Assembly (NCBI RefSeq): GCF_028206795.1 | Contig: NZ_JAQLFJ010000004.1 | Location: 130,666 to 194,665 of the forward strand | Source: Collinsella aerofaciens | Lineage (GTDB): Bacteria > Actinomycetota > Coriobacteriia > Coriobacteriales > Coriobacteriaceae | Direction of reading: 5' to 3' | Length of the DNA stretch: 64,000 nt | Part shown: one piece after another, positions 1 through 64,000 of the stretch | Position numbering within the stretch: position 1 is the stretch's first letter | How the letters are laid out: the number at the start of each line of letters is the position of its first letter | Notes under the pieces: model-generated | Told to the model about the DNA's origin: nothing | What the model saw: only the letters and a program-made list of their open reading frames with translations | The model's database searches: none | Translations under genes and position numbers: made by a program

Positions 1-2
1 CT

Positions 3-71
3 CTGGGCGTCGAGATCGAGGTTACCCCGCTGCCTTCCGAGAAGAAGGACGAGGAGACCGACGCCGAGTAA
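3..71 (+). CDS. C-terminal end of an unidentified protein (partial)
   Basis: Only the last 22 codons and the TAA stop are inside the window. The frame reads LGVEIEVTPLPSEKKDEETDAE, an acidic, lysine/glutamate-rich tail with no recognisable motif. A rho-independent terminator follows 27 bases after the stop, which supports a real gene end. The family cannot be named from so little sequence. Confidence 0.6.
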   Translation: MGVEIEVTPLPSEKKDEETDAE

Positions 72-98
72 ATCGGTTTGACGATCACTTGTTTTAAG

Positions 99-130
99 GG
101 ATCCGTCCGCAATGGACGGGTCCTTTTTTT
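99..130 (+). terminator. Rho-independent terminator
   Basis: Stem GGATCCGTCC / GGACGGGTCC (99-108 with 114-123) with a 5-base loop, followed by seven T residues. It ends the partial gene at the left edge. Confidence 0.85.
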
Positions 131-358
131 CATTTGCTGCTGAGGTGCGCGATGCTGCCCGGGCTGTCCACAGGCTATTGGGTTGTCAGTGCATGAAAAA
201 TGCCGACATCCCGCCTCGGGGAGGAGGCGGGAACACACCGAGTAGACGGAGGGGTGTGGAGCGCGGTCGCGTCTCGACTGACGACGTTGCCCATCGACAG
301 GACCATTGTAGCGCATGGCGGTTCTTGGTTTATCGTGTCGAGCGTTTGCGTTGTGCCA

Positions 359-385
359 TTGCCTGCGGCAACGGTGTGTTACACT
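359..385 (+). promoter_or_regulatory. Possible rnpB promoter
   Basis: TTGCCT (359-364) and TACACT (380-385) are separated by 15 bases and lie 9 bases before the mapped 5' end of the RNase P RNA. The spacing is short, so the -35 assignment is weak; the -10 position fits the RNA start. The stretch 131-358 holds a small GC hairpin (211-232) but no gene I can support. Confidence 0.4.
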
Positions 386-393
386 CTTGCACT

Positions 394-755
394 GCTGAGT
401 GGGCCAGACGGTCGCGCGATGTGCTGCTTGCAGCACGCGTGAGGAAAGTCCGGGCTCCAGAGGGCGGGATGCCGGCTAACGGCCGGGCGGAGTGATCCGA
501 CGGAAAGCGCCGCAGAAAAGAAGACTCCCACCTGCGCCGCAAGGCGTAAAGGGAAAAGCTGAAACGGTGGTGTAAGAGACCACCAGCGTCGTGGTAACAC
601 GGCGGCTTGGCAAGCCCCATCCGGAGCAAGCGCGAATAGGAACGCTATGGGCCGGCCCGGTCCGCGTTCGGGTAGCGTGCGTGGAACTGCACGGTAACGT
701 GCAGACAAGATAAATGACCGTTCACGACAGAACCCGGCTTATCGGCCCACTCAGC
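394..755 (+). ncRNA. rnpB: RNase P RNA, bacterial type A
   Basis: This is the catalytic RNA that trims the 5' leader of pre-tRNAs. The conserved 5' core GAGGAAAGTCCGGGCTC, the GCCGGCTAACGGCCGGGCGG hairpin region and the 3' core ACAGAACCCGGCTTATCGG are all present. The ends pair as the P1 helix: GCTGAGTGGGCC (394-405) with GGCCCACTCAGC (744-755). The length of about 360 nt is normal for the A type. Open reading frames that cross it are fortuitous. Confidence 0.97.
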
Positions 756-772
756 ACTTTGTTGACGCTGCG

Positions 773-873
773 AACCCGTCAGCGCGGCAATCTGCCTTTC
801 AAGCCTTCGGGCATGACCATAAGGTCAATGCCCTTGTCTTTCAAGGCACCTTGCTCGCGCTGACGGGTTTTCG
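773..873 (+). repeat. Long imperfect hairpin downstream of rnpB
   Basis: AACCCGTCAGCGCG (773-786) pairs with CGCGCTGACGGGTT (856-869). Inside are nested pairings GCAA/TTGC, TGCCTT/AAGGCA and an apical GGGCATGACC-ATAA-GGTCaATGCCC. The outer arm is followed by a short T run, so it may work as the rnpB terminator, but at about 97 nt it is much longer than a normal terminator. No gene is visible between 756 and 988. Confidence 0.6.
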
Positions 874-988
874 CTGTTGGTGACGGTATCATTGGCGTTT
901 CCGTTCTTGTTGGCGAGGTCAACGGTGCTGTCTTTGCCGTATTATTGAGGCTGTTTGTTGCTGCGCTTTATTTTGTTGAGGGGCTTTG

Positions 989-1624
989 TTGGACAGCTAT
1001 TTTACTCTGCAATCGAATATTGAGGTTTCGGGCGAATTTGTGGACCGCAAGAGCCGGTTTATTGCCCAGCTGGTCCATATTGAGTCCGAGGATGAGGCGA
1101 ATGCCTTTATCGAGACCGTTCGCAAACGTCATTACGACGCTCGACACAATGTTCCCGCGTGGATTTTGGTCGATGGACGCGAGCGTCAAAGCGATGACGG
1201 TGAGCCGAGCCGCACGAGCGGTATGCCGACGCTCGAGGTGTTGCGCGGCGCGGGGCTCAAAAATGTTTGCTGCGTAGTGACGCGCTATTTTGGTGGCACG
1301 CTGTTGGGGCCTGGTGGCTTGGTACGCGCCTATACCGCGGCGACGCAAGCGGCGGTGGCCGCGGCTCGGGAGGCCGGGCAGATCGTCGAGATGACGAGCG
1401 TCGTGCCTGTTGACGTGCATGTGGCCTATCCGCAGTATGAGCAGGTGCTTCGCTTGGCGCAGGATTCGGGTGCCAAGGTTTCGGATACCGATTACGCGGA
1501 TGCCGTGACACTTCACTTGGTGTTTAAGGCGGGGGAGCAGGAGTCTTTTTGCGCCAGGATGCGCGAGCTTATGGCGGGGCGCGAGGAGATCGAGGTCGGT
1601 GCTCCCGTATTTGCCGAGTTCTAA
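989..1624 (+). CDS. yigZ: YigZ/IMPACT family protein
   Basis: A cytoplasmic protein of 211 residues. The family signature is clear: DDGEPSRTSGMPTLEVLRGAGL followed by VVTRYFGGTLLGPGGLVRAY, as in E. coli YigZ and the N-terminal half of eukaryotic IMPACT proteins. The family is linked to regulation of translation, but its bacterial role is not settled. A TTG at 989 is preferred over the TTG at 986, because GAGGGG at 978-983 then sits 5 bases upstream. The gene stands alone, with a terminator directly after it and the next gene on the other strand. Length is typical for the family (about 205-215). Confidence 0.9.
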   Translation: MDSYFTLQSNIEVSGEFVDRKSRFIAQLVHIESEDEANAFIETVRKRHYDARHNVPAWILVDGRERQSDDGEPSRTSGMPTLEVLRGAGLKNVCCVVTRYFGGTLLGPGGLVRAYTAATQAAVAAAREAGQIVEMTSVVPVDVHVAYPQYEQVLRLAQDSGAKVSDTDYADAVTLHLVFKAGEQESFCARMRELMAGREEIEVGAPVFAEF

Positions 1625-1627
1625 CGG

Positions 1628-1679
1628 CGACGGCCGGCGTGCTTTTGGATGGATCCCAAGCGCGCCGGCCGTCGTTTTT
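1628..1679 (+). terminator. Strong GC-rich terminator after yigZ
   Basis: CGACGGCCGGCG pairs with CGCCGGCCGTCG and is followed by TTTTT. The perfect stem may also serve the convergent gene on the minus strand. Confidence 0.8.
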
Positions 1680-1691
1680 CTGTGCTGCCGT

Positions 1692-2138
1692 TTACTCGGC
1701 GAGCTGCTTTAGTACATCACAGGCGATTTCGACGGCATCGTCGATGCAGCCGGGGCAGCTGCGAAGCGGACCCTTGTCCGATCCGATGCCCTTGAGCGTG
1801 CCGCAGACGGTCGTCGTGTTCTTCTCGCCAAAACGCTTGGCGATTTCGCGCGACAGCTTGTAGGTCTGGCCCTTGGTCTTGGGGTTTTCCATGCCGTCGC
1901 TCATCACGAAGCCCATGATGGCCACGGCGCCCGAGATGGCGCCGCAGGTTTCGGTCATGCCGCCCATGCCGGCACCAAAGCCCTCGGTGAGGGTAAAGGC
2001 GATCTGGGGGTCGAGTCCGACGGCAGGCGCGAGGGTGCAGGCGACGGCCTGGGCGCAGTTAAAGCCGCGGGCGTGGTATTCGGCAGCCTGAGCCTGACAG
2101 GCGTTGATGTCGAGCTGGGCCGTATCGATTTGCTTCAT
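1692..2138 (-). CDS. C_GCAxxG_C_C family redox protein
   Basis: A protein of 148 residues with the hallmark spaced cysteines: GFNCAQAV near residue 25, GGMTETCGAISGAV near 65-75, and a C-terminal pair in RSCPGCIDDAV. Proteins of this family are thought to be small membrane-associated or soluble redox proteins, often near thiol or metal reductases; no reaction is proven. The start at 2138 is chosen because AAGGAGACAACG precedes the ATG at good spacing. Longer upstream starts add sequence that looks like an untranslated leader. It is convergent with yigZ and divergent from the methionine-pathway gene at 2369. Confidence 0.85.
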   Translation of the reverse strand: MKQIDTAQLDINACQAQAAEYHARGFNCAQAVACTLAPAVGLDPQIAFTLTEGFGAGMGGMTETCGAISGAVAIMGFVMSDGMENPKTKGQTYKLSREIAKRFGEKNTTTVCGTLKGIGSDKGPLRSCPGCIDDAVEIACDVLKQLAE

Positions 2139-2368
2139 CGTTGTCTCCTTGGTTACGGTGTACTCGCCTATGGTACCCGTGACGGTGCATGTAATCATCG
2201 AGAGCTTCATGTATGCCTCATTTTTATCTATCGAGCAAATGCCCAAGGCTTGAGATAAAACCCTTGATTAATTAGTCCCATAACCTACCTTTGGGATGGG
2301 TTGAGAGGGGTGCAGGGTAGCGGTATCGTGAACCGAATAAAACTAAAACCCAGGCAAGGGAGCAAGAT

Positions 2369-3652
2369 ATGAGCGAGCAGACTATCGGTACCACATGTGT
2401 TCAGGGCGGCTACCGCCCGGGTGACGCGGAGCCGCGCCAGGTGCCTATCTACCAGTCCACCACGTGGAAGTATGATACGTCCGAGCATATGGGCAAGCTG
2501 TTTGACCTGGAGGAGTCCGGTTACTTCTACAGCCGCCTGCAGAACCCCACGTGCGATCTGGTTGCTGCCAAGATCTGCGAGATGGAGGGCGGCACCGCTG
2601 CGATGCTCACGAGCTCGGGCATGGCTGCGAACTTCCTCGCCATCTTTAACGTCGCCGGTGCCGGTGATCACGTGGTTGCGTGCTCTGCCATCTACGGCGG
2701 CACCTACAACCTGCTGGCTCACACTATGGGCCGCATGGGCCTGACCTGCACGTTCGTCGCACCCGACTGCACCGATGAGGAGCTGGAGGCCGCTTTCCAG
2801 CCCAATACCAAGCTCGTCTTTGGCGAGACCATCGCTAACCCCGCGCTTGCCGTGCTCGATATTGAGCGCTTTGCCAAGGCCGCGCACGACCACGGCGTGC
2901 CGCTGATGGTCGACAACACCTTCCCGACGCCCGTGATGTGCCGTCCCTTTGAGTGGGGCGCCGACATCGTCACGCATTCCACCACCAAGTACATGGATGG
3001 TCACGCGGCCTACCTGGGCGGCGTGATCGTTGATCACGGTCAGTTTGACTGGATGGCCCATGCGGACAAGTTCCCGGGTCTCACCACGCCCGACGAGAGC
3101 TACCACGGCGTGACCTATGCCGAGAAGTTCGGCCGCGAGGGCGCCTTTATTACCAAGGCTACCGCGCAGCTCATGCGCGACCTCGGCCCCATGCAGAACC
3201 CGCAGGCGGCGTTCTTCCTGAACAGCTCGCTCGAGAGCCTGCACGTGCGTATGCCGCGCCATTGCGAGAACGGTCTGGCGGTCGCCAAGTTCCTGCAGGG
3301 CCACCCCAAAGTGCGCTTCGTGAGCTATCCGGGCCTAGAGGGCGACAAGTACTACGACATGGCTCAGAAGTACATGCCCAACGGTACCTGCGGCGTCGTG
3401 AGCTTTGGCTTTACCGGTGGTCGTGCGGCGGCCGAGACCTTTATGAAGAGTCTTAAGCTCGCCCAGATTGCCACGCACGTGGCCGATGCCCGCACCTGCT
3501 GCCTGCACCCGGCAAACGCCACCCATCGCCAGATGAACGACGAGGAGCTCATCGCCTGCGGCATCTCCGCCGATATGGTGCGCCTGTCGTGCGGCCTTGA
3601 GGATACGGCCGATTTGATTGCCGACCTTGAGCAGGCACTCGAGCAGTGCTAG
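2369..3652 (+). CDS. metY: O-acetylhomoserine sulfhydrylase-type PLP enzyme
   Basis: A 427-residue enzyme of the Cys/Met metabolism PLP family. It probably joins O-acetylhomoserine with sulfide or methanethiol to give homocysteine or methionine in the cytoplasm. Seen: the tetramer-contact segment with YSRLQNPT near 54-61, TSSGMAA near 81-87 (phosphate binding), the VDNTFPTP strand near 181-188 and the PLP lysine K207 in HSTTKYMDG. The N-terminal pattern GTTCVQGGYRPG and the insert around 215-250 fit MetY rather than cystathionine lyases, though a methionine gamma-lyase role cannot be excluded. AAGGGAGCAAG precedes the ATG. No riboswitch was recognised in the 110 bases upstream. Confidence 0.88.
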   Translation: MSEQTIGTTCVQGGYRPGDAEPRQVPIYQSTTWKYDTSEHMGKLFDLEESGYFYSRLQNPTCDLVAAKICEMEGGTAAMLTSSGMAANFLAIFNVAGAGDHVVACSAIYGGTYNLLAHTMGRMGLTCTFVAPDCTDEELEAAFQPNTKLVFGETIANPALAVLDIERFAKAAHDHGVPLMVDNTFPTPVMCRPFEWGADIVTHSTTKYMDGHAAYLGGVIVDHGQFDWMAHADKFPGLTTPDESYHGVTYAEKFGREGAFITKATAQLMRDLGPMQNPQAAFFLNSSLESLHVRMPRHCENGLAVAKFLQGHPKVRFVSYPGLEGDKYYDMAQKYMPNGTCGVVSFGFTGGRAAAETFMKSLKLAQIATHVADARTCCLHPANATHRQMNDEELIACGISADMVRLSCGLEDTADLIADLEQALEQC

Positions 3653-3721
3653 GCTAGCGTGCGTGCGAGGCGTGGGACGGCTTTTCGGCTGACGACGTCC
3701 TCATAGTTCCGATTCCGTAGG

Positions 3722-3768
3722 CGGGACCCCGATCGTGTCCGTTTGTAGGCGATTGGGGTCCCGTTTTT
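3722..3768 (+). terminator. Terminator after the sulfhydrylase gene
   Basis: CGGGACCCCGATCG pairs with CGATTGGGGTCCCG (3750-3763), one G-T pair, followed by TTTTT. Confidence 0.88.
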
Positions 3769-3793
3769 GCGTTGCACGATAGAAAGGATATAC

Positions 3794-5098
3794 ATGGAGA
3801 AAACTGCCGAGCAGCTGCGCCGCGAACACATTGCCCTAGAGGGCGACACCCACGGTAAGAATAAATGGGCGATTCTGTTCACCGTGCTCGTCATGACCTT
3901 TATGGCGTGTCTGGATGCGAGCATCGTGACGGTGGCGCTCCCAGTGATGCAAAAGGAGCTGGGGGTGGGTCTCGACCGCATTCAGCTCGTGAGCTCGGTG
4001 TATCTGCTCGCGACGTGCGTCGCCATGCTGCCGTTTGGCCGCTTGGGCGATGTGCGCGGCAAGGTGAATGTGTTCCAGCTTGGTGTAATCGTCTTTACGG
4101 GTGGCTCGTTGCTTTGCGGGCTTTCGGCTTCGCTCGAGGTGCTTATCTTGGCGCGTTCCGTGCAGGGCATTGGCTGTGCCGCCGCGATGGCCAACAATAT
4201 GGGCATCATCACCGAGTCGTTTCCGGCGCGTGAGCGCGGCCGTGCCATGGGCATTCTGGCGACCTTTGTGGCTCTTGGCATGATGTGCGGCCCCGTGCTC
4301 GGCGGCGTGCTGGTGGCGAGCTTTCCCTGGGAGAGCATCTTCCTTATCAATCTGCCCATTGGCGTAATCTCGTTTATCGTGGGACTCTATACGCTGCCGC
4401 ATGTGAAGCCGGAGGCTGGCGAACGCCCTATGCCGTTGACAGAGGCGGCGCGTCGCTGCTTTGCGAGCTCGGCTTTCACGATTAACCTGGCTTGCATGCT
4501 TATCGTGTTCGTGGGTATCGGTGCCTCCGAGTTTGTGCTGCCGTTCTACTTTCAGGATGCCCACGGCTTTAGCTCCGATATCTCCGGCCTGTTGTTTTTG
4601 GCGATGCCGGTCGTGAATGCCTTTGTGGGCCCGCTTTCGGGCTCGGTGTCCGACCGTGTTGGTTGTGAAGCGCCCACGGCCGTTGGCCTGGGCGTGTACG
4701 TGTGCGGTCTCTTTGCGGTGAGCACGCTTGACGAGCACTCTTCCATCTTGATGATTGTGTGCTGCGTCGCGTTTATGTCGTGCGGCACGTCGATCTTCCA
4801 GAGTCCCAATAATTCGCTGTATATGGGTTCGGCTCCGCGTGAGGCGCTTGGCTTTGCGGGCAGCTTGAGCAGCTTGGCGCGCTATGCGGGCATAGCGCTG
4901 GGTATTACGGCGGCGTCGCGCATCCTGTATGGACAGACGAGCGCGGCGATGGGCAAGACGGTCACGAGCTATGTGGCGGGTCGTCCGGACGTGTTCCTCT
5001 TTGGCTTCCGTTTGGTATTCTACGTGCTGATGGCCGTTGCTACCGTGGGCTTTGCGCTCACATTGGTACGTTTGGTGAGGACGCGCACCCGGCATTAG
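3794..5098 (+). CDS. MFS drug-efflux type transporter (DHA2-like)
   Basis: A 434-residue polytopic membrane protein of the major facilitator superfamily. Motif A appears as PFGRLGDVRGKV in the loop after TM2, and the N-terminal helix carries FMACLDASIVTVALPVMQKEL, the typical start of the DHA2 (EmrB/QacA) group of proton-coupled exporters. About 12-14 hydrophobic helices are visible, with a motif-C-like GPVLGGVL segment in TM5. The start at 3794 follows AGAAAGGATATAC; an upstream in-frame start at 3767 lies in the terminator tail. The substrate cannot be told from sequence. It is monocistronic between two terminator-like regions. Confidence 0.88.
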   Translation: MEKTAEQLRREHIALEGDTHGKNKWAILFTVLVMTFMACLDASIVTVALPVMQKELGVGLDRIQLVSSVYLLATCVAMLPFGRLGDVRGKVNVFQLGVIVFTGGSLLCGLSASLEVLILARSVQGIGCAAAMANNMGIITESFPARERGRAMGILATFVALGMMCGPVLGGVLVASFPWESIFLINLPIGVISFIVGLYTLPHVKPEAGERPMPLTEAARRCFASSAFTINLACMLIVFVGIGASEFVLPFYFQDAHGFSSDISGLLFLAMPVVNAFVGPLSGSVSDRVGCEAPTAVGLGVYVCGLFAVSTLDEHSSILMIVCCVAFMSCGTSIFQSPNNSLYMGSAPREALGFAGSLSSLARYAGIALGITAASRILYGQTSAAMGKTVTSYVAGRPDVFLFGFRLVFYVLMAVATVGFALTLVRLVRTRTRH

Positions 5099-5258
5099 CG
5101 TGTTGGGAGGCTGTCTGCCACGAATCGGGCCTATCTACTGGTCTTGCAGCTTTATGGTGCGATGTGGCTTGTGGGGCGGGCGGGGGTCGGTCCGTGGTAG
5201 ACTATCGAACAACGTTTATTAATCGCGCGGTATCGTTGCCGCGAGAAGGGGTTGCGCC

Positions 5259-5837
5259 ATGCAGGAGCTTGAGGATCGTATTCGCCATGACGGCATCGTA
5301 AAGGCCGGTAACGTCCTTAAGGTTGATGCCTTCCTCAACCACCAGTGCGACGTTGAGCTGTTCGACCACATGGGTGCCGAGTGGGCCCGTCTGTTCGAGG
5401 GTGTCGAGATCAACAAGATCCTGACGATCGAGGCTTCGGGCATTGGTATGGCCTGCATCGCGGCTCAGCATTTTGGCGGCGTGCCGGTGGTCTTTGCCAA
5501 GAAGGCCCAGTCCATCAACCTTGACGGCGAGCAGTATGCCACGACCATCTATTCCTTTACCAAGCAGAAGGAGTACCCGGTTATCGTGGGTAAGCGTTTC
5601 CTGTCCGAGGGCGATAAGGTCCTGATTATCGACGACTTCCTGGCCAACGGCTGCGCGCTTGAGGGCCTTATTAAGATCTGCGAGGCTGCGGGCGCCGAGG
5701 TTGCCGGCATCGGTATTGCGGTGGAGAAGGGCTTCCAGGGCGGCGGCGATAAGCTCCGCGAGCGCGGCTTCCGCGTTGAGAGCCTGGCCCGTATCGCCGA
5801 AATGGACTGCGAGAACGGCGAGATCACGTTCGCCTAG
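5259..5837 (+). CDS. xpt: Xanthine phosphoribosyltransferase
   Basis: 192 residues, the usual length for Xpt. It converts xanthine and PRPP to XMP in purine salvage. The PRPP loop is [11 protein letters not shown] at 121-131, and the N-terminal [20 protein letters not shown] is characteristic of the Xpt family rather than adenine phosphoribosyltransferase. AGAAGGGG lies before the ATG. The 160-base leader (5099-5258) shows no purine-riboswitch core. A hairpin with a T run follows the gene. It sits between an exporter and a release-factor-like gene with no functional link. Confidence 0.93.
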
Positions 5838-5865
5838 GCGCGCAGCACAAGCGATTGGTATGCGA

Positions 5866-5900
5866 TGTGACAAAGGGACTGTCCCTTTGTCACATTTTTT
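5866..5900 (+). terminator. Near-perfect palindrome with T run
   Basis: TGTGACAAAGGGAC and GTCCCTTTGTCACA flank one central T, then TTTTTT follows. It serves as the xpt terminator, and it shares the word GGGACTGTCC with other palindromes of this window, so it may also belong to a repeat family. Confidence 0.75.
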
Positions 5901-5920
5901 GTATGAGGGGAGGTATTGAT

Positions 5921-6301
5921 ATGGATGAGAACAAGATGGGATGGCGCGAGTATGCGCGCTATGCCGAGATGTCGGTCGAGGAGCTGGCACGCGATTGCGA
6001 GGTGCAGGTGTTTCGCGCGACGGGTCCGGGCGGACAGGGCGTGAACACGACGGACTCGGCGGTGCGCATGAAGCATGGGCCCACGGGGATTGTCGTGACG
6101 GCGCGTGAGAGCCGCAGTCAGTTTCAGAATCGCAGCTGCTGTCTGCGTAAGCTGAGGGCAGAGCTTGAGCGTCGCGGGCGTCCACCGCGCCGACGCGTAA
6201 AGACCAAGGTGCCTCAGCGATCGCGCCAGCGCAGGCTCAACGACAAGCACTTCAACGCTATCAAAAAGGCCAACCGTCGCAAACTGGGCAGCGACGAATG
6301 A
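5921..6301 (+). CDS. Peptide chain release factor-like protein (GGQ domain)
   Basis: 126 residues consisting of a single RF-1/ArfB-like domain. The GGQ tripeptide is at 37-39 within [18 protein letters not shown], followed by a basic tail ([22 protein letters not shown]) like the ribosome-tunnel tail of ArfB/ICT1. It lacks the codon-recognition domains of RF1 and RF2, so a ribosome-rescue peptidyl-tRNA hydrolase role is likely; this is inference. GGGGAGGTATTGAT precedes the ATG at 5921. It is downstream of the hairpin that ends xpt and is followed by a long palindrome. Confidence 0.82.
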
Positions 6302-6313
6302 TCTTCTCAATAC

Positions 6314-6378
6314 GTTGCGGTGAAATAGGGACTGTTTTGCGGTTTTTGCTGCATAAACAGTCCCTATTTCACCGCAAC
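6314..6378. repeat. Palindromic repeat, family 1 (GTTGCGGTG), copy 1
   Basis: GTTGCGGTGAAATAGGGACT and its complement form a stem of about 22 bp around a short variable loop. Similar copies lie at 24651, 25933, 48407 and 51834. It sits in the gap between two convergent genes. Confidence 0.85.
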
Positions 6379-6388
6379 TTAGGTGGGG

Positions 6389-7351
6389 TTAGCGGGTGGG
6401 GTGCCAGACGTGGAGGGCGCCGGCGAGGATGTCGACCTCGATGCGCGAGGCGACGATGGGCTCGCCGTCGGCCTGGATGGGGTAGTCGGGCTCCTCAAAG
6501 GTAAGCTCAGCATGGCGACAGCGGCGCATGCGAACCGGTGGCAGCTTGGTGTGGTGGCCGTCTTTGGCCGAAAGGAACATAGGCAGGGCTACCGCGCGAG
6601 GGACGGGGCCGCAGGCGTAGCAGACGTCGAATATACCGTCACAGGGGTCGGCGTCGGGACAGATGCGATAACCCGATCCATAGGTAGGGCCCAGCTGAAT
6701 CGCCATGATGATCGCCCTCACGCGCTCGGCAGGCGTCCCGTCAAAGCTGACTGTCATGGGGTAGTTGCGATAGCGTAGGCCAAACTGCTCAAGTCCCGAG
6801 AGGGTGTAGAGCGGCGCGCCTGTCAAGCCGGTCTTTTTGCGCAGCTCGGTGGTGCCCAGGCCGATGGCGGCATCGATGCCGACCGAAAGCGTCTGGTCGT
6901 AGTACTCAACGGTAGCCTCGCCGCTGCCGCTTGCAGGGCTCCACGAGCGAATGCGCCCGACGTCCTGACGCTGCAGCTCGCAGGTGAGCAGCGCGCCAAA
7001 ATCCTTGCCGGAGAAATCGTCGATGTCGAGCGTCTGGGCAAAATCGTTGCCGGAGCCCACGGGCAGGACGGCAAGAGCGGGGCGGGCGTCCTCCTCTTGC
7101 GTCATAAGCCCGTTGACGACCTCGTGGATCACGCCATCGCCGCCAAGGGCGATAACGGTGCGATAGCCCTGAGCCTGTGCGGCAAGTCCCTTGGCATGTC
7201 CCATGCGCTCGGTTAGCATCAGGTCAAACTGGGATGCGCGTGCAGTCATGTCCAAAAAGCGCTGCAGGCGCTCGGCAACTTCATGCGCCGCACCCGACTG
7301 GGCGGCTGGGTTGGCGATGATGAGCGTGCGACCAAAATCAGTTGCGTGCAT
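6389..7351 (-). CDS. Diacylglycerol/lipid kinase family protein
   Basis: 320 residues of the DAGK catalytic-domain (YegS/DgkB-like) family, which phosphorylates diacylglycerol or related lipids using ATP. Seen: NPAAQSG near 14-20, the nucleotide-binding GGDG at 70-73 followed by EVVNGL, and the PVGSGNDFA loop near 97. The C-terminal half shows the expected beta-rich domain with QADGEP near 297. The start at 7351 is preferred, because GGGAG lies 5-6 bases upstream; a longer frame reaches 7423. It lies 87 bases downstream of the ClC gene on the same strand and could be co-transcribed. The lipid substrate is not known. Confidence 0.87.
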   Translation of the reverse strand: MHATDFGRTLIIANPAAQSGAAHEVAERLQRFLDMTARASQFDLMLTERMGHAKGLAAQAQGYRTVIALGGDGVIHEVVNGLMTQEEDARPALAVLPVGSGNDFAQTLDIDDFSGKDFGALLTCELQRQDVGRIRSWSPASGSGEATVEYYDQTLSVGIDAAIGLGTTELRKKTGLTGAPLYTLSGLEQFGLRYRNYPMTVSFDGTPAERVRAIIMAIQLGPTYGSGYRICPDADPCDGIFDVCYACGPVPRAVALPMFLSAKDGHHTKLPPVRMRRCRHAELTFEEPDYPIQADGEPIVASRIEVDILAGALHVWHPTR

Positions 7352-7438
7352 GGGGTGACTCCCGGCGTATGACGTGACGGTGCGGTCGCGCTCAGGTCGA
7401 ATTGCCCCCGATTGTGGCTGCACGGCGAATATTTACGT

Positions 7439-8860
7439 CTACTCTATCAGGTCGTTGTGGCGCTCGATAGCATCCGCTACCGTACCGCCCTCATCCACAA
7501 TAAGCGAACGGCGCTTGGGTGAGATGATGCGCTGGGCGGGGTACACGCCACGGTGTCCGCCGGTTAGGTAGCTGATAAAGGCCACGATGACAAAGAACCC
7601 GGCGGCCGTGCCGTGGAACAGGTCGATGGCCATCATGCAGGTGGTGATGGGCACGTTGAGGCCGGCGCAGAACACGCCGAGCATGCCTAACGCCGCCAGA
7701 AAGCTGGGGTCGATTCCGACGAGGCAACCGATCCAGCCGCCGAGTGCCGCACCGATGCCAAACAGGGGCGTGACCTCGCCGCCTTGGAAGCCGGCGCCCA
7801 GGGTGAGGGCCGTAACCACGAGCTTGATGGCTGCGTCCGCCAGGGTGGTGTTGCCGGCGAACCCGGCGCCTGAGAGCCAGGTGGCAAGGCCGGCATACTT
7901 CCAGGCGTCGAGCATCGCGTAGGCCGCGAGCACCACGAGCGCACCCACGAGCGCGCGAACGAGGTAATTGGTGATAATGTGACCGTACAGGCTCTTGACG
8001 GTTCGAACCGACCAGGCAAAGAGGCGTGCCGTCAGACCGAAGATAATGGCGCTGATAACAACGATGACGACCGTTTTGGGCGTCATAGCGGGAACGCTGG
8101 CGATGACATTCGCTTCGTACTCGGTACCCAGGGCGAGTGATGTAAAGTAGCCGGTAAACGAGGCGACCAAGCAGTAGATGCCCGCGGTGTAGTCGATTTT
8201 GCCGATAAAGCACATCTCCATGCCAAAGAAAGCCCCGGCAAGGGGCGAGCCGAATACGGCGCCAAAGGCCGACGAGATGCCGGCGAGCATGAGGTCGTGG
8301 TGGTCATGCTTTTTGAGGTGGGCGAGGCTCGAGATGTTGCTGGCGATGGTGCCGCCAATCTGCACCGCAGCTCCCTCGCGACCGGCCGATCCGCCCGTTA
8401 GGTGCGTGAGCGTGGAGCAGACGAAGGTGAGGACGGCCATGCGCATATGGATGAGGCGTGTGCCCAGAGCGGAGTCGATGACCAGGTTGTTACCGCGTTT
8501 GGCGGCAAGACCGTGGTTTTTGTACACCCATGCGGTGGCAACGCCCACAACGGGAAGCAGCGCGTAAATCCACGCATGGTGCTCGCGATAGTCGGTCGCG
8601 ATATTCAACGAGGCCAAAAACGCCCAAGCGGCAACGCCCATGGCGAGCGAGACGATGACGACGAGTACGAGCAACTTGGCGCTCGCGAGTAGGTTGCGGA
8701 CGTTGCGGCGCGTGTCGGCAGCCAAGAGATGCTCGGAGCGGGTGAGCTGATGCCTGCCTGCCATGATGACGTCGTTCAGGGAGAAAAAGCCGCCGTCGTC
8801 GAGCGGCTGGGGATGATCCTGCGCTTCGTTTGCGCTTTCGGGTTTGTCGTTATGAGCCAT
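7439..8860 (-). CDS. ClC-family chloride/fluoride channel or antiporter
   Basis: A 473-residue membrane protein. Selectivity-filter motifs are GGSAGREGAAVQ, with the gating glutamate in GREG, FGSPLAG, and GAGFQGGEVTPLFGIGAALG. The GGEVTPLF pattern resembles the CLC-F fluoride branch, but I cannot confirm the branch by alignment. About 60 N-terminal cytoplasmic residues precede the first helix and no CBS domains follow. AAGAGGAACGT precedes the ATG at 8860. It is divergent from moeA across a 210-base gap and upstream of the lipid kinase on the same strand. Confidence 0.88.
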   Translation of the reverse strand: MAHNDKPESANEAQDHPQPLDDGGFFSLNDVIMAGRHQLTRSEHLLAADTRRNVRNLLASAKLLVLVVIVSLAMGVAAWAFLASLNIATDYREHHAWIYALLPVVGVATAWVYKNHGLAAKRGNNLVIDSALGTRLIHMRMAVLTFVCSTLTHLTGGSAGREGAAVQIGGTIASNISSLAHLKKHDHHDLMLAGISSAFGAVFGSPLAGAFFGMEMCFIGKIDYTAGIYCLVASFTGYFTSLALGTEYEANVIASVPAMTPKTVVIVVISAIIFGLTARLFAWSVRTVKSLYGHIITNYLVRALVGALVVLAAYAMLDAWKYAGLATWLSGAGFAGNTTLADAAIKLVVTALTLGAGFQGGEVTPLFGIGAALGGWIGCLVGIDPSFLAALGMLGVFCAGLNVPITTCMMAIDLFHGTAAGFFVIVAFISYLTGGHRGVYPAQRIISPKRRSLIVDEGGTVADAIERHNDLIE

Positions 8861-9007
8861 ACGTTCCTCTTTTAGGTTGCAACGCAAGCATTATAAAACG
8901 CGGTAAACGCGACGAGCCGGTGGGTTGGTTTCCATTCTGTTTCGCGGCCTGCAACCGACAGGTGTATTTGCGGGTACAGGCCAAGTCGCGGCCGCGCGTC
9001 GGGGGAT

Positions 9008-9013
9008 TATACT
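9008..9013 (+). promoter_or_regulatory. Likely -10 box of the moeA-mogA promoter
   Basis: TATACT lies 58 bases before the moeA start, with no convincing -35 box at the expected place. A small GGCGC/GCGCC hairpin (9033-9051) is in the leader. No Mo-cofactor riboswitch could be recognised by eye. Confidence 0.35.
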
Positions 9014-9070
9014 GAGACAAGCATAAAGAATCGGCGCCCCTGTTGTGCGCCGTGGCATTAAGAGGTGCAT

Positions 9071-10333
9071 ATGGCAGAGAAACTCATTCCGCTGGAGGAC
9101 GCGCAGTCGATTGTTCTGTCGCACGTTGTTCCGACCGATCTCGTCGAGATTCCCGTGTGGCAGGCCGCCGGTCTTCCCTTGGCCGAGGATACCGTGGCCG
9201 ATATCGATATCTCGCCGTTTGCCAACAGCGCTATGGACGGATATGCCGTACGCGTCGCTGATCTTGTCACGGCGTCAACCGATGCGCCGGTGACGCTTTC
9301 CGTTGTCGGGCACGAGGCGGCGGGTCACGTGTTTGAGGGCACGATCGGCGCGGGCGAGACGGTGCGTATCATGACGGGTGCGCCGGTGCCGGAGGGCGCT
9401 GATGCCGTGGTGAAGTACGAGATCGTCGAGGTTCTTGACGGCGATGGCAACGAGGGCTCGCACGTGTGCTTTTCGGCACCGGTAAAGGTAGGGGAGAATG
9501 TTCGCTCTGCCGCCGAGGAGGCCCATGTCGGAGATGTCGTGATGCACACCGGCGAGGTTGTGGCTCCGGCGGGTGCGGGCCTGCTGGCAAGCGCCGGATA
9601 CGCGAGCGTGAAGGTGCACGCCGCGCCTCGCGTGGGCATCATCTCGCTGGGTACGGAGCTGGTTTCGCCAAGTGAGGTGCCGGCGCGTGGTCAGATTCGC
9701 GATTCCAATTCGTCAGCGCTGATGGCAGAGGCGCTCGATGCTGGCGCCGAGCCTGTGTTCTATGGCATTGCGCCCGACGACGAGCGGACGATATCCGAGC
9801 TCGTGCACCGCGCGGTGCGCGAGTGCGATTTTGTCATTACGAGCGGTGGCGCCTCGGCCGGAGACTGCGATTACGTGACGGCGCTTGTCCAGCGTGAAGG
9901 CGAGGTCCTGTTCGACCGCATCTCGATGCGCCCCGGCAAGGCCATCACGTTTGGCCTGCTCGGCGGCAAACCGTATCTGGGGCTTTCGGGCAATCCGGCA
10001 GCGGCGTACGTGGGTTTTGAAATGCTCGCGCGCCCGGCGATTCGCAAGATGCGTGGCTTTGCCGTGGGTGCGCGTCCCGTGCAGCAGGCGACGCTCACGC
10101 ACGGCGTGAAAAAGCGCCAGGACCGACGCTTCTTCGATCGCGCCACGGTTTTGCGCGACCCCGAGACCGGTGAGCTGTTGGTGACCGAGGCCAAGACGCA
10201 GAATTCGGCGCTGCTCGGCACGATGCAGCGGTCCAACTGCCTGCTGCGTATTGACGAAGGACCGTGCGAGCTCAAGGCGGGCGACGTCGTGGGTGTCGTG
10301 CGTGTCGACCTGCCCGAGGGCACGGTGTTGTAG
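9071..10333 (+). CDS. moeA: Molybdopterin molybdenumtransferase MoeA
   Basis: 420 residues. MoeA inserts molybdate into adenylated molybdopterin to give active Mo cofactor. Visible motifs: the N-terminal segment with FANSAMDGYAVR (50-61), TGAPVPEGADAVV (102-114), the MoCF-domain SGGASAGD (258-265), then MRPGKAITFG and GLSGNPAAAYVGF. The C-terminal beta-barrel domain IV ends the protein. ATG 9071 with AGAGG 5 bases upstream is preferred to the in-frame GTG 6 bases earlier. mogA follows 10 bases after the stop. The modABC transporter and several Mo enzymes in the window explain the demand for it. Confidence 0.95.
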   Translation: MAEKLIPLEDAQSIVLSHVVPTDLVEIPVWQAAGLPLAEDTVADIDISPFANSAMDGYAVRVADLVTASTDAPVTLSVVGHEAAGHVFEGTIGAGETVRIMTGAPVPEGADAVVKYEIVEVLDGDGNEGSHVCFSAPVKVGENVRSAAEEAHVGDVVMHTGEVVAPAGAGLLASAGYASVKVHAAPRVGIISLGTELVSPSEVPARGQIRDSNSSALMAEALDAGAEPVFYGIAPDDERTISELVHRAVRECDFVITSGGASAGDCDYVTALVQREGEVLFDRISMRPGKAITFGLLGGKPYLGLSGNPAAAYVGFEMLARPAIRKMRGFAVGARPVQQATLTHGVKKRQDRRFFDRATVLRDPETGELLVTEAKTQNSALLGTMQRSNCLLRIDEGPCELKAGDVVGVVRVDLPEGTVL

Positions 10334-10343
10334 GAGGAAGACT

Positions 10344-10823
10344 ATGGAGTTGAAGATTTCGATCGTGACGTGCTCGGATACGCGCGATCTTGCTCAGGAC
10401 GAGGCTGGAGCCGCACTCGAGGAACTTATCAAGGCGCAGGGCTGGACGGTCGTCTCACATGTGGTCGTGCGCGACGACGCCAGCGAGATCGGTGATGCCA
10501 TTGTGGAAGCTGCCGATGAGTGCCACGCCAATGTCGTGCTCACCTGTGGCGGCACGGGACTTTCGATGCGCGACGTGACGCCCGAGGCGACGCGTGCCGT
10601 CTGCGACCGCGATGTGCCGGGTATTGCAGAGGCAATCCGTGCGTACTCCATGACCAAGACGCGCCGCGCTATGCTCTCGCGCGCTATTTGCATGCAACGA
10701 GGTCATACGCTTGTCGTAAACTTTCCCGGTTCTACGAAGGCCGCCCGCGAAAGCTGGGAGGCCATAGCAGACCAGCTGGAGCATGCGGCTCAGATGACAG
10801 CGGGCGGCGGACATACCAACTAA
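10344..10823 (+). CDS. mogA: MogA/MoaB family molybdopterin adenylyltransferase
   Basis: 159 residues, the MoCF fold alone. It adenylates molybdopterin before Mo insertion by MoeA. The core motif TCGGTGLSMRDVTPEAT is at 67-83, and the MSRAICMQRGHTLVVNFPGS-like C-terminal region is present. TAGGAGGAAGACT supplies a strong ribosome site that overlaps the moeA stop, so the two are translated from one message. MogA and MoaB cannot be separated reliably by eye. A terminator follows. Confidence 0.92.
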   Translation: MELKISIVTCSDTRDLAQDEAGAALEELIKAQGWTVVSHVVVRDDASEIGDAIVEAADECHANVVLTCGGTGLSMRDVTPEATRAVCDRDVPGIAEAIRAYSMTKTRRAMLSRAICMQRGHTLVVNFPGSTKAARESWEAIADQLEHAAQMTAGGGHTN

Positions 10824-10836
10824 GCGGTTTACCTGC

Positions 10837-10873
10837 GGCGGGGCGACCTGAACGGCTGCTCCGCCTTTGTTTT
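10837..10873 (+). terminator. Terminator after mogA
   Basis: GGCGGGGC (10837-10844) pairs with GCTCCGCC (10858-10865), followed by TTTGTTTT. Confidence 0.65.
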
Positions 10874-10912
10874 CCGCCGAAGCGACGCCGAGGTGCACGG
10901 CAACTCGAAACT

Positions 10913-10966
10913 ATATTCTCTGGCGAGAATAATTTCTCACTATCATTATTCTCGCAGAAGTATAAT
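10913..10966 (+). promoter_or_regulatory. Operator-like palindrome and -10 box upstream of modA
   Basis: GCGAGAATAAT (10923-10933) and ATTATTCTCGC (10945-10955) form a perfect 11-bp inverted repeat around TTCTCACTATC. A smaller ATTCTC-TGGC-GAGAAT overlaps its left arm. TATAAT at 10961-10966 follows at once. The palindrome covers the space where the -35 box would be, so it is well placed for a repressor of the molybdate transporter. The regulator is unknown. Confidence 0.65.
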
Positions 10967-11026
10967 CTGATTGCAGTTTAAAGCCCGCGGTGGGGTACCC
11001 GGGCACAAGGTCCGAAAGGGTTGAAT

Positions 11027-11902
11027 ATGTTCGATATGGTTTCACGCCGCGGTTTTGTCTCGCTTTCTGCTGCCGCTGCCGCCGGCTTTGGCCTTGCTGG
11101 CTGCTCGGGCAACAAGACGTCCGAGCCCGCTGGTTCCGATGCCGGCTCCGCCAAGTCTTCCTCTAAGAAGAAGGCTGTCGAGCTGCAGGTCTTTGCCGCC
11201 AACTCGCTCGAGAAGGCTCTGCCCGAGGTTCAGGAGCTCTACACCGAGCAGACCGGTACCACGTTTGCCGACACGCAGTTCAAAGCGTCCGGCGACCTTG
11301 TCGAGCAGATGCGCGCCGGTGCTGCGGTCGACGTGCTCATCACCGCTTCCAAGGGCACCATGGACGACGCCGAGGCCGCCGAGCTCGTCGACGCCGACAC
11401 CCGTGAGGATATGTTCGTCAACGATCTCGTGATCATTCGCGCCGAGGGCTCCGACACCAAGGTCGAGGTCATCGCCGACGTCGCGAATCTGGACGGCAAG
11501 ATCGCCATCGGCGACGCCAAGACCGTTCCCGCCGGCAAGTACGCCAACCAGGCCCTGGCCTCCGTGGGCCTCTACACCGGCACCGAGGGCGACGATGGCG
11601 AGTATGCTCCCGAGATCGCCGACAAGGTGGCCCTGGCCGACAAAGTTGGTACCGCCGCCGCCTATGTGTCCACAGGCGACTGCGTGGCCGGTTTTGTCTA
11701 CAGCTCCGATATCTTCCGCTACGACGGTATCGAGGAGGCCTTCGTGTGCCCCGAGGATTCGCACAAGCCCATCGTGTACCCGGGTGCCGTTGCCGAGAGC
11801 TCCGAGCACGCCGACGAGGCCAAGGCGTTTATCGACTTTTGCCTGACCAACAAGAAGGCTCAGAAGATTTGGGCTAAGTACGGCTTTGAGCTTTCCGAGT
11901 AG
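11027..11902 (+). CDS. modA: Molybdate ABC transporter substrate-binding lipoprotein
   Basis: 291 residues. It binds molybdate or tungstate outside the membrane and hands it to ModB. The N-terminus has a twin-arginine-like SRRGF (6-10), an alanine-rich hydrophobic core and a lipobox LAGC with the lipidated Cys at 26. The mature protein begins the ModA fold with LQVFAANSLEKALPEV, where the Ala-Ala-Asn-Ser turn is the usual oxyanion contact. GAAAGGG precedes ATG 11027. A terminator-like hairpin separates it from modB, which would give more binding protein than permease. Confidence 0.93.
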   Translation: MFDMVSRRGFVSLSAAAAAGFGLAGCSGNKTSEPAGSDAGSAKSSSKKKAVELQVFAANSLEKALPEVQELYTEQTGTTFADTQFKASGDLVEQMRAGAAVDVLITASKGTMDDAEAAELVDADTREDMFVNDLVIIRAEGSDTKVEVIADVANLDGKIAIGDAKTVPAGKYANQALASVGLYTGTEGDDGEYAPEIADKVALADKVGTAAAYVSTGDCVAGFVYSSDIFRYDGIEEAFVCPEDSHKPIVYPGAVAESSEHADEAKAFIDFCLTNKKAQKIWAKYGFELSE

Positions 11903-11932
11903 TGCGGTAGAGCACTGGATAACGATATCCTT

Positions 11933-11968
11933 GAGGGCGGGCGTTCTTGCGATCGCCCGCCCTTTTTA
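11933..11968 (+). terminator. Hairpin between modA and modB
   Basis: AGGGCGGGCG pairs with CGCCCGCCCT around TTCTTGCGAT and is followed by TTTTT. As modB and modC lie directly downstream, it is probably a partial attenuator rather than an operon end. Confidence 0.75.
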
Positions 11969-12020
11969 GATAGAAGCGGCGTACCCACAGCGCCGTTACC
12001 GTGTGTTTGAGGAGTCGCCC

Positions 12021-13502
12021 GTGTCAAGAAAAACGATTCGCCTGCTGGCTGTGCTGGCTGCGGTCCTGTGCGCGCTGATCGCGCGGCCCGGAGTTGCCCG
12101 GGCCGAGGCGCTCTTCACCACCGCCGATGGGTGCCAGGCGACCGAAGATTCCGCGCTTATCGATGGTGTCGGGTTTGGCCTCAACGCGTTTGAGCGCAAT
12201 GCCAAGGGCACGTCCCGTTCGTTTGCGGGTCAGCCCGAGGGCTATCGATTTCTCATTTACAAGAAGACGACCCTCGTGACGGTGACGACGCCCGAGAACA
12301 TCGTGGTCTGGGTCGACGCCCATGCCGCCAAAGACGCGGGGTTCGACATCTCAAAGGCAGATGACCAAAAGGCGCTCAAGAAGATGCTCGTAGGGCTCGA
12401 CAAGTCGCACTCCATGGGTGGGGCGTTGCTGGAGGACTCTAAGCTCGAATGGGTCTTTACCTCGGATAACGCGCTGGTGCAGGGCGATTACCGCTATCAG
12501 TTTAAGGTGAAGGGCGGCAACGGCGATTACTACACGGTGGTGAATGCCGCCGACGCCGCGAATGTCGAGCTTGACTTGGGTGACGGCGTCCTGTGGAGTG
12601 ATAATGCCGCCCTCGTGCGGTATGCGGACGTGTCGACGACGATGCCGCCGTCGCTGGCGGAGCGCGCCGCAGTCTTCTTTGGTGGTATCGACTACCGTCC
12701 GTTTTGGGTGTCTATCAAAACGAGCGGCCTCGCCCTAGTGATTGCCTTTGCACTGGGCCTGTTTGCCGCGTGGAAGACTATGGGTACCTCGAGTCGCATC
12801 AAGGGCCTGCTCGATTCGGTCTTTACGATTCCTATGGTGCTGCCGCCCACGGTCTGCGGCTTTTTGCTCCTCATGCTGTTTGGCCGCTCGACCGGGGTGG
12901 GCCGGTGGCTCATCGCGCACGGCATCTCGATCGTCTTTACCTGGCCCGCGGCGGTCATTTCGGCCGTCGTTGTGTCGTTTCCGCTGGTCTACCGCACGGC
13001 GCTCGGAGCCTTCGAGAGCCTCGACACGCAGATGCTCGATGCGGCGCGCACGCTTGGCTGGTCCGAGCGTCGCATCTTTACCAAGCTTATGATGCCGCTT
13101 GGCTGGCCCTCGATTGCCGCCGGCACGGTGCTCGCCTTCGCGCGTGCCATGGGCGAGTTTGGCTGCACCCTGTTCTTTGCGGGCAACTACGCCGGCATTA
13201 CCCAGACCATCCCCATCGCCATCTACTTTGAGTGGATGGGCGGCAACACGTCGGTGGCCCTCTTTTGGGTCGTGGTCGTAATTGCGTTCAGTTTCCTGGT
13301 CATCCTATTCATCAACATGTACACGGCGCATTCGCAAAAGTATCGCGAGCGCGGCCTGTCCCGCGCGGAGCGCAAGCAGGCCAAGCAGCTGGGCGGCCAG
13401 ACCGATTCGCTCGACCCAGTCGGCGGAGATGCGCTGCGTATCGATCGCGAGGCGTTGGCCGAGCTTATGCGCGATGACACGGTCGCAAAGGGAGGTCGAT
13501 AA
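12021..13502 (+). CDS. modB: Molybdate ABC transporter permease with extra N-terminal extracytoplasmic domain
   Basis: 493 residues, about twice a normal ModB (about 225). Residues 1-27 form a signal peptide ending ARAEA. Residues 28 to about 220 are a hydrophilic domain I do not recognise, with a strand-rich region around LIYKKTTLVTVTTPENIVVWV. From about 230 the ModB/CysT permease begins, with the EAA loop near LDAARTLGWSERRIFTKLMMPLGWPS and the conserved RAMGEFG. A charged tail of 45 residues ends the protein. GTG 12021 is chosen because GAGGAG lies 6 bases upstream. modC begins 3 bases after the stop. Confidence 0.9.
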   Translation: MSRKTIRLLAVLAAVLCALIARPGVARAEALFTTADGCQATEDSALIDGVGFGLNAFERNAKGTSRSFAGQPEGYRFLIYKKTTLVTVTTPENIVVWVDAHAAKDAGFDISKADDQKALKKMLVGLDKSHSMGGALLEDSKLEWVFTSDNALVQGDYRYQFKVKGGNGDYYTVVNAADAANVELDLGDGVLWSDNAALVRYADVSTTMPPSLAERAAVFFGGIDYRPFWVSIKTSGLALVIAFALGLFAAWKTMGTSSRIKGLLDSVFTIPMVLPPTVCGFLLLMLFGRSTGVGRWLIAHGISIVFTWPAAVISAVVVSFPLVYRTALGAFESLDTQMLDAARTLGWSERRIFTKLMMPLGWPSIAAGTVLAFARAMGEFGCTLFFAGNYAGITQTIPIAIYFEWMGGNTSVALFWVVVVIAFSFLVILFINMYTAHSQKYRERGLSRAERKQAKQLGGQTDSLDPVGGDALRIDREALAELMRDDTVAKGGR

Positions 13503-13505
13503 GCC

Positions 13506-14576
13506 ATGTCGCTCGTTCTGGATATCAAAAAGCGCTATCCCGGCTTTACTCTCGACATGCAGCTCGAGGCCGGCGAGGAGCGCGTGGCGCTGCTGGGCGC
13601 CTCGGGTTGTGGCAAGAGCTGTACGCTGCGCTGCATTGCCGGTGTGGAGACGCCTGACGAGGGCAAGATCGTCGTCAACGGCGTGACCTTTTTTGACTCG
13701 GCGGCGGGCATCAACCTGTCGCCCCAGGCGCGCAAATGCGCCCTGCTGTTCCAAAACTATCAGCTGTTTCCCAACATGACGGTGGCCGATAACGTATGTG
13801 CCGGTGTAAAGGGCGCGGGCGATGCCGCCGCGCGCAAAAAGCTCGCCGAGCGCTATCTGAGCATTTTCGGTCTAGCCGATTTTGCCGACCGCTATTCCGC
13901 ACGACTTTCGGGCGGTCAGCAGCAACGTGTGGCGCTTGCGCGCATGGTGGCGGCGCATCCGGGCATCTTTATGTTCGACGAGCCCATGAGTGCGCTCGAT
14001 GCGTACCTCAAGAGCGCCCTCGAGCAGAATATGCTCGACCTGTTCGATGTCTGCAACCGCACCGTGCTCTACGTGAGCCACGATATCGACGAGGCATGTC
14101 GCCTGTGCCAGCGTATCTGCGTGATGCACGATGGGCATGTTGAGGAGATCGGCTCCGTCGAGGACGTGGTCCGCCGTCCGCAGACGCTGGCGGCACTGCG
14201 CCTGACGGGGTGCAAGAACACAAGCCGGGCGCGCAAGGTCGGCGACGAGGAAGTCGAGGCTCTCGACTGGGGCATGAGCTTTAACGTGGGTCGCGAGGTT
14301 CCCGATACTGTGGCGTTCCTGGGCATTCGCGCAAGCTACTTCCATGTTGACAATCGCGCTGAGCGGGGGCGCAACAGCTATGATTTGCACGTGGCCCGTG
14401 TGAGCGATTCGCGCTTTGAGCGGCTGGTATTGCTGGACGTGCCGCGCGCTGATGCGCCCACGCGTCTGCAGTGGAAGGTCAACAAAGTGAACGTTGCTGC
14501 CGACGGGCTGCCGCAAGCAGGCGAGACGCTGCGCATGCACTTCGATGCGAGTAGGATCCACCTGGTTTGTCGATAG
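13506..14576 (+). CDS. modC: Molybdate ABC transporter ATP-binding protein
   Basis: 356 residues. Walker A GASGCGKS is at 31-38, the Q-loop lies in LLFQNYQLFPNMTVADNV, the signature LSGGQQQRVALARMVA is near 136, Walker B is IFMFDEPMSALD and the H-loop is YVSHDIDEA. The C-terminal 120 residues replace the classic MOP regulatory domain with a beta-rich segment that still ends in a TOBE-like strand pattern (LRMHFDASRIHLV). Together with modA and modB it makes a complete importer. The last modB codons and the modC start are nearly contiguous, which indicates coupled translation. Confidence 0.92.
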   Translation: MSLVLDIKKRYPGFTLDMQLEAGEERVALLGASGCGKSCTLRCIAGVETPDEGKIVVNGVTFFDSAAGINLSPQARKCALLFQNYQLFPNMTVADNVCAGVKGAGDAAARKKLAERYLSIFGLADFADRYSARLSGGQQQRVALARMVAAHPGIFMFDEPMSALDAYLKSALEQNMLDLFDVCNRTVLYVSHDIDEACRLCQRICVMHDGHVEEIGSVEDVVRRPQTLAALRLTGCKNTSRARKVGDEEVEALDWGMSFNVGREVPDTVAFLGIRASYFHVDNRAERGRNSYDLHVARVSDSRFERLVLLDVPRADAPTRLQWKVNKVNVAADGLPQAGETLRMHFDASRIHLVCR

Positions 14577-15005
14577 CGCCGGGTAATGCTGTCGGGGATA
14601 TAAGCCTCGGCGGCTTTGTCTTGCCGCTTGCCGAATGAGGGATGACAGACTCTTATCAATCAAGATAATTATTTATTAAACGACGGCACGCGAGGCTGTC
14701 GTACGAATGTCAACGGTGTTCGTCTGGACGATGACCGCTGATATAGTTGACCTTGACTGGTTAAGGAGGGTGCGCACATGCCGCAGACGACATACATTCG
14801 CCGCGTTGCCGCGCGCGCCCTCTATATGGCTCGGAGTCGCATATGAGCAGGTATGTTCACGGCTCCGGGAGAGACGACGCACAACTAAATAACCGATCGC
14901 AAGGCAGGTTCCCCAAAATTCCGGGTTTACGCGCGGTTGGGTTTTCGCCCCCCACCGTGCAGCAATACCGTAGCTATTCATTTTTGGTTCGAGAGGGGAA
15001 CCGCC
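14577..15005 (+). other. Long leader region before the double-cubane operon
   Basis: The 429 bases between modC and the next large gene contain an A+T-rich block (about 14650-14685, possible promoter), a small ORF with a near-consensus ribosome site (separate entry) and a GC-rich stretch without visible terminator. I see no known riboswitch core. The long untranslated distance suggests regulation of the operon starting at 15006. Confidence 0.4.
14778..14846 (+). CDS. Possible leader peptide of 22 residues
   Basis: MPQTTYIRRVAARALYMARSRI is preceded by TTAAGGAGGGTGCGCAC, one of the best Shine-Dalgarno sequences in the window. It ends with TGA 159 bases before the double-cubane protein gene. 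The peptide is basic (five Arg) with alternating hydrophobic residues and matches nothing I know. It could be a leader peptide controlling the downstream operon, a small membrane-active peptide, or chance; the ribosome site is the main argument for it. Confidence 0.4.
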   Translation: MPQTTYIRRVAARALYMARSRI

Positions 15006-16289
15006 ATGGCTGAAGAATTCGATTTCCATCCGATGTGGGAGAGCCTCGGCATGAATCTTGCCGACCACGACATGCTGCTGGGCGCCGTGGGCCAGATGTA
15101 CGGGGATATGTTCCTGACGCAGAACAATCGCCCCAAGTCCACGTCCTACCTTGATTTTGTTGCCACCAACATCCACAGCGGCCGCATTAAGGAGATGCTC
15201 GACAAGAAGGAGGCCGGCGAGGCCACCAAGATCGTCGGTTCGTTCTGCGTGTATGTGCCCGAGGAGATTGTGCTCGCCTGCGACGGTATTCCCGTGGGCC
15301 TGTGCTCGGGTGCCGACTGGGCAACGGACAAGGTCGAGGAGCACCTGCCGCGCAACACCTGTCCGCTCATCAAGAGCTTTGCCGGCTTTAAGCTGGGCGA
15401 GGTCTGCCCCTACATTGAGTCGAGTGACCTGGTGGTAGGCGAGAACACCTGCGATGGCAAGAAGAAGGCCTACGAGTTCTTTGCAACGCAAAAGAACATG
15501 TACGTCATGGATATTCCCAACGTGCACGACGAGTCTACGCTCGTGACCTGGAAGGCCGAGGTCAAGAAGCTCGCCGCCAAGATCGAGGAAGAGTGCGGCG
15601 TCAAGATTACGCCCGAGCGTCTGAAGGCTGCCGTCCACGCCGTCAATGAGAAGCGCCGCGCCTTGCAGCGCCTCGCTGCCACGCGCGCTGCCGACCCGGC
15701 GCCCATCAGTGGTCTCGACAGCCTGCTGACCGTTCAGGCCGCCTTTATGGACGACACGCCGCGTCTGACCGGAGCCATCAATGATATGGCGGCTGAGTGC
15801 GAGCAGCGTGTCGAGGCCGGCGAGGGCGTGGCGCCCAAGGGGACCAAGCGTATCCTGTACACCGGCACGCCCATGGCCGTGCCCAACTGGAAGCTGTTCA
15901 ACCTCATCGAGAAGGCCGGCGGCGTTGTGGTGGGCGAGGAGTCCTGCACGGGCTCGCGCTACTACAAGGATCTGGTTGACGAGTCCGGTGAGACGGTTGA
16001 CGAGATGCTCGATGCCATCGCCGAGCGCTACTTTAAGATCAACTGTGCCGTCTTTACGCCCAACGACCAGCGTATGAAGGATATTGTCCAGATGGCCAAG
16101 GACCTGCATGCCGACGGTATCGTCGACGTGGCCCTGCAGTTCTGCACGCTTTACGAGATGGAGTCGTTTGTCGTGGAGAAGGCCGCCGAGGAAGCCGGCA
16201 TTCCGTTTATGCACATCACGACCGACTACGCCGGCGAGGATGCAGGCCAACTGCAAACCAGGATCGAGGCTTTCTTGGAAACCATTTAG
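15006..16289 (+). CDS. Double-cubane cluster protein / 2-hydroxyacyl-CoA dehydratase family, paralogue 1
   Basis: 427 residues of the HgdB/FldB superfamily. The segment [14 protein letters not shown] and the [12 protein letters not shown] motif are the pattern of YjiM-type double-cubane cluster proteins (DCCP), which hold an [8Fe-9S] cluster and reduce small molecules at very low potential. Conserved cysteines occur near residues 80-100, around 118, 135 and 147. Compared with paralogue 2 it has about 40 extra N-terminal residues. GAGAGGGGAACCGCC precedes the ATG. The physiological substrate of DCCPs is not known, and a true dehydratase role is less likely because no CoA-transferase or second conventional subunit is nearby. 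Confidence 0.85.
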
Positions 16290-16304
16290 GGGTATCCGTT
16301 CCGG

Positions 16305-16406
16305 CGGCTTCCCCAGGCACCCGATCTTGCCGTTCAAACCGTCGCTTACGTACCAAAATACGCGGCGTTCCTCTTTCACGGCAACCTCGGGCTCCTGGGA
16401 AAGCCG
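16305..16406. repeat. Long hairpin element, family 3, copy 1
   Basis: CGGCTTCCCCAGG (16305-16317) pairs with CCTGGGAAAGCCG (16394-16406). Inner helices are CCCGA/TCGGG, TTGCCGT/ACGGCAA and an apical hairpin near TTACGTACC and ATACGCGGCG. A homologous element with compensated stems lies at 17601-17710. It fills the gap between the two double-cubane genes. Confidence 0.8.
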
Positions 16407-16443
16407 TTTCCTCGGTTGGTCAAAAAGTTTGTTAAGGAGTTAT

Positions 16444-17607
16444 ATGTCGGAAAATATGGAGCAGCCGTTGCCCAGAACGTTTGAGGAGTTCAACGAGCAG
16501 CGTAAGGCGGCGTTTATTCGCGTTAAGGATTACAAGCAGGCCGGCAACCGTCTGATCGGTTTCTTGTGCAGCTACACACCGCTCGAGATCACCGATGCCG
16601 CGGGCGCGGCGACGGTGGCGCTGTGCGGTACGTCCGACGAGGTGATCCCCGATGCCGAGAAGGTGCTGCCGGCAAACCTGTGCCCGCTCATCAAGTCGAC
16701 CTACGGATTTGCCTACTCGCAAAAGTGCCCGTTTACGTACTTTAGCGACATGATCATCGGTGAGACCACCTGCGACGGCAAAAAGAAGATGTACGAGCTC
16801 CTCAACGAGCTCAAGCGCACGCACATCCTGCATCTTCCGCAGGGCCGCGATCGCGCCTACGAGCGTGAGGGCTGGTACGAGGAATGCCGCATGCTCAAGG
16901 AGGAGCTCGAGAACTTCTACGGCATCACGATTACCGACGATGACCTGCGCGCTGCCGTTCGTCGTCGAAACCGCCTGCGTGCCGCGCAGCTGGAGATGTT
17001 TGCGCTGCAGGCCAACCAGCCGGCGGCCATGAGCGGCGTCGACCTGATGAGCACCATGTTCGCTGGTACGTTCAGCTTTGATATCGAGGCCTATACGGAG
17101 CAGCTGGAGCAAAAGGTTGCCAGGCTGCACGAAGCCTACGACGCGGGTGAGCGCCCGGTCGCGGCGGATGCCAAGCGCATCCTGATCACCGGTTGCCCGG
17201 TGGGCGGCGTGATCAACAAGATCGGTCGCACCATCGAGTCCAACGGCGGCGTGGTCGTGTGCATGGACGACTGCTCGGGCGAGCGCACGGCGGCCATGAT
17301 GATCGATCCGGATGCGCCCGATATCCTGCGCGCCATTGCCGATCGCTACCTGGACATTAACTGCTCGGTCATGACGCCAAACGACGGTCGTATGGAAAAC
17401 ACACTGGTCATGTGCGAGAAGTACCACGTCGATGGCGTTGTCGAGAGCGTGCTGCAGGCGTGCCACACCTTCAACGTTGAGAGTGCTCGTATGCAGGAGG
17501 CCATTGAGGGTGCGGGCATTCCGTACATGAAGATCGAGACCGACTATAGCAATGGCGACATGGGTCAGATCGAGACCCGAATCGCCGCCTTTATCGAGAC
17601 GCTCTAG
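16444..17607 (+). CDS. Double-cubane cluster protein (YjiM-like), paralogue 2
   Basis: 387 residues, close to E. coli YjiM (about 383). Motifs: [16 protein letters not shown] near 40-55, [40 protein letters not shown], and the C-terminal domain with [17 protein letters not shown] and MDDCSGERT. These cysteines fit ligands of the double-cubane [8Fe-9S] cluster. AAGGAGTTAT precedes ATG 16444. It is separated from paralogue 1 by a hairpin element and is followed by another copy, then the activator gene. Two paralogues might form a heterodimer like the two subunits of classic dehydratases; this is inference. Confidence 0.87.
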
Positions 17608-17710
17608 CTTCCTCAGGCACCGGATCTTGCCCCTCAAACCGTCGCTTGCGTACCAAAGTACGCTGCGCTCCTCTTTCGGGGCAATCTCCGGCACCTGAGA
17701 AACCTAGAGC
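17601..17710. repeat. Long hairpin element, family 3, copy 2
   Basis: GCTCTAG pairs with CTAGAGC, CTCAGGCACCGGA with TCCGGCACCTGAG, TTGCCCC with GGGGCAA, and TTGCGTAC-CAAA-GTACGCTG forms the tip. The central part matches copy 1 (16305-16406), while the stems differ by paired changes. The stop codon of the preceding gene is inside the left arm. Confidence 0.8.
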
Positions 17711-17752
17711 TAAGGCGCCTGAACGCTTTGATGTTTAGATTGGGAGTGAGCC

Positions 17753-18517
17753 ATGATGGGGATCGGGATCGATATCGGGTCTACGGCGGCAAAGGCTGCT
17801 GTGGTCGATGGAGAGGGTTCGGTGGCGTGGACGTGTGTGCAGCCAACCGGGTTCTCGTCGGTCGATGCTTCCGAGCGGCTGCGCGAGGCACTGGCAGCGG
17901 CCGGCTATGACGTGACGGCCGAAGATGCTCGCGTGGTCGCGACTGGCTACGGCCGTGTTGCCGTGCCCTATGCGCACAAGGTCGTGACCGAGATCACCTG
18001 CCACGGCACCGGTGCCGTGCGTCTGTTTGGTGACCATGGCACCGTGATCGATGTGGGTGGTCAGGACACCAAGGTCATCCAGCTTAAAGGCGGCCGCGTG
18101 GCCAAATTTGCCATGAACGACAAGTGCGCCGCCGGCACGGGGCGCTTTTTGGAGATCATGGCCGACCGCCTGGGCATTACCCAGCAGCAGATGGCAGACC
18201 TCGCCCGCACCGGCGAGCCTACCAAGATTTCCAGCATGTGCACGGTGTTTGCCGAAAGCGAGGTCATCAGCCTGATCGGTCGCGGCGAGCCGCGCGAGAA
18301 CATTGCGCGTGGCGTGATCGACAGCGTGGTCTCGCGCGTGGCGACCATGGCCGGGCAGGCCGCGGGCGCTCCATACTACCTGACCGGTGGCCTGTGCGAG
18401 AATGCCTTCGTGGTGGAGCGGTTGGGCGAGCTACTGGGGTCGCCGGTGACCACCTCGCCCCAGGCTCGCTTTGCCGGTGCCATCGGCGCGGCGATTCGCG
18501 CCGCCGCCTTGGCCTAG
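17753..18517 (+). CDS. ATP-dependent activator of double-cubane/dehydratase proteins (YjiL/HgdC-like)
   Basis: 254 residues of the BadF/BadG ASKHA ATPase fold. It uses ATP hydrolysis to push an electron from a dimer-bridging [4Fe-4S] cluster into its partner. The cluster cysteines are C125 in KCAAGTGRFLE and C163 in SSMCTVFAESEV. The phosphate loops are GIGIDIGSTAAK at the N-terminus and VIDVGGQDTK near 98-107. GGGAGTGAGCC precedes the ATG. Its place directly after two DCCP genes makes them its likely partners. The glycosyltransferase gene starts 14 bases after the stop. Confidence 0.93.
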   Translation: MMGIGIDIGSTAAKAAVVDGEGSVAWTCVQPTGFSSVDASERLREALAAAGYDVTAEDARVVATGYGRVAVPYAHKVVTEITCHGTGAVRLFGDHGTVIDVGGQDTKVIQLKGGRVAKFAMNDKCAAGTGRFLEIMADRLGITQQQMADLARTGEPTKISSMCTVFAESEVISLIGRGEPRENIARGVIDSVVSRVATMAGQAAGAPYYLTGGLCENAFVVERLGELLGSPVTTSPQARFAGAIGAAIRAAALA

Positions 18518-18531
18518 GGGTGTACCGCGAC

Positions 18532-19749
18532 ATGCGCATCCTCAATATCTCGGCACAAAAACCAGATAGCACCGGCAGCGGCACCTACCTTGCCGCGCTC
18601 GTGCGCGAACAGATCGAGACGGGGCATCGCTCCGCCGTGCTTTGCGGCGCGGCTCCGGGTGATACCCAAGGCGAGCTGGACCGACGTGCTGCCGTGTTTG
18701 CCGTACCGTTCGAGTCGCCCGAGCTGCCGTTTCCCATCTGCGGTATGTCCGATGTCATGCCCTATCCCTCTACACGCTATCGTGATCTGACGCCTTCGAT
18801 GCTCAAGGCATTTGAGCGGGCATTTGCTGCTGCAATCGATCGGGCGGTGGCTGAGTTTCGGCCCGATCTGGTGCTCTGCCATCACCTGTATCTGGTGACC
18901 GCATTGGCGCGCGAGTGTGTCCGGGGCGTGCCAGTTGTTGCAGTGTGCCATTCGACCGACCTGCGCCAGCTGCGTTCGCATGCGCTCGAGCGCGATCGCA
19001 TCGTAAGTGCGGTTCGTCGGCTCGATGCCGTCTTTGCGCTCCATGCTGAGCAGGCTGAGCAGATTAGCCTGGTGTGCGGCGTCGATACCGATCGCATCCA
19101 CGTGATTGGGACGGGCTACGACCATCGCGTCTTCTGTCGCGACGCAAGCGTGGCGAGGCAGCCGGGATCGCTTGTGTACGTGGGCAAGATTTGCTTTAAA
19201 AAGGGCGTCGAGTCGCTGGTTCGAGCCATGTCATTGCCGATTGACGATGACGTCCGCCCATCTGGCTTGGTACTTGTGGGCGGCCGCGGGGACGATGCCG
19301 AGTACGCGCGTATCGAGCGCTTGGTCGCGGCCTCGGATGTGCCGGTGACGCTGGCGGGGCGCCTGGATAGCGATGGACTCGTGCATGCCTACCGCAGTTC
19401 CGACGTCTTTGTGCTGCCTTCGTTTTACGAAGGTCTGCCGCTCGTGACGATCGAGGCCCTCGCGTGCGGCTGCAAAGTTGTGGCGACTGATTTGCCCGGC
19501 GTTCGTCCCTGGATGGAGGCGATGCTTCCCGGTGCTCCCGTGACGTGGGTGGCGTCGCCGCGTATGACGGATGTCGACACGCCCGTGGCGGCCGACCTTC
19601 CGTTGTTTGAGCGTGCGCTGGCAGATGCTATTGCGCAGGCGCTTGCGGCTCCGCCTTCGACGTTCGAGCCGTCGGCGGTCTCTTGGGAAGCGTGCCTGGG
19701 GCGTATACTTAAAGTCGTTGATTTGTTGGAAGGGGGTTCGTATGGCTAA
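18532..19749 (+). CDS. GT4-family glycosyltransferase overlapping selD
   Basis: 405 residues of GT-B fold. The N-terminal acceptor domain starts MRILNISAQKPDSTGSGTY, a glycine-rich loop typical of GT4 enzymes. The donor domain shows VYVGKICFKKGVESLV, VLVGGRGDDAEYARIE and the EX7E motif in FYEGLPLVTIEALACG, which binds the nucleotide-sugar. No membrane helix is seen. Its last 8 bases overlap the selD start (ATG 19742), so its translation is tied to selenophosphate synthase. No cell-wall or capsule genes are nearby. A role in making a selenium-containing sugar, by analogy with SenB-SenC of selenoneine synthesis, is possible but unproven. The precise substrate is unknown. Confidence 0.85.
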   Translation: MRILNISAQKPDSTGSGTYLAALVREQIETGHRSAVLCGAAPGDTQGELDRRAAVFAVPFESPELPFPICGMSDVMPYPSTRYRDLTPSMLKAFERAFAAAIDRAVAEFRPDLVLCHHLYLVTALARECVRGVPVVAVCHSTDLRQLRSHALERDRIVSAVRRLDAVFALHAEQAEQISLVCGVDTDRIHVIGTGYDHRVFCRDASVARQPGSLVYVGKICFKKGVESLVRAMSLPIDDDVRPSGLVLVGGRGDDAEYARIERLVAASDVPVTLAGRLDSDGLVHAYRSSDVFVLPSFYEGLPLVTIEALACGCKVVATDLPGVRPWMEAMLPGAPVTWVASPRMTDVDTPVAADLPLFERALADAIAQALAAPPSTFEPSAVSWEACLGRILKVVDLLEGGSYG

Positions 19750-20791
19750 GGACACCATGAGGCTCACGTCTATGACGGCCGCGAGCGGTTGAGCCGCTAA
19801 GTTGGCTCCTGGAGCCCTCGCCCAGGTCCTGGGCGATTTACCCAATGTGCATAACGACAACTTGCTCGTGGGGTTTGATACCTCCGACGATGCGAGCGTC
19901 TTTCGCGTTGGCGATAACTTGGGTCTCGTGCAGTCCATCGACTTCTTCCCGCCGATGGTCGACGACCCGTTTCTATTTGGCCAGATTGCCGCGGCCAACT
20001 CGCTGTCGGACATCTACGCCATGGGCGGGCGGCCGAGCCATGCCATGAACCTACTCTGCATACCCAGTTGTCTGGGCATCGAGGTTGCCGGTCAGATTCT
20101 GGCGGGCGGCGCCGACAAGTGCGTCGAGGCGGGTTGCTCCATCGCGGGCGGCCATACCATCAACGACGACGAGCCCAAGTACGGCCTGTCCGTGAGCGGC
20201 TTTGTCGCGCTCGACCGCATGCTCGCCAACAGCGGCGCACGCGTGGGCGATGTTCTGCTGCTGACCAAGGCGATCGGCTCGGGCATCATCACCACGGCCA
20301 TTAAGGGCGAGCTTATCGAGCAGGACGAGGCCGCAGCCATGTTTGACTCGATGCGCACCCTCAACGAGGCGCCGATTCGTCTGGCCGAGGGGCTCGAACT
20401 TCACGGCTGCACCGACATTACGGGCTTTGGCCTGATCGGGCACGCGTGCGAGATGGCCGAGGGCTCGGGCGTGCAAGTTGAGCTTGCGTCGGGATCGGTG
20501 CCGCTCTTTGATCAGGTGCTCGACATGGCGCGTCTGGGCATTATCCCCGCGGGCTCCTACCGCAACCAGGACTTCTTTGGCCCGCGTGTGGCTGCCGACG
20601 AGGATCTGGAGCCGGGCATGCTGGATGCGCTGTACGATCCGCAGACGTCTGGTGGCCTACTCATCGCGGCACCTGCTGCCGATGTTGATGAGCTTGCGTG
20701 CCGTCTACATGCTGAAGGACGTATCGCCGCCGTCGTCGGTCGCGTGTGCGTGCCGGTGCCAGGTGGTCCTGCCGTTCGCGTTGTGCATTAA
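19742..20791 (+). CDS. selD: Selenophosphate synthase containing selenocysteine
   Basis: 349 residues when the in-frame TGA at 19790-19792 is read as selenocysteine. SelD makes selenophosphate from selenide and ATP. Sec is residue 17 in ASGUAAKLAP, exactly where E. coli SelD has catalytic Cys17; the following lysine matches Lys20. Downstream motifs of the AIRS-like fold are FDTSDDASVF, QSIDFFPPMVDDPFLFGQIAAANSLSDIYAMGG and GGHTIND. AGGGGGTTCGT precedes the ATG, which lies inside the glycosyltransferase gene. A hairpin suitable as a SECIS element follows the TGA. A simple caller would start the gene after the TGA and lose the active site. Confidence 0.95.
19804..19835 (+). promoter_or_regulatory. 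Candidate bacterial SECIS element in selD
   Basis: Two small hairpins follow the UGA: GGCTC-CTG-GAGCC (19804-19816) and CGCCCAG-GTC-CTGGGCG (19819-19835). The second starts 26 bases after the UGA and has a G/U-containing loop, within the distance window expected for SelB binding. Confidence 0.6.
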
Positions 20792-20807
20792 GGAAAACCG
20801 TTTATGC

Positions 20808-20838
20808 GACCGCCTACTGTTCTGGGCGGTCCCTTTTG
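20808..20838 (+). terminator. Hairpin between selD and yedF
   Basis: GACCGCC (from 20808) pairs with GGGCGGTC around TACTGTTCT and is followed by CCTTTTG. It is a weak terminator or processing site; yedF continues downstream on the same strand. Confidence 0.45.
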
Positions 20839-20850
20839 AAAGGAAAAACT

Positions 20851-21477
20851 ATGTCTACCAAGATTGAAGTCAATGCCATGGGCGATGCCTGCCCGCTGCC
20901 CGTCGTCAAGACGCTCAAAGCTCTGAAGCAGCTCGATGGCGAGGGCACCGTCGTGACCTCGGTCGATAACGAGACCGCCGTCAAGAACATCTCCAAGATG
21001 GCGCAGGAGAAGGGTTGCACGGCCTCGGTCGAGAAGGTTTCTGACGCCGAGTGGCACGTGACCGTGGCGACCTCTGGCGCCGTTGCCGTGGCCGATCCCG
21101 AGCAGGATGGCGCTGTCTTCTGTAATGCCAGCGCCGGCAAGGGCAAGCTCGTCATTTCCGTCTACACCGACTGCATGGGCCGCGGCGACGATGAGCTGGG
21201 CCACAAGCTCATGAAGGCCTTCATCTTTGCCGTGACGCAGCAGGAGGAGCTGCCCGCGACTATGCTGTTTTACAACGGCGGTGCCAAGCTCACCGTCGAG
21301 GGCTCGCCGGTGCTCGATGACCTGAAGGGCTTGGCGGAGCAGGGTGTCGAGATTCTCACCTGCGGTACCTGCCTGGACCACTTTGACATTAAGGACCAGC
21401 TTGCGGTGGGCGAGGTCACCAACATGTACGTGATCGTGGAGAAGATGGAGCAGGCCGTGCGCGTCGTGCGCCCGTAG
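20851..21477 (+). CDS. yedF: Selenium metabolism protein YedF
   Basis: 208 residues: an N-terminal TusA/SirA-like domain with the sulfur- or selenium-carrying Cys14 in DACPLPVVKT, then a DsrE-like domain ending with CGTCLDHFDI near 175. This two-domain form is the selenium-linked YedF family, found in genomes with selD. GAAAGGAAAAACT precedes ATG 20851. It sits between selD and a DUF3343 gene and probably carries persulfide or perselenide to a downstream acceptor. The acceptor is not known. Confidence 0.9.
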   Translation: MSTKIEVNAMGDACPLPVVKTLKALKQLDGEGTVVTSVDNETAVKNISKMAQEKGCTASVEKVSDAEWHVTVATSGAVAVADPEQDGAVFCNASAGKGKLVISVYTDCMGRGDDELGHKLMKAFIFAVTQQEELPATMLFYNGGAKLTVEGSPVLDDLKGLAEQGVEILTCGTCLDHFDIKDQLAVGEVTNMYVIVEKMEQAVRVVRP

Positions 21478-21496
21478 CGTATTGGTTGGAGTTGCC

Positions 21497-21748
21497 ATGA
21501 GGGAGAAGCGCCCGGCGCTTGTCATCACGTTTCCCACCACGGCGGCCGCCATGGGTTGCGAGTCCCTGTGCATCGAGCGCGGTCTTCCCGGGCGGACGAT
21601 TCCCGTGCCCGGGGAGGTCGCTGCCGGCTGCGGTTTGGCGTGGAAGGCGTTGCCTGTCGATGAGGAGCTGCTGCGCGGCGAACTCGCCGCGGCGGGCGTT
21701 CCCACTGAGGGCTATACCGTGATTAATATGTGGGAGGTCGTGCGATGA
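21497..21748 (+). CDS. DUF3343 protein, selenium-cluster type
   Basis: 83 residues. FPTTAAAMGCESLCIERGLPG and PVPGEVAAGCGLAWK are the DUF3343 signatures, with cysteines at 21, 25 and 45. The family is small and cytoplasmic, usually near selD, yedF and EF2568-type aminotransferases, and is suspected of handling sulfur or selenium. The stop overlaps the start of the next gene (ATGA at 21745-21748), a clear sign of coupled translation. GGTTGGAGTTGCC precedes the ATG. A second DUF3343 protein with a Cys-rich extension is encoded at 49748. Confidence 0.85.
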   Translation: MREKRPALVITFPTTAAAMGCESLCIERGLPGRTIPVPGEVAAGCGLAWKALPVDEELLRGELAAAGVPTEGYTVINMWEVVR

Positions 21749-22884
21749 TCTACCTGGATAACGCGGCGACGACCATGCACAAGCCGCAGACGGTCATCGA
21801 TGCCGTGACGCAGGCGATGTGCTCGCTCGGCAATGCTGGGCGCGGTGCCACCTCGGGTGCGCTCGATGCGGCACGTACCATCCACGGCTGCCGCGCCAAG
21901 CTTGCGCGCTTGCTGGGCTGCCCGCGTGCTGACCATGTTTGTTTTACGCCCAACTCCACCGCGGCGCTCAACACCGTCATCAATGGCGTGGTGCGCCCCG
22001 GCGACCGTGTGGTCACAACGGTGCTCGAGCACAACTCCGTACTGCGTCCGCTCAACCGCCTGGCGGCAGAGCAGGGTGTGACGGTTGAGCATGCGGGCTG
22101 TGATACCAACGGCGTGCTCGACTACGACGAGCTCGAGCGGCTTGTCACGCCCGGTACGCGTGCTGTGGTGGTGACGCACGCCTCCAATGTGACCGGCAAC
22201 GCGGTCGACATTGCGCGCGTGGCTGCCATCGCGCATGCGGCCGGCGCGCTGGTGATCGTCGATGCTTCGCAGTCTGCCGGCACGGCGAAGATTGACATGG
22301 ATGCCATGGGGCTCGACGTCGTGTGCTTTACCGGTCACAAGGGGCTCATGGGTCCGCAGGGGACCGGCGGCCTGGCCGTGGCGGAGGGCATTGACGTGGC
22401 TCCGTGGGCCATGGGCGGCACGGGCGTGCACAGCTTCGATGCGCTGCAGCCGCTTGGGTGGCCCACGCGCCTTGAGGCGGGCACGCTCAACGGTCATGGC
22501 ATCGCGGGACTTTCCGCTGGTCTCGACTTTATCGAGGCCCAGGGTGGGGTCGAGGCGATTGCTGCCCACGAGCGTGCGCTCGCTGATCGCTTCCTTGCCG
22601 GTGTGCGCAAGATTCCGGGGATTAAGCTCTACGGTGCCTTTGACCAGCAGGCGCGCTCTGCGATTGTGTCGCTCAACGTAGCCGATATCGACTCTGCCGA
22701 GATCTCGGATGCGCTCATGCAAGGGTGGGGGATTTCGACGCGCCCCGGCGCCCATTGCGCCCCGCTCATGCACCGTGCGCTGGGGACCGAGCGCCAGGGC
22801 GTCGTCCGCTTCTCGTTTGGGTATTTCAACACTACCGAAGAAGTCGACACGGCTATCGATGCTCTGTGCGATTTAGCCTGCTAA
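21745..22884 (+). CDS. Class V aminotransferase, cysteine desulfurase family (EF2568-like)
   Basis: 379 residues. IYLDNAATTMHKP opens the protein, H96-N97 lie in VLEHNSVLRPL, D173 and Q176 in IVDASQSAG, and the PLP lysine is K199 in FTGHKGLMGPQG. A cysteine in RPGAHCAPLMH near 338 could be the persulfide carrier. It fits the desulfurase-like subfamily that travels with selD, rather than housekeeping IscS or SufS. It may release sulfur or selenium from (seleno)cysteine for YedF and SelD. It is the last gene of the run, followed by a terminator. Confidence 0.88.
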   Translation: MIYLDNAATTMHKPQTVIDAVTQAMCSLGNAGRGATSGALDAARTIHGCRAKLARLLGCPRADHVCFTPNSTAALNTVINGVVRPGDRVVTTVLEHNSVLRPLNRLAAEQGVTVEHAGCDTNGVLDYDELERLVTPGTRAVVVTHASNVTGNAVDIARVAAIAHAAGALVIVDASQSAGTAKIDMDAMGLDVVCFTGHKGLMGPQGTGGLAVAEGIDVAPWAMGGTGVHSFDALQPLGWPTRLEAGTLNGHGIAGLSAGLDFIEAQGGVEAIAAHERALADRFLAGVRKIPGIKLYGAFDQQARSAIVSLNVADIDSAEISDALMQGWGISTRPGAHCAPLMHRALGTERQGVVRFSFGYFNTTEEVDTAIDALCDLAC

Positions 22885-22907
22885 AGCTGCTAGACCGTTT
22901 ATACTTG

Positions 22908-22938
22908 CGGGACGGGTGTATTTGCCCGTCCCGTTTTT
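22908..22938 (+). terminator. Terminator of the selD-aminotransferase operon
   Basis: CGGGACGGG pairs with CCCGTCCCG around TGTATTTG and is followed by TTTTTG. It separates the selenium cluster from brnQ. Confidence 0.88.
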
Positions 22939-22961
22939 GTTTCGACCCGAAAGGTGTGCCT

Positions 22962-24320
22962 ATGGCCTCATCCGCTCCGCGCGGCCTGCGCTCCGACCAT
23001 GTCGTTACCGTCGGCATTGCGCTGTTCTCGATGCTCTTTGGCGCCGGTAACCTCATCATTCCGCCGTTGCTGGCGCTCCAGGCCGGCACGGCCACACCGC
23101 TTGCCATGGTTGGCTTTTTGATTGCCGCCATCGGCCTGCCCGTCATGGGCTTTATCGCCGTCGCGCTCGCTGGCACGGCCCGCGAGCTTGCCGGCCGCGT
23201 GCATCCCAAGTTTGGCGAATTCTTCGTTGCGGCGGTCTATCTGGCCATCGGCCCGTGCCTGGCTATTCCGCGCACGAGCTCCACGGCGTTTGAGATGCTG
23301 GTACCGTTGCTGCCCGAGGGTGTTTCGCTTGGCACCGCGCGCTTGGTCTTCGCCGTCGCCTTCTTCGTGGTCGCATTTGCACTTACGCTGCGCCCCGGCG
23401 TCATCACGCGCGTGCTCGGTCGCATTACTGGCCCCGCGCTCATTGCGCTCATCGTACTCGTTGTCGGCGCCGCCGTGATTTCGCCGCTGGGACCGGCTGC
23501 TGCCCCGCAAGCTCCCTATGATGCCGGCGCTGCGGTCCAAGGCTTCTTGACCGGCTACCAGACCATGGACCTGCTTGCGTCGCTCGCCTTCGGCATCATC
23601 ATCGCCGAGACCATTCACGAGCTGGGTGTTACCGATGACAAGCGCGTGGCCTTTGAGATTTCGCGCTCCGGTGTGATCGCCGGCGTGCTCATGGCCATCA
23701 TCTATTGCGGCTTGGCTCTTGCCGGCATGCAGCTCGGCACCGTGATGCCCGACGCCACCAACGGCGCTGCCATCCTTGCTCGCTCGGCCTCCATGCACTT
23801 TGGCCTTGCCGGCACGGTTGTGGTCTTCGCCATCTTCTTCCTCGCCTGCATGAACGTGTGCATTGGCCTCATTAGTTGCTGCGCGCGCTATTTCTGTGAG
23901 ACGTACGTGGTTGAAGGGGGAGCGGAGGTCTCCGAGGAGGCCATGCGCCGCCCCTTCGCGATTCTCGCCTTTGTGTTCGCGGCATTTTCGTGCGTGCTCT
24001 CCAACGTGGGCCTCGACGTGATCCTTATGTTCTCGGTGCCCATGCTCAACGCCTTGTATCCCGTCGCCATCGTGCTGGTTCTCATGGGTTTGGTACACGG
24101 CTTTTGCGACGCTCATCCGCAGGTGTGGGTCTGGGTCGGCGGTGTGGTTGCCGTGCAGAGCGTGATCACCTCGGTCCGCGATGCGTTCTTTGTGGGAACG
24201 TGGCTGCCGTTTGATGCGCTACCCCTGGCAGACATCGGTGCCGCGTGGGCGCCGGTTGCCGTGGTTGCCTTTGTGATCGGCCTGCTCCATAGTCGTTTTG
24301 TTGCACATTCGAGGAGCTAG
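22962..24320 (+). CDS. brnQ: Branched-chain amino acid carrier BrnQ
   Basis: 452 residues with about 12 membrane helices. It imports leucine, isoleucine or valine with sodium or protons. The N-terminal segment FSMLFGAGNLIIPPLLALQAG is the signature of the LIVCS family, and GTARELAGRVHPKFGEFF and IPRTSSTAFE follow as expected. CGAAAGGTGTGCC precedes ATG 22962. It has its own position after a terminator and is followed by the tRNA promoter. No functional link to the selenium genes is evident. Confidence 0.93.
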   Translation: MASSAPRGLRSDHVVTVGIALFSMLFGAGNLIIPPLLALQAGTATPLAMVGFLIAAIGLPVMGFIAVALAGTARELAGRVHPKFGEFFVAAVYLAIGPCLAIPRTSSTAFEMLVPLLPEGVSLGTARLVFAVAFFVVAFALTLRPGVITRVLGRITGPALIALIVLVVGAAVISPLGPAAAPQAPYDAGAAVQGFLTGYQTMDLLASLAFGIIIAETIHELGVTDDKRVAFEISRSGVIAGVLMAIIYCGLALAGMQLGTVMPDATNGAAILARSASMHFGLAGTVVVFAIFFLACMNVCIGLISCCARYFCETYVVEGGAEVSEEAMRRPFAILAFVFAAFSCVLSNVGLDVILMFSVPMLNALYPVAIVLVLMGLVHGFCDAHPQVWVWVGGVVAVQSVITSVRDAFFVGTWLPFDALPLADIGAAWAPVAVVAFVIGLLHSRFVAHSRS

Positions 24321-24331
24321 GGCATCAATGC

Positions 24332-24360
24332 TTGCACAGGCGGGGAGTCTCCCCTATAAT
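24332..24360 (+). promoter_or_regulatory. Promoter of the tRNA-Pro/tRNA-Gly unit
   Basis: TTGCAC (24332-24337) and a perfect TATAAT (24355-24360) are 17 bases apart. The first tRNA begins 51 bases downstream. Confidence 0.85.
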
Positions 24361-24411
24361 TTCCTTCGCTTTGGGACACGCAAGGTTTAGACCTTAGCTG
24401 CTCAACACCTT

Positions 24412-24488
24412 CGGGACGTGGCGCAGTTTGGTAGCGCGCCTGCTTTGGGAGCAGGATGTCGCAGGTTCAAATCCTGTCGTCCCGACCA
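24412..24488 (+). tRNA. tRNA-Pro (TGG)
   Basis: 77 nt with encoded CCA. Acceptor CGGGACG pairs with CGTCCCG. The anticodon arm CTGCTTTGGGAGCAG shows TGG, and the T arm GCAGGTTCAAATCCTGT is intact. Confidence 0.97.
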
Positions 24489-24494
24489 TATCTT

Positions 24495-24568
24495 GCGGGC
24501 GTAGTTCAATGGTAGAACCCCAGCCTTCCAAGCTGATGACGCGGGTTCGATTCCCGTCGCCCGCTCCA
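24495..24568 (+). tRNA. tRNA-Gly (TCC)
   Basis: 74 nt with encoded CCA. Acceptor GCGGGCG pairs with CGCCCGC. The anticodon arm CAGCCTTCCAAGCTG shows TCC. It is 6 bases after tRNA-Pro, so the two are processed from one transcript. Confidence 0.97.
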
Positions 24569-24589
24569 TAAGATAGTTTTAGCGGCTTT

Positions 24590-24616
24590 GGCTCTATTTG
24601 GTGCCAGAGCCGTTTT
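24590..24616 (+). terminator. Terminator of the tRNA unit
   Basis: GGCTCT pairs with AGAGCC around ATTTGGTGCC and is followed by GTTTT. Confidence 0.65.
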
Positions 24617-24650
24617 CATATACATGCCGGGGACCCCACATCCCCTCCTA

Positions 24651-24717
24651 AGTTGCGGTGAAATACGGACTGTTTTTCGGCTTTTACGGCCCAGGTAGTC
24701 CGTATTTCACCGCAACT
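24651..24717. repeat. Palindromic repeat, family 1, copy 2
   Basis: AGTTGCGGTGAAATACGGAC pairs with its complement ending CACCGCAACT around a variable loop. It is preceded by CCCCTCCTA, a flank shared with other copies. Between it and 24902 I see no gene or known site. Confidence 0.88.
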
Positions 24718-24902
24718 ATTTGTAAGGGTGGAATTTGATGCCGTTGGGAGGGTCGTAGCGACCGTCTACCGAGAGTGGAAATATTTTTTGAAGCTCTGAC
24801 CTGCGACGTCAAGCTTTTGGTCAGCTTTTGGCAAGGCCTGCGGACGGAAGCATGCGATAGCGTAATGGCATTCTCTCCGCCGTGATGGTTATGGGGTTGG
24901 CC

Positions 24903-25904
24903 ATGCTCGATAAAGGCAAACATTTTCCGCAATCATATGCAAGGATGCTATTCTCGGCCCTCGGAATTCATCAAGATAGTCAGCTGCTTATAACAATTGA
25001 TCCTTGGGATGAACGCCGTGCGCGCGAGCTTATGCAGGAAGAGCTCATGCTTCGTCTTTACAACCATGTGTATGCGGATCCGGTCTATTGGAATAATCTT
25101 GGGGTTGAAAATCGCATTTTTCAGCTGGCATCCGCTATTGCGGTCGTTGAACCGGATGTTGTGTTTTGCGGATCGACGGCAGCGCTGCTCTACGGCATCG
25201 GCTCGGCGTATACGCTTCTGGATAAAGTGCAAGTGCTGCTGCCACGGTCTACAAGGCGTGATACGTATGAGTTCGTTGAATACAAGCGCTGGCGGGCGGG
25301 CGAGGTGTGGCGGCTCGGTCTGTTTACACTGACGGATCCGTATCGAACGGTTGTTGATATCGCCCGAACGAGCGCCTTTCGCTATGCGCTGGGCTATGTC
25401 GATGGCTTGGCCCGTGAGTACGATGTCGATCGCGAAGAGCTGTGTGCGTATGCACAGGCCAATTGCCGCGGTTTGCATGGCATCGCCCGTGCGTTTGGCA
25501 TGTTCGAGTTTATGGACGGCAGGTCAGATAATGGCGGCGAGTCCGAGGCGAGAGCAGCGATGATTCTTGCTGGGGTTGCCGCGCCTGAGCTTCAAGTTGA
25601 GATAACACGACCGGGAAACGCTGGCTATTATCTAGCAGATTATGGTTGGCAGATGCCAGACGGCTCATGGACGCTGGCAGAGCTGCATGGGCTAGGTAAG
25701 TTTGAAGACGAAGCTCAAAATGATCCAGAGCAATCGGCGGCAAAAACCTATCGAGCGGCCCTCATGCGCGACGCGAACCTTCGCGCTATGGGCCACAACG
25801 TCATTCATTTCAAACTCTCGGACACCTACGACGTTGAAATGTTCGGTGCCATGATGCGCGGTTACGGCATTCCGACAACAAAACCCTACGCCGACTCCCG
25901 ATAG
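24903..25904 (+). CDS. Orphan protein, AbiEi-antitoxin/nuclease-like architecture
   Basis: About 333 residues; several in-frame starts (24882-24903) exist and none has a good ribosome site, so the exact start is unsure. The N-terminal two thirds contain CGSTAALLYG near 100 and LTDPYRTVVDIART near 150, as in AbiEi-like proteins of actinobacteria. The C-terminal part GESEARAAMILAGVAAPELQ, with DYGWQMPDGSWTLAELHGLG, follows the layout of DUF559/Vsr-like endonuclease folds (E..D..E). It is A+T-richer than its neighbours and flanked by two family 1 palindromes. No partner toxin is adjacent. Function not known; possibly a defence or toxin-antitoxin remnant. Confidence 0.65.
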   Translation: MLDKGKHFPQSYARMLFSALGIHQDSQLLITIDPWDERRARELMQEELMLRLYNHVYADPVYWNNLGVENRIFQLASAIAVVEPDVVFCGSTAALLYGIGSAYTLLDKVQVLLPRSTRRDTYEFVEYKRWRAGEVWRLGLFTLTDPYRTVVDIARTSAFRYALGYVDGLAREYDVDREELCAYAQANCRGLHGIARAFGMFEFMDGRSDNGGESEARAAMILAGVAAPELQVEITRPGNAGYYLADYGWQMPDGSWTLAELHGLGKFEDEAQNDPEQSAAKTYRAALMRDANLRAMGHNVIHFKLSDTYDVEMFGAMMRGYGIPTTKPYADSR

Positions 25905-25932
25905 CGAAATCGTTCGCAGCCAATCTTTAATA

Positions 25933-25999
25933 AGTTGCGGTGAAATACGGACTGTTGAGGCCTTTATAGGCATGAAACAGTCCGTATTTCACCGCAACT
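25933..25999. repeat. Palindromic repeat, family 1, copy 3
   Basis: AGTTGCGGTGAAATACGGAC and its complement flank a variable loop; GAGGAGGGG follows. The copies at 24651 and 25933 bracket the orphan gene between them. Confidence 0.88.
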
Positions 26000-26045
26000 G
26001 AGGAGGGGATGGGGCTGAGGGGCGGGCGATGCCGTTGTCTGTCGG

Positions 26046-26501
26046 TTAGTGGCGACCGTGGTGGCGGAGCTTGTCGATAGTGGAGTCGGTGCTTCGGCTG
26101 CGGGCATCGGCGGCGGTTTGGCGCTGGCGGCGGTAGTCGATCATGCCTTGGATGATGGGCTTGCCAAAGCTCACGACGTCGTCGTTATAGATGGCGGTAC
26201 GGGCGGCAAGCAGACAGTCGGTAAAGTCCATATGCGTTTTGCCAAACAGTTTGATACCAAGGGCGATAACGGTGGGCTCATCAACCATGACGTCATCGAG
26301 CAGCTTGGTCATGGCCGACGCGATTTCAACTCGGGGAACCTTATAGACGTCGCGCAGCGTGACCACGACGCGCGTGATGATTTCGGGGTAGACACGAGCG
26401 GTACGCGTGGCGATGACCTTGGCGGCGCGCGGTGACAGGACTTCGTCGTCGTCAAGCAGGTAACGTAGGATGACGGTCTCGTCGATGATGGTGCTACTCA
26501 T
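26046..26501 (-). CDS. PIN-domain toxin-like protein
   Basis: 151 residues. PIN-domain acidic residues can be placed at D7 (IIDETVILRYLL), E40 (PEIITR) and D92/D95 (MDFTDCLLAA), which fits an RNase of the VapC type. The last 30 residues are a basic, arginine-rich tail. The start overlaps the antitoxin gene by 8 bases, as in many toxin-antitoxin pairs. The canonical first D-x-N/S-x-hydrophobic pattern is slightly altered. Its RNA target is unknown. Confidence 0.8.
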   Translation of the reverse strand: MSSTIIDETVILRYLLDDDEVLSPRAAKVIATRTARVYPEIITRVVVTLRDVYKVPRVEIASAMTKLLDDVMVDEPTVIALGIKLFGKTHMDFTDCLLAARTAIYNDDVVSFGKPIIQGMIDYRRQRQTAADARSRSTDSTIDKLRHHGRH

Positions 26502-26817
26502 GGATATCTACTTCCTCGGGACCCAAAACCGACTCGTCGCTTTCTGTGGCTAGGTATTCAATCCAGGCATTGCGCTCCTCGGAGCGGCGATTGGGGTCCC
26601 CGTATGCTTTGAGCAGTCCATAGGCGGCCGTGCCGTCCTTTGAGCGCACGGCGACCGGCTGAAAGGGGAGCTTGCGCATCAAAATGCTTTGCGCGACAAA
26701 TAAGCGGACAGCCTCGGCGAGCGATGTGCCCATGGCGTCGTAGAGACGCTCGGCATGCTGCTTGTCTTCCTCGCGAATGCGCACCTGCAGGATGGCTCGT
26801 TTTTGAGTCGATGACAT
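26494..26817 (-). CDS. RelB/DinJ-type antitoxin
   Basis: 107 residues. The N-terminal half ILQVRIREEDKQHAERLYDAMGTSLAEAVRLFVAQ is a ribbon-helix-helix DNA-binding fold as in RelB/DinJ. The acidic C-terminus (ESDESVLGPEEVDIHE) probably wraps the toxin. ATG 26817 with AGGGAGG 6 bases upstream is chosen over the GTG 3 bases earlier. The pairing of a RelB/DinJ-like antitoxin with a PIN toxin is a mix of families. Self-regulation through the palindromes just upstream is likely. Confidence 0.82.
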   Translation of the reverse strand: MSSTQKRAILQVRIREEDKQHAERLYDAMGTSLAEAVRLFVAQSILMRKLPFQPVAVRSKDGTAAYGLLKAYGDPNRRSEERNAWIEYLATESDESVLGPEEVDIHE

Positions 26818-26844
26818 CACTGGCCTCCCTTAATGAGCGTGCAA

Positions 26845-26881
26845 TTTGAATAGTCAAATACAACATCGGCTAATAATAGCC
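26845..26881 (-). promoter_or_regulatory. Possible operator of the toxin-antitoxin pair
   Basis: TTTGA-ATAG-TCAAA (26845-26858) and GGCTA-ATAA-TAGCC (26868-26881) are short palindromes in the antitoxin leader. A ribbon-helix-helix antitoxin would be expected to bind such sites. Confidence 0.4.
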
Positions 26882-27246
26882 AATCTTACAACCACTACTT
26901 TATTGCACTAGAGTAATTGAGTGTAAACGATATTACAAACGTACTACATCCTTCAGAAACGAGCGTGAAATCTCCCTTGGATGTACGCATGTAATACACT
27001 CACCTTTATAGCTTCTAGAGAATAATTCCAACCTGCCAAAACCCCTGCAATACACCCGTATTGCAGGGCCTATGCTCAAGTTTGCCACCTGCAACTGCGT
27101 ATATTTAACCTGTATATCGTTGGAGGAATTCTATCGAAGTGCCTGTTTCGCCGCATGCACTCGATACGCCGATGCCGGACCACGGGCGGTCCGGGGCAAC
27201 GTCGACAGGGTCTCTCCGGCATGGGATTCAGGAGGGAGTGAACAAC
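26882..27246 (+). promoter_or_regulatory. A+T-rich control region and structured leader of the formate hydrogenlyase locus
   Basis: An A+T-rich stretch (26882-27042) is followed by a perfect 11-bp inverted repeat CCCTGCAATAC-ACCC-GTATTGCAGGG (27043-27068). TTGCCA (27082-27087) with A+T-rich TATATTTAACC could be the promoter. The leader holds two mutually exclusive helices: CCGGACC/GGTCCGG (27175-27194) and ATGCCGG/CCGGCAT (27172-27178 with 27216-27222). This could be a riboswitch-type switch. No sigma-54 site was seen. Confidence 0.45.
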
Positions 27247-27765
27247 ATGGGCAATAAACGAGTCGTAGCCGATTCCTCACGCTGCATTGGGTGCCAAACC
27301 TGTATGGCGGCGTGCATCGAGGCGCACGACATCCCCGGCAACATCGCCGCGCCGCGCCTGCGCGTGACGCGTACGTACGAGATCTCCGCACCGGTGGCTT
27401 GCCATCACTGCGAGGATGCCCCGTGCGCGAAGGCCTGTCCTACGGGCGCCTTGTTCTTTGATCCAAAGAACCATCGTATCGGCGTCAACGAGGACAACTG
27501 CATCGGCTGCAAGAGCTGCGTCATGGCATGCCCCTTTGGCGCCGTGAGCGTGGCGACCACGCAGGTTCCGGTCTTGATGGGCGACGTTCGCGTGGGTTCG
27601 CAGACCAAGAGCTTCGTGCTCAAGTGCGACCTGTGCGTGGACCGTCCCGGCGGTCCGGCGTGTGCCGAGGCGTGCCCGACCAAGGGCCTCACCCTGGTAG
27701 ACGAGGAACGCCTGGCAGAACTGACTGCCGAGCGTGCCCGCGCCACCATCGAAAACGAGGCGTAA
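27247..27765 (+). CDS. hydN: 4Fe-4S electron-transfer protein, HydN/HycB-like
   Basis: 172 residues, near HydN (175). Four cysteine motifs for [4Fe-4S] clusters are visible: CIGCQTCMAAC, CHHCEDAPCAKACP, CIGCKSCVMACP and CDLCVDRPGGPACAEACP. It passes electrons from formate dehydrogenase towards the hydrogenase. AGGAGGGAG precedes ATG 27247; an in-frame GTG at 27139 would add 36 residues from the structured leader and is unlikely. fdhF follows 75 bases downstream. HydN, HycB and HyfA are close relatives, so the symbol is tentative. Confidence 0.88.
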   Translation: MGNKRVVADSSRCIGCQTCMAACIEAHDIPGNIAAPRLRVTRTYEISAPVACHHCEDAPCAKACPTGALFFDPKNHRIGVNEDNCIGCKSCVMACPFGAVSVATTQVPVLMGDVRVGSQTKSFVLKCDLCVDRPGGPACAEACPTKGLTLVDEERLAELTAERARATIENEA

Positions 27766-27840
27766 GCGTTGGGGCGACAAGCCCAATGTTTGTCAAATTA
27801 GTACCGAGTAATCGGTAGCAGAAAAAGGAAGGAGGGTGTC

Positions 27841-30063
27841 ATGGAGAAGCATAAAGTGATCTGCCCGTACTGCGGCGCCGGTTGCCAGTTTAACCTCCTG
27901 GTCCAAAACGGCCAGGTCGTGGGCACCGAACCGCTCAACGGCATCACCAACCAGAGCGAGCTGTGCCTTAAGGGCATGAGCGGCTACGACTTCATCAACG
28001 ACACCAAGATCTTGACTCCTCGCGTACTGCACCCGATGATCCGCCGCACTAAGGGTGCGGATCTTGAGCGCGTAAGCTGGGACGAGGCACTGGATTTCAC
28101 CGCATCTAAGATGCAGGCCATAATTGACGAATATGGTCCTAACGCTGTCATGACCACCGGCTCTTCGCGAGGCGGCGGCAATGAGGCGAACTACGTCATG
28201 CAGAAGTTTACGCGTGCGTGCATCGGCACCCACAGCGTGGACAACTGCGCCCGTACTTGACACGGCCCTACTGTCCTCGGTCTGATGGACACGGTTGGTT
28301 CAGGTTGCATGTCATGCTCCATCCCCGGTATGGAGGATGCGGGCTGCATTTTCCTCTTCGGCTATAACCCTGCCGATTCGCACCCCATCGTCGCAAGGCG
28401 TATCGTGCGAGCCAAAGAAAAGGGTTGCAAGATCATCGTCGCCGATCCGCGCCATATCGAAACCGCGCGTATCGCCGATCTCTACCTTCCGATCAAGAAC
28501 GGTTGCAACGTTGCGTTCCTCAACGCCTTTGCCAACTGCTTGGTCAACGATGGCCTCTACGACAAGGAATTCGTCGCCGAGCACACGAACGGCTTTGACG
28601 AGTGGTGGGAGACCATCAAGAACTACACTCCCGAATCTGTACAGGACATCACGGGTGTCGAGCCCGCGTTGATCCACCAAGCTGCCGAGATGTACGCCAC
28701 GGCGAAGCCCTCTGCCATCATTGGCTGGGGCATGGGCGTATGCCAGCAGAAGCAGAACCTGAAGACGGTGCACACCATCGCCTCCATCGCCTGCGTTGCC
28801 GGCCAGATCGGCAAACCCAATTCCGGCCTCGCGCCCGTGCGTGGTCAGAACAACGTCCAGGGCTCCTGCGATATGGGCATGCTGCCTAACCTGTACCCTG
28901 GCTACCAGAAGGTCACCGACCCGGCAGTGCGTGCCAAGTTTGCCAAGGCTTGGGGCGTGCCCGAGGAAAAGCTCCCGCTCGAGGAGGGCTACAAGCTCAC
29001 CGACCTGGGTCACCTGGTCGACGAGGGCAAGGTGCACTGCTTCTACAACTACGGCGAGGACCCGGTGCAGACCGAGCCCGATTCGGCCGGTATGCGCAAG
29101 ACGCTCTCCGAGCTGGATCTGTTCATTTGCCAGGACATCTTTATGACGCAGACGACCATGCTCGCCGACGTCATCCTGCCTGCCACTTCCTGGGGCGAGC
29201 ACGAGGGTGTCTTTACCGCATCCGACCGTAGCTTCCAGCACTTTGATGCGGCTGTTCCGCCCAAGGGCGAGTGCCGCCACGACTGGGAGATCTTCGCGGA
29301 CCTGTCTACGCGTATGGGCTACCCCATGCACTACGACAACACCGAGCAGATCTGGAACGAGTGCATTAGCCTGTGCCCCAACTTTGTGGGCGCGACCTAC
29401 GAGAAGATGGCTCCCGAGGGCGGCTACGCCCAGTGGCCCGTCAAGAGCACCGATGTGAACGACCACGGTACGCCCGACATGTTCGCTGGTGGCAAGTTCA
29501 CCACCAAGGACGGCCGCGCCAACCTGATGGCGCACGACTGGGAGGCGCCCTCCGAGCTTCCCGATGATGAGTACCCGCTCATCCTGTGCACCGTCCGCGA
29601 GGTCGGCCACTACAGCTGCCGCTCGATGACCGGCAACTGCAAGACGCTGGCACTGCTCGCCGACGAGCCCGGCTTTGTCCGCATGAATCCCGCGGACGCC
29701 GAGGTACGCGGCATCAAGAATGGCGACATCGTCTCGATTCACAGCCGCCGCGGCCAGGTATACAGCCGAGCCGACGTGAGCGACCGTATCAACAAGGGCA
29801 CGGTCTATATGACCTACCAGTGGTGGATCGGCAAGTGCAACGAGCTGACCATGCACAAGGTCGACCCGGTCTCGCACACGCCCGAGGACAAGTTCTCCGC
29901 CTGCCAGGTCGACGCTATCGCCGACCAGGTCTGGGCCGAGGGCGAGGTCGAGCGTCAGTACACCGAGCTCAAGCAGGCTCTGGTCGACGCCGCCGCTCCC
30001 CAGGACGTTGAGCCCGGCGCCGCCAAGTTCGACGACGAGACACACGTGAATCAAATCGTGTAG
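27841..30063 (+). CDS. fdhF: Formate dehydrogenase H, selenocysteine-containing
   Basis: 740 residues with the TGA at 28258-28260 read as Sec140, the same position as U140 of E. coli FdhF. It oxidises formate to CO2 with a bis-MGD molybdenum cofactor in the cytoplasm. An N-terminal [4Fe-4S] site is CPYCGAGCQFNLL with the fourth Cys in SELCLKG. Around Sec the sequence is DNCARTUHGPTVLG, with the conserved His141. Later Mo-cofactor motifs include GGSGCMSC-like GSGCMSCSIPG, GWGMGVCQQKQN and PVRGQNNVQGSCDMG. AGGAAGGAGGGTGTC precedes the ATG. It lies between two ferredoxins in the FHL operon. Confidence 0.97.
28272..28291 (+). promoter_or_regulatory. SECIS hairpin of fdhF
   Basis: TGTCC pairs with GGACA 12 bases after the UGA. 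The loop contains GGTCT, the loop bases that SelB recognises in the E. coli fdhF element. Confidence 0.85.
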
Positions 30064-30084
30064 TCCCGTTCTCGTTGGCTTTTT

Positions 30085-30127
30085 GGGCCGGGCGTCCCGT
30101 ACGTTCGGGAGCCCGGCCCGTTATTTT
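30085..30127 (+). terminator. Strong hairpin between fdhF and hyfA
   Basis: GGGCCGGGC pairs with GCCCGGCCC, with an inner TCCCG-TACGTT-CGGGA, then GTTATTTT. It probably acts as an attenuator, so that FdhF is made in different amounts from the hydrogenase, or marks separate transcripts. Confidence 0.8.
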
Positions 30128-30141
30128 GAAAGGAAGTGGGG

Positions 30142-30759
30142 ATGAACCGCTTCATCGACATCAACCCGGAGAGGTGCATCGGCTGCGGAACATGCCAGTC
30201 CGCCTGTGCCGACGCCCACCGGATGCAGGGTCTTCAGGATACGCCGCGCCTGGCGCTCGTGAAGACCGGCGGTATTTCGGCCGCCCTTGCCTGCCACCAT
30301 TGCGAGGGTGCCCCCTGCGCCGAGGTTTGCCCGGTGAATGCCATCGAGCACGATGGCGACCGCATCCACGTCAAGGAGCAGGAGTGCATCGGGTGCAGGC
30401 TGTGCGCCATCGCGTGCCCCTTCGGAGCCATCCATCCCGATGGCACGTCTATCGCCGGTGTCGCAGGCATGTGCGATCCGACGCCTTCGTATCCTAAGTC
30501 CCTGAGCAGCCTGCTTACGTGGGCTCCTGGCCAGTACACCTGCGCTGTCAAGTGCGACCTGTGCGCCTTCGATCCAGACGGCCCGCATTGTGTGGCGGCG
30601 TGCCCCACCAAGGCGCTGACCGTCATGGGCGGCGCGGCCGATCGCGAGCTCGACGAGGCCAAGCGCCTGCGTTCGATCGAAAACGGTCCTGTCGTCGACG
30701 TTACCGCTGTGGCCCAGGGCCTGTCCGAGAAAGCAGAAGGGAGCGTAAACAATGGATAG
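30142..30759 (+). CDS. hyfA: 4Fe-4S ferredoxin subunit HyfA/HycB-like
   Basis: 205 residues, the length of HyfA. Cysteine motifs CIGCGTCQSACADAH, CHHCEGAPCAEVCPVNAIE, CIGCRLCAIACPFGAI and CDLCAFDPDGPHCVAACP place up to four [4Fe-4S] clusters. It links FdhF to the hydrogenase small subunit. AAAGGAAGTGGGG precedes the ATG. Its last 8 bases overlap hyfB, so it is translationally coupled to the membrane arm. It is similar in layout to the hydN-like protein at 27247 and probably arose by duplication. Confidence 0.88.
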   Translation: MNRFIDINPERCIGCGTCQSACADAHRMQGLQDTPRLALVKTGGISAALACHHCEGAPCAEVCPVNAIEHDGDRIHVKEQECIGCRLCAIACPFGAIHPDGTSIAGVAGMCDPTPSYPKSLSSLLTWAPGQYTCAVKCDLCAFDPDGPHCVAACPTKALTVMGGAADRELDEAKRLRSIENGPVVDVTAVAQGLSEKAEGSVNNG

Positions 30760-32770
30760 CATGACGCTGTTTATCGCATCGCTTGCCGTCTCGTGCATCG
30801 GTGCGCTCGCCTCGGTTCTGCTGATCAAGGCCGATAACGCTGCCAAAACCGCCGGCTGCCTTATCGGCGCCGCCGCCGCGGTGCTTTCGTTTGTGGCCGG
30901 TATCCAGGCCGTGCTGGGCGATGTCACGTCGGTCGACACCATCGTGTTCTTCCCGTTTGCCCATTTCCAGCTGCTGCTCAATCAGCTGTCCGGTCTGTTC
31001 GTGGCGCTCATCTCGGTGCTCGCGTTTGCCGGTTCGATCTACGGTCTCAACTACTTTGATGAGTACCCGGGCAAAAAGGGCCGCGCCGGCTTCTTCTTTA
31101 ACACCTTCGTGGCGTCCATGATGCTCGTCATCACCGCCGACAACGTGTTTTGGTTCCTGGTCGCCTTTGAGCTCATGTCGCTGACCTCGTACTTCCTGGT
31201 CGTGATCGAGGAGAACGAGAACTCCATTCACGGCGGTTGGCTCTACTTTGTGATCGCTCACGTGGGCTTTGTGCTCATCATGGCGAGCTTCCTCACCATG
31301 ACCAACTTCGCCGGTGGCTCGTTTGCCTTTGCGGATTTCCGCGCCACGCAGTTTAGCCCCGCGGTCGCATCCGTGTGCTTCGTGCTCGCCTTCTTTGGCT
31401 TTGGCGCCAAGGCCGGTATCATCCCGCTGCACGGCTGGCTGCCCAAGGCACATCCCGAGGCGCCGTCCAACGTGTCGGCCCTCATGTCCGGCGGCATGAT
31501 CAAGATCGGTATCTTCGGTATCCTCAAGGTTGGTCTCGACCTGCTCTCCGCCTCGGGCGTTCAGGTCTGGTGGGGCCTTATGGTCATGGTCTTCGGTGCG
31601 ATCTCGTCGGTCCTCGGCGTGGCCTTCGCCCTGCAGGAGCATGACATCAAGCGCCTGCTGGCCTATCACTCCGTCGAGAACATCGGCATCATTCTGCTCG
31701 GCGTCGGCGCCTCCATGGCCGCCATGGCGCTCAACTCTGTCGGCATCGCCGTCCTGGCCCTGATGGCCGCCCTCTACCACACGTTTAACCACGCGATGTT
31801 TAAGGGCGAGCTGTTCTTGGGCGCCGGTGCGCTGCTGTACTCCACGGGTACGCGCAATATGGAGAAGATGGGCGGCCTGTTCCGTCGTATGCCGGCAACG
31901 GCCATCTGTTTCCTCGTTGGCGCGCTTGCCATCTCGGCCATCCCGCCCTTCAACGGCTTTGTGTCCGAGTGGTTTACCTACCAGTCGCTGTTTAATGCCG
32001 CCATGCAGGGCGACAAGGCCGTCATGATCGTGGCCGTGTTCGCTGCCGTCGCGCTCGCCATTACCGGCGCGCTGGCTGTTACGTGCTTCGTCAAGGCCTA
32101 TGGCGTCTCCTTTGCCTCCGCGCCCCGCTCCGAGGCCGCGGCCAATGCCAAGGAGGTTCCCGCCCCCATGGTGTTTGCGCAGGGCCTGCTTGCGGCCATC
32201 TGCGTCGTGCTGGGCATTGGCGCTCCCGTGATCGCGCCCGTGCTGGTCGATGTCGCCGCGTCCGTGCTGCATCCGTACGGTGGCGTGTTTGCCGCCGAGG
32301 GCATGGAGCTCATGAACCAGTACTCCGGCGCTGCCACCTCCACGCCCGCGATCGCTATTGCGCTCGTGGTGCTCGTCGGCCTTGCCTGCGGTTATCGCAA
32401 GCTCAAGACCGTCGGCAAGGTGCAGAAGTCCCAGCCGTGGGCGTGCGGCTATGCTCCCAACGAGCATATGCCCGTCGTGGCCACGACCTTTGCCTCCGAG
32501 GTGTCCTGGTTTATGCAGCCTCTCTACACGCTGCGCGACCGCTGCACGGCCGTCTGCTGGTCCATCGCGCACTTCTTCCAGAAGCTCACCGGTGTGGCCG
32601 AGGCTGTGGAGCCCGTACCCGACAAGGTTCTCGTCGATGCCCCGCATAAGGGTGTCGAGAAGCTCGCCGACCTCGCGACTAAGCTCGAGGGCGGCAACTA
32701 CAGCATCTATATCTGCTACATCGTCGCGGCACTCGTGGTGTTCCTCGTGCTCGCCGTGCAAATGGGTTAA
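30752..32770 (+). CDS. hyfB: Hydrogenase-4 membrane subunit HyfB (antiporter-like)
   Basis: 672 residues, equal in length to E. coli HyfB. It is a polytopic protein of the NuoL/MrpA family. The conserved Glu in FELMSLTSYFLVV and the Lys in FGFGAKAGIIPLHGWLPKAHPEAPSNVSALMSG are the ion-pathway residues of antiporter-like subunits. A long C-terminal part with extra helices and a cytoplasmic segment follows. It is the first of three antiporter-like subunits in this operon, which suggests a hydrogenase that pumps ions. GAAGGGAGCG precedes the ATG inside hyfA. Confidence 0.95.
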   Translation: MDSMTLFIASLAVSCIGALASVLLIKADNAAKTAGCLIGAAAAVLSFVAGIQAVLGDVTSVDTIVFFPFAHFQLLLNQLSGLFVALISVLAFAGSIYGLNYFDEYPGKKGRAGFFFNTFVASMMLVITADNVFWFLVAFELMSLTSYFLVVIEENENSIHGGWLYFVIAHVGFVLIMASFLTMTNFAGGSFAFADFRATQFSPAVASVCFVLAFFGFGAKAGIIPLHGWLPKAHPEAPSNVSALMSGGMIKIGIFGILKVGLDLLSASGVQVWWGLMVMVFGAISSVLGVAFALQEHDIKRLLAYHSVENIGIILLGVGASMAAMALNSVGIAVLALMAALYHTFNHAMFKGELFLGAGALLYSTGTRNMEKMGGLFRRMPATAICFLVGALAISAIPPFNGFVSEWFTYQSLFNAAMQGDKAVMIVAVFAAVALAITGALAVTCFVKAYGVSFASAPRSEAAANAKEVPAPMVFAQGLLAAICVVLGIGAPVIAPVLVDVAASVLHPYGGVFAAEGMELMNQYSGAATSTPAIAIALVVLVGLACGYRKLKTVGKVQKSQPWACGYAPNEHMPVVATTFASEVSWFMQPLYTLRDRCTAVCWSIAHFFQKLTGVAEAVEPVPDKVLVDAPHKGVEKLADLATKLEGGNYSIYICYIVAALVVFLVLAVQMG

Positions 32771-32782
32771 GGAGGGGAGAGC

Positions 32783-33709
32783 ATGAACAACATCGTACTT
32801 GCCGTTCTGCAGGGCGTGGTCGTCATGGCCGTCGCACCGTTCTTCTCCGGTCTCGGCCGCGTGATCCGCGCCAAGATGCACAACCGTCGCGGCCCCAGCA
32901 TCATGCAGGACTATCGCGACCTGGCCAAGCTCTTTGCGCGCCCCGAGTCCCAGAGCGAGGATGCGAGCTTTGCGCTGCGCATCATGCCGCCGCTGTTCTT
33001 CGCCGTCGCCTTTATGCTCGCGATGGGTCTGCCGCTCTTTACGGCACAAAGCCCCATCCCGGTCTTTGGTGACGCCATCACCATCATGTACAGCCTGGCG
33101 CTCGCCCGCTTCTTCTTCGCCCTCTGCGGTGTGGATTCGTCCAACGCCTACGCCGGTATCGGCGGCGTCCGCGAGCTGCTCATGAGCGTGCTCATCGAGC
33201 CGTCCATGCTGCTGGCGCTGTTTGCCGCCGCCCTGGTGTGCGGCTCCACTGACATCGCCACCATGGGCCAGCACATCATGACGGGCGCCATCGACGCGCC
33301 GGTCGCCGTGATCCTCGCCGGCATCGCCTTTGCGATTGCCTGCTACATGGAACTCGGCAAGCTGCCGTTTGATCAGGCCGAGGCCGAGCAAGAGCTTCAG
33401 GAAGGTCCGCTCGCCGAGCTTTCCGGCCCGTCGCTCGCCATGGCCAAGCTTGCCATGTCTATGAAACAGGTTCTGGTCGTCGCTTGGTTCTGCGCGATCT
33501 TCGTCCCCTGGGGCGAGCCCGCGACCGTGGGCGCCGCCGCCGTTCTGGGCGCCGTCATCTTCCTGGTGAAGTGCCTTATCGACTTTGTCGTGTGCGGCGT
33601 GATCGAGAACTCCTGCTCGCGCTCGCGTTTTAAGGTACTCGGTAATCAGACCTGGGCCGTCGTGGGCATCGCCGTTCTGGCGTTTGTCTTCGTGGTCGTC
33701 GGCGTGTAG
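32783..33709 (+). CDS. hyfC: Hydrogenase-4 membrane subunit HyfC (NuoH-like)
   Basis: 308 residues with about eight membrane helices. RVIRAKMHNRRGPSIMQDYRDLAKLF and MELGKLPFDQAEAEQELQEGPLAELSGPSLA are the NuoH/HycD signatures that contact the soluble arm. It anchors the hydrogenase and joins it to the antiporter subunits. AAGGAGGGGAGAGC precedes the ATG, 12 bases after hyfB. Length matches HyfC (315). Confidence 0.94.
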   Translation: MNNIVLAVLQGVVVMAVAPFFSGLGRVIRAKMHNRRGPSIMQDYRDLAKLFARPESQSEDASFALRIMPPLFFAVAFMLAMGLPLFTAQSPIPVFGDAITIMYSLALARFFFALCGVDSSNAYAGIGGVRELLMSVLIEPSMLLALFAAALVCGSTDIATMGQHIMTGAIDAPVAVILAGIAFAIACYMELGKLPFDQAEAEQELQEGPLAELSGPSLAMAKLAMSMKQVLVVAWFCAIFVPWGEPATVGAAAVLGAVIFLVKCLIDFVVCGVIENSCSRSRFKVLGNQTWAVVGIAVLAFVFVVVGV

Positions 33710-33724
33710 GAGAAGGGAGAAACA

Positions 33725-35182
33725 ATGTCATTTGCAGTCAGTCTGTCCCTTCTCGGCTTGGTCGCTATCGCGGCCCCGATGGTGGCCTCGGTGCTCGTCG
33801 CCCTGTTCCCCCGTCCGTACGCCAAGTGGTTCAGCGTTTTGGGTGCCGCCGTCTCGACGGCCTGCACCATCGCCCTCGCCGCGAATTTCGCTGGCGCCGG
33901 CATGCCCGACACGCAGGTCCCCCTGATCTCGTTTGGGCAGACCCTCGTCATGGGATTCACCTTCGATCGCATGAGCACGCTCCTCGCGCCCGCCTTTGTG
34001 GGTATCGGCCTGCTTGTCGTGATCTATTCGATTCCCTATATGAGCGAGAATAACCGTGAGCATCCCGACGCACCGCGTCGTCGCTTCTACGCGTATCTCG
34101 CGACCTTCATCGGTGCCATGGCCGGCCTCGTGTACAGCTCGACCCTTTTGGGTCAGCTCGTGTTCTTTGAGATCACGGGTGCCTGCTCTTGGGGCCTCAT
34201 CAGCTACTATATGTCGCCTACGGCCAAGAAGGCCGGCATGAAGGCCCTGATCATTACGCATATCGGTGCGCTCGGCCTGTATCTGGGCGCCGCCATCGTG
34301 TTTGCCCACACCGGCACCTTCGCCATTACCGCGATTGCCGGCCTCGACGCCAAGCTCAAGGCTATCGTCCTTTTGCTCGTGCTGTTTGCGGCCTGGGCCA
34401 AGTCCGCACAGGTTCCCATGTACATGTGGCTGCCTTCGGCCATGGAGGCGCCGACGCCTGTTTCGGCCTACCTGCATGGTGCCTCGATGGTTAAGGTCGG
34501 CGTGTGCGTGTTCGCGCGCGCACTCGTCTCTGCCGGCGAGATTCCCGAGATCGTGGGCTGGGTCGCCATTATCAACGCCATGGTCACCATGCTCTTTGGC
34601 TTCCTGATGTACCTGCCGCAAAAGGACATGAAGCGCCTGCTGGCCTTCTCCACGATCGCCCAGCTCTCCTATGTGTTCTTTGGTCTGGGCCTTTCGGTCT
34701 TTGGCAGCCAGCTCGCCTTCGATGGTGCCGTGTGCCACATCTTTAACCACGCCTTCGCCAAGACCCTGTTCTTCCTGATCGCGGGTTCGTTCTCCTTTAC
34801 GCTCGGCACGCGTATGCTGCCCAAGCTGCGCGGCATCGTAAAGAAGTACCCGATCTCGGGTGTGGGCTTTGGTGTGGCGGCGCTCGCCATTGCCGGCGTG
34901 CCGCCCATGAACACGTTCTTCTCGAAGTTCCAGATTATCGCCGGCGGCTTTTCCGTTGGTGCCGGCAACGTCGCGATTCTTGTGCTCGTGTGCATCATGG
35001 TCGCCGAGACCGTCGCCACCTTTGCCTGGTTCCTCAAGTGGATGGGCTATTGCCTGCCCGGTGAGCCGAGCGAGGAAGTCGCCGCTGGTGCACCGCTCCC
35101 CAAGGCAATGGCATTCGTGTTCATCGTACTCATCATCATGGTCATCGTCAGCGGCCCGCTTTCGGCCAGCTGGATCGGTTAG
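33725..35182 (+). CDS. hyfD: Hydrogenase-4 antiporter-like subunit HyfD
   Basis: 485 residues (HyfD 479) of the NuoL/M/N family. Visible motifs are LVFFEITGACSWGLISYYM with the conserved Glu, then AWAKSAQVPMYMWLPSAMEAPTPVSAYLHGASMVKVGV with the key Lys residues, and HIFNHAFAKTLFFLIAGS. Its presence distinguishes a Hyf-type (hydrogenase-4) complex from the smaller Hyc complex, which lacks this subunit. AGAAGGGAGAAACA precedes the ATG. It lies between hyfC and hyfE as in E. coli. Confidence 0.93.
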   Translation: MSFAVSLSLLGLVAIAAPMVASVLVALFPRPYAKWFSVLGAAVSTACTIALAANFAGAGMPDTQVPLISFGQTLVMGFTFDRMSTLLAPAFVGIGLLVVIYSIPYMSENNREHPDAPRRRFYAYLATFIGAMAGLVYSSTLLGQLVFFEITGACSWGLISYYMSPTAKKAGMKALIITHIGALGLYLGAAIVFAHTGTFAITAIAGLDAKLKAIVLLLVLFAAWAKSAQVPMYMWLPSAMEAPTPVSAYLHGASMVKVGVCVFARALVSAGEIPEIVGWVAIINAMVTMLFGFLMYLPQKDMKRLLAFSTIAQLSYVFFGLGLSVFGSQLAFDGAVCHIFNHAFAKTLFFLIAGSFSFTLGTRMLPKLRGIVKKYPISGVGFGVAALAIAGVPPMNTFFSKFQIIAGGFSVGAGNVAILVLVCIMVAETVATFAWFLKWMGYCLPGEPSEEVAAGAPLPKAMAFVFIVLIIMVIVSGPLSASWIG

Positions 35183-35195
35183 GAGGTAGAACGAC

Positions 35196-35849
35196 ATGGG
35201 TTATTCGATCGTCAACATCCTTGGCGGCCTTCTGATCGTCACGTCCACCATGGTGGTCGTCTCAAAGAACATCAAGCACGCCATCAGCTGGTATGCGGTG
35301 CAGTCGCTGGTGCTCGTGGGGCTGCTCGCCACGCTCGGTGTCACTACCGGCGCGCAGGAGCTGCTTATGTGGGCTGGATCTGCCTTTATCACCAAGGTCG
35401 TCCTGGTCCCTTACATCCTCAACCGCGCATACAAGAAGATGGGCGAGCCGAGCGACGCATCGCTCAAGGCCGGCCTTAAGCCCGCATGGGCCATTTGCAT
35501 CATCGCCGTGGAGGTCGCGATTTGCTTTGCCGTCGTGACGCAGATCAGCCTGCCCACGGCCGAGGTCGCAACGCCTGCGCTCGCTATTAGCTTCGCTCAC
35601 TTCTTTGTGGGCCTCACCTGCATCATCTCGCAGCGCAACATCATGAAGCAGATCTTTGGATACTGCCTTATGGAAAACGGCAGCCATGTGACGCTCGCGC
35701 TTTTGGCCCCCACCGCTCCCGAGATCATCGAGATCGGTATCGCCACCGACGCCATCTTTGCCGTCATCATCATGTCCATCGTCGTGCGTCGCATTTGGGA
35801 CGACTCCCACTCGCTCGATGCGCGCGACCTGTCCGAGCTGAGGGGGTAG
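35196..35849 (+). CDS. hyfE: Hydrogenase-4 subunit HyfE (NuoK-like)
   Basis: 217 residues with six or seven membrane helices; E. coli HyfE has 216. LGVTTGAQELLMWAGSAFITKVVLVPYIL and QIFGYCLMENGSHVTLALLAPTAPEIIEIGIATDAIFAV match the HyfE pattern, where the Glu in a middle helix lines the ion path. AGGAGGTAGAACGAC precedes the ATG. It is packed between hyfD and hyfF with 13 and 3 base gaps. Confidence 0.92.
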   Translation: MGYSIVNILGGLLIVTSTMVVVSKNIKHAISWYAVQSLVLVGLLATLGVTTGAQELLMWAGSAFITKVVLVPYILNRAYKKMGEPSDASLKAGLKPAWAICIIAVEVAICFAVVTQISLPTAEVATPALAISFAHFFVGLTCIISQRNIMKQIFGYCLMENGSHVTLALLAPTAPEIIEIGIATDAIFAVIIMSIVVRRIWDDSHSLDARDLSELRG

Positions 35850-35852
35850 TCC

Positions 35853-37412
35853 ATGGAAACGTTGATTCTCGCCCTGCTCGCGACTCCTTTGGTGTTCTCG
35901 CTGGTCATGGCGTTTTTGCCCAAGAACACGTCCTATAACGTGTTTGCCGGTCTCAACCTGGTCTCCGTCGCAGCCGTCCTGGTGCTGTCGATTATGACGG
36001 CCGGTAACGTCCTTATGAGCGGCGACACCGCGAGCGCTCTTGGCCTGTGGTTCCACCTCGATTCGCTGGGCGCCATCTTTGTGCTGCTCATAGGCTTTAT
36101 CGGTTTTCTCACGGGGCTGTTCTCGCTGCCCTATGTAAAGGCCGATATCGAGGAGGGCTCCATGCCCGCCGAGCGCGCCAAGCAGTATTTTGCGCTGTTT
36201 AGCCTGTTCGTGTTCACCATGCTGCTCGCGTGCCTGTCCAACAACATGATCCTCACGTGGGCCGCCGTGGAGGCAACCACGCTTTCCACTGTGTTCCTCG
36301 TGGGTATCTACAAGAACAAGACGGCCCTCGAGGCTTCTTGGAAGTATGCGATGGTCTGCACCGCCGGCGTGGCCTTTGGCCTGTTCGGTACGCTGCTGAT
36401 CTACGCCAACGCCGCCGACGTGATTCCCAACGCCCACGAGGCCGCATTCCTGTCGTGCGTGCTGCCGTATGCCGACCAGTTCGACCCGACGCTCATGCGC
36501 CTCGCCTTTGCGTTTATCGTGATCGGCTTTGGCACCAAGGCCGGCCTGTTCCCCATGCACACTTGGCTGCCCGATGCCCACTCCCAGGCCCCGAGCCCTG
36601 TCTCGGCCCTGCTCTCGGGCGTGCTGCTTAAGTGCGCCATGCTTGTGATCATGCGCTTCTACGGCTTTACCATCCAGGCCGTGGGCGCCGAGTATCCGCA
36701 GCTTTTGCTGTTGATCGTCGGCACGCTGTCCATTTTGGTGGCGGCGCTTTCGATGTTTCGCCAGGACGACCTCAAGCGCCGCTTTGCGTACTCGTCTGTG
36801 GAGAACGTGGGTGTTATCGCCCTGTGCCTGGGTATCGGTGGCCCTCTGGGTATCGCCGCGGCCCTGCTGCACTGCGTGTTCCACGGCTTTACCAAGACGC
36901 TTGCCTTCTGCGTGTCCGGTAACATTCAGCACGCCTTTGGCACGCGTAGCTTGGCCAAGATCCAGGGCGTCGTCGAGGTTGCCCCTGCAACCGCTGCGCT
37001 CGCCATCCTGGCGCTGCTCGGTCTTGCCGCCTTCCCGCCCTTTGGCATGTTTATCTCCGAGTTCCTGACTTTTGTCGCCGGTGTTACCGCCGGCCCCATG
37101 TGGCTGGTCGTCGTGGTCGCCCTCGGTCTTACCGTGGCAATCTCCGCGCTCACCCGTATCGCACTCAAGTCGGTATTCGGCCATGCGCCCCAGGGCATGG
37201 GCAAGCATGAGGCCCCGGCGCTCATGCTTATCCCCGAAATCATCCTGGCTGTCATGATCTTGTGGTTTGGCATCGCCACCCCGCTGCCCCTCGTGCACGG
37301 TGTGGAGACCGCGACCGGCATCGTGCTCGAGCAGAGCACCGAGGAACTTCACGCGACGCCGATGTACCGCGCTGTGTTCGGTACCGAGACCGCTCAGAGC
37401 GAGGTGGAGTAA
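35853..37412 (+). CDS. hyfF: Hydrogenase-4 antiporter-like subunit HyfF
   Basis: 519 residues (HyfF 526), third member of the antiporter-like set. MILTWAAVEATTLSTVFLVGIYKNK carries the Glu, and FGTKAGLFPMHTWLPDAHSQAPSPVSALLSGVLLKCAM carries the Lys of the ion path; HCVFHGFTKTLAFCVSGNI follows. The ATG is 3 bases after hyfE with GAGGGGGTAGTCC as ribosome site. With HyfB and HyfD it gives this complex more potential ion-pumping units than the Hyc-type FHL. Confidence 0.93.
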   Translation: METLILALLATPLVFSLVMAFLPKNTSYNVFAGLNLVSVAAVLVLSIMTAGNVLMSGDTASALGLWFHLDSLGAIFVLLIGFIGFLTGLFSLPYVKADIEEGSMPAERAKQYFALFSLFVFTMLLACLSNNMILTWAAVEATTLSTVFLVGIYKNKTALEASWKYAMVCTAGVAFGLFGTLLIYANAADVIPNAHEAAFLSCVLPYADQFDPTLMRLAFAFIVIGFGTKAGLFPMHTWLPDAHSQAPSPVSALLSGVLLKCAMLVIMRFYGFTIQAVGAEYPQLLLLIVGTLSILVAALSMFRQDDLKRRFAYSSVENVGVIALCLGIGGPLGIAAALLHCVFHGFTKTLAFCVSGNIQHAFGTRSLAKIQGVVEVAPATAALAILALLGLAAFPPFGMFISEFLTFVAGVTAGPMWLVVVVALGLTVAISALTRIALKSVFGHAPQGMGKHEAPALMLIPEIILAVMILWFGIATPLPLVHGVETATGIVLEQSTEELHATPMYRAVFGTETAQSEVE

Positions 37413-37415
37413 CGA

Positions 37416-39188
37416 ATGATTGAAACTGAGAATAAGGTCTACGCCCGCCGCTGCGAGAGCCATGTCGAGGCCCTGCGCCGCGCCGTTCCGGGCTGCATCG
37501 AGAAGGTCGAGTGGCAGTGCGAGGACCAGCTGACGATTACCGTCAAGCAGGACAAGCTGCCCGAGGCCGTCCACTACCTGTATTACGAGCGCTACGGCTG
37601 GATTCCCGTGATCATCGGCAACGACGAGCGCAGTCTGTGCGGCCGTTACGCCGTGTATTACGTCATCTCCATGGAGGGGGAGGACCCCGGCTGGGTGACC
37701 GTGCGCACCGAGGTCGATCCCGCCAAGATGACGTTCCCGTCCGTGACGCCGTTCGTCCCCGCCTGCGTGTGGGGTGAGCGCGAGCTGCGCGACATGTTCG
37801 GCCTGATCCCCGAGGGTCTGCCCGACCGTCGCCGCCTGGTACTGCCCGATGACTGGCCCAGCGGCCTGTACCCGCTGCGCAAGGACTCCATGGACTACCG
37901 CTTCCGTCCCGCTCCCGCGAGCGACATGGAAAACTACGAGTTCTTGGCCGACACCAAGGGCAAGGAGACCACGCTCGTCCCCATGGGCCCGCTGCACATT
38001 ACCTCCGACGAGCCTGGCCACTTCCGCCTGTTCGTCGAGGGCGAGACGATTGTCGATGCCGACTACCGTCTGTTCTACGTGCACCGCGGCATGGAGAAGG
38101 TCGCCGAGACGCGCCTGAACTATGACGCCGTGACGTTCCTCGCCGACCGTATCTGCGGCATCTGCGGCTGCGCTCACTCGGTGGCCTATGCCGAGGCCGT
38201 CGAGCGCGCCCAGGGCATTCATGTCCCGCCGCGCGCCCAGTATATCCGCGCCATCATGCTTGAGGTCGAGCGTCTGCACTCACACCTGCTCAATATTGGC
38301 CTCGCATCGCACTACACCGGCTTCGACTCCGGCTTCCAGCAGTTCTTCCGCGTCCGCGAGAAGTCTATGGACCTGGCCGAGAAGCTCTCCGGTCACCGCA
38401 AGACCTACGGTCTCAACGTGATCGGCGGCGTGCGTCGCGACATTTTGGCCGAGCAGAAGCTCTCCACGCTCACGACCATCCACCAGCTGCGCTCCGAGGT
38501 TCAAGAACTCGTCGACGTGCTGCTCTCTACGCCCAACTTTATCGAGCGTACGAGTGGCATCGGCATTCTGGACCGCAAGATCGCACGCGACTTCTCGCCG
38601 GTCGGCCCGCTCATGCGTGGCTCGGGCTATGCCCGCGACGTGCGCTTTGACCATCCCTTCGACGGCTACGCCGATCCGGACGTCCAAAAGATGCACGCCG
38701 CTACGGCCGACACCTGCGATGCCTTCGGCCGTACCGCCGTTCGCATCCAGGAGGTCTACGATTCGATCGATATGATCGAGACCATGCTCGAGAACTGCCC
38801 GTCGGGCCCCATCCTTACCACGGATTGGGAGTACACCCCGCACAAGTACGCCATCGGCGCCACCGAGGCGCCGCGCGGCGAGGACGTGCACTGGGCCATG
38901 CTCGGCAACAACCAGAAGTGCTACCGCTGGCGCGCCAAGGCCGCCACGTACAGCAACTGGCCGGTCCTGCGCTACATGTTCCGCGGCAACACCGTGGGCG
39001 ATGCGGCGCTGATCGTCGGCTCGCTCGACCCGTGCTACTCCTGCACCGACCGCGTGACGGTGACCGATGTCGCCGCCAAGCGCGACCACGTGCTCGACAA
39101 GGAGCAGTTCGAGAACGTCTGGCGCGACAAGTCGCCGCTTGCGGGCGAGGGCACCATGGCCGCTCCGCTCGATGAGGAGGCGCTCTAA
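37416..39188 (+). CDS. hyfG: NiFe hydrogenase large subunit HyfG
   Basis: 590 residues. Residues 1 to about 170 are the NuoC-like domain (WGERELRDMFGLIPEG), and the rest is the NuoD/NiFe domain. The nickel ligands are C247 and C250 in RICGICGCAH, and C540 and C543 in DPCYSCTDR. The site reduces protons to H2. The precursor carries a 44-residue tail after R546, where HycE-type proteins are cut by the HycI protease, encoded at 41273. Longer than HycE (569) and HyfG (555) mainly in the N-terminus and tail. It starts 3 bases after hyfF. Confidence 0.96.
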   Translation: MIETENKVYARRCESHVEALRRAVPGCIEKVEWQCEDQLTITVKQDKLPEAVHYLYYERYGWIPVIIGNDERSLCGRYAVYYVISMEGEDPGWVTVRTEVDPAKMTFPSVTPFVPACVWGERELRDMFGLIPEGLPDRRRLVLPDDWPSGLYPLRKDSMDYRFRPAPASDMENYEFLADTKGKETTLVPMGPLHITSDEPGHFRLFVEGETIVDADYRLFYVHRGMEKVAETRLNYDAVTFLADRICGICGCAHSVAYAEAVERAQGIHVPPRAQYIRAIMLEVERLHSHLLNIGLASHYTGFDSGFQQFFRVREKSMDLAEKLSGHRKTYGLNVIGGVRRDILAEQKLSTLTTIHQLRSEVQELVDVLLSTPNFIERTSGIGILDRKIARDFSPVGPLMRGSGYARDVRFDHPFDGYADPDVQKMHAATADTCDAFGRTAVRIQEVYDSIDMIETMLENCPSGPILTTDWEYTPHKYAIGATEAPRGEDVHWAMLGNNQKCYRWRAKAATYSNWPVLRYMFRGNTVGDAALIVGSLDPCYSCTDRVTVTDVAAKRDHVLDKEQFENVWRDKSPLAGEGTMAAPLDEEAL

Positions 39189-39189
39189 T

Positions 39190-39906
39190 ATGCTGAAGCT
39201 TTGGAAGGTTAACGCCAAGGCAGGCGACGCAACGGTCAAGTACCCGTTTGCGCCGTTTCCCACCAACAAGGACATGCGCGGCAAGCCCGAGCACAACGCG
39301 GAGCTCTGCATCGCCTGCGGTGCCTGCGGCGTGGCGTGCCCGGCCGATGCCATTCGCATGGACACCGACCTTGCGGCCGATACCATCACCTGGTCGATCG
39401 ACTACGGTCGCTGCATCTTCTGCGGTCGTTGCGAGGAAGCCTGCCCCATGGAGGCCATCAAGCTCACCGAGGAGTTTGAGCTGGCCGTCATGAGCAAGGA
39501 CGACCTCACCAGCAAGAGCCTCTACACGCTCGAGCACTGCTCGCGTTGCGGCAAGCCGTTTGCCCCGCACAAGGAGATCGACTACGCTAAGCGCCTGCTG
39601 CAAAAGGCCGGCGGCATGGAGGCCGAGCAGGCCGCCCGTACCGTCGGTATGTGCCAGGAGTGCAAGCGCGAGCTCGACGCCCTGCGCGCCGCCTCGGCCG
39701 TAAAGACCGGCAACGCGCGCGGCATGGCTGCCAACGAGACGCTTGCGTCCGGTGAGCCCCAGGGCCCCGGCATGGAGTATCTGGGCGGCCACGGCGTGAA
39801 CCCGGAGTATGTCGACCGCGAGCTCAACCCCGATGCGCCCGAGATCCCCGCTGGACCTGCACCGGTCGAGGGCATCATCATGGATTTTGATACGAAGGAG
39901 GAGTAA
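39190..39906 (+). CDS. hyfH: Hydrogenase ferredoxin subunit HyfH (NuoI-like)
   Basis: 238 residues, longer than E. coli HyfH (181). Two [4Fe-4S] motifs are CIACGACGVACPADAI and CIFCGRCEEACPMEAIK. The extra C-terminal region has two more cysteine pairs, CSRCGKPF near 120 and CQECKRE near 158, which look like a zinc-ribbon or additional cluster site, followed by an acidic tail. It passes electrons from HyfA to HyfI. ATG 39190 directly follows the hyfG stop. Confidence 0.92.
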   Translation: MLKLWKVNAKAGDATVKYPFAPFPTNKDMRGKPEHNAELCIACGACGVACPADAIRMDTDLAADTITWSIDYGRCIFCGRCEEACPMEAIKLTEEFELAVMSKDDLTSKSLYTLEHCSRCGKPFAPHKEIDYAKRLLQKAGGMEAEQAARTVGMCQECKRELDALRAASAVKTGNARGMAANETLASGEPQGPGMEYLGGHGVNPEYVDRELNPDAPEIPAGPAPVEGIIMDFDTKEE

Positions 39907-39908
39907 CC

Positions 39909-40691
39909 ATGGCCGAACCCACGCTTTTGCCCGAGCGGCTTCAGTACCGCCCGACCAAGATCGAGCTCGACGAGAGTATCGAGAAGGCCAAGGCGACCCT
40001 TCTTAAGAAGATCAAGCGCTCGGTGTACGTCTACCGCGTTGACTGCGGCGGCTGCAACGGCTGCGAGATCGAGATCTTCGGTTCCATCACGCCCGTCTTC
40101 GACGTCGAGCGCTTTGGCATCAAGGTCGTGCCCTCGCCCCGTCACGCCGACGTGCTGCTGTACACCGGTGCCGTGACGCGTGCCATGCGCATGCCGGCCC
40201 TGCGCGCTTTTGAGGCCGCACCCGATCCCAAGATCGTGGTGTCCTATGGCGCGTGCGGCTGCACCGGCGGCATCTTCTACGACAACTACTGCGTCTGGGG
40301 CGGCACGGACAAGATTCTGCCGGTCGATGTCTACATCCCCGGCTGCCCGCCTAGCCCCGCGCAGACCATCTACGGCTTTGCCATGGCGCTCGGTCTGCTG
40401 GACCAAAAGCTCCATGCCGAGACCACGGTGGAGGCCGCCGGCGAGCAGGCCGATATCCTGCACCCCGGCGTGCCGTACAAGCTGCGCGTTGCCATCGAGC
40501 GCGAAGCTCGCGCCATGAGCGGCTACCGTTACGGCCGCGACCTGGCCAATGAGTTTATGGATACGCTCGAGGGCGCGCCCAAGGGCGATATCCGCGGTGC
40601 TATGGCGCTGCTCATCGACAAGCAAGATGATCCTCGCCGCGTTGAGGTCTACTCGGCGCTGCAGGATCTGGTGCTGGCCGGAGGTCGCTAG
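39909..40691 (+). CDS. hyfI: NiFe hydrogenase small subunit HyfI (NuoB-like)
   Basis: 260 residues (HyfI 252). The proximal [4Fe-4S] ligands are in VDCGGCNGCEIE, YGACGCTGG and PGCPPSPAQ, as in NuoB and HycG. It hands electrons to the NiFe site in HyfG. AAGGAGGAGTAACC precedes the ATG and overlaps the end of hyfH. The next gene starts at the base after the stop. Confidence 0.95.
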   Translation: MAEPTLLPERLQYRPTKIELDESIEKAKATLLKKIKRSVYVYRVDCGGCNGCEIEIFGSITPVFDVERFGIKVVPSPRHADVLLYTGAVTRAMRMPALRAFEAAPDPKIVVSYGACGCTGGIFYDNYCVWGGTDKILPVDVYIPGCPPSPAQTIYGFAMALGLLDQKLHAETTVEAAGEQADILHPGVPYKLRVAIEREARAMSGYRYGRDLANEFMDTLEGAPKGDIRGAMALLIDKQDDPRRVEVYSALQDLVLAGGR

Positions 40692-41273
40692 ATGGAGCTC
40701 ACGGACCGCTCTGGTTACTTTGCGGGCCCCGGTATGCTCGGCGGCTCCTTTGGCGATGCCTCGCGCGCAAGCGACGAGGCCGCCGAGGGCGTCGCCGACC
40801 CCTGCCTGGGCCATACGCCCGACCAGGTGGTCTTCTATGAGCTCACGCGTAAGTTTGTGGAGACCGAGGAAGACGTTCCCCAGGAGGCCTGCGACGTGCT
40901 GTACTACACGCTCGCCGTGGGCCACCACACCGGCGTGCTCGACTGCTTTGAGCCGCGCCTGTCGGTGCCGGTGAACGTGTTCTATTCGCTCGTCGACGCG
41001 CTGCCGGAGGGGGAGGCCAAGACCAAGTTCGAGGCCATCCGCTCCTTTGGCGAGTGCCAGCTCGACAAGGCGGCGGTGCCGTCGTTGCTCGAGGCCTGCG
41101 ACACGCTGCTCGACGATCGTGGTTTTCGCGGTTCGGCCAAGGCCGGCATCTCGGTGTTCGATGACGACTTTGGCCTGCATGCCCAGCAGGTTGCGTTCTT
41201 AATGAAGTTTCGCGATCTGGTTGAGCGTGTGCGCGATGTGTCGGGCGTGTATCTGACGGGGAGGCTACAGTAA
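40692..41273 (+). CDS. hycH: HycH/HyfJ-like formate hydrogenlyase assembly protein
   Basis: 193 residues. The central QVVFYELTRKFVETEEDVPQEA and VLYYTLAVGHHTGVLDCF are the HycH-family pattern, linked to processing of the hydrogenase large subunit. It is longer than HycH (136) by an N-terminal glycine-rich segment. The start abuts the hyfI stop and the end overlaps the hycI start by one base, so all are co-translated. The molecular role of HycH is not settled. Confidence 0.87.
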   Translation: MELTDRSGYFAGPGMLGGSFGDASRASDEAAEGVADPCLGHTPDQVVFYELTRKFVETEEDVPQEACDVLYYTLAVGHHTGVLDCFEPRLSVPVNVFYSLVDALPEGEAKTKFEAIRSFGECQLDKAAVPSLLEACDTLLDDRGFRGSAKAGISVFDDDFGLHAQQVAFLMKFRDLVERVRDVSGVYLTGRLQ

Positions 41274-41776
41274 TGGGTCGCGTTGTGGATGGCCGTGTGA
41301 ACGGCGCCCCGTTTGCGGGCATTGTGCTCACGGCGGGAAGCGTGCTGCGCGCCGACGATGCCGCCGGCCCCGTGCTCTCCAAAAAGATGGAGGACACGCC
41401 CATCGCCGGTTGGTACACCATCGACGGTGGGCAAACGCCCGAGGACGACATCATCGAGGTCAAGCGCGAGCGTCCGCCGCGCCTGGTGTTGGTCGATGCC
41501 GCCGACATGGCGCTGCCCGTCGGCGCCATCCGCCTGCTCGACAAACGCGATGTGGCCCGCAAGTCGATGTTTACCACGCATTCGCTTCCCTTGTCGATTC
41601 TGATCGAAGAAATCGAGCAATCGTGCGAAGATATCGTCTTCATAGGGATTCAGCCGGGCGATACGGAGTTCTATAACCCCATGTCCCCGGAGGTCTTTGA
41701 GGCCGTCGACGCCGTGTACGACGCCGTGGCCGCCAACGACTTTTCCCACTTTGTCCGCTTGGGGCAGGAGCTATAG
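41273..41776 (+). CDS. hycI: Hydrogenase maturation protease HycI
   Basis: 167 residues of the HybD/HycI endopeptidase family. It removes the C-terminal tail of the HyfG precursor after nickel insertion. Nickel-contact residues can be placed in RADDAAGP (Asp), VLVDAADM (Asp) and TTHSLPLS (His). TVGN is replaced by TAGS near residue 20. GGGGAGGCTACAGTA precedes the ATG, and the gene overlaps hycH. Its location in the operon explains how this hydrogenase is matured; the hyp genes are not in this window. Confidence 0.92.
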   Translation: MGRVVDGRVNGAPFAGIVLTAGSVLRADDAAGPVLSKKMEDTPIAGWYTIDGGQTPEDDIIEVKRERPPRLVLVDAADMALPVGAIRLLDKRDVARKSMFTTHSLPLSILIEEIEQSCEDIVFIGIQPGDTEFYNPMSPEVFEAVDAVYDAVAANDFSHFVRLGQEL

Positions 41777-41815
41777 CAGCGCTTGCCTCTGCTGAATAGG
41801 AAAGAAGTGATTGAC

Positions 41816-42655
41816 ATGGCAGATTCCAAGGTGGAGTACCCCGCTCCCGATTGCCTGGCGCCCGCCGCGATCGAGTCCAAGACCGAGACCGCCGGCGTGA
41901 CCAAGGCTAACCTGCCGGTCGCTAAGGCCTTTCTGTTGGCAATGTTCGCCGGTGCGTTTATCGCCTTCGGCGGCCTGTTCTTTACGGTGTTTTTGAGCGA
42001 CAGCACGCTGGGCTGGGGTGCCCAGCGTGTCGTGGGCGGCCTGTGCTTTTGCCTGGGCCTGGTGCTGGTGCTGGTGTGCGGCGCCGAGCTGTTTACCGGC
42101 AATTCGCTTATGGTCTGCGCACTCAAGAGCAAAAAGATCACTCTGGCCCAGATGCTCAAGGCCTGGGTCGTCGTGTGGGTCGGCAATTTTGTCGGTGCCC
42201 TGTTCATCGTCTTTTTGGTGTACATGGCCGGCATCTATAAACTTAACGGCGAGGCGGTCGCCAATTCCATGGTGAGTGTCGCTGCTGGCAAGGTGACGAT
42301 CGACTGGGTGACGATCTTCTTCCGCGGCATCCTATGCAACATCTTTGTGTGCCTGGCCGTGTGGATCGGTACTGCCGGCAAGACCGTGGTCGATAAGGTC
42401 GTTGGCATTCTGCTGCCCATCGCAGCCTTTGTGGCCTGCGGTTTTGAGCACTGCGTTGCCAACATGTACTTTTTGCCCATGGGTGCCGTGATGCATGCAT
42501 GCGGTTATGGTGCCGAGGTCGCCGGGGCCGATGCACTCAACGCCGCGGGCATTGCGTTTAACCTATCCGCCGCCACGCTGGGCAACATCGTGGGCGGCGC
42601 GGTTCTGATCGCGCTCGGCTACTGGTTTATCTACGCCAAGAAGTCCGAGGCGTAA
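41816..42655 (+). CDS. focA: Formate channel FocA
   Basis: 279 residues with six membrane helices of the FNT family. LFTGNSLMV, AWVVVWVGNFVGALF and GFEHCVANMYF (with the central histidine) match the formate/nitrite channel fold; a 35-residue cytoplasmic N-terminus precedes helix 1. It moves formate to supply or relieve FdhF. The ATG at 41816 follows AAAGAAGTGATTGAC; the earlier in-frame ATG at 41783 lacks a ribosome site. It closes the FHL operon, with a strong terminator after it. Confidence 0.93.
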   Translation: MADSKVEYPAPDCLAPAAIESKTETAGVTKANLPVAKAFLLAMFAGAFIAFGGLFFTVFLSDSTLGWGAQRVVGGLCFCLGLVLVLVCGAELFTGNSLMVCALKSKKITLAQMLKAWVVVWVGNFVGALFIVFLVYMAGIYKLNGEAVANSMVSVAAGKVTIDWVTIFFRGILCNIFVCLAVWIGTAGKTVVDKVVGILLPIAAFVACGFEHCVANMYFLPMGAVMHACGYGAEVAGADALNAAGIAFNLSAATLGNIVGGAVLIALGYWFIYAKKSEA

Positions 42656-42677
42656 GGTACCGTCTGTTTGACGTTGG

Positions 42678-42713
42678 GCCTCCCGCGGGGCGTTGCCGTG
42701 CGGGAGGCTTTTT
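42678..42713 (+). terminator. Terminator of the formate hydrogenlyase operon
   Basis: GCCTCCCGC pairs with GCGGGAGGC, followed by TTTTT. Confidence 0.92.
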
Positions 42714-42777
42714 GGGTCTGGGGCTCGTTGCCGGGCTTTTGGCCTGTTGTGTTTGGCTTGTGAAAGGGGTAATCGAG

Positions 42778-44895
42778 ATGGCATCTGCTGTGGAGCGTGA
42801 CGGTCGCGCTGTGGTGACCACATGCGGGGGATGCTATGCCGATTGCGCCTTTGCGGCACGCGTTGAGGACGGTCGCGTGGTGGCCGAGTTGCCGGTGCCG
42901 GGGCACCCGTGCGCGGCACGAGCCCTGTGCGCCCGCGGACGGCATCGTCTGGCAATGCCGTTTGACGAGCGCGACCGCATTTTGCACCCCATGCGCCGCC
43001 GTCGGGATGGCTCGGGGTTTGATGCGATTACCTGGGACGAGGCGTTTGCGCAGATTGCAGCGCGCCTTGGGGGGATTGTCGACGGGCATGGTCCGCGTGC
43101 GCTGGGCATGACGCTTGGCGTGCCCTCGTTCGACCGCTACTGGGCCTATCGCTTTATGCATGCGCTGGGTTCGCCCAACGTGTACGGTGCCGACGGCGCC
43201 TGCGAGGTGAGCCGCCTGACCGGCTGGGAGCACAGCCTGGGCTACAGCCCGGCGTCCGACCTGGCGCATACCGATTGCATCATGTATTTGGGGCGTTCCA
43301 TTGTCGATTCGTCGACGATGGGGGCCGTTGACGCGCTCAACGATGCACGCCGGCGCGGGGCGAAGATTATCGTGGTTGACCCTCGGCGCAGCGGCTCGGC
43401 CGCGCTTGCCGATCGCTGGCTGCGCGTGCGCCCGGGCTGCGATTTGGCCCTGCTGTTGGGCATCGCGCATGTGCTGATTGCCGAGGACCTGTACGACCAC
43501 GACTTTGTGGCCCGCTATACCACGGGTTTTGATGAGCTGGCGCAGGCGGCTGGCGCTTGGACGCCCGGGTGGGCCGAGTCCATGTGCGACGTACCGGCAG
43601 ATGACATCCGCGCGACGGCACGCGACCTGGCTGCTGCGGCGCCTGCCGCCGTGGTCGACGCGGGCTTTCACGGTGGCATCGGCATTGCGTATGCCAACAG
43701 CACCCAGACGGCGCGCGCTATCTGCCTGGTCGATGTGCTGTTGGGCTGCCTGGGGCATGTGGGCGGTGCGCTCAACCCGCCGACCCCGCTCGCGCTGGGC
43801 GACTTGGACCCTGCGCGCTTTGCGACGCCGCCGGTGCCGCGTGTGCCCAAGTTGGGTTCCGAGCGTTATCCGCTCGTCGATCCGGTGCGCGGCCTGTGCA
43901 CGACCATCGGCCAATCGATCCTCGCCGGCGACCTGCGCGGACTCATCGTCTATGCCAGCAACCCCGGTGCGGGTTACGGCAACGCCGATGCGTGGCTTGG
44001 TATCTTGCAACAGCTCGACCTGCTCGTGACGATCGATATCCGCTGGTCCGAGACGGCGCGTGCGTCCGACTATGTGCTGCCCGACGTGACGTATCTGGAG
44101 GCCGACCGCGGCGTCGGTACGGTCGTGGGCCGCAACGATGCGCGCGTGTTCTATCGCAACGCCGTGCTGCCGGTCTTGCATGATGACACGCGTCCCGGCC
44201 GGGAGATCTTTGCCGGCCTGGCTGCTGCCTGCGGCGTGGGCGAGTATTTTGACTTTACGCCTGACGACTTGGCGGCTGCCCAGGTGGCTCCGTTTGGGAT
44301 CGACCTCACTGCGCTCAAGGTGCGCGGCTGGGCCGATACGGGTGTTTCGTTGCCGTCGCGTACGGGTGAGCCGGCGATTCCCCTGGATGGCGGCAAAATT
44401 GCGCTGGCAAGCGACGTATGGGAACGTGCCGGTCTGGGTCGCGTGCCCAACTGGATCGCTCCCATGGTGGAGCCCGGCCCGGGGATGTTTCGCCTCATTG
44501 GCGGCAACCGGCCCTTTGAGTCGCACACGTCGCGCAGGCTCGCTGCAGCGGGTGCTGCCGAGGCGGGGTCGGACCTGGACGCCGTGCAGATGAACGCCGA
44601 TGTCGCCGCTCACATGGGTATCGCCAACGGCGAGGTCGTCGAGCTTGTGAGCGACATGGGCCGCGATCGCGTGCGCGTGGAGACGACGCCCTATCTGCAC
44701 CCGGCGTGTATCTTCACCTCGGCCGCTCCCGGCGGACGCGCATTGGGTGCTGAGGGTGGTGGCCGGCAGGCCCTGGGCGTCGGGCCGCTCGACCACACGC
44801 CGCTGCGCTGGGACTCGTTGACGGGTGCCGCGCTTACCCAGGAAAACGCCGTTCGCGTGGAAAAGATTGCGGCGTGCGAGGATAATGACGAATGA
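42778..44895 (+). CDS. Molybdopterin oxidoreductase, cytoplasmic, unknown substrate
   Basis: 705 residues of the DMSO reductase family. The N-terminal [4Fe-4S] ligands are C16, C19, C23 and probably C51. ITWDEAFAQIA, VVDPRRSGSAALADRWLRVRPGCD and the C-terminal GNRPFESHTSRR and molybdopterin dinucleotide domain are as expected. C142 in GADGACEVSR is the likely Mo ligand. There is no Tat signal and no adjacent electron-transfer or membrane subunit, so it acts in the cytoplasm or docks to a partner elsewhere. TGAAAGGGGTAATCGAG precedes ATG 42778. It sits between the FHL terminator and selA. A link to selenium chemistry is only suggested by position. Confidence 0.82.
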   Translation: MASAVERDGRAVVTTCGGCYADCAFAARVEDGRVVAELPVPGHPCAARALCARGRHRLAMPFDERDRILHPMRRRRDGSGFDAITWDEAFAQIAARLGGIVDGHGPRALGMTLGVPSFDRYWAYRFMHALGSPNVYGADGACEVSRLTGWEHSLGYSPASDLAHTDCIMYLGRSIVDSSTMGAVDALNDARRRGAKIIVVDPRRSGSAALADRWLRVRPGCDLALLLGIAHVLIAEDLYDHDFVARYTTGFDELAQAAGAWTPGWAESMCDVPADDIRATARDLAAAAPAAVVDAGFHGGIGIAYANSTQTARAICLVDVLLGCLGHVGGALNPPTPLALGDLDPARFATPPVPRVPKLGSERYPLVDPVRGLCTTIGQSILAGDLRGLIVYASNPGAGYGNADAWLGILQQLDLLVTIDIRWSETARASDYVLPDVTYLEADRGVGTVVGRNDARVFYRNAVLPVLHDDTRPGREIFAGLAAACGVGEYFDFTPDDLAAAQVAPFGIDLTALKVRGWADTGVSLPSRTGEPAIPLDGGKIALASDVWERAGLGRVPNWIAPMVEPGPGMFRLIGGNRPFESHTSRRLAAAGAAEAGSDLDAVQMNADVAAHMGIANGEVVELVSDMGRDRVRVETTPYLHPACIFTSAAPGGRALGAEGGGRQALGVGPLDHTPLRWDSLTGAALTQENAVRVEKIAACEDNDE

Positions 44896-44959
44896 TTGAC
44901 GCAACTGATTGATTCGACTGATTCGCGATAGTTTCAGCCCTGTTTTTGAAAGGCCGCAC

Positions 44960-46417
44960 ATGAGCGATAGCCAGAACATGTCCGATGAGGTGCGCGCCCG
45001 CCTGCGCGCCATTCCCTCCGTCAACGAGCTGCTTGCCGAGTGGCCGGTAGTGAAGGCGGCGGGGGAGACCTGCGACGCGGTGGTGCATGCCGCCGTCACG
45101 GCCGAGCTCGACGAGGAGCGCTCCGCGATTCGTGTTGGCGCCGCCCCGCGTTCCAAGCGCGAGCTGGCCTCGGCCATCGAGTGGCGTGCGCATCGCTCTG
45201 CGCTGCCGAGCCTGCGTCCCGCCGTCAACGCCACGGGTGTGGTTATCCATACCAACTTGGGTCGCGCCCCGCTCGCGGAATCAGCTGCCAAAGCCGTGGC
45301 CGAGGTCGCGCGCGGGTATAGCACACTCGAGTACAGTGTCGACACCTGTTCGCGCGGGTCGCGCAAGGAGCACGCCGCGCAGCTGATCCGCTCACTCACC
45401 GGTGCCGAGGACGCGCTCGTGGTCAACAACAATGCCGCCGCGGTGCTGCTGGTGCTTGCCACCCATGCCGCGGGTAAAGAGGTTATCGTCAGCCGCGGCG
45501 AGCTTGTCGAGATTGGCGGCAGCTTCCGCATCCCCGATGTCATGGCGGCTTCGGGCGCCAAACTCGTCGAGGTCGGCGCCACCAACCGCACGCATTTGGG
45601 CGACTACGAGCGCGCCATCACGCCCGATACGGCGATGATCCTTAAGGTCCATCCTTCCAACTACCGTATCGAGGGTTTCCACGAGGAGGTAGGTTCTCGG
45701 GAGCTTGCGGCGCTTGCTCACAAGCATGGTCTACTGTTCTACGAGGACCAGGGGTCGGGCGCGCTCCTGCCCGATGACATCTTGGTGCGCGGCGGCGAGG
45801 AGACCACGCCGACCTCGGTTGCCGCCGGGCTCGACATCGTGTCGTGCTCGGGCGATAAGCTGCTTGGTGCTGCGCAGGCGGGCATCATCATGGGCCGTCG
45901 CGATCTGGTCCAGGCCTGCGGGTCGCATCCGCTTATGCGTGCCCTGCGTCCGGGCAAGCTCGCACTGGCGGCGCTCGAGGCTACACTGCGCATCTACATG
46001 GACGGGGCGGATGTGGCCCATCGCGAGGTGCCGGTGCTCAACATGCTCACGCTTCCGCAGGCTCATCTGGAGCGTCGCGCACGCAAGCTGCGCGAGCTGA
46101 TGGTGACGGGCCTCGATAAGGCTGGCTGCCCGTGTGCCGTGCAGGTGGAAATCGTCGAGGAGTCGTCGACTCCCGGCGGCGGCTCGCTGCCTACCGTCGA
46201 GCTGCCCACGATGTGCGTGGCCGTCTGCCCGGTCGACGGGCGCCTGTCTGTCGACGCGCTCAAGCGCTCGCTCGTCCAAGATTTCGACACGCCGGTCGTC
46301 ACGCGCGCCTCGCACGATCGCGTCCTGTTTGATGTGCGCACGCTCGTGGGCGACCGCGATATCGAGACGGCGGCGTCGACGCTTTCCGCGTGCGTTGCCA
46401 AGGCGGCGCGCCGATGA
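44960..46417 (+). CDS. selA: L-seryl-tRNA(Sec) selenium transferase
   Basis: 485 residues (E. coli 463). It converts Ser-tRNA(Sec) to Sec-tRNA(Sec) with selenophosphate. LRPAVNATGVVIHTNLGRAPL near 85-105 and the PLP lysine K300 in SCSGDKLLGAAQAG are diagnostic. TTTTTGAAAGGCCGCAC precedes the ATG. Its stop overlaps the selB start (ATGA). With selB, selC and selD it forms a complete selenocysteine system in this window, needed by FdhF and SelD. Confidence 0.97.
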   Translation: MSDSQNMSDEVRARLRAIPSVNELLAEWPVVKAAGETCDAVVHAAVTAELDEERSAIRVGAAPRSKRELASAIEWRAHRSALPSLRPAVNATGVVIHTNLGRAPLAESAAKAVAEVARGYSTLEYSVDTCSRGSRKEHAAQLIRSLTGAEDALVVNNNAAAVLLVLATHAAGKEVIVSRGELVEIGGSFRIPDVMAASGAKLVEVGATNRTHLGDYERAITPDTAMILKVHPSNYRIEGFHEEVGSRELAALAHKHGLLFYEDQGSGALLPDDILVRGGEETTPTSVAAGLDIVSCSGDKLLGAAQAGIIMGRRDLVQACGSHPLMRALRPGKLALAALEATLRIYMDGADVAHREVPVLNMLTLPQAHLERRARKLRELMVTGLDKAGCPCAVQVEIVEESSTPGGGSLPTVELPTMCVAVCPVDGRLSVDALKRSLVQDFDTPVVTRASHDRVLFDVRTLVGDRDIETAASTLSACVAKAARR

Positions 46418-48381
46418 GTGGGGTCGAAGCGTTGGTGGAATGCCCTGTTATCGTTGGAACGGCGGGCCACGTCGACCACGGTAAGTCGGCGCTGATTGAG
46501 GCGTTGACCGGCAAGAATCCCGACCGCTTGGAGGTCGAGCGTCGCCGCGGTATGACCGTTGAGCTCGGCTTTGGCGAGTTGGCCCTGCCGAGCGGCAAGA
46601 TCGTCGGCCTGGTCGACGTGCCGGGCCACGCGCATTACTTGCGTGCCATGGTGCAGGGCGCCACGGGCATCGATGTAGCCGTGCTGGTGGTTTCGGCCGT
46701 CGAGGGTGTGATGCCGCAGACCCGCGAGCACGTACATGTGCTGGAGCTGTTGGGCGTCACGCACATGGTGGTCGCGCTGACGATGTGCGACCTGGCCGAT
46801 GCCGAGATGACCGAGCTTGCCGAGCTCGATGTCGATGACTTTTTGTCAGGTACCGTGTTTGCAGGCGCGCCGATCGTGCCCGTGTCGTCCAAGACCGGCG
46901 AGGGGATCGATGGCCTGCTGGCTACGCTCGACGAGCAGGTTGCCGCTTGCTGGGATGCCTGCCGTGCCCGTGCCGAGCTCACCGATGCCGCGCCGCGTCT
47001 GCCGATTGACCGCTGCTTTACGATCAAGGGCGTCGGTACTGTCGTGACGGGAACGTTGCACGATGCGCCGGTTGCGGTGGGCGACGATCTCGTCGCCCTG
47101 CCGTCGCGTACGGTCTGTCGTGTGCGCGGGATTCAGGTGCATGGCGATACGCCGCGAGCACTGCCCGGACAGCGCGTGGCGCTCAACCTGGTTGGTGACG
47201 GTGTCGCGGCGCTTGACCGTGGCGAGATGCTGGGCGTGGCGGACCGCTTTGGTCAGTCGTTGCGCTTTATGATGACGTTCACCTACCTGGGCCGCGAGGG
47301 CGCCAAGCCGCGCGTGCTCGAGTCGGGCGCGCGCGTGCATGTGATGGCCGGCACGGCCGAAGTCGTGGGTCGCATCATGCTTTTGGAGGGCGAGGCCCCC
47401 ATGGCGGTGGGCGAGATCCGTACCGTGCAGGTGCGCTTGGAGGAGCCGCTGCCGCTGCGAGCCGGAGACCATGCCGTGGTGCTGTCGTATTCGCCCGTTA
47501 TGCTCATTGGCGGCGGGCGTGTGCTGCTTTCGCGCTGTCGTCGCTCGCGCGAGCTTTCGGCGGGGGAGCGTACGCTGCTTGCAGCACTTGAGGCCGGCGA
47601 TGTCGTTACTGGTGTGGACGCGTGGCTGGCGCTGCAGGCGTTGCCGGTCGTGGCTGCCGACGTTGCCGCGGCGCTGGATATGGCTGCCGGAGATGTTGAC
47701 GCTGCGCTGCGCGCGCTGGTGGGCCAGGGCACGGTGTGTGAGCTTACCGCGGGCGACGTGGCGCTGTACACGAGTACCGCCGCGCTCGACGCCGCGATGG
47801 ATGCCTTGGCGACGACCCTGTCGGCCATGCACGCGGCGGCTCCCAAGGAGACGGGCTTTACGCCCGGTGCCGTTGCCCATGCTGCCTGGCCTGCTGCCGA
47901 CGATGCCGTTGCCGCGGCCTTGATTGCCGAGGGCTGCTCGCGCGGCGTTTGTGCTGCCGAAGGCGCCGAGGTGTTCGACCCACACTCCGCAGCCGCCGCT
48001 GCGCGTGTGGTGCGAGAGGCTTGCGAGCGGATTGTCGCGCTGCTTGACGAGGCCGGCCTGGACGCACCGGTGCTTCCCGAGGTGGGTGAACAGTTGCAGC
48101 TCGGCCGCGACACCATGACGCGTGCCCTGCGCGAGCTTTCGCTCAACCGCTCGATCGTTAAGGTCGAGCGCGACGTTGCCCTGTCCGCTGCCGCCGAGGC
48201 CCATGCGCGTGAGCTCGTCGCCGCCGCCATTGAGGCAGCCGGCGGCGCTGCCACCACGAGCGTGCTGCGCGAGGCCCTGGGCGTGTCGCGCAAACGCGCC
48301 ATCAGCATCTTGGAGCATCTGGACGCCGTACGCTTTACGGTGCTCGACAAGGAGGCCGGCGGCCTGAGGTCCCTGCGCTAG
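46414..48381 (+). CDS. selB: Selenocysteine-specific elongation factor SelB
   Basis: 655 residues (E. coli 614). The GTPase domain opens with GTAGHVDHGKSALIEALTG, followed by RGMTVELGF (G2) and DVPGHAHYLRAM (G3). The Asn-Lys-x-Asp motif is replaced by TMCDL, as in other SelB proteins. Two beta-barrel domains follow, then a C-terminal set of winged helices (about 400-655) that binds the SECIS hairpin. Its start overlaps the selA stop by 4 bases. tRNA-Sec lies 450 bases downstream, across a cluster of palindromes. Confidence 0.96.
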   Translation: MSGVEALVECPVIVGTAGHVDHGKSALIEALTGKNPDRLEVERRRGMTVELGFGELALPSGKIVGLVDVPGHAHYLRAMVQGATGIDVAVLVVSAVEGVMPQTREHVHVLELLGVTHMVVALTMCDLADAEMTELAELDVDDFLSGTVFAGAPIVPVSSKTGEGIDGLLATLDEQVAACWDACRARAELTDAAPRLPIDRCFTIKGVGTVVTGTLHDAPVAVGDDLVALPSRTVCRVRGIQVHGDTPRALPGQRVALNLVGDGVAALDRGEMLGVADRFGQSLRFMMTFTYLGREGAKPRVLESGARVHVMAGTAEVVGRIMLLEGEAPMAVGEIRTVQVRLEEPLPLRAGDHAVVLSYSPVMLIGGGRVLLSRCRRSRELSAGERTLLAALEAGDVVTGVDAWLALQALPVVAADVAAALDMAAGDVDAALRALVGQGTVCELTAGDVALYTSTAALDAAMDALATTLSAMHAAAPKETGFTPGAVAHAAWPAADDAVAAALIAEGCSRGVCAAEGAEVFDPHSAAAAARVVREACERIVALLDEAGLDAPVLPEVGEQLQLGRDTMTRALRELSLNRSIVKVERDVALSAAAEAHARELVAAAIEAAGGAATTSVLREALGVSRKRAISILEHLDAVRFTVLDKEAGGLRSLR

Positions 48382-48406
48382 ATCGGCCACCCCGCCCCAC
48401 CTCCTC

Positions 48407-48473
48407 AGTTGCGGTGGAATAGTTCCTGTTTTCCGGTTGAGATGCCTCTTCCAGGAACTATTCCACCGCAACT
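48407..48473. repeat. Palindromic repeat, family 1, divergent copy 4
   Basis: AGTTGCGGTGGAATAGTTCC pairs with GGAACTATTCCACCGCAACT. Relative to the other copies the inner stem is changed on both sides (AGTTCC/GGAACT in place of ACGGAC/GTCCGT), so pairing is kept. Confidence 0.88.
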
Positions 48474-48478
48474 TTGAG

Positions 48479-48502
48479 GGTGGCCAGCTGAAGCTGGCCA
48501 CC
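48479..48502. repeat. Perfect 10-bp hairpin after selB
   Basis: GGTGGCCAGC-TGAA-GCTGGCCACC. No T run follows, so a terminator role is doubtful. Confidence 0.7.
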
Positions 48503-48524
48503 TTGAGCCTTGAGTCGGGCTGAT

Positions 48525-48685
48525 CGCCACGAAAAGGGCCTATTTACTACGTTTAGTCGACTACCCTCAACCATTCCGAAATTCGCGAAATTAAAACCGC
48601 AGGTAGACGGTTTGCCGATTTTCTAAAAACGGGGCATGCTCGACCCATGCCGGTCAAACGTAGTAGATAGCCCGTTTTCGTGGCG
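48525..48685. repeat. Long palindrome with internal hairpins
   Basis: CGCCACGAAAAGGGCCTAT at the left pairs with ATAGCCCGTTTTCGTGGCG at the right, extended by TACTACGTTT and AAACGTAGTA. Inside are AAACCG-CAGGTAGA-CGGTTT and GGCATG-CTCGACC-CATGCC. The stretch is A+T-richer than its surroundings and carries no gene. Confidence 0.75.
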
Positions 48686-48693
48686 CGACACCG

Positions 48694-48805
48694 GGGTAGT
48701 CTTTTTGGGACGGGGCTTTTTTAGCTACCCTATGTCAAATATGTCTTAAGCTTTGAGGGCTCCGGATGGGGCAGCTAAAAAAGCCCCGTCCCAAAAAGAC
48801 TACCC
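48694..48805. repeat. Palindromic repeat, family 2, copy 1
   Basis: GGGTAGTCTTTTTGGGACGG and its complement (ending AAAAAGACTACCC at 48805) form the arms; both arms continue with GGGCTTTTTTAGCTACCC-like sequence towards the centre. The centre is about 40 bases. A second copy is at 55824. Confidence 0.88.
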
Positions 48806-48834
48806 TGCTAGTTTGGTAAAATACCGCCGCACTT

Positions 48835-48931
48835 GGGAACGGATGGGCTCCGGTGGGCTCCGCGGTCCTCAAAACCGTTGCGAGGCGTGCAAAACGTCTT
48901 GGATGTGTTCGATTCACATACGTTCCCGCCA
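48835..48931 (+). tRNA. selC: tRNA-Sec (TCA)
   Basis: 97 nt with encoded CCA. Acceptor GGGAACG pairs with CGTTCCC. A six-pair D stem GGGCTC-CGGT-GGGCTC (with G-U pairs), the anticodon loop CCTCAAA with TCA, a long variable arm GAGGCGT-GCAAA-ACGTCTT and the T arm ATGTG-TTCGATT-CACAT are all typical of tRNA-Sec. Standard tRNA scans tuned to canonical tRNAs can miss it, and an overlapping open frame hides it. It is downstream of selA-selB. Confidence 0.94.
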
Positions 48932-49085
48932 TACGCTACCAGCGCTTTTGTGCTCGCGGTCTTGCTGCGTGCCGCAAAGGCGCTGTTTTGTTTTTGCACG
49001 AGCTTTTCGTAGTGCCGCTATTTCGGCGGCGGTATTTAGCTTCGTGCACCGGGTTTCGAGCATGCCGATGGGGGTGTTTTGCCGT

Positions 49086-49718
49086 ATGACTACCGTAAGA
49101 CGAGCCGATCTTTCTTGTGTCGTCCAGGCGGGCGGGCTGTCCTCGCGCATGGGCTGCGATAAGGCGCGCATGGCGTTTTGCGGCGAGCCGCTCATCGAGC
49201 GTGTGCTGGGTCGGCTGGCGCCAGTTGCCGGCGAGTTAGTTGTGACGACTTCGCGTCCCAGCGAGCTTGTCTACCTTGAGGAGTGCGCGTTTGGCGGCTT
49301 GGTGCCGCGTGTGGTGGCGGACCTTGAAGGGTCGGCGGGCGCCATGCGCGGCATCGCGAGCTCGTTGGCCGCGGCCCGATTGCCGCTCGTAGCGATCGTC
49401 GCCTGCGATATGCCGTTTGTCTCGCCGGAACTCATTGGCGCGCTTGCCGATCGTGTCGAGGCCGAGGCGCTCGACGTGTGCGTGCCGCGCGAGGAGCGGG
49501 GGATTGAGCCGCTTTGCGCCGTCTGGCGCCGTGACGCGTGTGCGCCGGTCGCCCAAGAGCTGCTCGCCTGCGACCGTCAGCGCATTCGCTGCCTGATTAA
49601 TCGCGTTCAGGCTGGTTATATGGATGAGCCGCAGATCGTTAAGGTCGCAGGCTCGACGCTCTGCTTCGAGAATGTCAATACGCCCGAGGAGTTTGCGGCA
49701 GCCGAGCTGCTCGCCTAG
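49086..49718 (+). CDS. mobA: Molybdenum cofactor guanylyltransferase (MobA-like)
   Basis: 210 residues. LSCVVQAGGLSSRMGCDKARMAF is the nucleotide-binding start of MobA, and IVACDMPFVSPELI the metal-binding strand. It attaches GMP to Mo-molybdopterin to make the dinucleotide cofactor that FdhF and the orphan oxidoreductase need. ATG 49086 is chosen; an open frame runs further upstream but covers tRNA-Sec. A cytidylyltransferase (MocA) role for the Mo hydroxylase cannot be excluded. The next gene begins 29 bases after the stop. Confidence 0.88.
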   Translation: MTTVRRADLSCVVQAGGLSSRMGCDKARMAFCGEPLIERVLGRLAPVAGELVVTTSRPSELVYLEECAFGGLVPRVVADLEGSAGAMRGIASSLAAARLPLVAIVACDMPFVSPELIGALADRVEAEALDVCVPREERGIEPLCAVWRRDACAPVAQELLACDRQRIRCLINRVQAGYMDEPQIVKVAGSTLCFENVNTPEEFAAAELLA

Positions 49719-49747
49719 ATCTGCACACATCAATGACGGGAGATGCC

Positions 49748-50143
49748 GTGTCACATGATATTTGCCCCGATACCGGGGAACCTTGCACTTGCGATGGGTC
49801 CGAGCCTTGCACCTGCGGCTGTGGCGGCTGTGGACATACGGCCGAGGAAGAGGCAGCGGCGGCTGCGTATCGCGAGTCGCACCGCGAGGCCTCGTTCGGT
49901 GATGCCCCTGATCACGAACGCAAGATCATCGTGTCGTTTGACAGTACCTTCGATGTGATGGAATGCGAGCAGCTATGCCTTGCCGCCGGTGTGCCCGGGC
50001 GCATTATGCCTTTGCCCGGCTCCATTACCGCAGGTTGCGGGCTGTGCTGGGCCATGCCGTTCTCGGGCGATGCACTCGCCGCTTTCCGCGCTGCCACCGA
50101 AGGCCGCATTACCCCTGCCGACTACCATCAACTCGTCCTCTAA
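49748..50143 (+). CDS. DUF3343 protein with cysteine-rich N-terminal extension
   Basis: 131 residues. Residues 1 to about 30 contain seven cysteines in ICPDTGEPCTCDGSEPCTC and GCGGCGH, with an internal EPCTC duplication, which suggests metal or selenium/sulfur binding. The rest is a DUF3343 domain: FDVMECEQLCLAAGVPGRIMPLPGSITAGCGLCW. GTG 49748 with ACGGGAGATGCC is preferred; ATG 49733 is the alternative. It follows mobA closely and so probably belongs with Mo/Se cofactor handling. A shorter DUF3343 paralogue is in the selD cluster at 21497. Confidence 0.82.
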   Translation: MSHDICPDTGEPCTCDGSEPCTCGCGGCGHTAEEEAAAAAYRESHREASFGDAPDHERKIIVSFDSTFDVMECEQLCLAAGVPGRIMPLPGSITAGCGLCWAMPFSGDALAAFRAATEGRITPADYHQLVL

Positions 50144-50146
50144 CTA

Positions 50147-50189
50147 CCACACCACCACAAAGGTGCCTGTCCCCAATGTGGTGGTGTGG
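50147..50189. repeat. Palindrome CCACACCACCAC/GTGGTGGTGTGG
   Basis: A 12-13 bp perfect stem encloses AAAGGTGCCTGTCCCCA. It begins 3 bases after the DUF3343 stop. The loop word CCTGTCCCC recalls the GGGAC core of the other palindromes. Confidence 0.8.
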
Positions 50190-50399
50190 AACATGTGGAC
50201 GAAACAGCTTCGAAACACGCGATTTGTGCGTCGGGTACTCAAAAACGCTTCTACCTGCATCGTAATCAAAACGAAACATCTGCTCGTCGGCTTATGCGAA
50301 ACTTTGCTGCAACAGTGCGATATTATCCATACTCGATAAAGCTCGCGGCGCATGGGGCGCCTCGAACGACACTTTTCTTTTCCATCAATTGGAGGAAGC

Positions 50400-51755
50400 A
50401 TGAGCTACACGCAGAAAGTTCTCGACGAGCTCAAGGCCCGCTATCCCGAGCAGCCTGAGTTCATCCAGGCCGCGACCGAGATCCTCGGCACCATCCAGCC
50501 GGCGCTCGACGCCCACCCCGAGTACGAGGAGGCCGCCCTGCTGGAGCGCCTCGTCGAGCCCGAGCGCATCGTTATGTTCCGTGTCCCTTGGGTCGACGAC
50601 CAGGGCAAGGTCCAGGTCAACCGCGGCTACCGCGTCGAGTTCAACTCTGCCATTGGACCCTACAAGGGCGGCCTGCGCTTTAACCCGACGGTCACCCTGG
50701 GCATGCTCAAGTTCCTGGGTCTGGAGCAGATCCTCAAGAACAGCCTGACCACCCTTCCCATGGGCGGCGGCAAGGGCGGTTCCGACTTTGACCCCAAGGG
50801 CAAGTCCAACAACGAGATTATGCACTTCTGCCAGTCCTTCATGACCGAGCTCTATCGCCACATTGGCCCCAACACCGACGTTCCCGCCGGCGACCTGGGC
50901 GTTGGCGGCCGCGAGGTTGCCTACCTGTTCGGTCAGTACAAGCGCCTGACCAACGAGTGGACCGGCGTCCTTACCGGCAAGGGCCTTTCCTTTGGCGGCT
51001 CGCTCGCCCGTACCGAGGCCACCGGTTACGGTCTGGTCTACTTTGTGGACGAGTACCTCAAGAGCCGCGGTGACTCCTTCGAGGGCAAGAACGTCGTCGT
51101 TCACGGCTCCGGTAACGTCGCCATCTACGCGGTCCAGAAGGTCGCCCAGCTCGGCGGCAAGGTGCTCGCCTGCTCCGATACCCACGGCTGGGTCGAGGAT
51201 CCCGACGGCATCGACTACACCGTGCTCGAGCACATCTACAACAAGAAGCGCTCCGGCCACGACAAGGGCGTTACGCTCGCCATGTACGTTGACGAGAAGC
51301 CCAACGCCGTGTGGCACGAGGGCGACGGCCGTGGCGTTTGGCAGCTGCCCTGCGACATCGCGCTGCCCTGCGCTCGCGAGAACACGCTGCTGCTCGAGGA
51401 CGCCCAGGCGCTCGTCGCCAACGGCTGCAAGGTGGTCGGCGAGGGCGCGAACATGCCCACGACCATCGAGGCTACGAACTACTTCCAGGAGAACGGCGTT
51501 GCCTTTATGCCCGGTAAGGCTGCCAACGCCGGCGGCGTGCTCGTGTCCGGCCTGGAGATGAGCCAGAATGCCGAGCACCTGTCCTGGACCTTCGAGGAGG
51601 TCGACGGCAAGCTCGAGCAGCTCATGCGCGGCATGTTCCACAACGTGGACGACACCGCCAAGGAGTATGGCCAGGAGGGCAACTTTGTCATGGGCGCCAA
51701 CATCGCTGGCTTCCTGAAGGTCGCCGACGCCATGCTCGCCCAGGGCGTCTGCTAA
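50400..51755 (+). CDS. gdhA: NADP-type glutamate dehydrogenase
   Basis: 451 residues, hexameric family I length. It interconverts 2-oxoglutarate plus ammonia and glutamate. YRVEFNSAIGPYKGGLRF, TTLPMGGGKGGSDFDPKGKS with the catalytic lysines, VPAGDLGVGGREV with the catalytic Asp, and the Rossmann loop VHGSGNVA are visible. TTGGAGGAAGC precedes ATG 50400, and a longer open frame upstream is not supported. Monocistronic, with a perfect terminator. The region 50190-50399 is A+T-richer and may hold its promoter. Confidence 0.96.
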   Translation: MSYTQKVLDELKARYPEQPEFIQAATEILGTIQPALDAHPEYEEAALLERLVEPERIVMFRVPWVDDQGKVQVNRGYRVEFNSAIGPYKGGLRFNPTVTLGMLKFLGLEQILKNSLTTLPMGGGKGGSDFDPKGKSNNEIMHFCQSFMTELYRHIGPNTDVPAGDLGVGGREVAYLFGQYKRLTNEWTGVLTGKGLSFGGSLARTEATGYGLVYFVDEYLKSRGDSFEGKNVVVHGSGNVAIYAVQKVAQLGGKVLACSDTHGWVEDPDGIDYTVLEHIYNKKRSGHDKGVTLAMYVDEKPNAVWHEGDGRGVWQLPCDIALPCARENTLLLEDAQALVANGCKVVGEGANMPTTIEATNYFQENGVAFMPGKAANAGGVLVSGLEMSQNAEHLSWTFEEVDGKLEQLMRGMFHNVDDTAKEYGQEGNFVMGANIAGFLKVADAMLAQGVC

Positions 51756-51780
51756 TTCTTCGCTCGACATAGCATCGCAG

Positions 51781-51813
51781 AAGGCTCCCAGCTATCCGGC
51801 TGGGAGCCTTTTC
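51781..51813 (+). terminator. Terminator of gdhA
   Basis: GGCTCCCAGC-TATCCG-GCTGGGAGCC with flanking AA and TTTT. Confidence 0.93.
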
Positions 51814-51833
51814 TATTCCGGAGGACTCCTCAT

Positions 51834-51902
51834 AACTTGCGGTGATATACGGACTGTTTTGCGTTCCAGAACGGCTAATCAGTCCGTATATCACCGCAAG
51901 TT
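51834..51902. repeat. Palindromic repeat, family 1, copy 5
   Basis: AACTTGCGGTGATATACGGA pairs with its complement ending ATATCACCGCAAGTT. It differs from copies 2 and 3 by AAATA to TATA and GTT to CTT changes that are matched in the other arm. Confidence 0.88.
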
Positions 51903-51984
51903 AAGGATGGGTGGGTGGATTTTGTCCTAAAACGGTGTGCGGCCCCTCGTTTGGTACACTAAAAGGTACTGGACAAGTGAAGAG

Positions 51985-52899
51985 ATGGGGGAGAACGTGC
52001 TCAAGTTCGGTACCTACGTCCGTGTTGGAAACGCGGCCGAAGCCTATGAGCTCTTACAGAAGAACCGCAACAACAAGATTGTGGGCGGTGGCATTTGGAT
52101 GCGCCTGGGTTCGCGTCGCGTGGCGACGGCGATTGACCTTTCGGCCTGCGGACTCGATCAGATCGAGGAGACCGAGACCGAGTTTCGCATCGGTGCCATG
52201 TGCACCCTGCGCCAGCTCGAGCGTCATGCTGGGCTCAACGCGCTTGTCAACAATGTCTTTGAGTTCGCCGTCCACGACATCGTGGGCGTGCAGCTGCGCA
52301 ATACCGCCACGGTGGGCGGCAGCATCTACGGCCGCTTTGGCTTCTCGGACGTTCTCTCCGCCTTCCTCGCGCTCGATTCCTATGTTGAGCTGACGGGCCA
52401 CGGCCGCGTGTCGCTCGCGGAGTTCGTGCGGATGGGCTACGTGCGTGACGTGATCGAGCACGTTGTGGTCGTCAAGCACGATTACCGTGCGAGCTACGAG
52501 GCCGTGCGCAAGGCCGCGACCGACTTCCCCTCGCTGAACGTCACCGCCGCCTGGTGGGACGGCTCCTGGCATGTTACCGTGGGCGCCCGCCCGCTGCGCG
52601 CGACCCTGCTGCAGGGCGAGGCGTGCGGCCTTACCAACGAGCATCCTTCCGAGGACGAGCTTCGCGCCCTTGCCGCGTCCGTACGCGCGCTGAGCTATGG
52701 CACCAACATGTGGGGCTCGGCCGACTACCGCCGTCGCATCTCGGCCCCGCTGGCGATTCAGGCCGTGCGCCGCGCCGCCGGCATCGAGCTTTCGGCCGCG
52801 CTTGCCCGCGAGCTCGAGGGCGTGCAGATTCCCAAGTTTGCCACGGACGAGTATTCCTGCCGCCGCGTGCCCGGCGTCGATTCTAGCGAGGTGCGCTAA
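51985..52899 (+). CDS. FAD-binding subunit of a molybdenum hydroxylase
   Basis: 304 residues of the CoxM/XdhB family. KIVGGGIWMRLG near 31 and RNTATVGGSIYGRFGFSDV near 108-126 bind FAD. A CODH_FAD C-terminal domain follows. It takes electrons from the iron-sulfur/Mo subunit encoded next. The start could be ATG 51985 or GTG 51997; the ribosome-site evidence does not decide. The stop overlaps the next ATG by one base. The subunit is typical of the FAD proteins that pair with fused FeS-Mo subunits of the Se-dependent type. Confidence 0.88.
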   Translation: MGENVLKFGTYVRVGNAAEAYELLQKNRNNKIVGGGIWMRLGSRRVATAIDLSACGLDQIEETETEFRIGAMCTLRQLERHAGLNALVNNVFEFAVHDIVGVQLRNTATVGGSIYGRFGFSDVLSAFLALDSYVELTGHGRVSLAEFVRMGYVRDVIEHVVVVKHDYRASYEAVRKAATDFPSLNVTAAWWDGSWHVTVGARPLRATLLQGEACGLTNEHPSEDELRALAASVRALSYGTNMWGSADYRRRISAPLAIQAVRRAAGIELSAALARELEGVQIPKFATDEYSCRRVPGVDSSEVR

Positions 52900-55730
52900 T
52901 GGCTGCCAAACTCATCGATCTTTTCTTTACGCTCAACGGCCGCAAGGTCAAGGTTCAGATTGCCCCCGATACCATGCTCTTTGCGCTGCTGCGCGAGCAG
53001 GGCTGCGCGTCGGTGCGCTGCGCCTGTGAGACCACCAACTGCGGCCTGTGCACGGTGTGGCTCGACGGCGACCCGGTGCTGAGCTGCTCAGTTCCCGCCG
53101 CCCGTGTAGAGGGCCACACCATCACCACGCTTGAGGGCCTTAAGGCCGAGTCCGAGGCGCTGGCCCGTGCGATGGCCGCCGAGGGCGCCGAGCAGTGCGG
53201 TTTTTGCGCCCCCGGCCTCATTATGAACGTGCTGGCGCTCGCCCGCGCCGCCAAGGAGGACCCGAACCTCGTCGCCACGCGCGAGGAGCTGTCGCGCCAG
53301 CTGGCCGGCAACCTCTGTCGCTGCAGCGGCTACGAGAGCCAGCTGCGCGCCATCGTCCGTTTTCTCAACGAGTCCGGCGTGCAGGTGGGTTTCGAGATGC
53401 CCGAGCTGCCGGTCAATAACACCAGCTCCGATGGTGTCGCGTACAAGCAGATCACTCACAAGCAGCCCAAGAAGGATTCGAAGGCTCTGCTCGAGGGTCG
53501 TCCCGTCTACACGGGCGACATGGTGCCCGCCGGCGCGCTCATCGTTAAGCTCAAGCGCAGCCCGTATGCGCGTGCCAAGATCCGCTCCATTGATACGTCG
53601 CGCGCCCTGAAGGTGCCCGGCGTCGTGGGCGTATACACCTACGAGGACGTGCCCCAGCGCCGCTTTACCATCGCCGGCCAGAGCTATCCGCAGCCGAGTC
53701 CCTACGACCGCCTGATTCTCGAGAACCTCGTCCGTTACCAAAACGAGGAGGTGGCGATCGTCGCCGCCGAGACCGAGGAGGCCGCCGACAAGGCGCTCAA
53801 GCTCATCAAGGTCGACTACGAGGTGCTCGAGCCGCTGCTCGACTTTACCCAGGCACTCGATAACGACATCGTGGTCCACCCCGAGGGCGACGTGACCTTT
53901 ATGTTCCCGCAGGGCGGCGACGTTGCTCGCAACCTGGTGTGCAGCGGTACCAGCGATTATGGCGATCTGGACGAGGCATTCGCCCAGAGCGACATCGTCT
54001 TCACCCGCACCTACACCAGCCAAGCCACGCAGACCGCGCCCATGGAAACCTTCCGCGCCTTCGCGACGACCGACGCGTTCGGGCGTATCTCGGTGACCAC
54101 CTCCACGCAGGTGCCCTTCCACGTGCGCCGCATGGTCGCGCAGTCACTCGACATTCCGCAGTCGCAGGTGCAGGTCATTAAGCCGCGCATCGGCGGCGGC
54201 TTTGGCTCCAAGCAGACGGGCTGCTGCGAGATCTTCGTGGCGTTCGTGACCCAGCAGACCGGCCGTCCGAGCTATTGCTGCTACACCCGTGAGGAGACTA
54301 TCACCGCGGGCAACTCGCGCCACCAGATGCAGATGACCGTCAAGCTGGGCGCCATGAACGACGGCACCATCACGGCCATCGATCTGCACACGCTGTCCAA
54401 CGCCGGCGCGTACGGCGAGCACGCTACCACGACGATTGGCCTTTCGGGCCACAAGAGCCTGCCCATCTACAACCATGTGAAGGCGAGCCGCTTTAGCTGG
54501 GATGCCGTCTACACCAATACCAACCGCGGCGGTGCGTATCGCGGCTACGGTGCCACCCAGGGCCAGTTTGCCGTGGAGAGCGCCGTCAACGAGCTCGCCG
54601 ACATGCTGCATATGGACCCCGCCGACTTGCGCCTCAAGAATATGGTGCGCGAGGGCGAGATTATGCCGCAGTACTACAACGAGAAGCTCAACGCCTGCGC
54701 GCTCGACCGTTGCCTGCTGCGCGCGATGGACATGATCGGCTGGCGCGACAAGCCGCTGGCCGTCGACCTGGGCGACCGCGTGCGTGCTCTGGGCTGTGCG
54801 CTCACCATGCAGGGCTCGGGCATTTCCAACGTGGACATCGCCGGCATCGACATGCGCCTGGAAGAGGACGGCTTCATTACCATCGGTACCGGCGCCACCG
54901 ATAACGGCATGGGCGTCGACACGATTCTGGCGCAGATTGCCGCCGAGGAGCTGGGCGTGGAGAGTTCGCTGATCGTGGTGCGCGGCGTGGACACCGACGT
55001 GTCGCCGTTTGACGCCGGCTCGTATGCGAGCTCGGGTACGTACGTGACGGGCCTTGCAGCCAAAAACGCCGCGACCGAGCTGCGCGAGAAGATCTGCGCC
55101 AAGGCCGCCCAGATGTGGGACGTGGATGCCACCGATGTGGTCTTTGATGGTCAGTACGTGCGACTGTCCGACGAGCGTGCCGCGCGCGAGCAGAACCGCT
55201 ACCTCACGCTGCGCGACTTTGCCAACCTGTGCGTCAAGAACATCGCGGGCGGCGACGCGCTCACCTCGCACGCCTCTGCCTGCCTGCCCGTTTCGCCTCC
55301 GCCGTTTATGGCCGGCATTGCCGAGGTTGAGGTCGACAAGGCCACCGGCAAGGTGACCGTGGTGGATTACGCCGCTGCCGTTGACTGCGGCACCGTGATC
55401 AACGAGGCGCTTGCGCGCGTCCAGGCCGAGGGCGGCATTGCCCAAGGCATCGGTCACGCGCTCTACGAGATCGTCGAGCATGACGACCGCGGCCGCCTGC
55501 GCACCGGCAACTTTATGAGCTACAAGCTGCCCACGCGCCTGGATATCGGCAGCATTCGCGTGGCCTTTGAGCCGAGCTACGAGCCGACGGGTCCGTTTGG
55601 CGCCAAGTCGATCGGCGAGGTCGTCATCAACACGCCGCTCGCCGCCGTTGCCTCGGCCGTGGCGCACGCCACCGGCCACCAGGTCCGCTCGCTGCCGATC
55701 ACGCCCGAGAAGGCCCTGCTGGGGGAGTAG
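52899..55730 (+). CDS. Molybdenum hydroxylase with fused [2Fe-2S] and Mo domains (xanthine dehydrogenase-like)
   Basis: 943 residues. The plant-type [2Fe-2S] ligands are C43, C48, C51 and C63; the second cluster uses C100, C103, C140 and C142. From about 195 the Mo domain begins, with GGGFGSKQTGCCEIF and RGGAYRGYGATQGQF as cofactor contacts and the catalytic Glu in FGAKSIGEVVINTP near the C-terminus. Fusion of the iron-sulfur and Mo parts with a separate FAD subunit is the architecture of selenium-dependent xanthine dehydrogenases. The neighbouring mobA-DUF3343 pair and the selD cluster support a Se-dependent enzyme, but the substrate (xanthine, purine, nicotinate or other) cannot be told. 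Confidence 0.87.
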   Translation: MAAKLIDLFFTLNGRKVKVQIAPDTMLFALLREQGCASVRCACETTNCGLCTVWLDGDPVLSCSVPAARVEGHTITTLEGLKAESEALARAMAAEGAEQCGFCAPGLIMNVLALARAAKEDPNLVATREELSRQLAGNLCRCSGYESQLRAIVRFLNESGVQVGFEMPELPVNNTSSDGVAYKQITHKQPKKDSKALLEGRPVYTGDMVPAGALIVKLKRSPYARAKIRSIDTSRALKVPGVVGVYTYEDVPQRRFTIAGQSYPQPSPYDRLILENLVRYQNEEVAIVAAETEEAADKALKLIKVDYEVLEPLLDFTQALDNDIVVHPEGDVTFMFPQGGDVARNLVCSGTSDYGDLDEAFAQSDIVFTRTYTSQATQTAPMETFRAFATTDAFGRISVTTSTQVPFHVRRMVAQSLDIPQSQVQVIKPRIGGGFGSKQTGCCEIFVAFVTQQTGRPSYCCYTREETITAGNSRHQMQMTVKLGAMNDGTITAIDLHTLSNAGAYGEHATTTIGLSGHKSLPIYNHVKASRFSWDAVYTNTNRGGAYRGYGATQGQFAVESAVNELADMLHMDPADLRLKNMVREGEIMPQYYNEKLNACALDRCLLRAMDMIGWRDKPLAVDLGDRVRALGCALTMQGSGISNVDIAGIDMRLEEDGFITIGTGATDNGMGVDTILAQIAAEELGVESSLIVVRGVDTDVSPFDAGSYASSGTYVTGLAAKNAATELREKICAKAAQMWDVDATDVVFDGQYVRLSDERAAREQNRYLTLRDFANLCVKNIAGGDALTSHASACLPVSPPPFMAGIAEVEVDKATGKVTVVDYAAAVDCGTVINEALARVQAEGGIAQGIGHALYEIVEHDDRGRLRTGNFMSYKLPTRLDIGSIRVAFEPSYEPTGPFGAKSIGEVVINTPLAAVASAVAHATGHQVRSLPITPEKALLGE

Positions 55731-55823
55731 GCGAGGCGACGCAGCCGTTGCTCTTTGGCAAGCCCGGGGAAACTGCAACCCACTTTTCGTCCGAATTGTG
55801 GGCTGCAGGAGATAGCCGATGGG

Positions 55824-55905
55824 GGGTAGCTAATTTGGGACGGGGCTTTTTAGCTACCCCGCTTGTGGGGGTAGCTAAAAAAGCCCCGTCCCAAATTAGC
55901 TACCC
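55824..55905. repeat. Palindromic repeat, family 2, copy 2
   Basis: GGGTAGCTAATTTGGGACGG and its complement (CCCAAATTAGCTACCC) form a stem of about 37 bp that closes on GCTTGT. Compared with copy 1 (48694), GTAGTCTTTTT is replaced by GTAGCTAATTT on the left and the matching change occurs on the right. Confidence 0.9.
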
Positions 55906-56001
55906 TGTTCCGCTGTAACTCGTGGTGAGGTCGTGAGCCTGCAAAACGTGTGCGTGCGCTTACCGTTCGTATCTGCTATCATTCCTAGTCTGTGCGCTCA
56001 T

Positions 56002-56085
56002 GCGGGCGTGGCGGAATTGGTAGACGCGCCAGATTTAGGTTCTGGTGGGATTCCCGTGAAGGTTCGAGTCCTTTCGCCCGCACCA
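56002..56085 (+). tRNA. tRNA-Leu (TAG)
   Basis: 84 nt with encoded CCA and the long variable arm of class II tRNAs. Acceptor GCGGGCG pairs with CGCCCGC. The anticodon arm CCAGATTTAGGTTCTGG shows TAG. TATCAT at 55977-55982 could be its -10 box. Confidence 0.96.
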
Positions 56086-56176
56086 TCGCACCTGCGTCGG
56101 CTTCGGCCGTCGCGACTCTTTGTTGCATAAAGGTACCAGCACCTCAGATAAGCTGGGCAGTATGAGGAGGAACGTG

Positions 56177-57475
56177 TTGAACATCACCGCTTCTGACGTC
56201 AAGGACGCCAAGCTCACCGCTACGGTCACCATCCCGGCCGCCGACGTCGACGCCGCGATCAAGAAGGCCTACAAGGACACCGCCAAGAAGTACCGCTTCC
56301 CGGGCTTCCGCGCCGGTAAGGCTCCCCGTCCGGTCATCGACTCCGCTCTTGGCGTCGAGGCTACCCTCGCTCAGGCCACCAACGACCTGATTGCCGCCAA
56401 CGAGCCCGCCGTCCTCAACGAGCTGGACATCGTCCCCACCAAGAACGGTGACTACAAGGAGCTCGACCTCGCCAAGGATCACGAGGACTACACCTACACC
56501 GTCGAGTTCTCCCTGCGTCCCGCCGCCGAGCTCTCCTCCTTCGACGCTGTCGAGATCGAGATGCCCCCTGCGGAGGTCACCGAGTCCGAGATCAACAACC
56601 AGGTCGAGATGCTCCTCAACTACCGTGCCACCTTCGAGGACGTTGAGGGTCGCGCCGTCGAGGCCGAGGACTACGTCACCGTCGACCTCAAGGCCGTCGA
56701 GAACGCCGACAACTTTGCCGCCGAGGGCCGCATGCTCATCGCCGGTAGCGACAGCAACCCCAAGGAGTTCAACGAGGCCCTGATCGGCGCTAACGTTGAC
56801 GACGTCAAGACCGTCACCTGGACCGACGAGGTCGAGGAGGGCGAGGAGGCCGAGACCCACACCGTCGAGGTCACCGTCAAGGGCATCAAGGTCCGCAACA
56901 CCCCCGAGCTCACCGACGAGCTCGTCAAGTCCGACTTTGGCTTCGACAGCATCGACGCTATGCGCGACGCCATCAAGCTCGAGATCGAGCAGGACAAGGC
57001 TTCCCGCCTCCCGGCCGAGAAAGAGAACCGTTGCGTCGCCGCCCTCGCCGAGCGTCTGCAGCTCGACGAGATGGACGCCGACTACGAGCAGTCCGTCTTT
57101 GAGGAGCTTGGCCAGAACTTCCTGTCCAACCTCGCTGCCCGCGGCATGACCCTGGACACCTGGCTGCCCGCTTCCGGCCTGACCATGGAGCAGTTCATCG
57201 GCGACCTGCACAAGCAGGCCAACGACGTTGCCCGTGAGTCCTTGGCTCTGGACGCCCTCGCCCGTGAGCTCAAGATCGAGGTCACCGAGGACGACATCAA
57301 CGCCGAGTTCGAGAAGGCCGGCGTCAAGGACGTCGAGGCTTCCAAGGCCGAGTTCATCGCCGATGGCCGCATGCCTGCCGTCCGCGAGTCCATCCGCCGC
57401 TCCAAGGCCGTCGACCACCTGGTCGAGAACGCCAAGGTGACCGAGGTCGACGAGACCGCCAAGGACGCCGAGTAA
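56177..57475 (+). CDS. tig: Trigger factor
   Basis: 432 residues. It is the ribosome-bound chaperone and prolyl isomerase. The ribosome-binding loop appears as FPGFRAGKAPRPVID near 38-52 (GFRxGKxP signature). An FKBP-like domain around 150-235 and the helical C-terminal arm follow, with an acidic end. TTG 56177 is chosen because GAGGAGG lies 6 bases upstream and the protein then begins MNITASDV; ATG 56162 and GTG 56174 are alternatives. It heads the tig-clpP-clpX group, the conserved order in many bacteria. Confidence 0.95.
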   Translation: MNITASDVKDAKLTATVTIPAADVDAAIKKAYKDTAKKYRFPGFRAGKAPRPVIDSALGVEATLAQATNDLIAANEPAVLNELDIVPTKNGDYKELDLAKDHEDYTYTVEFSLRPAAELSSFDAVEIEMPPAEVTESEINNQVEMLLNYRATFEDVEGRAVEAEDYVTVDLKAVENADNFAAEGRMLIAGSDSNPKEFNEALIGANVDDVKTVTWTDEVEEGEEAETHTVEVTVKGIKVRNTPELTDELVKSDFGFDSIDAMRDAIKLEIEQDKASRLPAEKENRCVAALAERLQLDEMDADYEQSVFEELGQNFLSNLAARGMTLDTWLPASGLTMEQFIGDLHKQANDVARESLALDALARELKIEVTEDDINAEFEKAGVKDVEASKAEFIADGRMPAVRESIRRSKAVDHLVENAKVTEVDETAKDAE

Positions 57476-57638
57476 TTCTCGCCACCTTGTCCGCGAGCGC
57501 ATGCACGCGCCCGTGATGGGGTAAAGTTATACACCGGTTATCCGGTTGCTTCGTACGGTGCCAGCCAATGCATAGCATGCGGGCACCGTACGTTTATCTA
57601 GAACCAATTTGGTCCGCAAGAGAGAAATGGAGATGCGT

Positions 57639-58259
57639 ATGATCGCTAAGTTCGATTCCGCCCTCGTGCCATACGTTATCGAGCAGACGCCGCGCGGCGA
57701 GCGCAGCTACGATATCTATTCGCGGCTGCTCAACGACCGCATCATCTTCTTGGGCGAGGAGATCAACTCCGTCAGCGCCAACCTGGTCGTTGCCCAGCTG
57801 CTGCATCTTGAGAGCCAGGATGCCGAGAAGGATATCTCGCTCTACATCAATTCGCCCGGTGGCGAGGTCTACTCCGGCCTGGCGATTCTTGACACCATGA
57901 ACTTCATCAAGCCGCAGGTTTCCACCATCTGCGTCGGTATGGCCGCGTCCATGGCCGCCGTGCTGCTTTCGGCCGGCGCTAAGGGCAAGCGCTTCTGCCT
58001 GCCGCACTCCAAGGTCATGATTCACCAGCCCAGCGGCGGTGCCCAGGGCCAGCAGACCGAGATTGAGATCGTTGCCGAGGAGATCAAGAAGACTCGCCGC
58101 GAGCTCAACCAGATCTTGTCCGACGCCTCGGGTCAGCCCATCGAAAAGGTTCAGGCCGATACCGAGCGTGACAACTACCTCACGGCTGCCGAGGCCCTCG
58201 ACTACGGCCTGATCGACCGTATTGTCACCTCGCGCGATCTCGCCGCGAAGGACGCCTAG
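57639..58259 (+). CDS. clpP: ATP-dependent Clp protease proteolytic subunit
   Basis: 206 residues. The catalytic serine is S104 in [14 protein letters not shown], the histidine H129 in [29 protein letters not shown] and [12 protein letters not shown] are family hallmarks. ATG 57639 is preferred with GGAG six bases upstream; ATG 57627 and 57633 are in frame. clpX starts 1 base after the stop. It degrades substrates unfolded by ClpX. Confidence 0.96.
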
Positions 58260-58260
58260 G

Positions 58261-59667
58261 ATGGCCGGTAACATGCAGGACAACTTTGACGAGAACGGCA
58301 ACCCCATCCGCTGCTCCTTCTGCGGAAAAGAGCAGGGCCAGGTTCGTCGCCTTGTAAAGGGTCCGACCAACATCTTTATCTGTGACGAGTGCGTCGCCGC
58401 CTGTTCCGAGATTCTGGAGGAGTCGCTGGCTTCGGACTTTATGGACGCTGCCCGTAACGGTAAGCTGCCGGGCTTCCTCAACGACCACGGCCAGGCTGCG
58501 TCCCAGCCCGCCGTGGACCCCGAGGCCGAGGGCTTTGAGCTCGAGGACGACCGCCAGGTCATCACACACGTGCCGACGCCGCACGAGATCTATGACGAGC
58601 TTTCGGCCTATGTTATGGGTCAGGAGGACGCCAAGCGTGCCATGTCGGTGGCCGTGTACAACCACTATCGCCGCGTGATCGAGGGCGGCGCCGCGGTGTC
58701 TGCCTTTGACGACGGCATGGGTTCGCAGTTCGACGACGGCATGGACGAGGTAGAGCTCGCCAAGTCCAACATCCTGCTGCTCGGTCCCACCGGTACCGGT
58801 AAGACCCTGCTCGCCCAGACGCTCGCGCGTATTCTCGAGGTGCCGTTTGCCATCGCCGACGCCACCGCGCTTACCGAGGCCGGCTACGTGGGCGAGGACG
58901 TGGAGAACATCCTGCTCAAGCTCATCAATGCTGCCGATGGTGACATTGAACGCGCGCAGGTGGGCATCATCTACGTGGACGAGATCGACAAGATCGCCCG
59001 CAAGGCCGAGAACCTCTCCATTACCCGCGATGTTTCGGGCGAGGGCGTTCAGCAGGCACTGCTTAAGATTCTTGAGGGCACGGTGGCAAGCGTTCCGCCC
59101 ACTGGCGGCCGCAAGCATCCCCAGCAGGAGCTGCTGCAGATCGACACGACCAACATCCTGTTCATCTGCGGCGGTGCCTTTGTGGGTCTGGACAAGATTA
59201 TCGCCGATCGCGTGGGCAACAAGGGCGTGGGCTTCAACTCCGAGATCGCCGGCCCCACCTCGGTCGACGAGAACGACCTGCTGCGTCAGGTGCTCCCGCA
59301 GGACCTCAACGCCTTTGGCATGATCCCCGAGTTTGTGGGACGTACGCCCGTCGTCACCCAGACGCAGGCGCTTGACGAGGACGACTTGGTGTCGATCCTG
59401 ACCGAGCCCAAGAACGCCGTGGTGCGTCAGTACCGCAAGATGTTCCAGCTGGAGGACGTGGACCTGGAGTTTGAGGACGCGGCCCTGCACGAGATCGCCC
59501 GTATGGCGCTCGCTCGCAAGACCGGCGCTCGCGGCTTGCGCGCCATCTGCGAGGACGTGCTGCAGCAGACGATGTTCGACCTCCCCAGCGAGGAAGGTGT
59601 TTCCAAGGTCGTTGTGACCGAAGCCTCCGTAAAGGGCGAAGAACAGCCCCAACGCATCTACGGGTAA
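58261..59667 (+). CDS. clpX: Clp protease ATP-binding subunit ClpX
   Basis: 468 residues. The zinc-finger ligands are C18, C21, C41 and C44. Walker A is GPTGTGKT, Walker [13 protein letters not shown]. Between them, and before Walker A, is a glycine/acid-rich insert ([21 protein letters not shown]). The IGF-type ClpP contact loop is not clear by eye but the AAA+ sensor regions are present. It unfolds substrates and feeds them to ClpP. It is directly after clpP and ends with a good terminator. Confidence 0.96.
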
Positions 59668-59688
59668 ACCAGCCAAAAACGTGCTTGC

Positions 59689-59725
59689 AAATAGCCTCTG
59701 ACCATCCGTGGTCGGAGGCTATTTT
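59689..59725 (+). terminator. Terminator after clpX
   Basis: AATAGCCTCTGACCA pairs with TGGTCGGAGGCTATT around TCCG, followed by TTATATA. Confidence 0.92.
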
Positions 59726-59818
59726 ATATATACGCAATAACCCCAACTACCTGTGTTATTCTGTGTGTTTGTTTAAGCCTCAGCGAAGTCATTACAGACT
59801 GAAGTAATCGATACCTAA

Positions 59819-59931
59819 GGCGTGTCCGCCTGCTTGGTTTTCGTAGATTCCGCACGAGCCGAAGAGCACTTAATGTGCTCTTCGTGCGAGCCAGGACCTG
59901 ACCGAGCGAAAACCAAGCAGGCGGACACGCC
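59819..59931. repeat. Long palindrome, family 4, upstream of valS
   Basis: GGCGTGTCCGCCTGCTTGGT and its complement form a 25-bp outer stem; inside, CGAAGAGCAC-TTAAT-GTGCTCTTCG is an apical hairpin. A related element in the opposite orientation is at 62658-62776. No T-box motif is present, so it is not a standard valS leader. Confidence 0.85.
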
Positions 59932-59951
59932 GGCGGGACAGGGAGAGATAT

Positions 59952-62648
<2,697 letters not shown>

Positions 62649-62657
62649 TTCTTACTG

Positions 62658-62776
62658 AGGGGCGCGTCCCGACGCTTTGCTCGCTACTGCGGACAGTCCT
62701 GCGCAAGACGGACAGCACATTAAGTGCTGTCCTTTGCGTGCGGAACTTGTATCGAGCAAAGCGTCGGGCCGCTCCT
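62658..62776. repeat. Long palindrome, family 4, downstream of valS (reverse orientation)
   Basis: TCCCGACGCTTTGCTCG pairs with CGAGCAAAGCGTCGGG. The apical hairpin GACAGCAC-ATTAA-GTGCTGTC reads, on the minus strand, AGCACTTAATGTGCT, identical to the tip of the copy at 59819. TTCCGCACG and AGGAC are also shared. No gene lies between 62649 and 62928. Confidence 0.83.
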
Positions 62777-62873
62777 AGTGCGGTTACATGGCTGCTTGCA
62801 ACTGGTAGGTTAGGGCCACCTGGTTGTGGCCTTGATCTTGCTGCAATCGGGTAAAGGCTGAAATTGTTAACGC

Positions 62874-62908
62874 GAGGGGCTCATTCTTTTTGATGAGCCT
62901 CTTTTTCT
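62874..62908 (+). terminator. Terminator-like hairpin upstream of folC
   Basis: GGCTCAT pairs with ATGAGCC, with GAG/CTC outside and a GG bulge, followed by TCTTTTTC. Confidence 0.7.
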
Positions 62909-62928
62909 GTTATGGGGGACTTTGGGTT

Positions 62929-64000
62929 ATGGCTAAGCGTTCTGGGTCGTATGTCGTTCCTTTCTCGTTTGAGTTGCTTTCGTTTGATGAGGCTGTGGGG
63001 CTTGCTGCTGATACGGGGCGGATTTCTGGGGATGCTGGTCCTCTGCTTGAGACGGTTGTCGATATGCTCGATGAGCTGGGGCGTCCGGATGAGTATTTTG
63101 ATTGCATTCAGGTAGCCGGCACCAATGGCAAGACTTCGACTACGCGTTTTTCGGCTGCTATCCTTCGCGGCGAGGGGCTCAAGACCGCGCTGTATACGTC
63201 GCCGCAGCTTGTTCGCTATCCCGAGCGCATGGAGGTCGACGGGCGCGTTGTGAGCGATGAGGCGTTTGCCCGTGGCGTTTCTGCCGCTGTGGAGGCGGGG
63301 CATCGCGTGAATGTGCGCCGTGTGGCGGCGGGGGAGCGTGCCTATACCATCACGCCGTTTGATCTGCTGACAGCTGCCGCACTGGTGGTGTTTGCCGAGG
63401 CTGCGGTGGACGTTGCTGTGCTCGAGGTTGGCATGGGCGGTCGTTGGGATGCGACGAGCGCGACCGATCCCGTCGCCGTTGCCATCACGGGCATTGGGCT
63501 CGACCATACGCGCATTTTGGGCGACACGCTCGAGGCCATTGCGGGTGAGAAGGCGGCGGTTATCAAACCCGGGCGCTTGGTTGTTTTGGGCGAGGGCACG
63601 CACGAGGCGAGCGTTCAGCGCGTGATGGATGCCCGTTGCCGTGAGTGCGGTGTGGTGCCGCTCGTGGTGAACCATGCCACAACCAAGGTGCCGGCGCATG
63701 TGGGCGACACGGTTGAGTTTAGCTGCACCACGCCGCGCGCGATTTATACGTCGAGCATGGTCAAGCCGGCCTATCAGCCGCAGAATGCCGCGTGCGCGAT
63801 TATGCTTTGCGAGGGCTATCTGGGCCGCGAGCTCGACCACGATGCGCTCGACACTTCGCTTATGGGCTGCCCCACGCCGGGTCGCTTTGATGTGTTGGGG
63901 GCCGATCCGCTCAAGCTGATCGACGCCTGCCATAACCCCCAGAGCTGCGAGAACTTTGTGAGCGCGCTGGACGAGATCGATCCGTGCGTGGAGAACCGCC
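62929..64000 (+). CDS. folC: Folylpolyglutamate synthase (partial, runs off the right edge)
   Basis: 357 codons are in the window with no stop. The ATP loop VAGTNGKTSTT is at 62-72 (GTNGKTS at 64-70), then LYTSPQLVRYPERMEVDG (folate-binding loop), VAVLEVGMGGRWDATSATDP and GLDHTRILGDTLEAIAGEKAAVIKPG, all diagnostic of FolC. DACHNPQSCE near the edge belongs to the C-terminal domain. It adds glutamates to folate, and could also act as dihydrofolate synthase. Because it lacks a stop here it is easily missed, and a reverse-strand open frame covers it. Confidence 0.94.
   Translation, partial: MAKRSGSYVVPFSFELLSFDEAVGLAADTGRISGDAGPLLETVVDMLDELGRPDEYFDCIQVAGTNGKTSTTRFSAAILRGEGLKTALYTSPQLVRYPERMEVDGRVVSDEAFARGVSAAVEAGHRVNVRRVAAGERAYTITPFDLLTAAALVVFAEAAVDVAVLEVGMGGRWDATSATDPVAVAITGIGLDHTRILGDTLEAIAGEKAAVIKPGRLVVLGEGTHEASVQRVMDARCRECGVVPLVVNHATTKVPAHVGDTVEFSCTTPRAIYTSSMVKPAYQPQNAACAIMLCEGYLGRELDHDALDTSLMGCPTPGRFDVLGADPLKLIDACHNPQSCENFVSALDEIDPCVENR

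Follow-up and report, generated by a model that had tools for sequence, protein, structure and literature searches.

The [8Fe-9S] cofactor of double-cubane cluster proteins (DCCPs) had not been reported from any other proteins before 2025. In the passages of PMC11971306 (2025) used here, the biological function of DCCPs is called unknown. Two sources place such proteins near selenium. In Slackia heliotrinireducens, Table 1 of PMC5322559 (Lin 2015) lists activase and HGD-D genes among selenium neighbours, with locus numbers close to those of DUF3343, a Sec lyase and YedF. A glycosyltransferase, Shel_25140, is numbered next to YedE in the same table. Note that these are STRING entries and that, in the part of PMC5322559 considered, HGD-D and the glycosyltransferase are given without interpretation. 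Excerpts of PMC10418091 link DCCP provisionally to selenium metabolism, and describe type I mlp clusters in which selenium genes have those for DCCP and DCCP reductase close by. Hence, the original statement that no described pathway joins DCCPs to selenium was nearly right; the relevant portions of PMC5322559 and PMC10418091 make the connection without a reaction. Other systems resemble parts of our locus. In orphan SelD and selenium-dependent molybdenum hydroxylase clusters (Haft and Self 2008; Zhang 2008), YedF, an EF2568-type lyase and SelD likewise co-localise, and profiling against selD followed the logic used here. However, DCCP and the glycosyltransferase described below are absent from the sections of those accounts that we draw on (PMC2276186, PMC2432076). 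Similarly, the glycosyltransferase SenB acts as selenosugar synthase in the selenoneine pathway, forming a C-Se bond between selenium from selenophosphate and a UDP-sugar, and it is associated with a gene for selenophosphate synthetase.

The row of genes described here occupies positions 15006-22884 of the window (the whole stretch of 64,000 nucleotides that was analysed) in a Collinsella-type bacterium. Eight genes, all on the + strand, encode DCCP1, DCCP2, an activase, a GT4 glycosyltransferase, SelD, YedF, a carrier and a lyase. Gene calls and profile scores confirmed all eight assignments, and the shared strand, as originally predicted. Unlike the situation reported for Slackia, SelD, GT4 and DCCP are in one row, and co-occurrence with selD has been counted. 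We rejected assignment of the row as a type I mlp cluster, since no Mlp methyltransferase or corrinoid protein was found among the profiled genes of positions 9065-24320.

The two YjiM-like proteins, DCCP1 (15006..16289, 427 aa) and DCCP2 (16444..17607, 387 aa), score 490.4 and 491.9 bits with NF040772 (double-cubane-cluster-containing reductase). Both values exceed the curated cut-off of 350 bits. Identity to the Carboxydothermus hydrogenoformans DCCP (6ENO/7YYL) is 47% for DCCP1 and 39% for DCCP2. In the alignment, eight cysteine columns, with no cluster-ligand role assigned, are common to DCCP1, DCCP2 and the solved chain. The systems are thus alike in family, in the eight cysteines and in having an adjoining activase gene. 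They differ in that our locus has two tandem DCCP genes, which share their row with genes for SelD, YedF, the carrier and the lyase. The activase (17753..18517, 254 aa) is an ATP-dependent protein of the YjiL/HgdC, or CoA-dehydratase, type (TIGR00241 233.9 bits, cut-off 125.4; PF01869 192.8 bits).

Downstream of GT4, the remaining genes relate to selenium handling. SelD, the selenophosphate synthetase (19742..20791, 349 codons), scores 362 bits with TIGR00476 (cut-off 125); its codon 17 is an in-frame TGA (19790-19792), which reads as Sec within SG-U-AAK. YedF (20851..21477, 208 aa) combines TusA-like and DsrE-like domains, bears CPLP and CGTC motifs, and scores 213.1 bits with TIGR03527 (cut-off 110). 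The 83 aa DUF3343 protein (21497..21748), a family now named 'putative Se/S carrier protein-like', scores 64.5 bits with PF11823 (gathering threshold 25). The last gene (21745..22884, 379 aa) encodes an EF2568-type PLP enzyme, a class V aminotransferase that is a candidate selenocysteine lyase (TIGR01977 418.8 bits, cut-off 377). With the SclA selenocysteine lyase model, NF040779, it scores 358 bits, below the cut-off of 525. The window also encodes SelA (44909..46417, TIGR00474 519 bits), SelB (46390..48381, TIGR00475 275.8 bits) and tRNA-Sec (48835..48931), all on the + strand, and a Sec-containing formate dehydrogenase.

Gaps between the eight genes are, 5' to 3', 154, 145, 14, -8, 59, 19 and -4 bases. 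The last five had been predicted exactly; the two widest, which separate DCCP1 from DCCP2 and DCCP2 from the activase gene, had been left out. Each wide spacer holds a palindromic repeat of about 96 nt, forming a long hairpin on the + strand (16307..16402, folding z -7.3; 17607..17702, folding z -8.5). The two copies are 85% alike, and neither was flagged by our terminator scan. The DCCP1-DCCP2 repeat was found in all 13 Collinsella loci listed; four loci (L039, L045, L046 and L094) have different, shorter palindromes between DCCP2 and the activase gene. A terminator-like hairpin closes the row on the + strand (22907..22934; 12 pairs, a loop of 4 and a T-rich tail, TTTTGTTT), in a region with 13 such sites against 8.7 expected. 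Upstream of DCCP1 is a weak promoter-like site (14642..14669, + strand, 10/12 matches); as the region has 3 of these sites where 2.7 would be expected, it is not significant alone.

The gene order is beyond chance. Linkage in close relatives was a check set in advance, and the order DCCP-activase-(GT4)-SelD-YedF-carrier-lyase is kept in all 13 same-genus genomes with a Sec-type SelD. Both DCCPs are present in 12 of these rows, and one row is without DCCP1. The link between DCCP and SelD was therefore upheld. The link to GT4 was not; the gene is present in four rows and missing from nine that are otherwise similar. For same-genus genomes with a Cys-type SelD, DCCP and activase genes were in the stretch fetched around SelD in five of six cases. 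The sixth genome (G009) has its DCCP gene on a separate contig.

Outside the genus, the core DCCP-activase-YedF-carrier-lyase recurs with different ends. It is joined to YqeC/YqeB in L260, L263, L273, L280, L282, L283 and L285, which are seven genomes of a single genus (g13). The same core is joined to SelD or SelA/SelB in L258, L262, L265, L271, L281, L289 and L290, from five genera. Two loci of the class of genome G407 (L240 and L244) have the order YqeC-YqeB-YedF-SelD-DCCP-activase. These swappable ends suggest a step before selenophosphate is used. SelA, SelB, SelD, YedF, YedE, YqeB or YqeC were in the fetched stretch for 19 of 39 hand-picked Coriobacteriia DCCP loci outside the genus. For the class of genome G407, this was so for only 5 of 20 DCCP loci. 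The same neighbourhoods bear on another explanation: DCCP and activase could be an electron donor or maturase for enzymes containing selenium and molybdenum, such as formate dehydrogenase and selenium-dependent hydroxylases, rather than part of selenium supply. Our row does lie between ModABC and a formate-hydrogenlyase cluster (a carrier gene and two tRNAs precede the latter), and DCCP adjoins YqeC in the seven g13 genomes. However, the inner partners of DCCP are the selenium lyase and carriers, and these are identical in YqeB/YqeC and SelA/SelB/SelD loci. We regard an electron-donor or maturase role as quite improbable.

Co-occurrence with SelD was counted across genomes. Among 396 Coriobacteriia genomes, 134 have a DCCP above cut-off and 128 of these have SelD, compared with 241/396 overall (Fisher 4e-28). 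The class of G407, which is that of Claveliimonas, was sampled as 196 genomes, with the centre genome chosen for its GT4. Here, SelD is present in 44 genomes and DCCP above cut-off in 20, all 20 having SelD (19/19 without the centre genome). Since DCCP genes stand in a row with selenium genes, and 148 of the 154 DCCP genomes in the two classes carry selD, DCCP likely helps supply selenium. The reverse relationship fails; DCCP is missing from 113/241 SelD-positive Coriobacteriia and 24/44 SelD-positive genomes in the class of G407. Hence, DCCP is optional, not required, for selenium use. The six DCCP genomes with no SelD detected are all Coriobacteriia (G133, G142, G146, G165, G180 and G364), and G180 is 99% complete. 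Note that genomes are not independent samples, and that these statistics ignore kinship. Shared ancestry and an anaerobic lifestyle, rather than function, might then produce the pattern, given that genomes of one class are related and many SelD-positive genomes do without DCCP. Yet the match holds inside one genus (DCCP in 27/28 SelD-positive and 0/12 SelD-negative genomes), as well as in the second class. It also holds for 14 named control genomes. Only two of these, E. coli and M. jannaschii, are above cut-off for SelD, and the same two for DCCP; YjiM and YjiL of E. coli are, with DCCP and DCCP reductase of C. hydrogenoformans, among the closest known systems. Finally, where the DCCP model finds nothing but relatives below its cut-off, some of which may be fragments, selD is not tracked (SelD in 3/10 genomes). 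We consider ancestry and lifestyle a very improbable explanation.

Gene content, conserved order, the eight shared cysteines and the co-occurrence of both the DCCP and GT4 families with selD are the observed base for a proposed mechanism. We give slightly better than even chances to the following reading: the row is a selenium gene cluster, the DCCPs and activase make selenide for SelD, and GT4 likely places selenium on a sugar. Briefly, the DCCP pair and its ATP-driven activase would deliver the low-potential electrons that convert selenium, whether bound or organic, to selenide, which the Sec-containing SelD would then use. The EF2568-type lyase would first release selenium as enzyme-bound Se(0), to be relayed by YedF and the PF11823 protein. 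The activase would then hydrolyse ATP and load electrons onto the [8Fe-9S] cluster. Selenide would result when the cluster reduces either the relayed selenium or an organic selenium compound. Selenophosphate made by SelD would go to Sec in this genome, which has SelA, SelB, tRNA-Sec and the Sec-containing formate dehydrogenase in the window, and elsewhere to selenium-molybdenum hydroxylases. For the predicted role of DCCP in selenium metabolism ahead of selenophosphate use, conserved linkage and co-occurrence with selD are in favour, and the reaction itself is predicted. DCCP might instead act earlier, by reductive C-Se cleavage of methylated selenides, selenomethionine or selenosugars, by analogy with nitrogenase-like MarHDK acting on C-S bonds. 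The product would feed the lyase and carriers, whose genes, adjoining DCCP, suit an organic selenium source. Consistent with this, excerpts of PMC10418091 place DCCP genes in clusters tied to methyl-selenide metabolism, and a passage of PMC11971306 assigns thiouridine desulfidase partly to the same superfamily. Conversely, none of the genes profiled around the row encodes a methyltransferase or a corrinoid protein, which argues against C-Se cleavage; we hold this reading to be fairly unlikely.

The GT4 protein (18532..19749, 405 aa) matches PF13692 and PF00534 (64.4 bits for the latter, cut-off 26.4), and belongs to a family that co-occurs with selD. Its predicted structure is a GT-B fold (pLDDT 93.7) with GT4 Pfam domains, in keeping with a retaining GT4 glycosyltransferase. 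Family motifs are AQKPDxTGSG, GMSDxMPY, TRYRD, HHLY and HSTDxRQ. We rejected SenB as its identity, with TIGR04348 scoring 20.7 bits against a cut-off of 300. The SenB sugar-donor motif, EGGAHV in the part of PMC10891094 used, is absent from 19 GT4 family members, which have EG[LM]PL at the position matched by eye. The distributions also differ. SenB-like genes are mainly beta-proteobacterial in that portion of PMC10891094, whereas the GT4 family occurs here in Coriobacteriia and Clostridia-type genomes.

GT4 is present in 57 of the 396 Coriobacteriia, and 54 of these have SelD (Fisher 5e-10 against the 241/396 overall). Outside Coriobacteriia, where the gene is mostly unlinked, SelD was found in 31 of the 34 GT4 genomes tested. 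In the class of G407, all ten GT4 genomes have SelD (9/9 without the centre genome), compared with 44/196 overall. Of the three exceptions in Coriobacteriia (G105, G190 and G222), G190 and G222 have SelA; G105 has neither SelD nor SelA, and its GT4 carries an internal stop. Many SelD-positive genomes do without GT4 (187/241 Coriobacteriia, 34/44 in the class of G407). Within 10 kb of GT4 there is SelA, SelB, SelD, YedF, YedE or DCCP in 42/57 Coriobacteriia. The gene accompanies both Sec and YqeB contexts there, in many gene orders. In L099, GT4 follows MoaB in the row YedF-YqeB-XdhC-ModABC-MoaA-MoaC-MOSC-x-MoaB-GT4, and L050 shows these gene clusters in an identical order. Because the family tracks selD even when unlinked, and does so in genomes that put selenium to two different uses, the originally suggested route to a seleno-metabolite through GT4 gains weight. 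The protein is a candidate second selenium glycosyltransferase. Alternatively, GT4 could be a bystander: an ordinary small-acceptor glycosyltransferase on accessory metabolic islands, with no selenium substrate. It is optional in the genus, and its nearest folds are the ordinary GT4 enzymes GlgM, sucrose-phosphate synthase, MshA and BshA. Furthermore, outside Coriobacteriia, a core selenium gene is within 10 kb in only 2/34 loci, both with DCCP, and neighbours can be unrelated (thymidylate synthase, the acetolactate synthase small subunit or an ABC importer). Against this stand the SelD frequencies among GT4 genomes, and the varied Sec and YqeB settings in Coriobacteriia. We place a bystander role some way short of even chances. 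If GT4 does act on selenium, then those strains that have the gene, a minority, may produce a selenosugar that serves in storage, detoxification or export. Like SenB, the enzyme would combine selenophosphate or selenide with a nucleotide sugar.

Taken in full, the proposal is an ATP-driven, selenide-making DCCP that serves both Sec and selenium-molybdenum enzymes, together with the AQKPDxTGSG GT4 family as a second class of selenium glycosyltransferase, independent of SenB, with an undescribed selenosugar as its product in Coriobacteriia and Clostridia. We put this combined form forward only tentatively, and think it doubtful as a whole. The tie between DCCP and selD, across two bacterial classes and two selenium uses, gives a narrow and testable answer on DCCP function, E. 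coli K-12 included. If the GT4 step is true, a selenium sugar predicted by none of the published pathways we found would be among the products of gut bacteria.

The original prediction placed eight genes on one strand, and the gene calls bear this out (15006-22884, forward strand). In order, they encode two double-cubane cluster proteins (DCCP1 and DCCP2), an activase, a GT4 glycosyltransferase, a Sec-type selenophosphate synthetase (SelD), YedF, a PF11823 carrier and an EF2568-type lyase. In profile searches, DCCP1 and DCCP2 scored 490.4 and 491.9 bits, against a double-cubane family cut-off of 350, and eight cysteine columns are common to both proteins and the solved Carboxydothermus DCCP. 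Hence, the cluster is predicted in both. Curated cut-offs were also exceeded by the activase, SelD (with Sec17), YedF, the carrier and the EF2568-type PLP enzyme. A terminator-like hairpin (22907-22934) ends the row. One flank is moeA-moaB-modABC. On the other side come a gene for a branched-chain amino acid carrier, a pair of tRNA genes and then a formate-hydrogenlyase cluster, whose formate dehydrogenase contains Sec. The formate dehydrogenase alpha subunit gene (27859-30063) has an in-frame TGA, in the context NCART-U-HGP, with hydrogenase-4 type genes and FocA downstream. Genes for selA, selB and tRNA-Sec (44909-48931) follow the formate-hydrogenlyase cluster.

The spacers between DCCP1 and DCCP2 (154 bases), and between DCCP2 and the activase (145 bases), were not among the gaps originally given. 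Each contains a long palindromic repeat (16307-16402 and 17607-17702), and the two are 85% alike. A terminator scan did not flag these hairpins and Rfam returned no match to them, so we dropped their identification as terminators or a known riboswitch. The first-spacer palindrome is present in the same spacer of all 13 Collinsella loci inspected. Since the second spacer of some relatives (loci L039, L045, L046 and L094) holds different, shorter palindromes, the simpler reading is that these are repeat elements within the gene row. It looks as if such elements had replaced one another. Separately, a 69-nt palindrome (GTTGCGGTGAAATA...) has five copies in the window (6311-6379, 24649-24717, 25931-25999, 48405-48473 and 51833-51901), the remaining copies being 67-83% similar to the reference copy.

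Gene order is well kept among close relatives. Among 39 such genomes, 24 of them from one genus, SelD exceeded the cut-off in 27 and DCCP in 23, all within the 27. The order DCCP2-activase-(GT4)-SelD-YedF-carrier-lyase was found in all 13 same-genus genomes with Sec-type SelD; DCCP1 was present in 12 of these and GT4 in four. Where GT4 is missing, the gap from activase to SelD is about 90-130 bases, as judged from tblastn ends. In six same-genus genomes, SelD is of the Cys type and the genes are ordered otherwise, as YedF-lyase-carrier-SelD. For five, DCCP-activase lies within the stretch fetched around SelD, and the sixth has DCCP on another contig.

Across 396 Coriobacteriia genomes, SelD was found in 241 and DCCP, above its cut-off, in 134. 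SelD was present in 128 of the 134 DCCP genomes, and DCCP was absent from 113 of the 241 SelD genomes. Among same-genus genomes, DCCP occurred in 27/28 with SelD versus 0/12 without. In the second class sampled, that of Claveliimonas bilis (196 genomes), 44 encode SelD and 20 DCCP, and all 20 DCCP genomes have SelD. Note that these counts ignore kinship, and that the sampled genomes are related. As a control, ten genomes with only sub-cut-off DCCP relatives (eight Coriobacteriia, chosen by E-value, their number equalling the search tally, and two others) were excluded from the DCCP counts; SelD was found in three, and such weaker relatives do not track selD. Among 14 named control genomes, only E. 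coli and M. jannaschii exceeded the cut-off, for SelD and DCCP alike. Six Coriobacteriia have DCCP and lack SelD; five are less than 90% complete and one, G180, is 99% complete. The G180 locus (L286) has DCCP with a divergently placed activase, and its genome gave no SelD match at E 1e-60. Because nearly all DCCP genomes have SelD, and many SelD genomes lack DCCP, we conclude that selenium use can include DCCP but does not require it, and that DCCP is rarely present without such use.

The GT4 protein has a confidently predicted GT-B fold (pLDDT 93.7). Closest to the model, among the fold matches listed, were GlgM, sucrose-phosphate synthase, MshA and BshA. These enzymes use small acceptors, often phosphorylated or acidic. 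Profile score and motif rule out that GT4 is SenB, the selenosugar synthase of selenoneine biosynthesis. SenB was also absent from the 13 sequence matches and 50 fold-comparison rows listed, an absence that carries no test value. The nearest named protein records are from Collinsella (97-98% identity). The family is marked by the motifs AQKPDxTGSG, GMSDxMPY, TRYRD and HSTDxRQ. Activase and GT4 domains occur together in six of the best 120 of 3219 proteins (P0001, P0006-P0009 and P0013). In the two examined, the domains are joined via a frame-shifted activase end (P0001) or a deletion of the GT4 start (P0013), and these apparent functional fusions carry no weight as evidence here.

The GT4 family is present in 57 of the 396 Coriobacteriia, of which 54 have SelD, 50 SelA and 38 DCCP. 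A core selenium gene lies within 10 kb of GT4 in 42/57, and within 3 kb in 37/57. Note that a simple ORF picker made no GT4 call in 19 of the 80 loci from a genome-contig set; the distance counts, made by tblastn, keep all 57 and all 80, while adjacency counts use 54 loci (L049, L052 and L132, with no whole GT4 call, were dropped). Gene orders vary widely. For example, locus L100 reads SelD-GT4-SelA-SelB-YedF, GT4 and the lyase overlap by four bases in L095, and GT4 adjoins YedE in L134 (genome G262). All six GT4 genomes with SelD and no SelA encode YqeC. One of these SelA-lacking genomes (L099) has a YedF-YqeB-XdhC-ModABC-MoaA-MoaC row in which GT4 comes after MoaB, and L050 has the same order. 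Two genomes of one genus, G190 and G222, have SelA and GT4, and gave no SelD match at E 1e-60. A GT4 gene with an internal stop (G105:C1:232127-233095, locus L138) lies in a genome with neither SelD nor SelA; the family seems to decay upon loss of selenium use.

Of the 80 loci in the genome-contig set, 36 are not labelled Coriobacteriia (L201 is labelled only 'bacterium') and 34 were tested for SelD, with L178 and L194 left out. SelD was present in 31/34 of these genomes, and a core selenium gene lay within 10 kb of GT4 in only 2/34 loci. In the even sample, from the class of C. bilis, SelD occurs in 10/10 GT4 genomes versus 44/196 overall. Protein cluster c60, found beside GT4 outside Coriobacteriia and considered as a desulfidase-like partner, had no Pfam match and was dropped. 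A solute-binding protein, a permease and an ATPase, forming an ABC importer similar to 2-aminoethylphosphonate systems, are encoded near GT4 in 10/57 Coriobacteriia and 5/34 other loci, in both Coriobacteriia and Clostridia-type genomes. The importer adjoins GT4 in L095, L101, L108, L111, L148, L149, L151, L195, L206 and L216-L218, and is placed among SelD or SelA/SelB in L095, L101 and L111. This is a candidate importer of a selenium compound or selenosugar.

For DCCP neighbourhoods, we used 39 hand-picked Coriobacteriia loci outside the genus (from 107 such genomes) and all 20 in the class of C. bilis. G036 and G180 were chosen with prior knowledge, L287 (centred on SelD, with no DCCP) was left out, and several stretches end at contig ends. 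SelA, SelB, SelD, YedF, YedE, YqeB or YqeC was found in 19/39 and 5/20 fetched stretches, respectively, and the activase in 37/39 and 17/20. DCCP, the activase, YedF, the carrier and the lyase form a core that recurs. It occurs with SelD or SelA/SelB in seven loci from five genera. In another seven loci, all from one genus, it occurs with YqeC/YqeB, which the text seen of Haft and Self 2008 gives as markers of selenium-dependent molybdenum hydroxylases. Two loci, in the class of C. bilis, read YqeC-YqeB-YedF-SelD-DCCP-activase. Since the core is constant while the end use varies, it most likely acts before the branch, where selenide or selenophosphate is made or delivered.

Synthesis of selenophosphate by SelD is established. 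In the portions seen, PMC11971306 calls the biological function of DCCP unknown, PMC10418091 terms its link to selenium provisional, and PMC2276186, PMC2432076, PMC9312934, PMC7306483, PMC6262375 and PMC10134865 leave its role in selenium metabolism unexplained. The partial texts searched, with Haft and Gwadz 2023 and Jeoung and Dobbek 2018 outside the search, neither explain that role nor describe the GT4 family. The accessible part of Lin 2015 (PMC5322559) has a STRING table with activase and HGD-D genes of Slackia, a Slackia glycosyltransferase with a locus number next to YedE, and a proposed selenium relay role for DUF3343 (PF11823). In our model, the lyase would release selenium, which YedF and the carrier would pass on, a relay already proposed in the literature. 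DCCP and its activase, driven by ATP, may then convert the relayed selenium to selenide, from which SelD would make selenophosphate. A SenB reaction from selenophosphate has been published (PMC10891094, in the part seen) and, by analogy, GT4 may put a sugar on selenium, though it falls outside the SenB family. Because strains without GT4 retain the remaining genes, this step would be a side branch.
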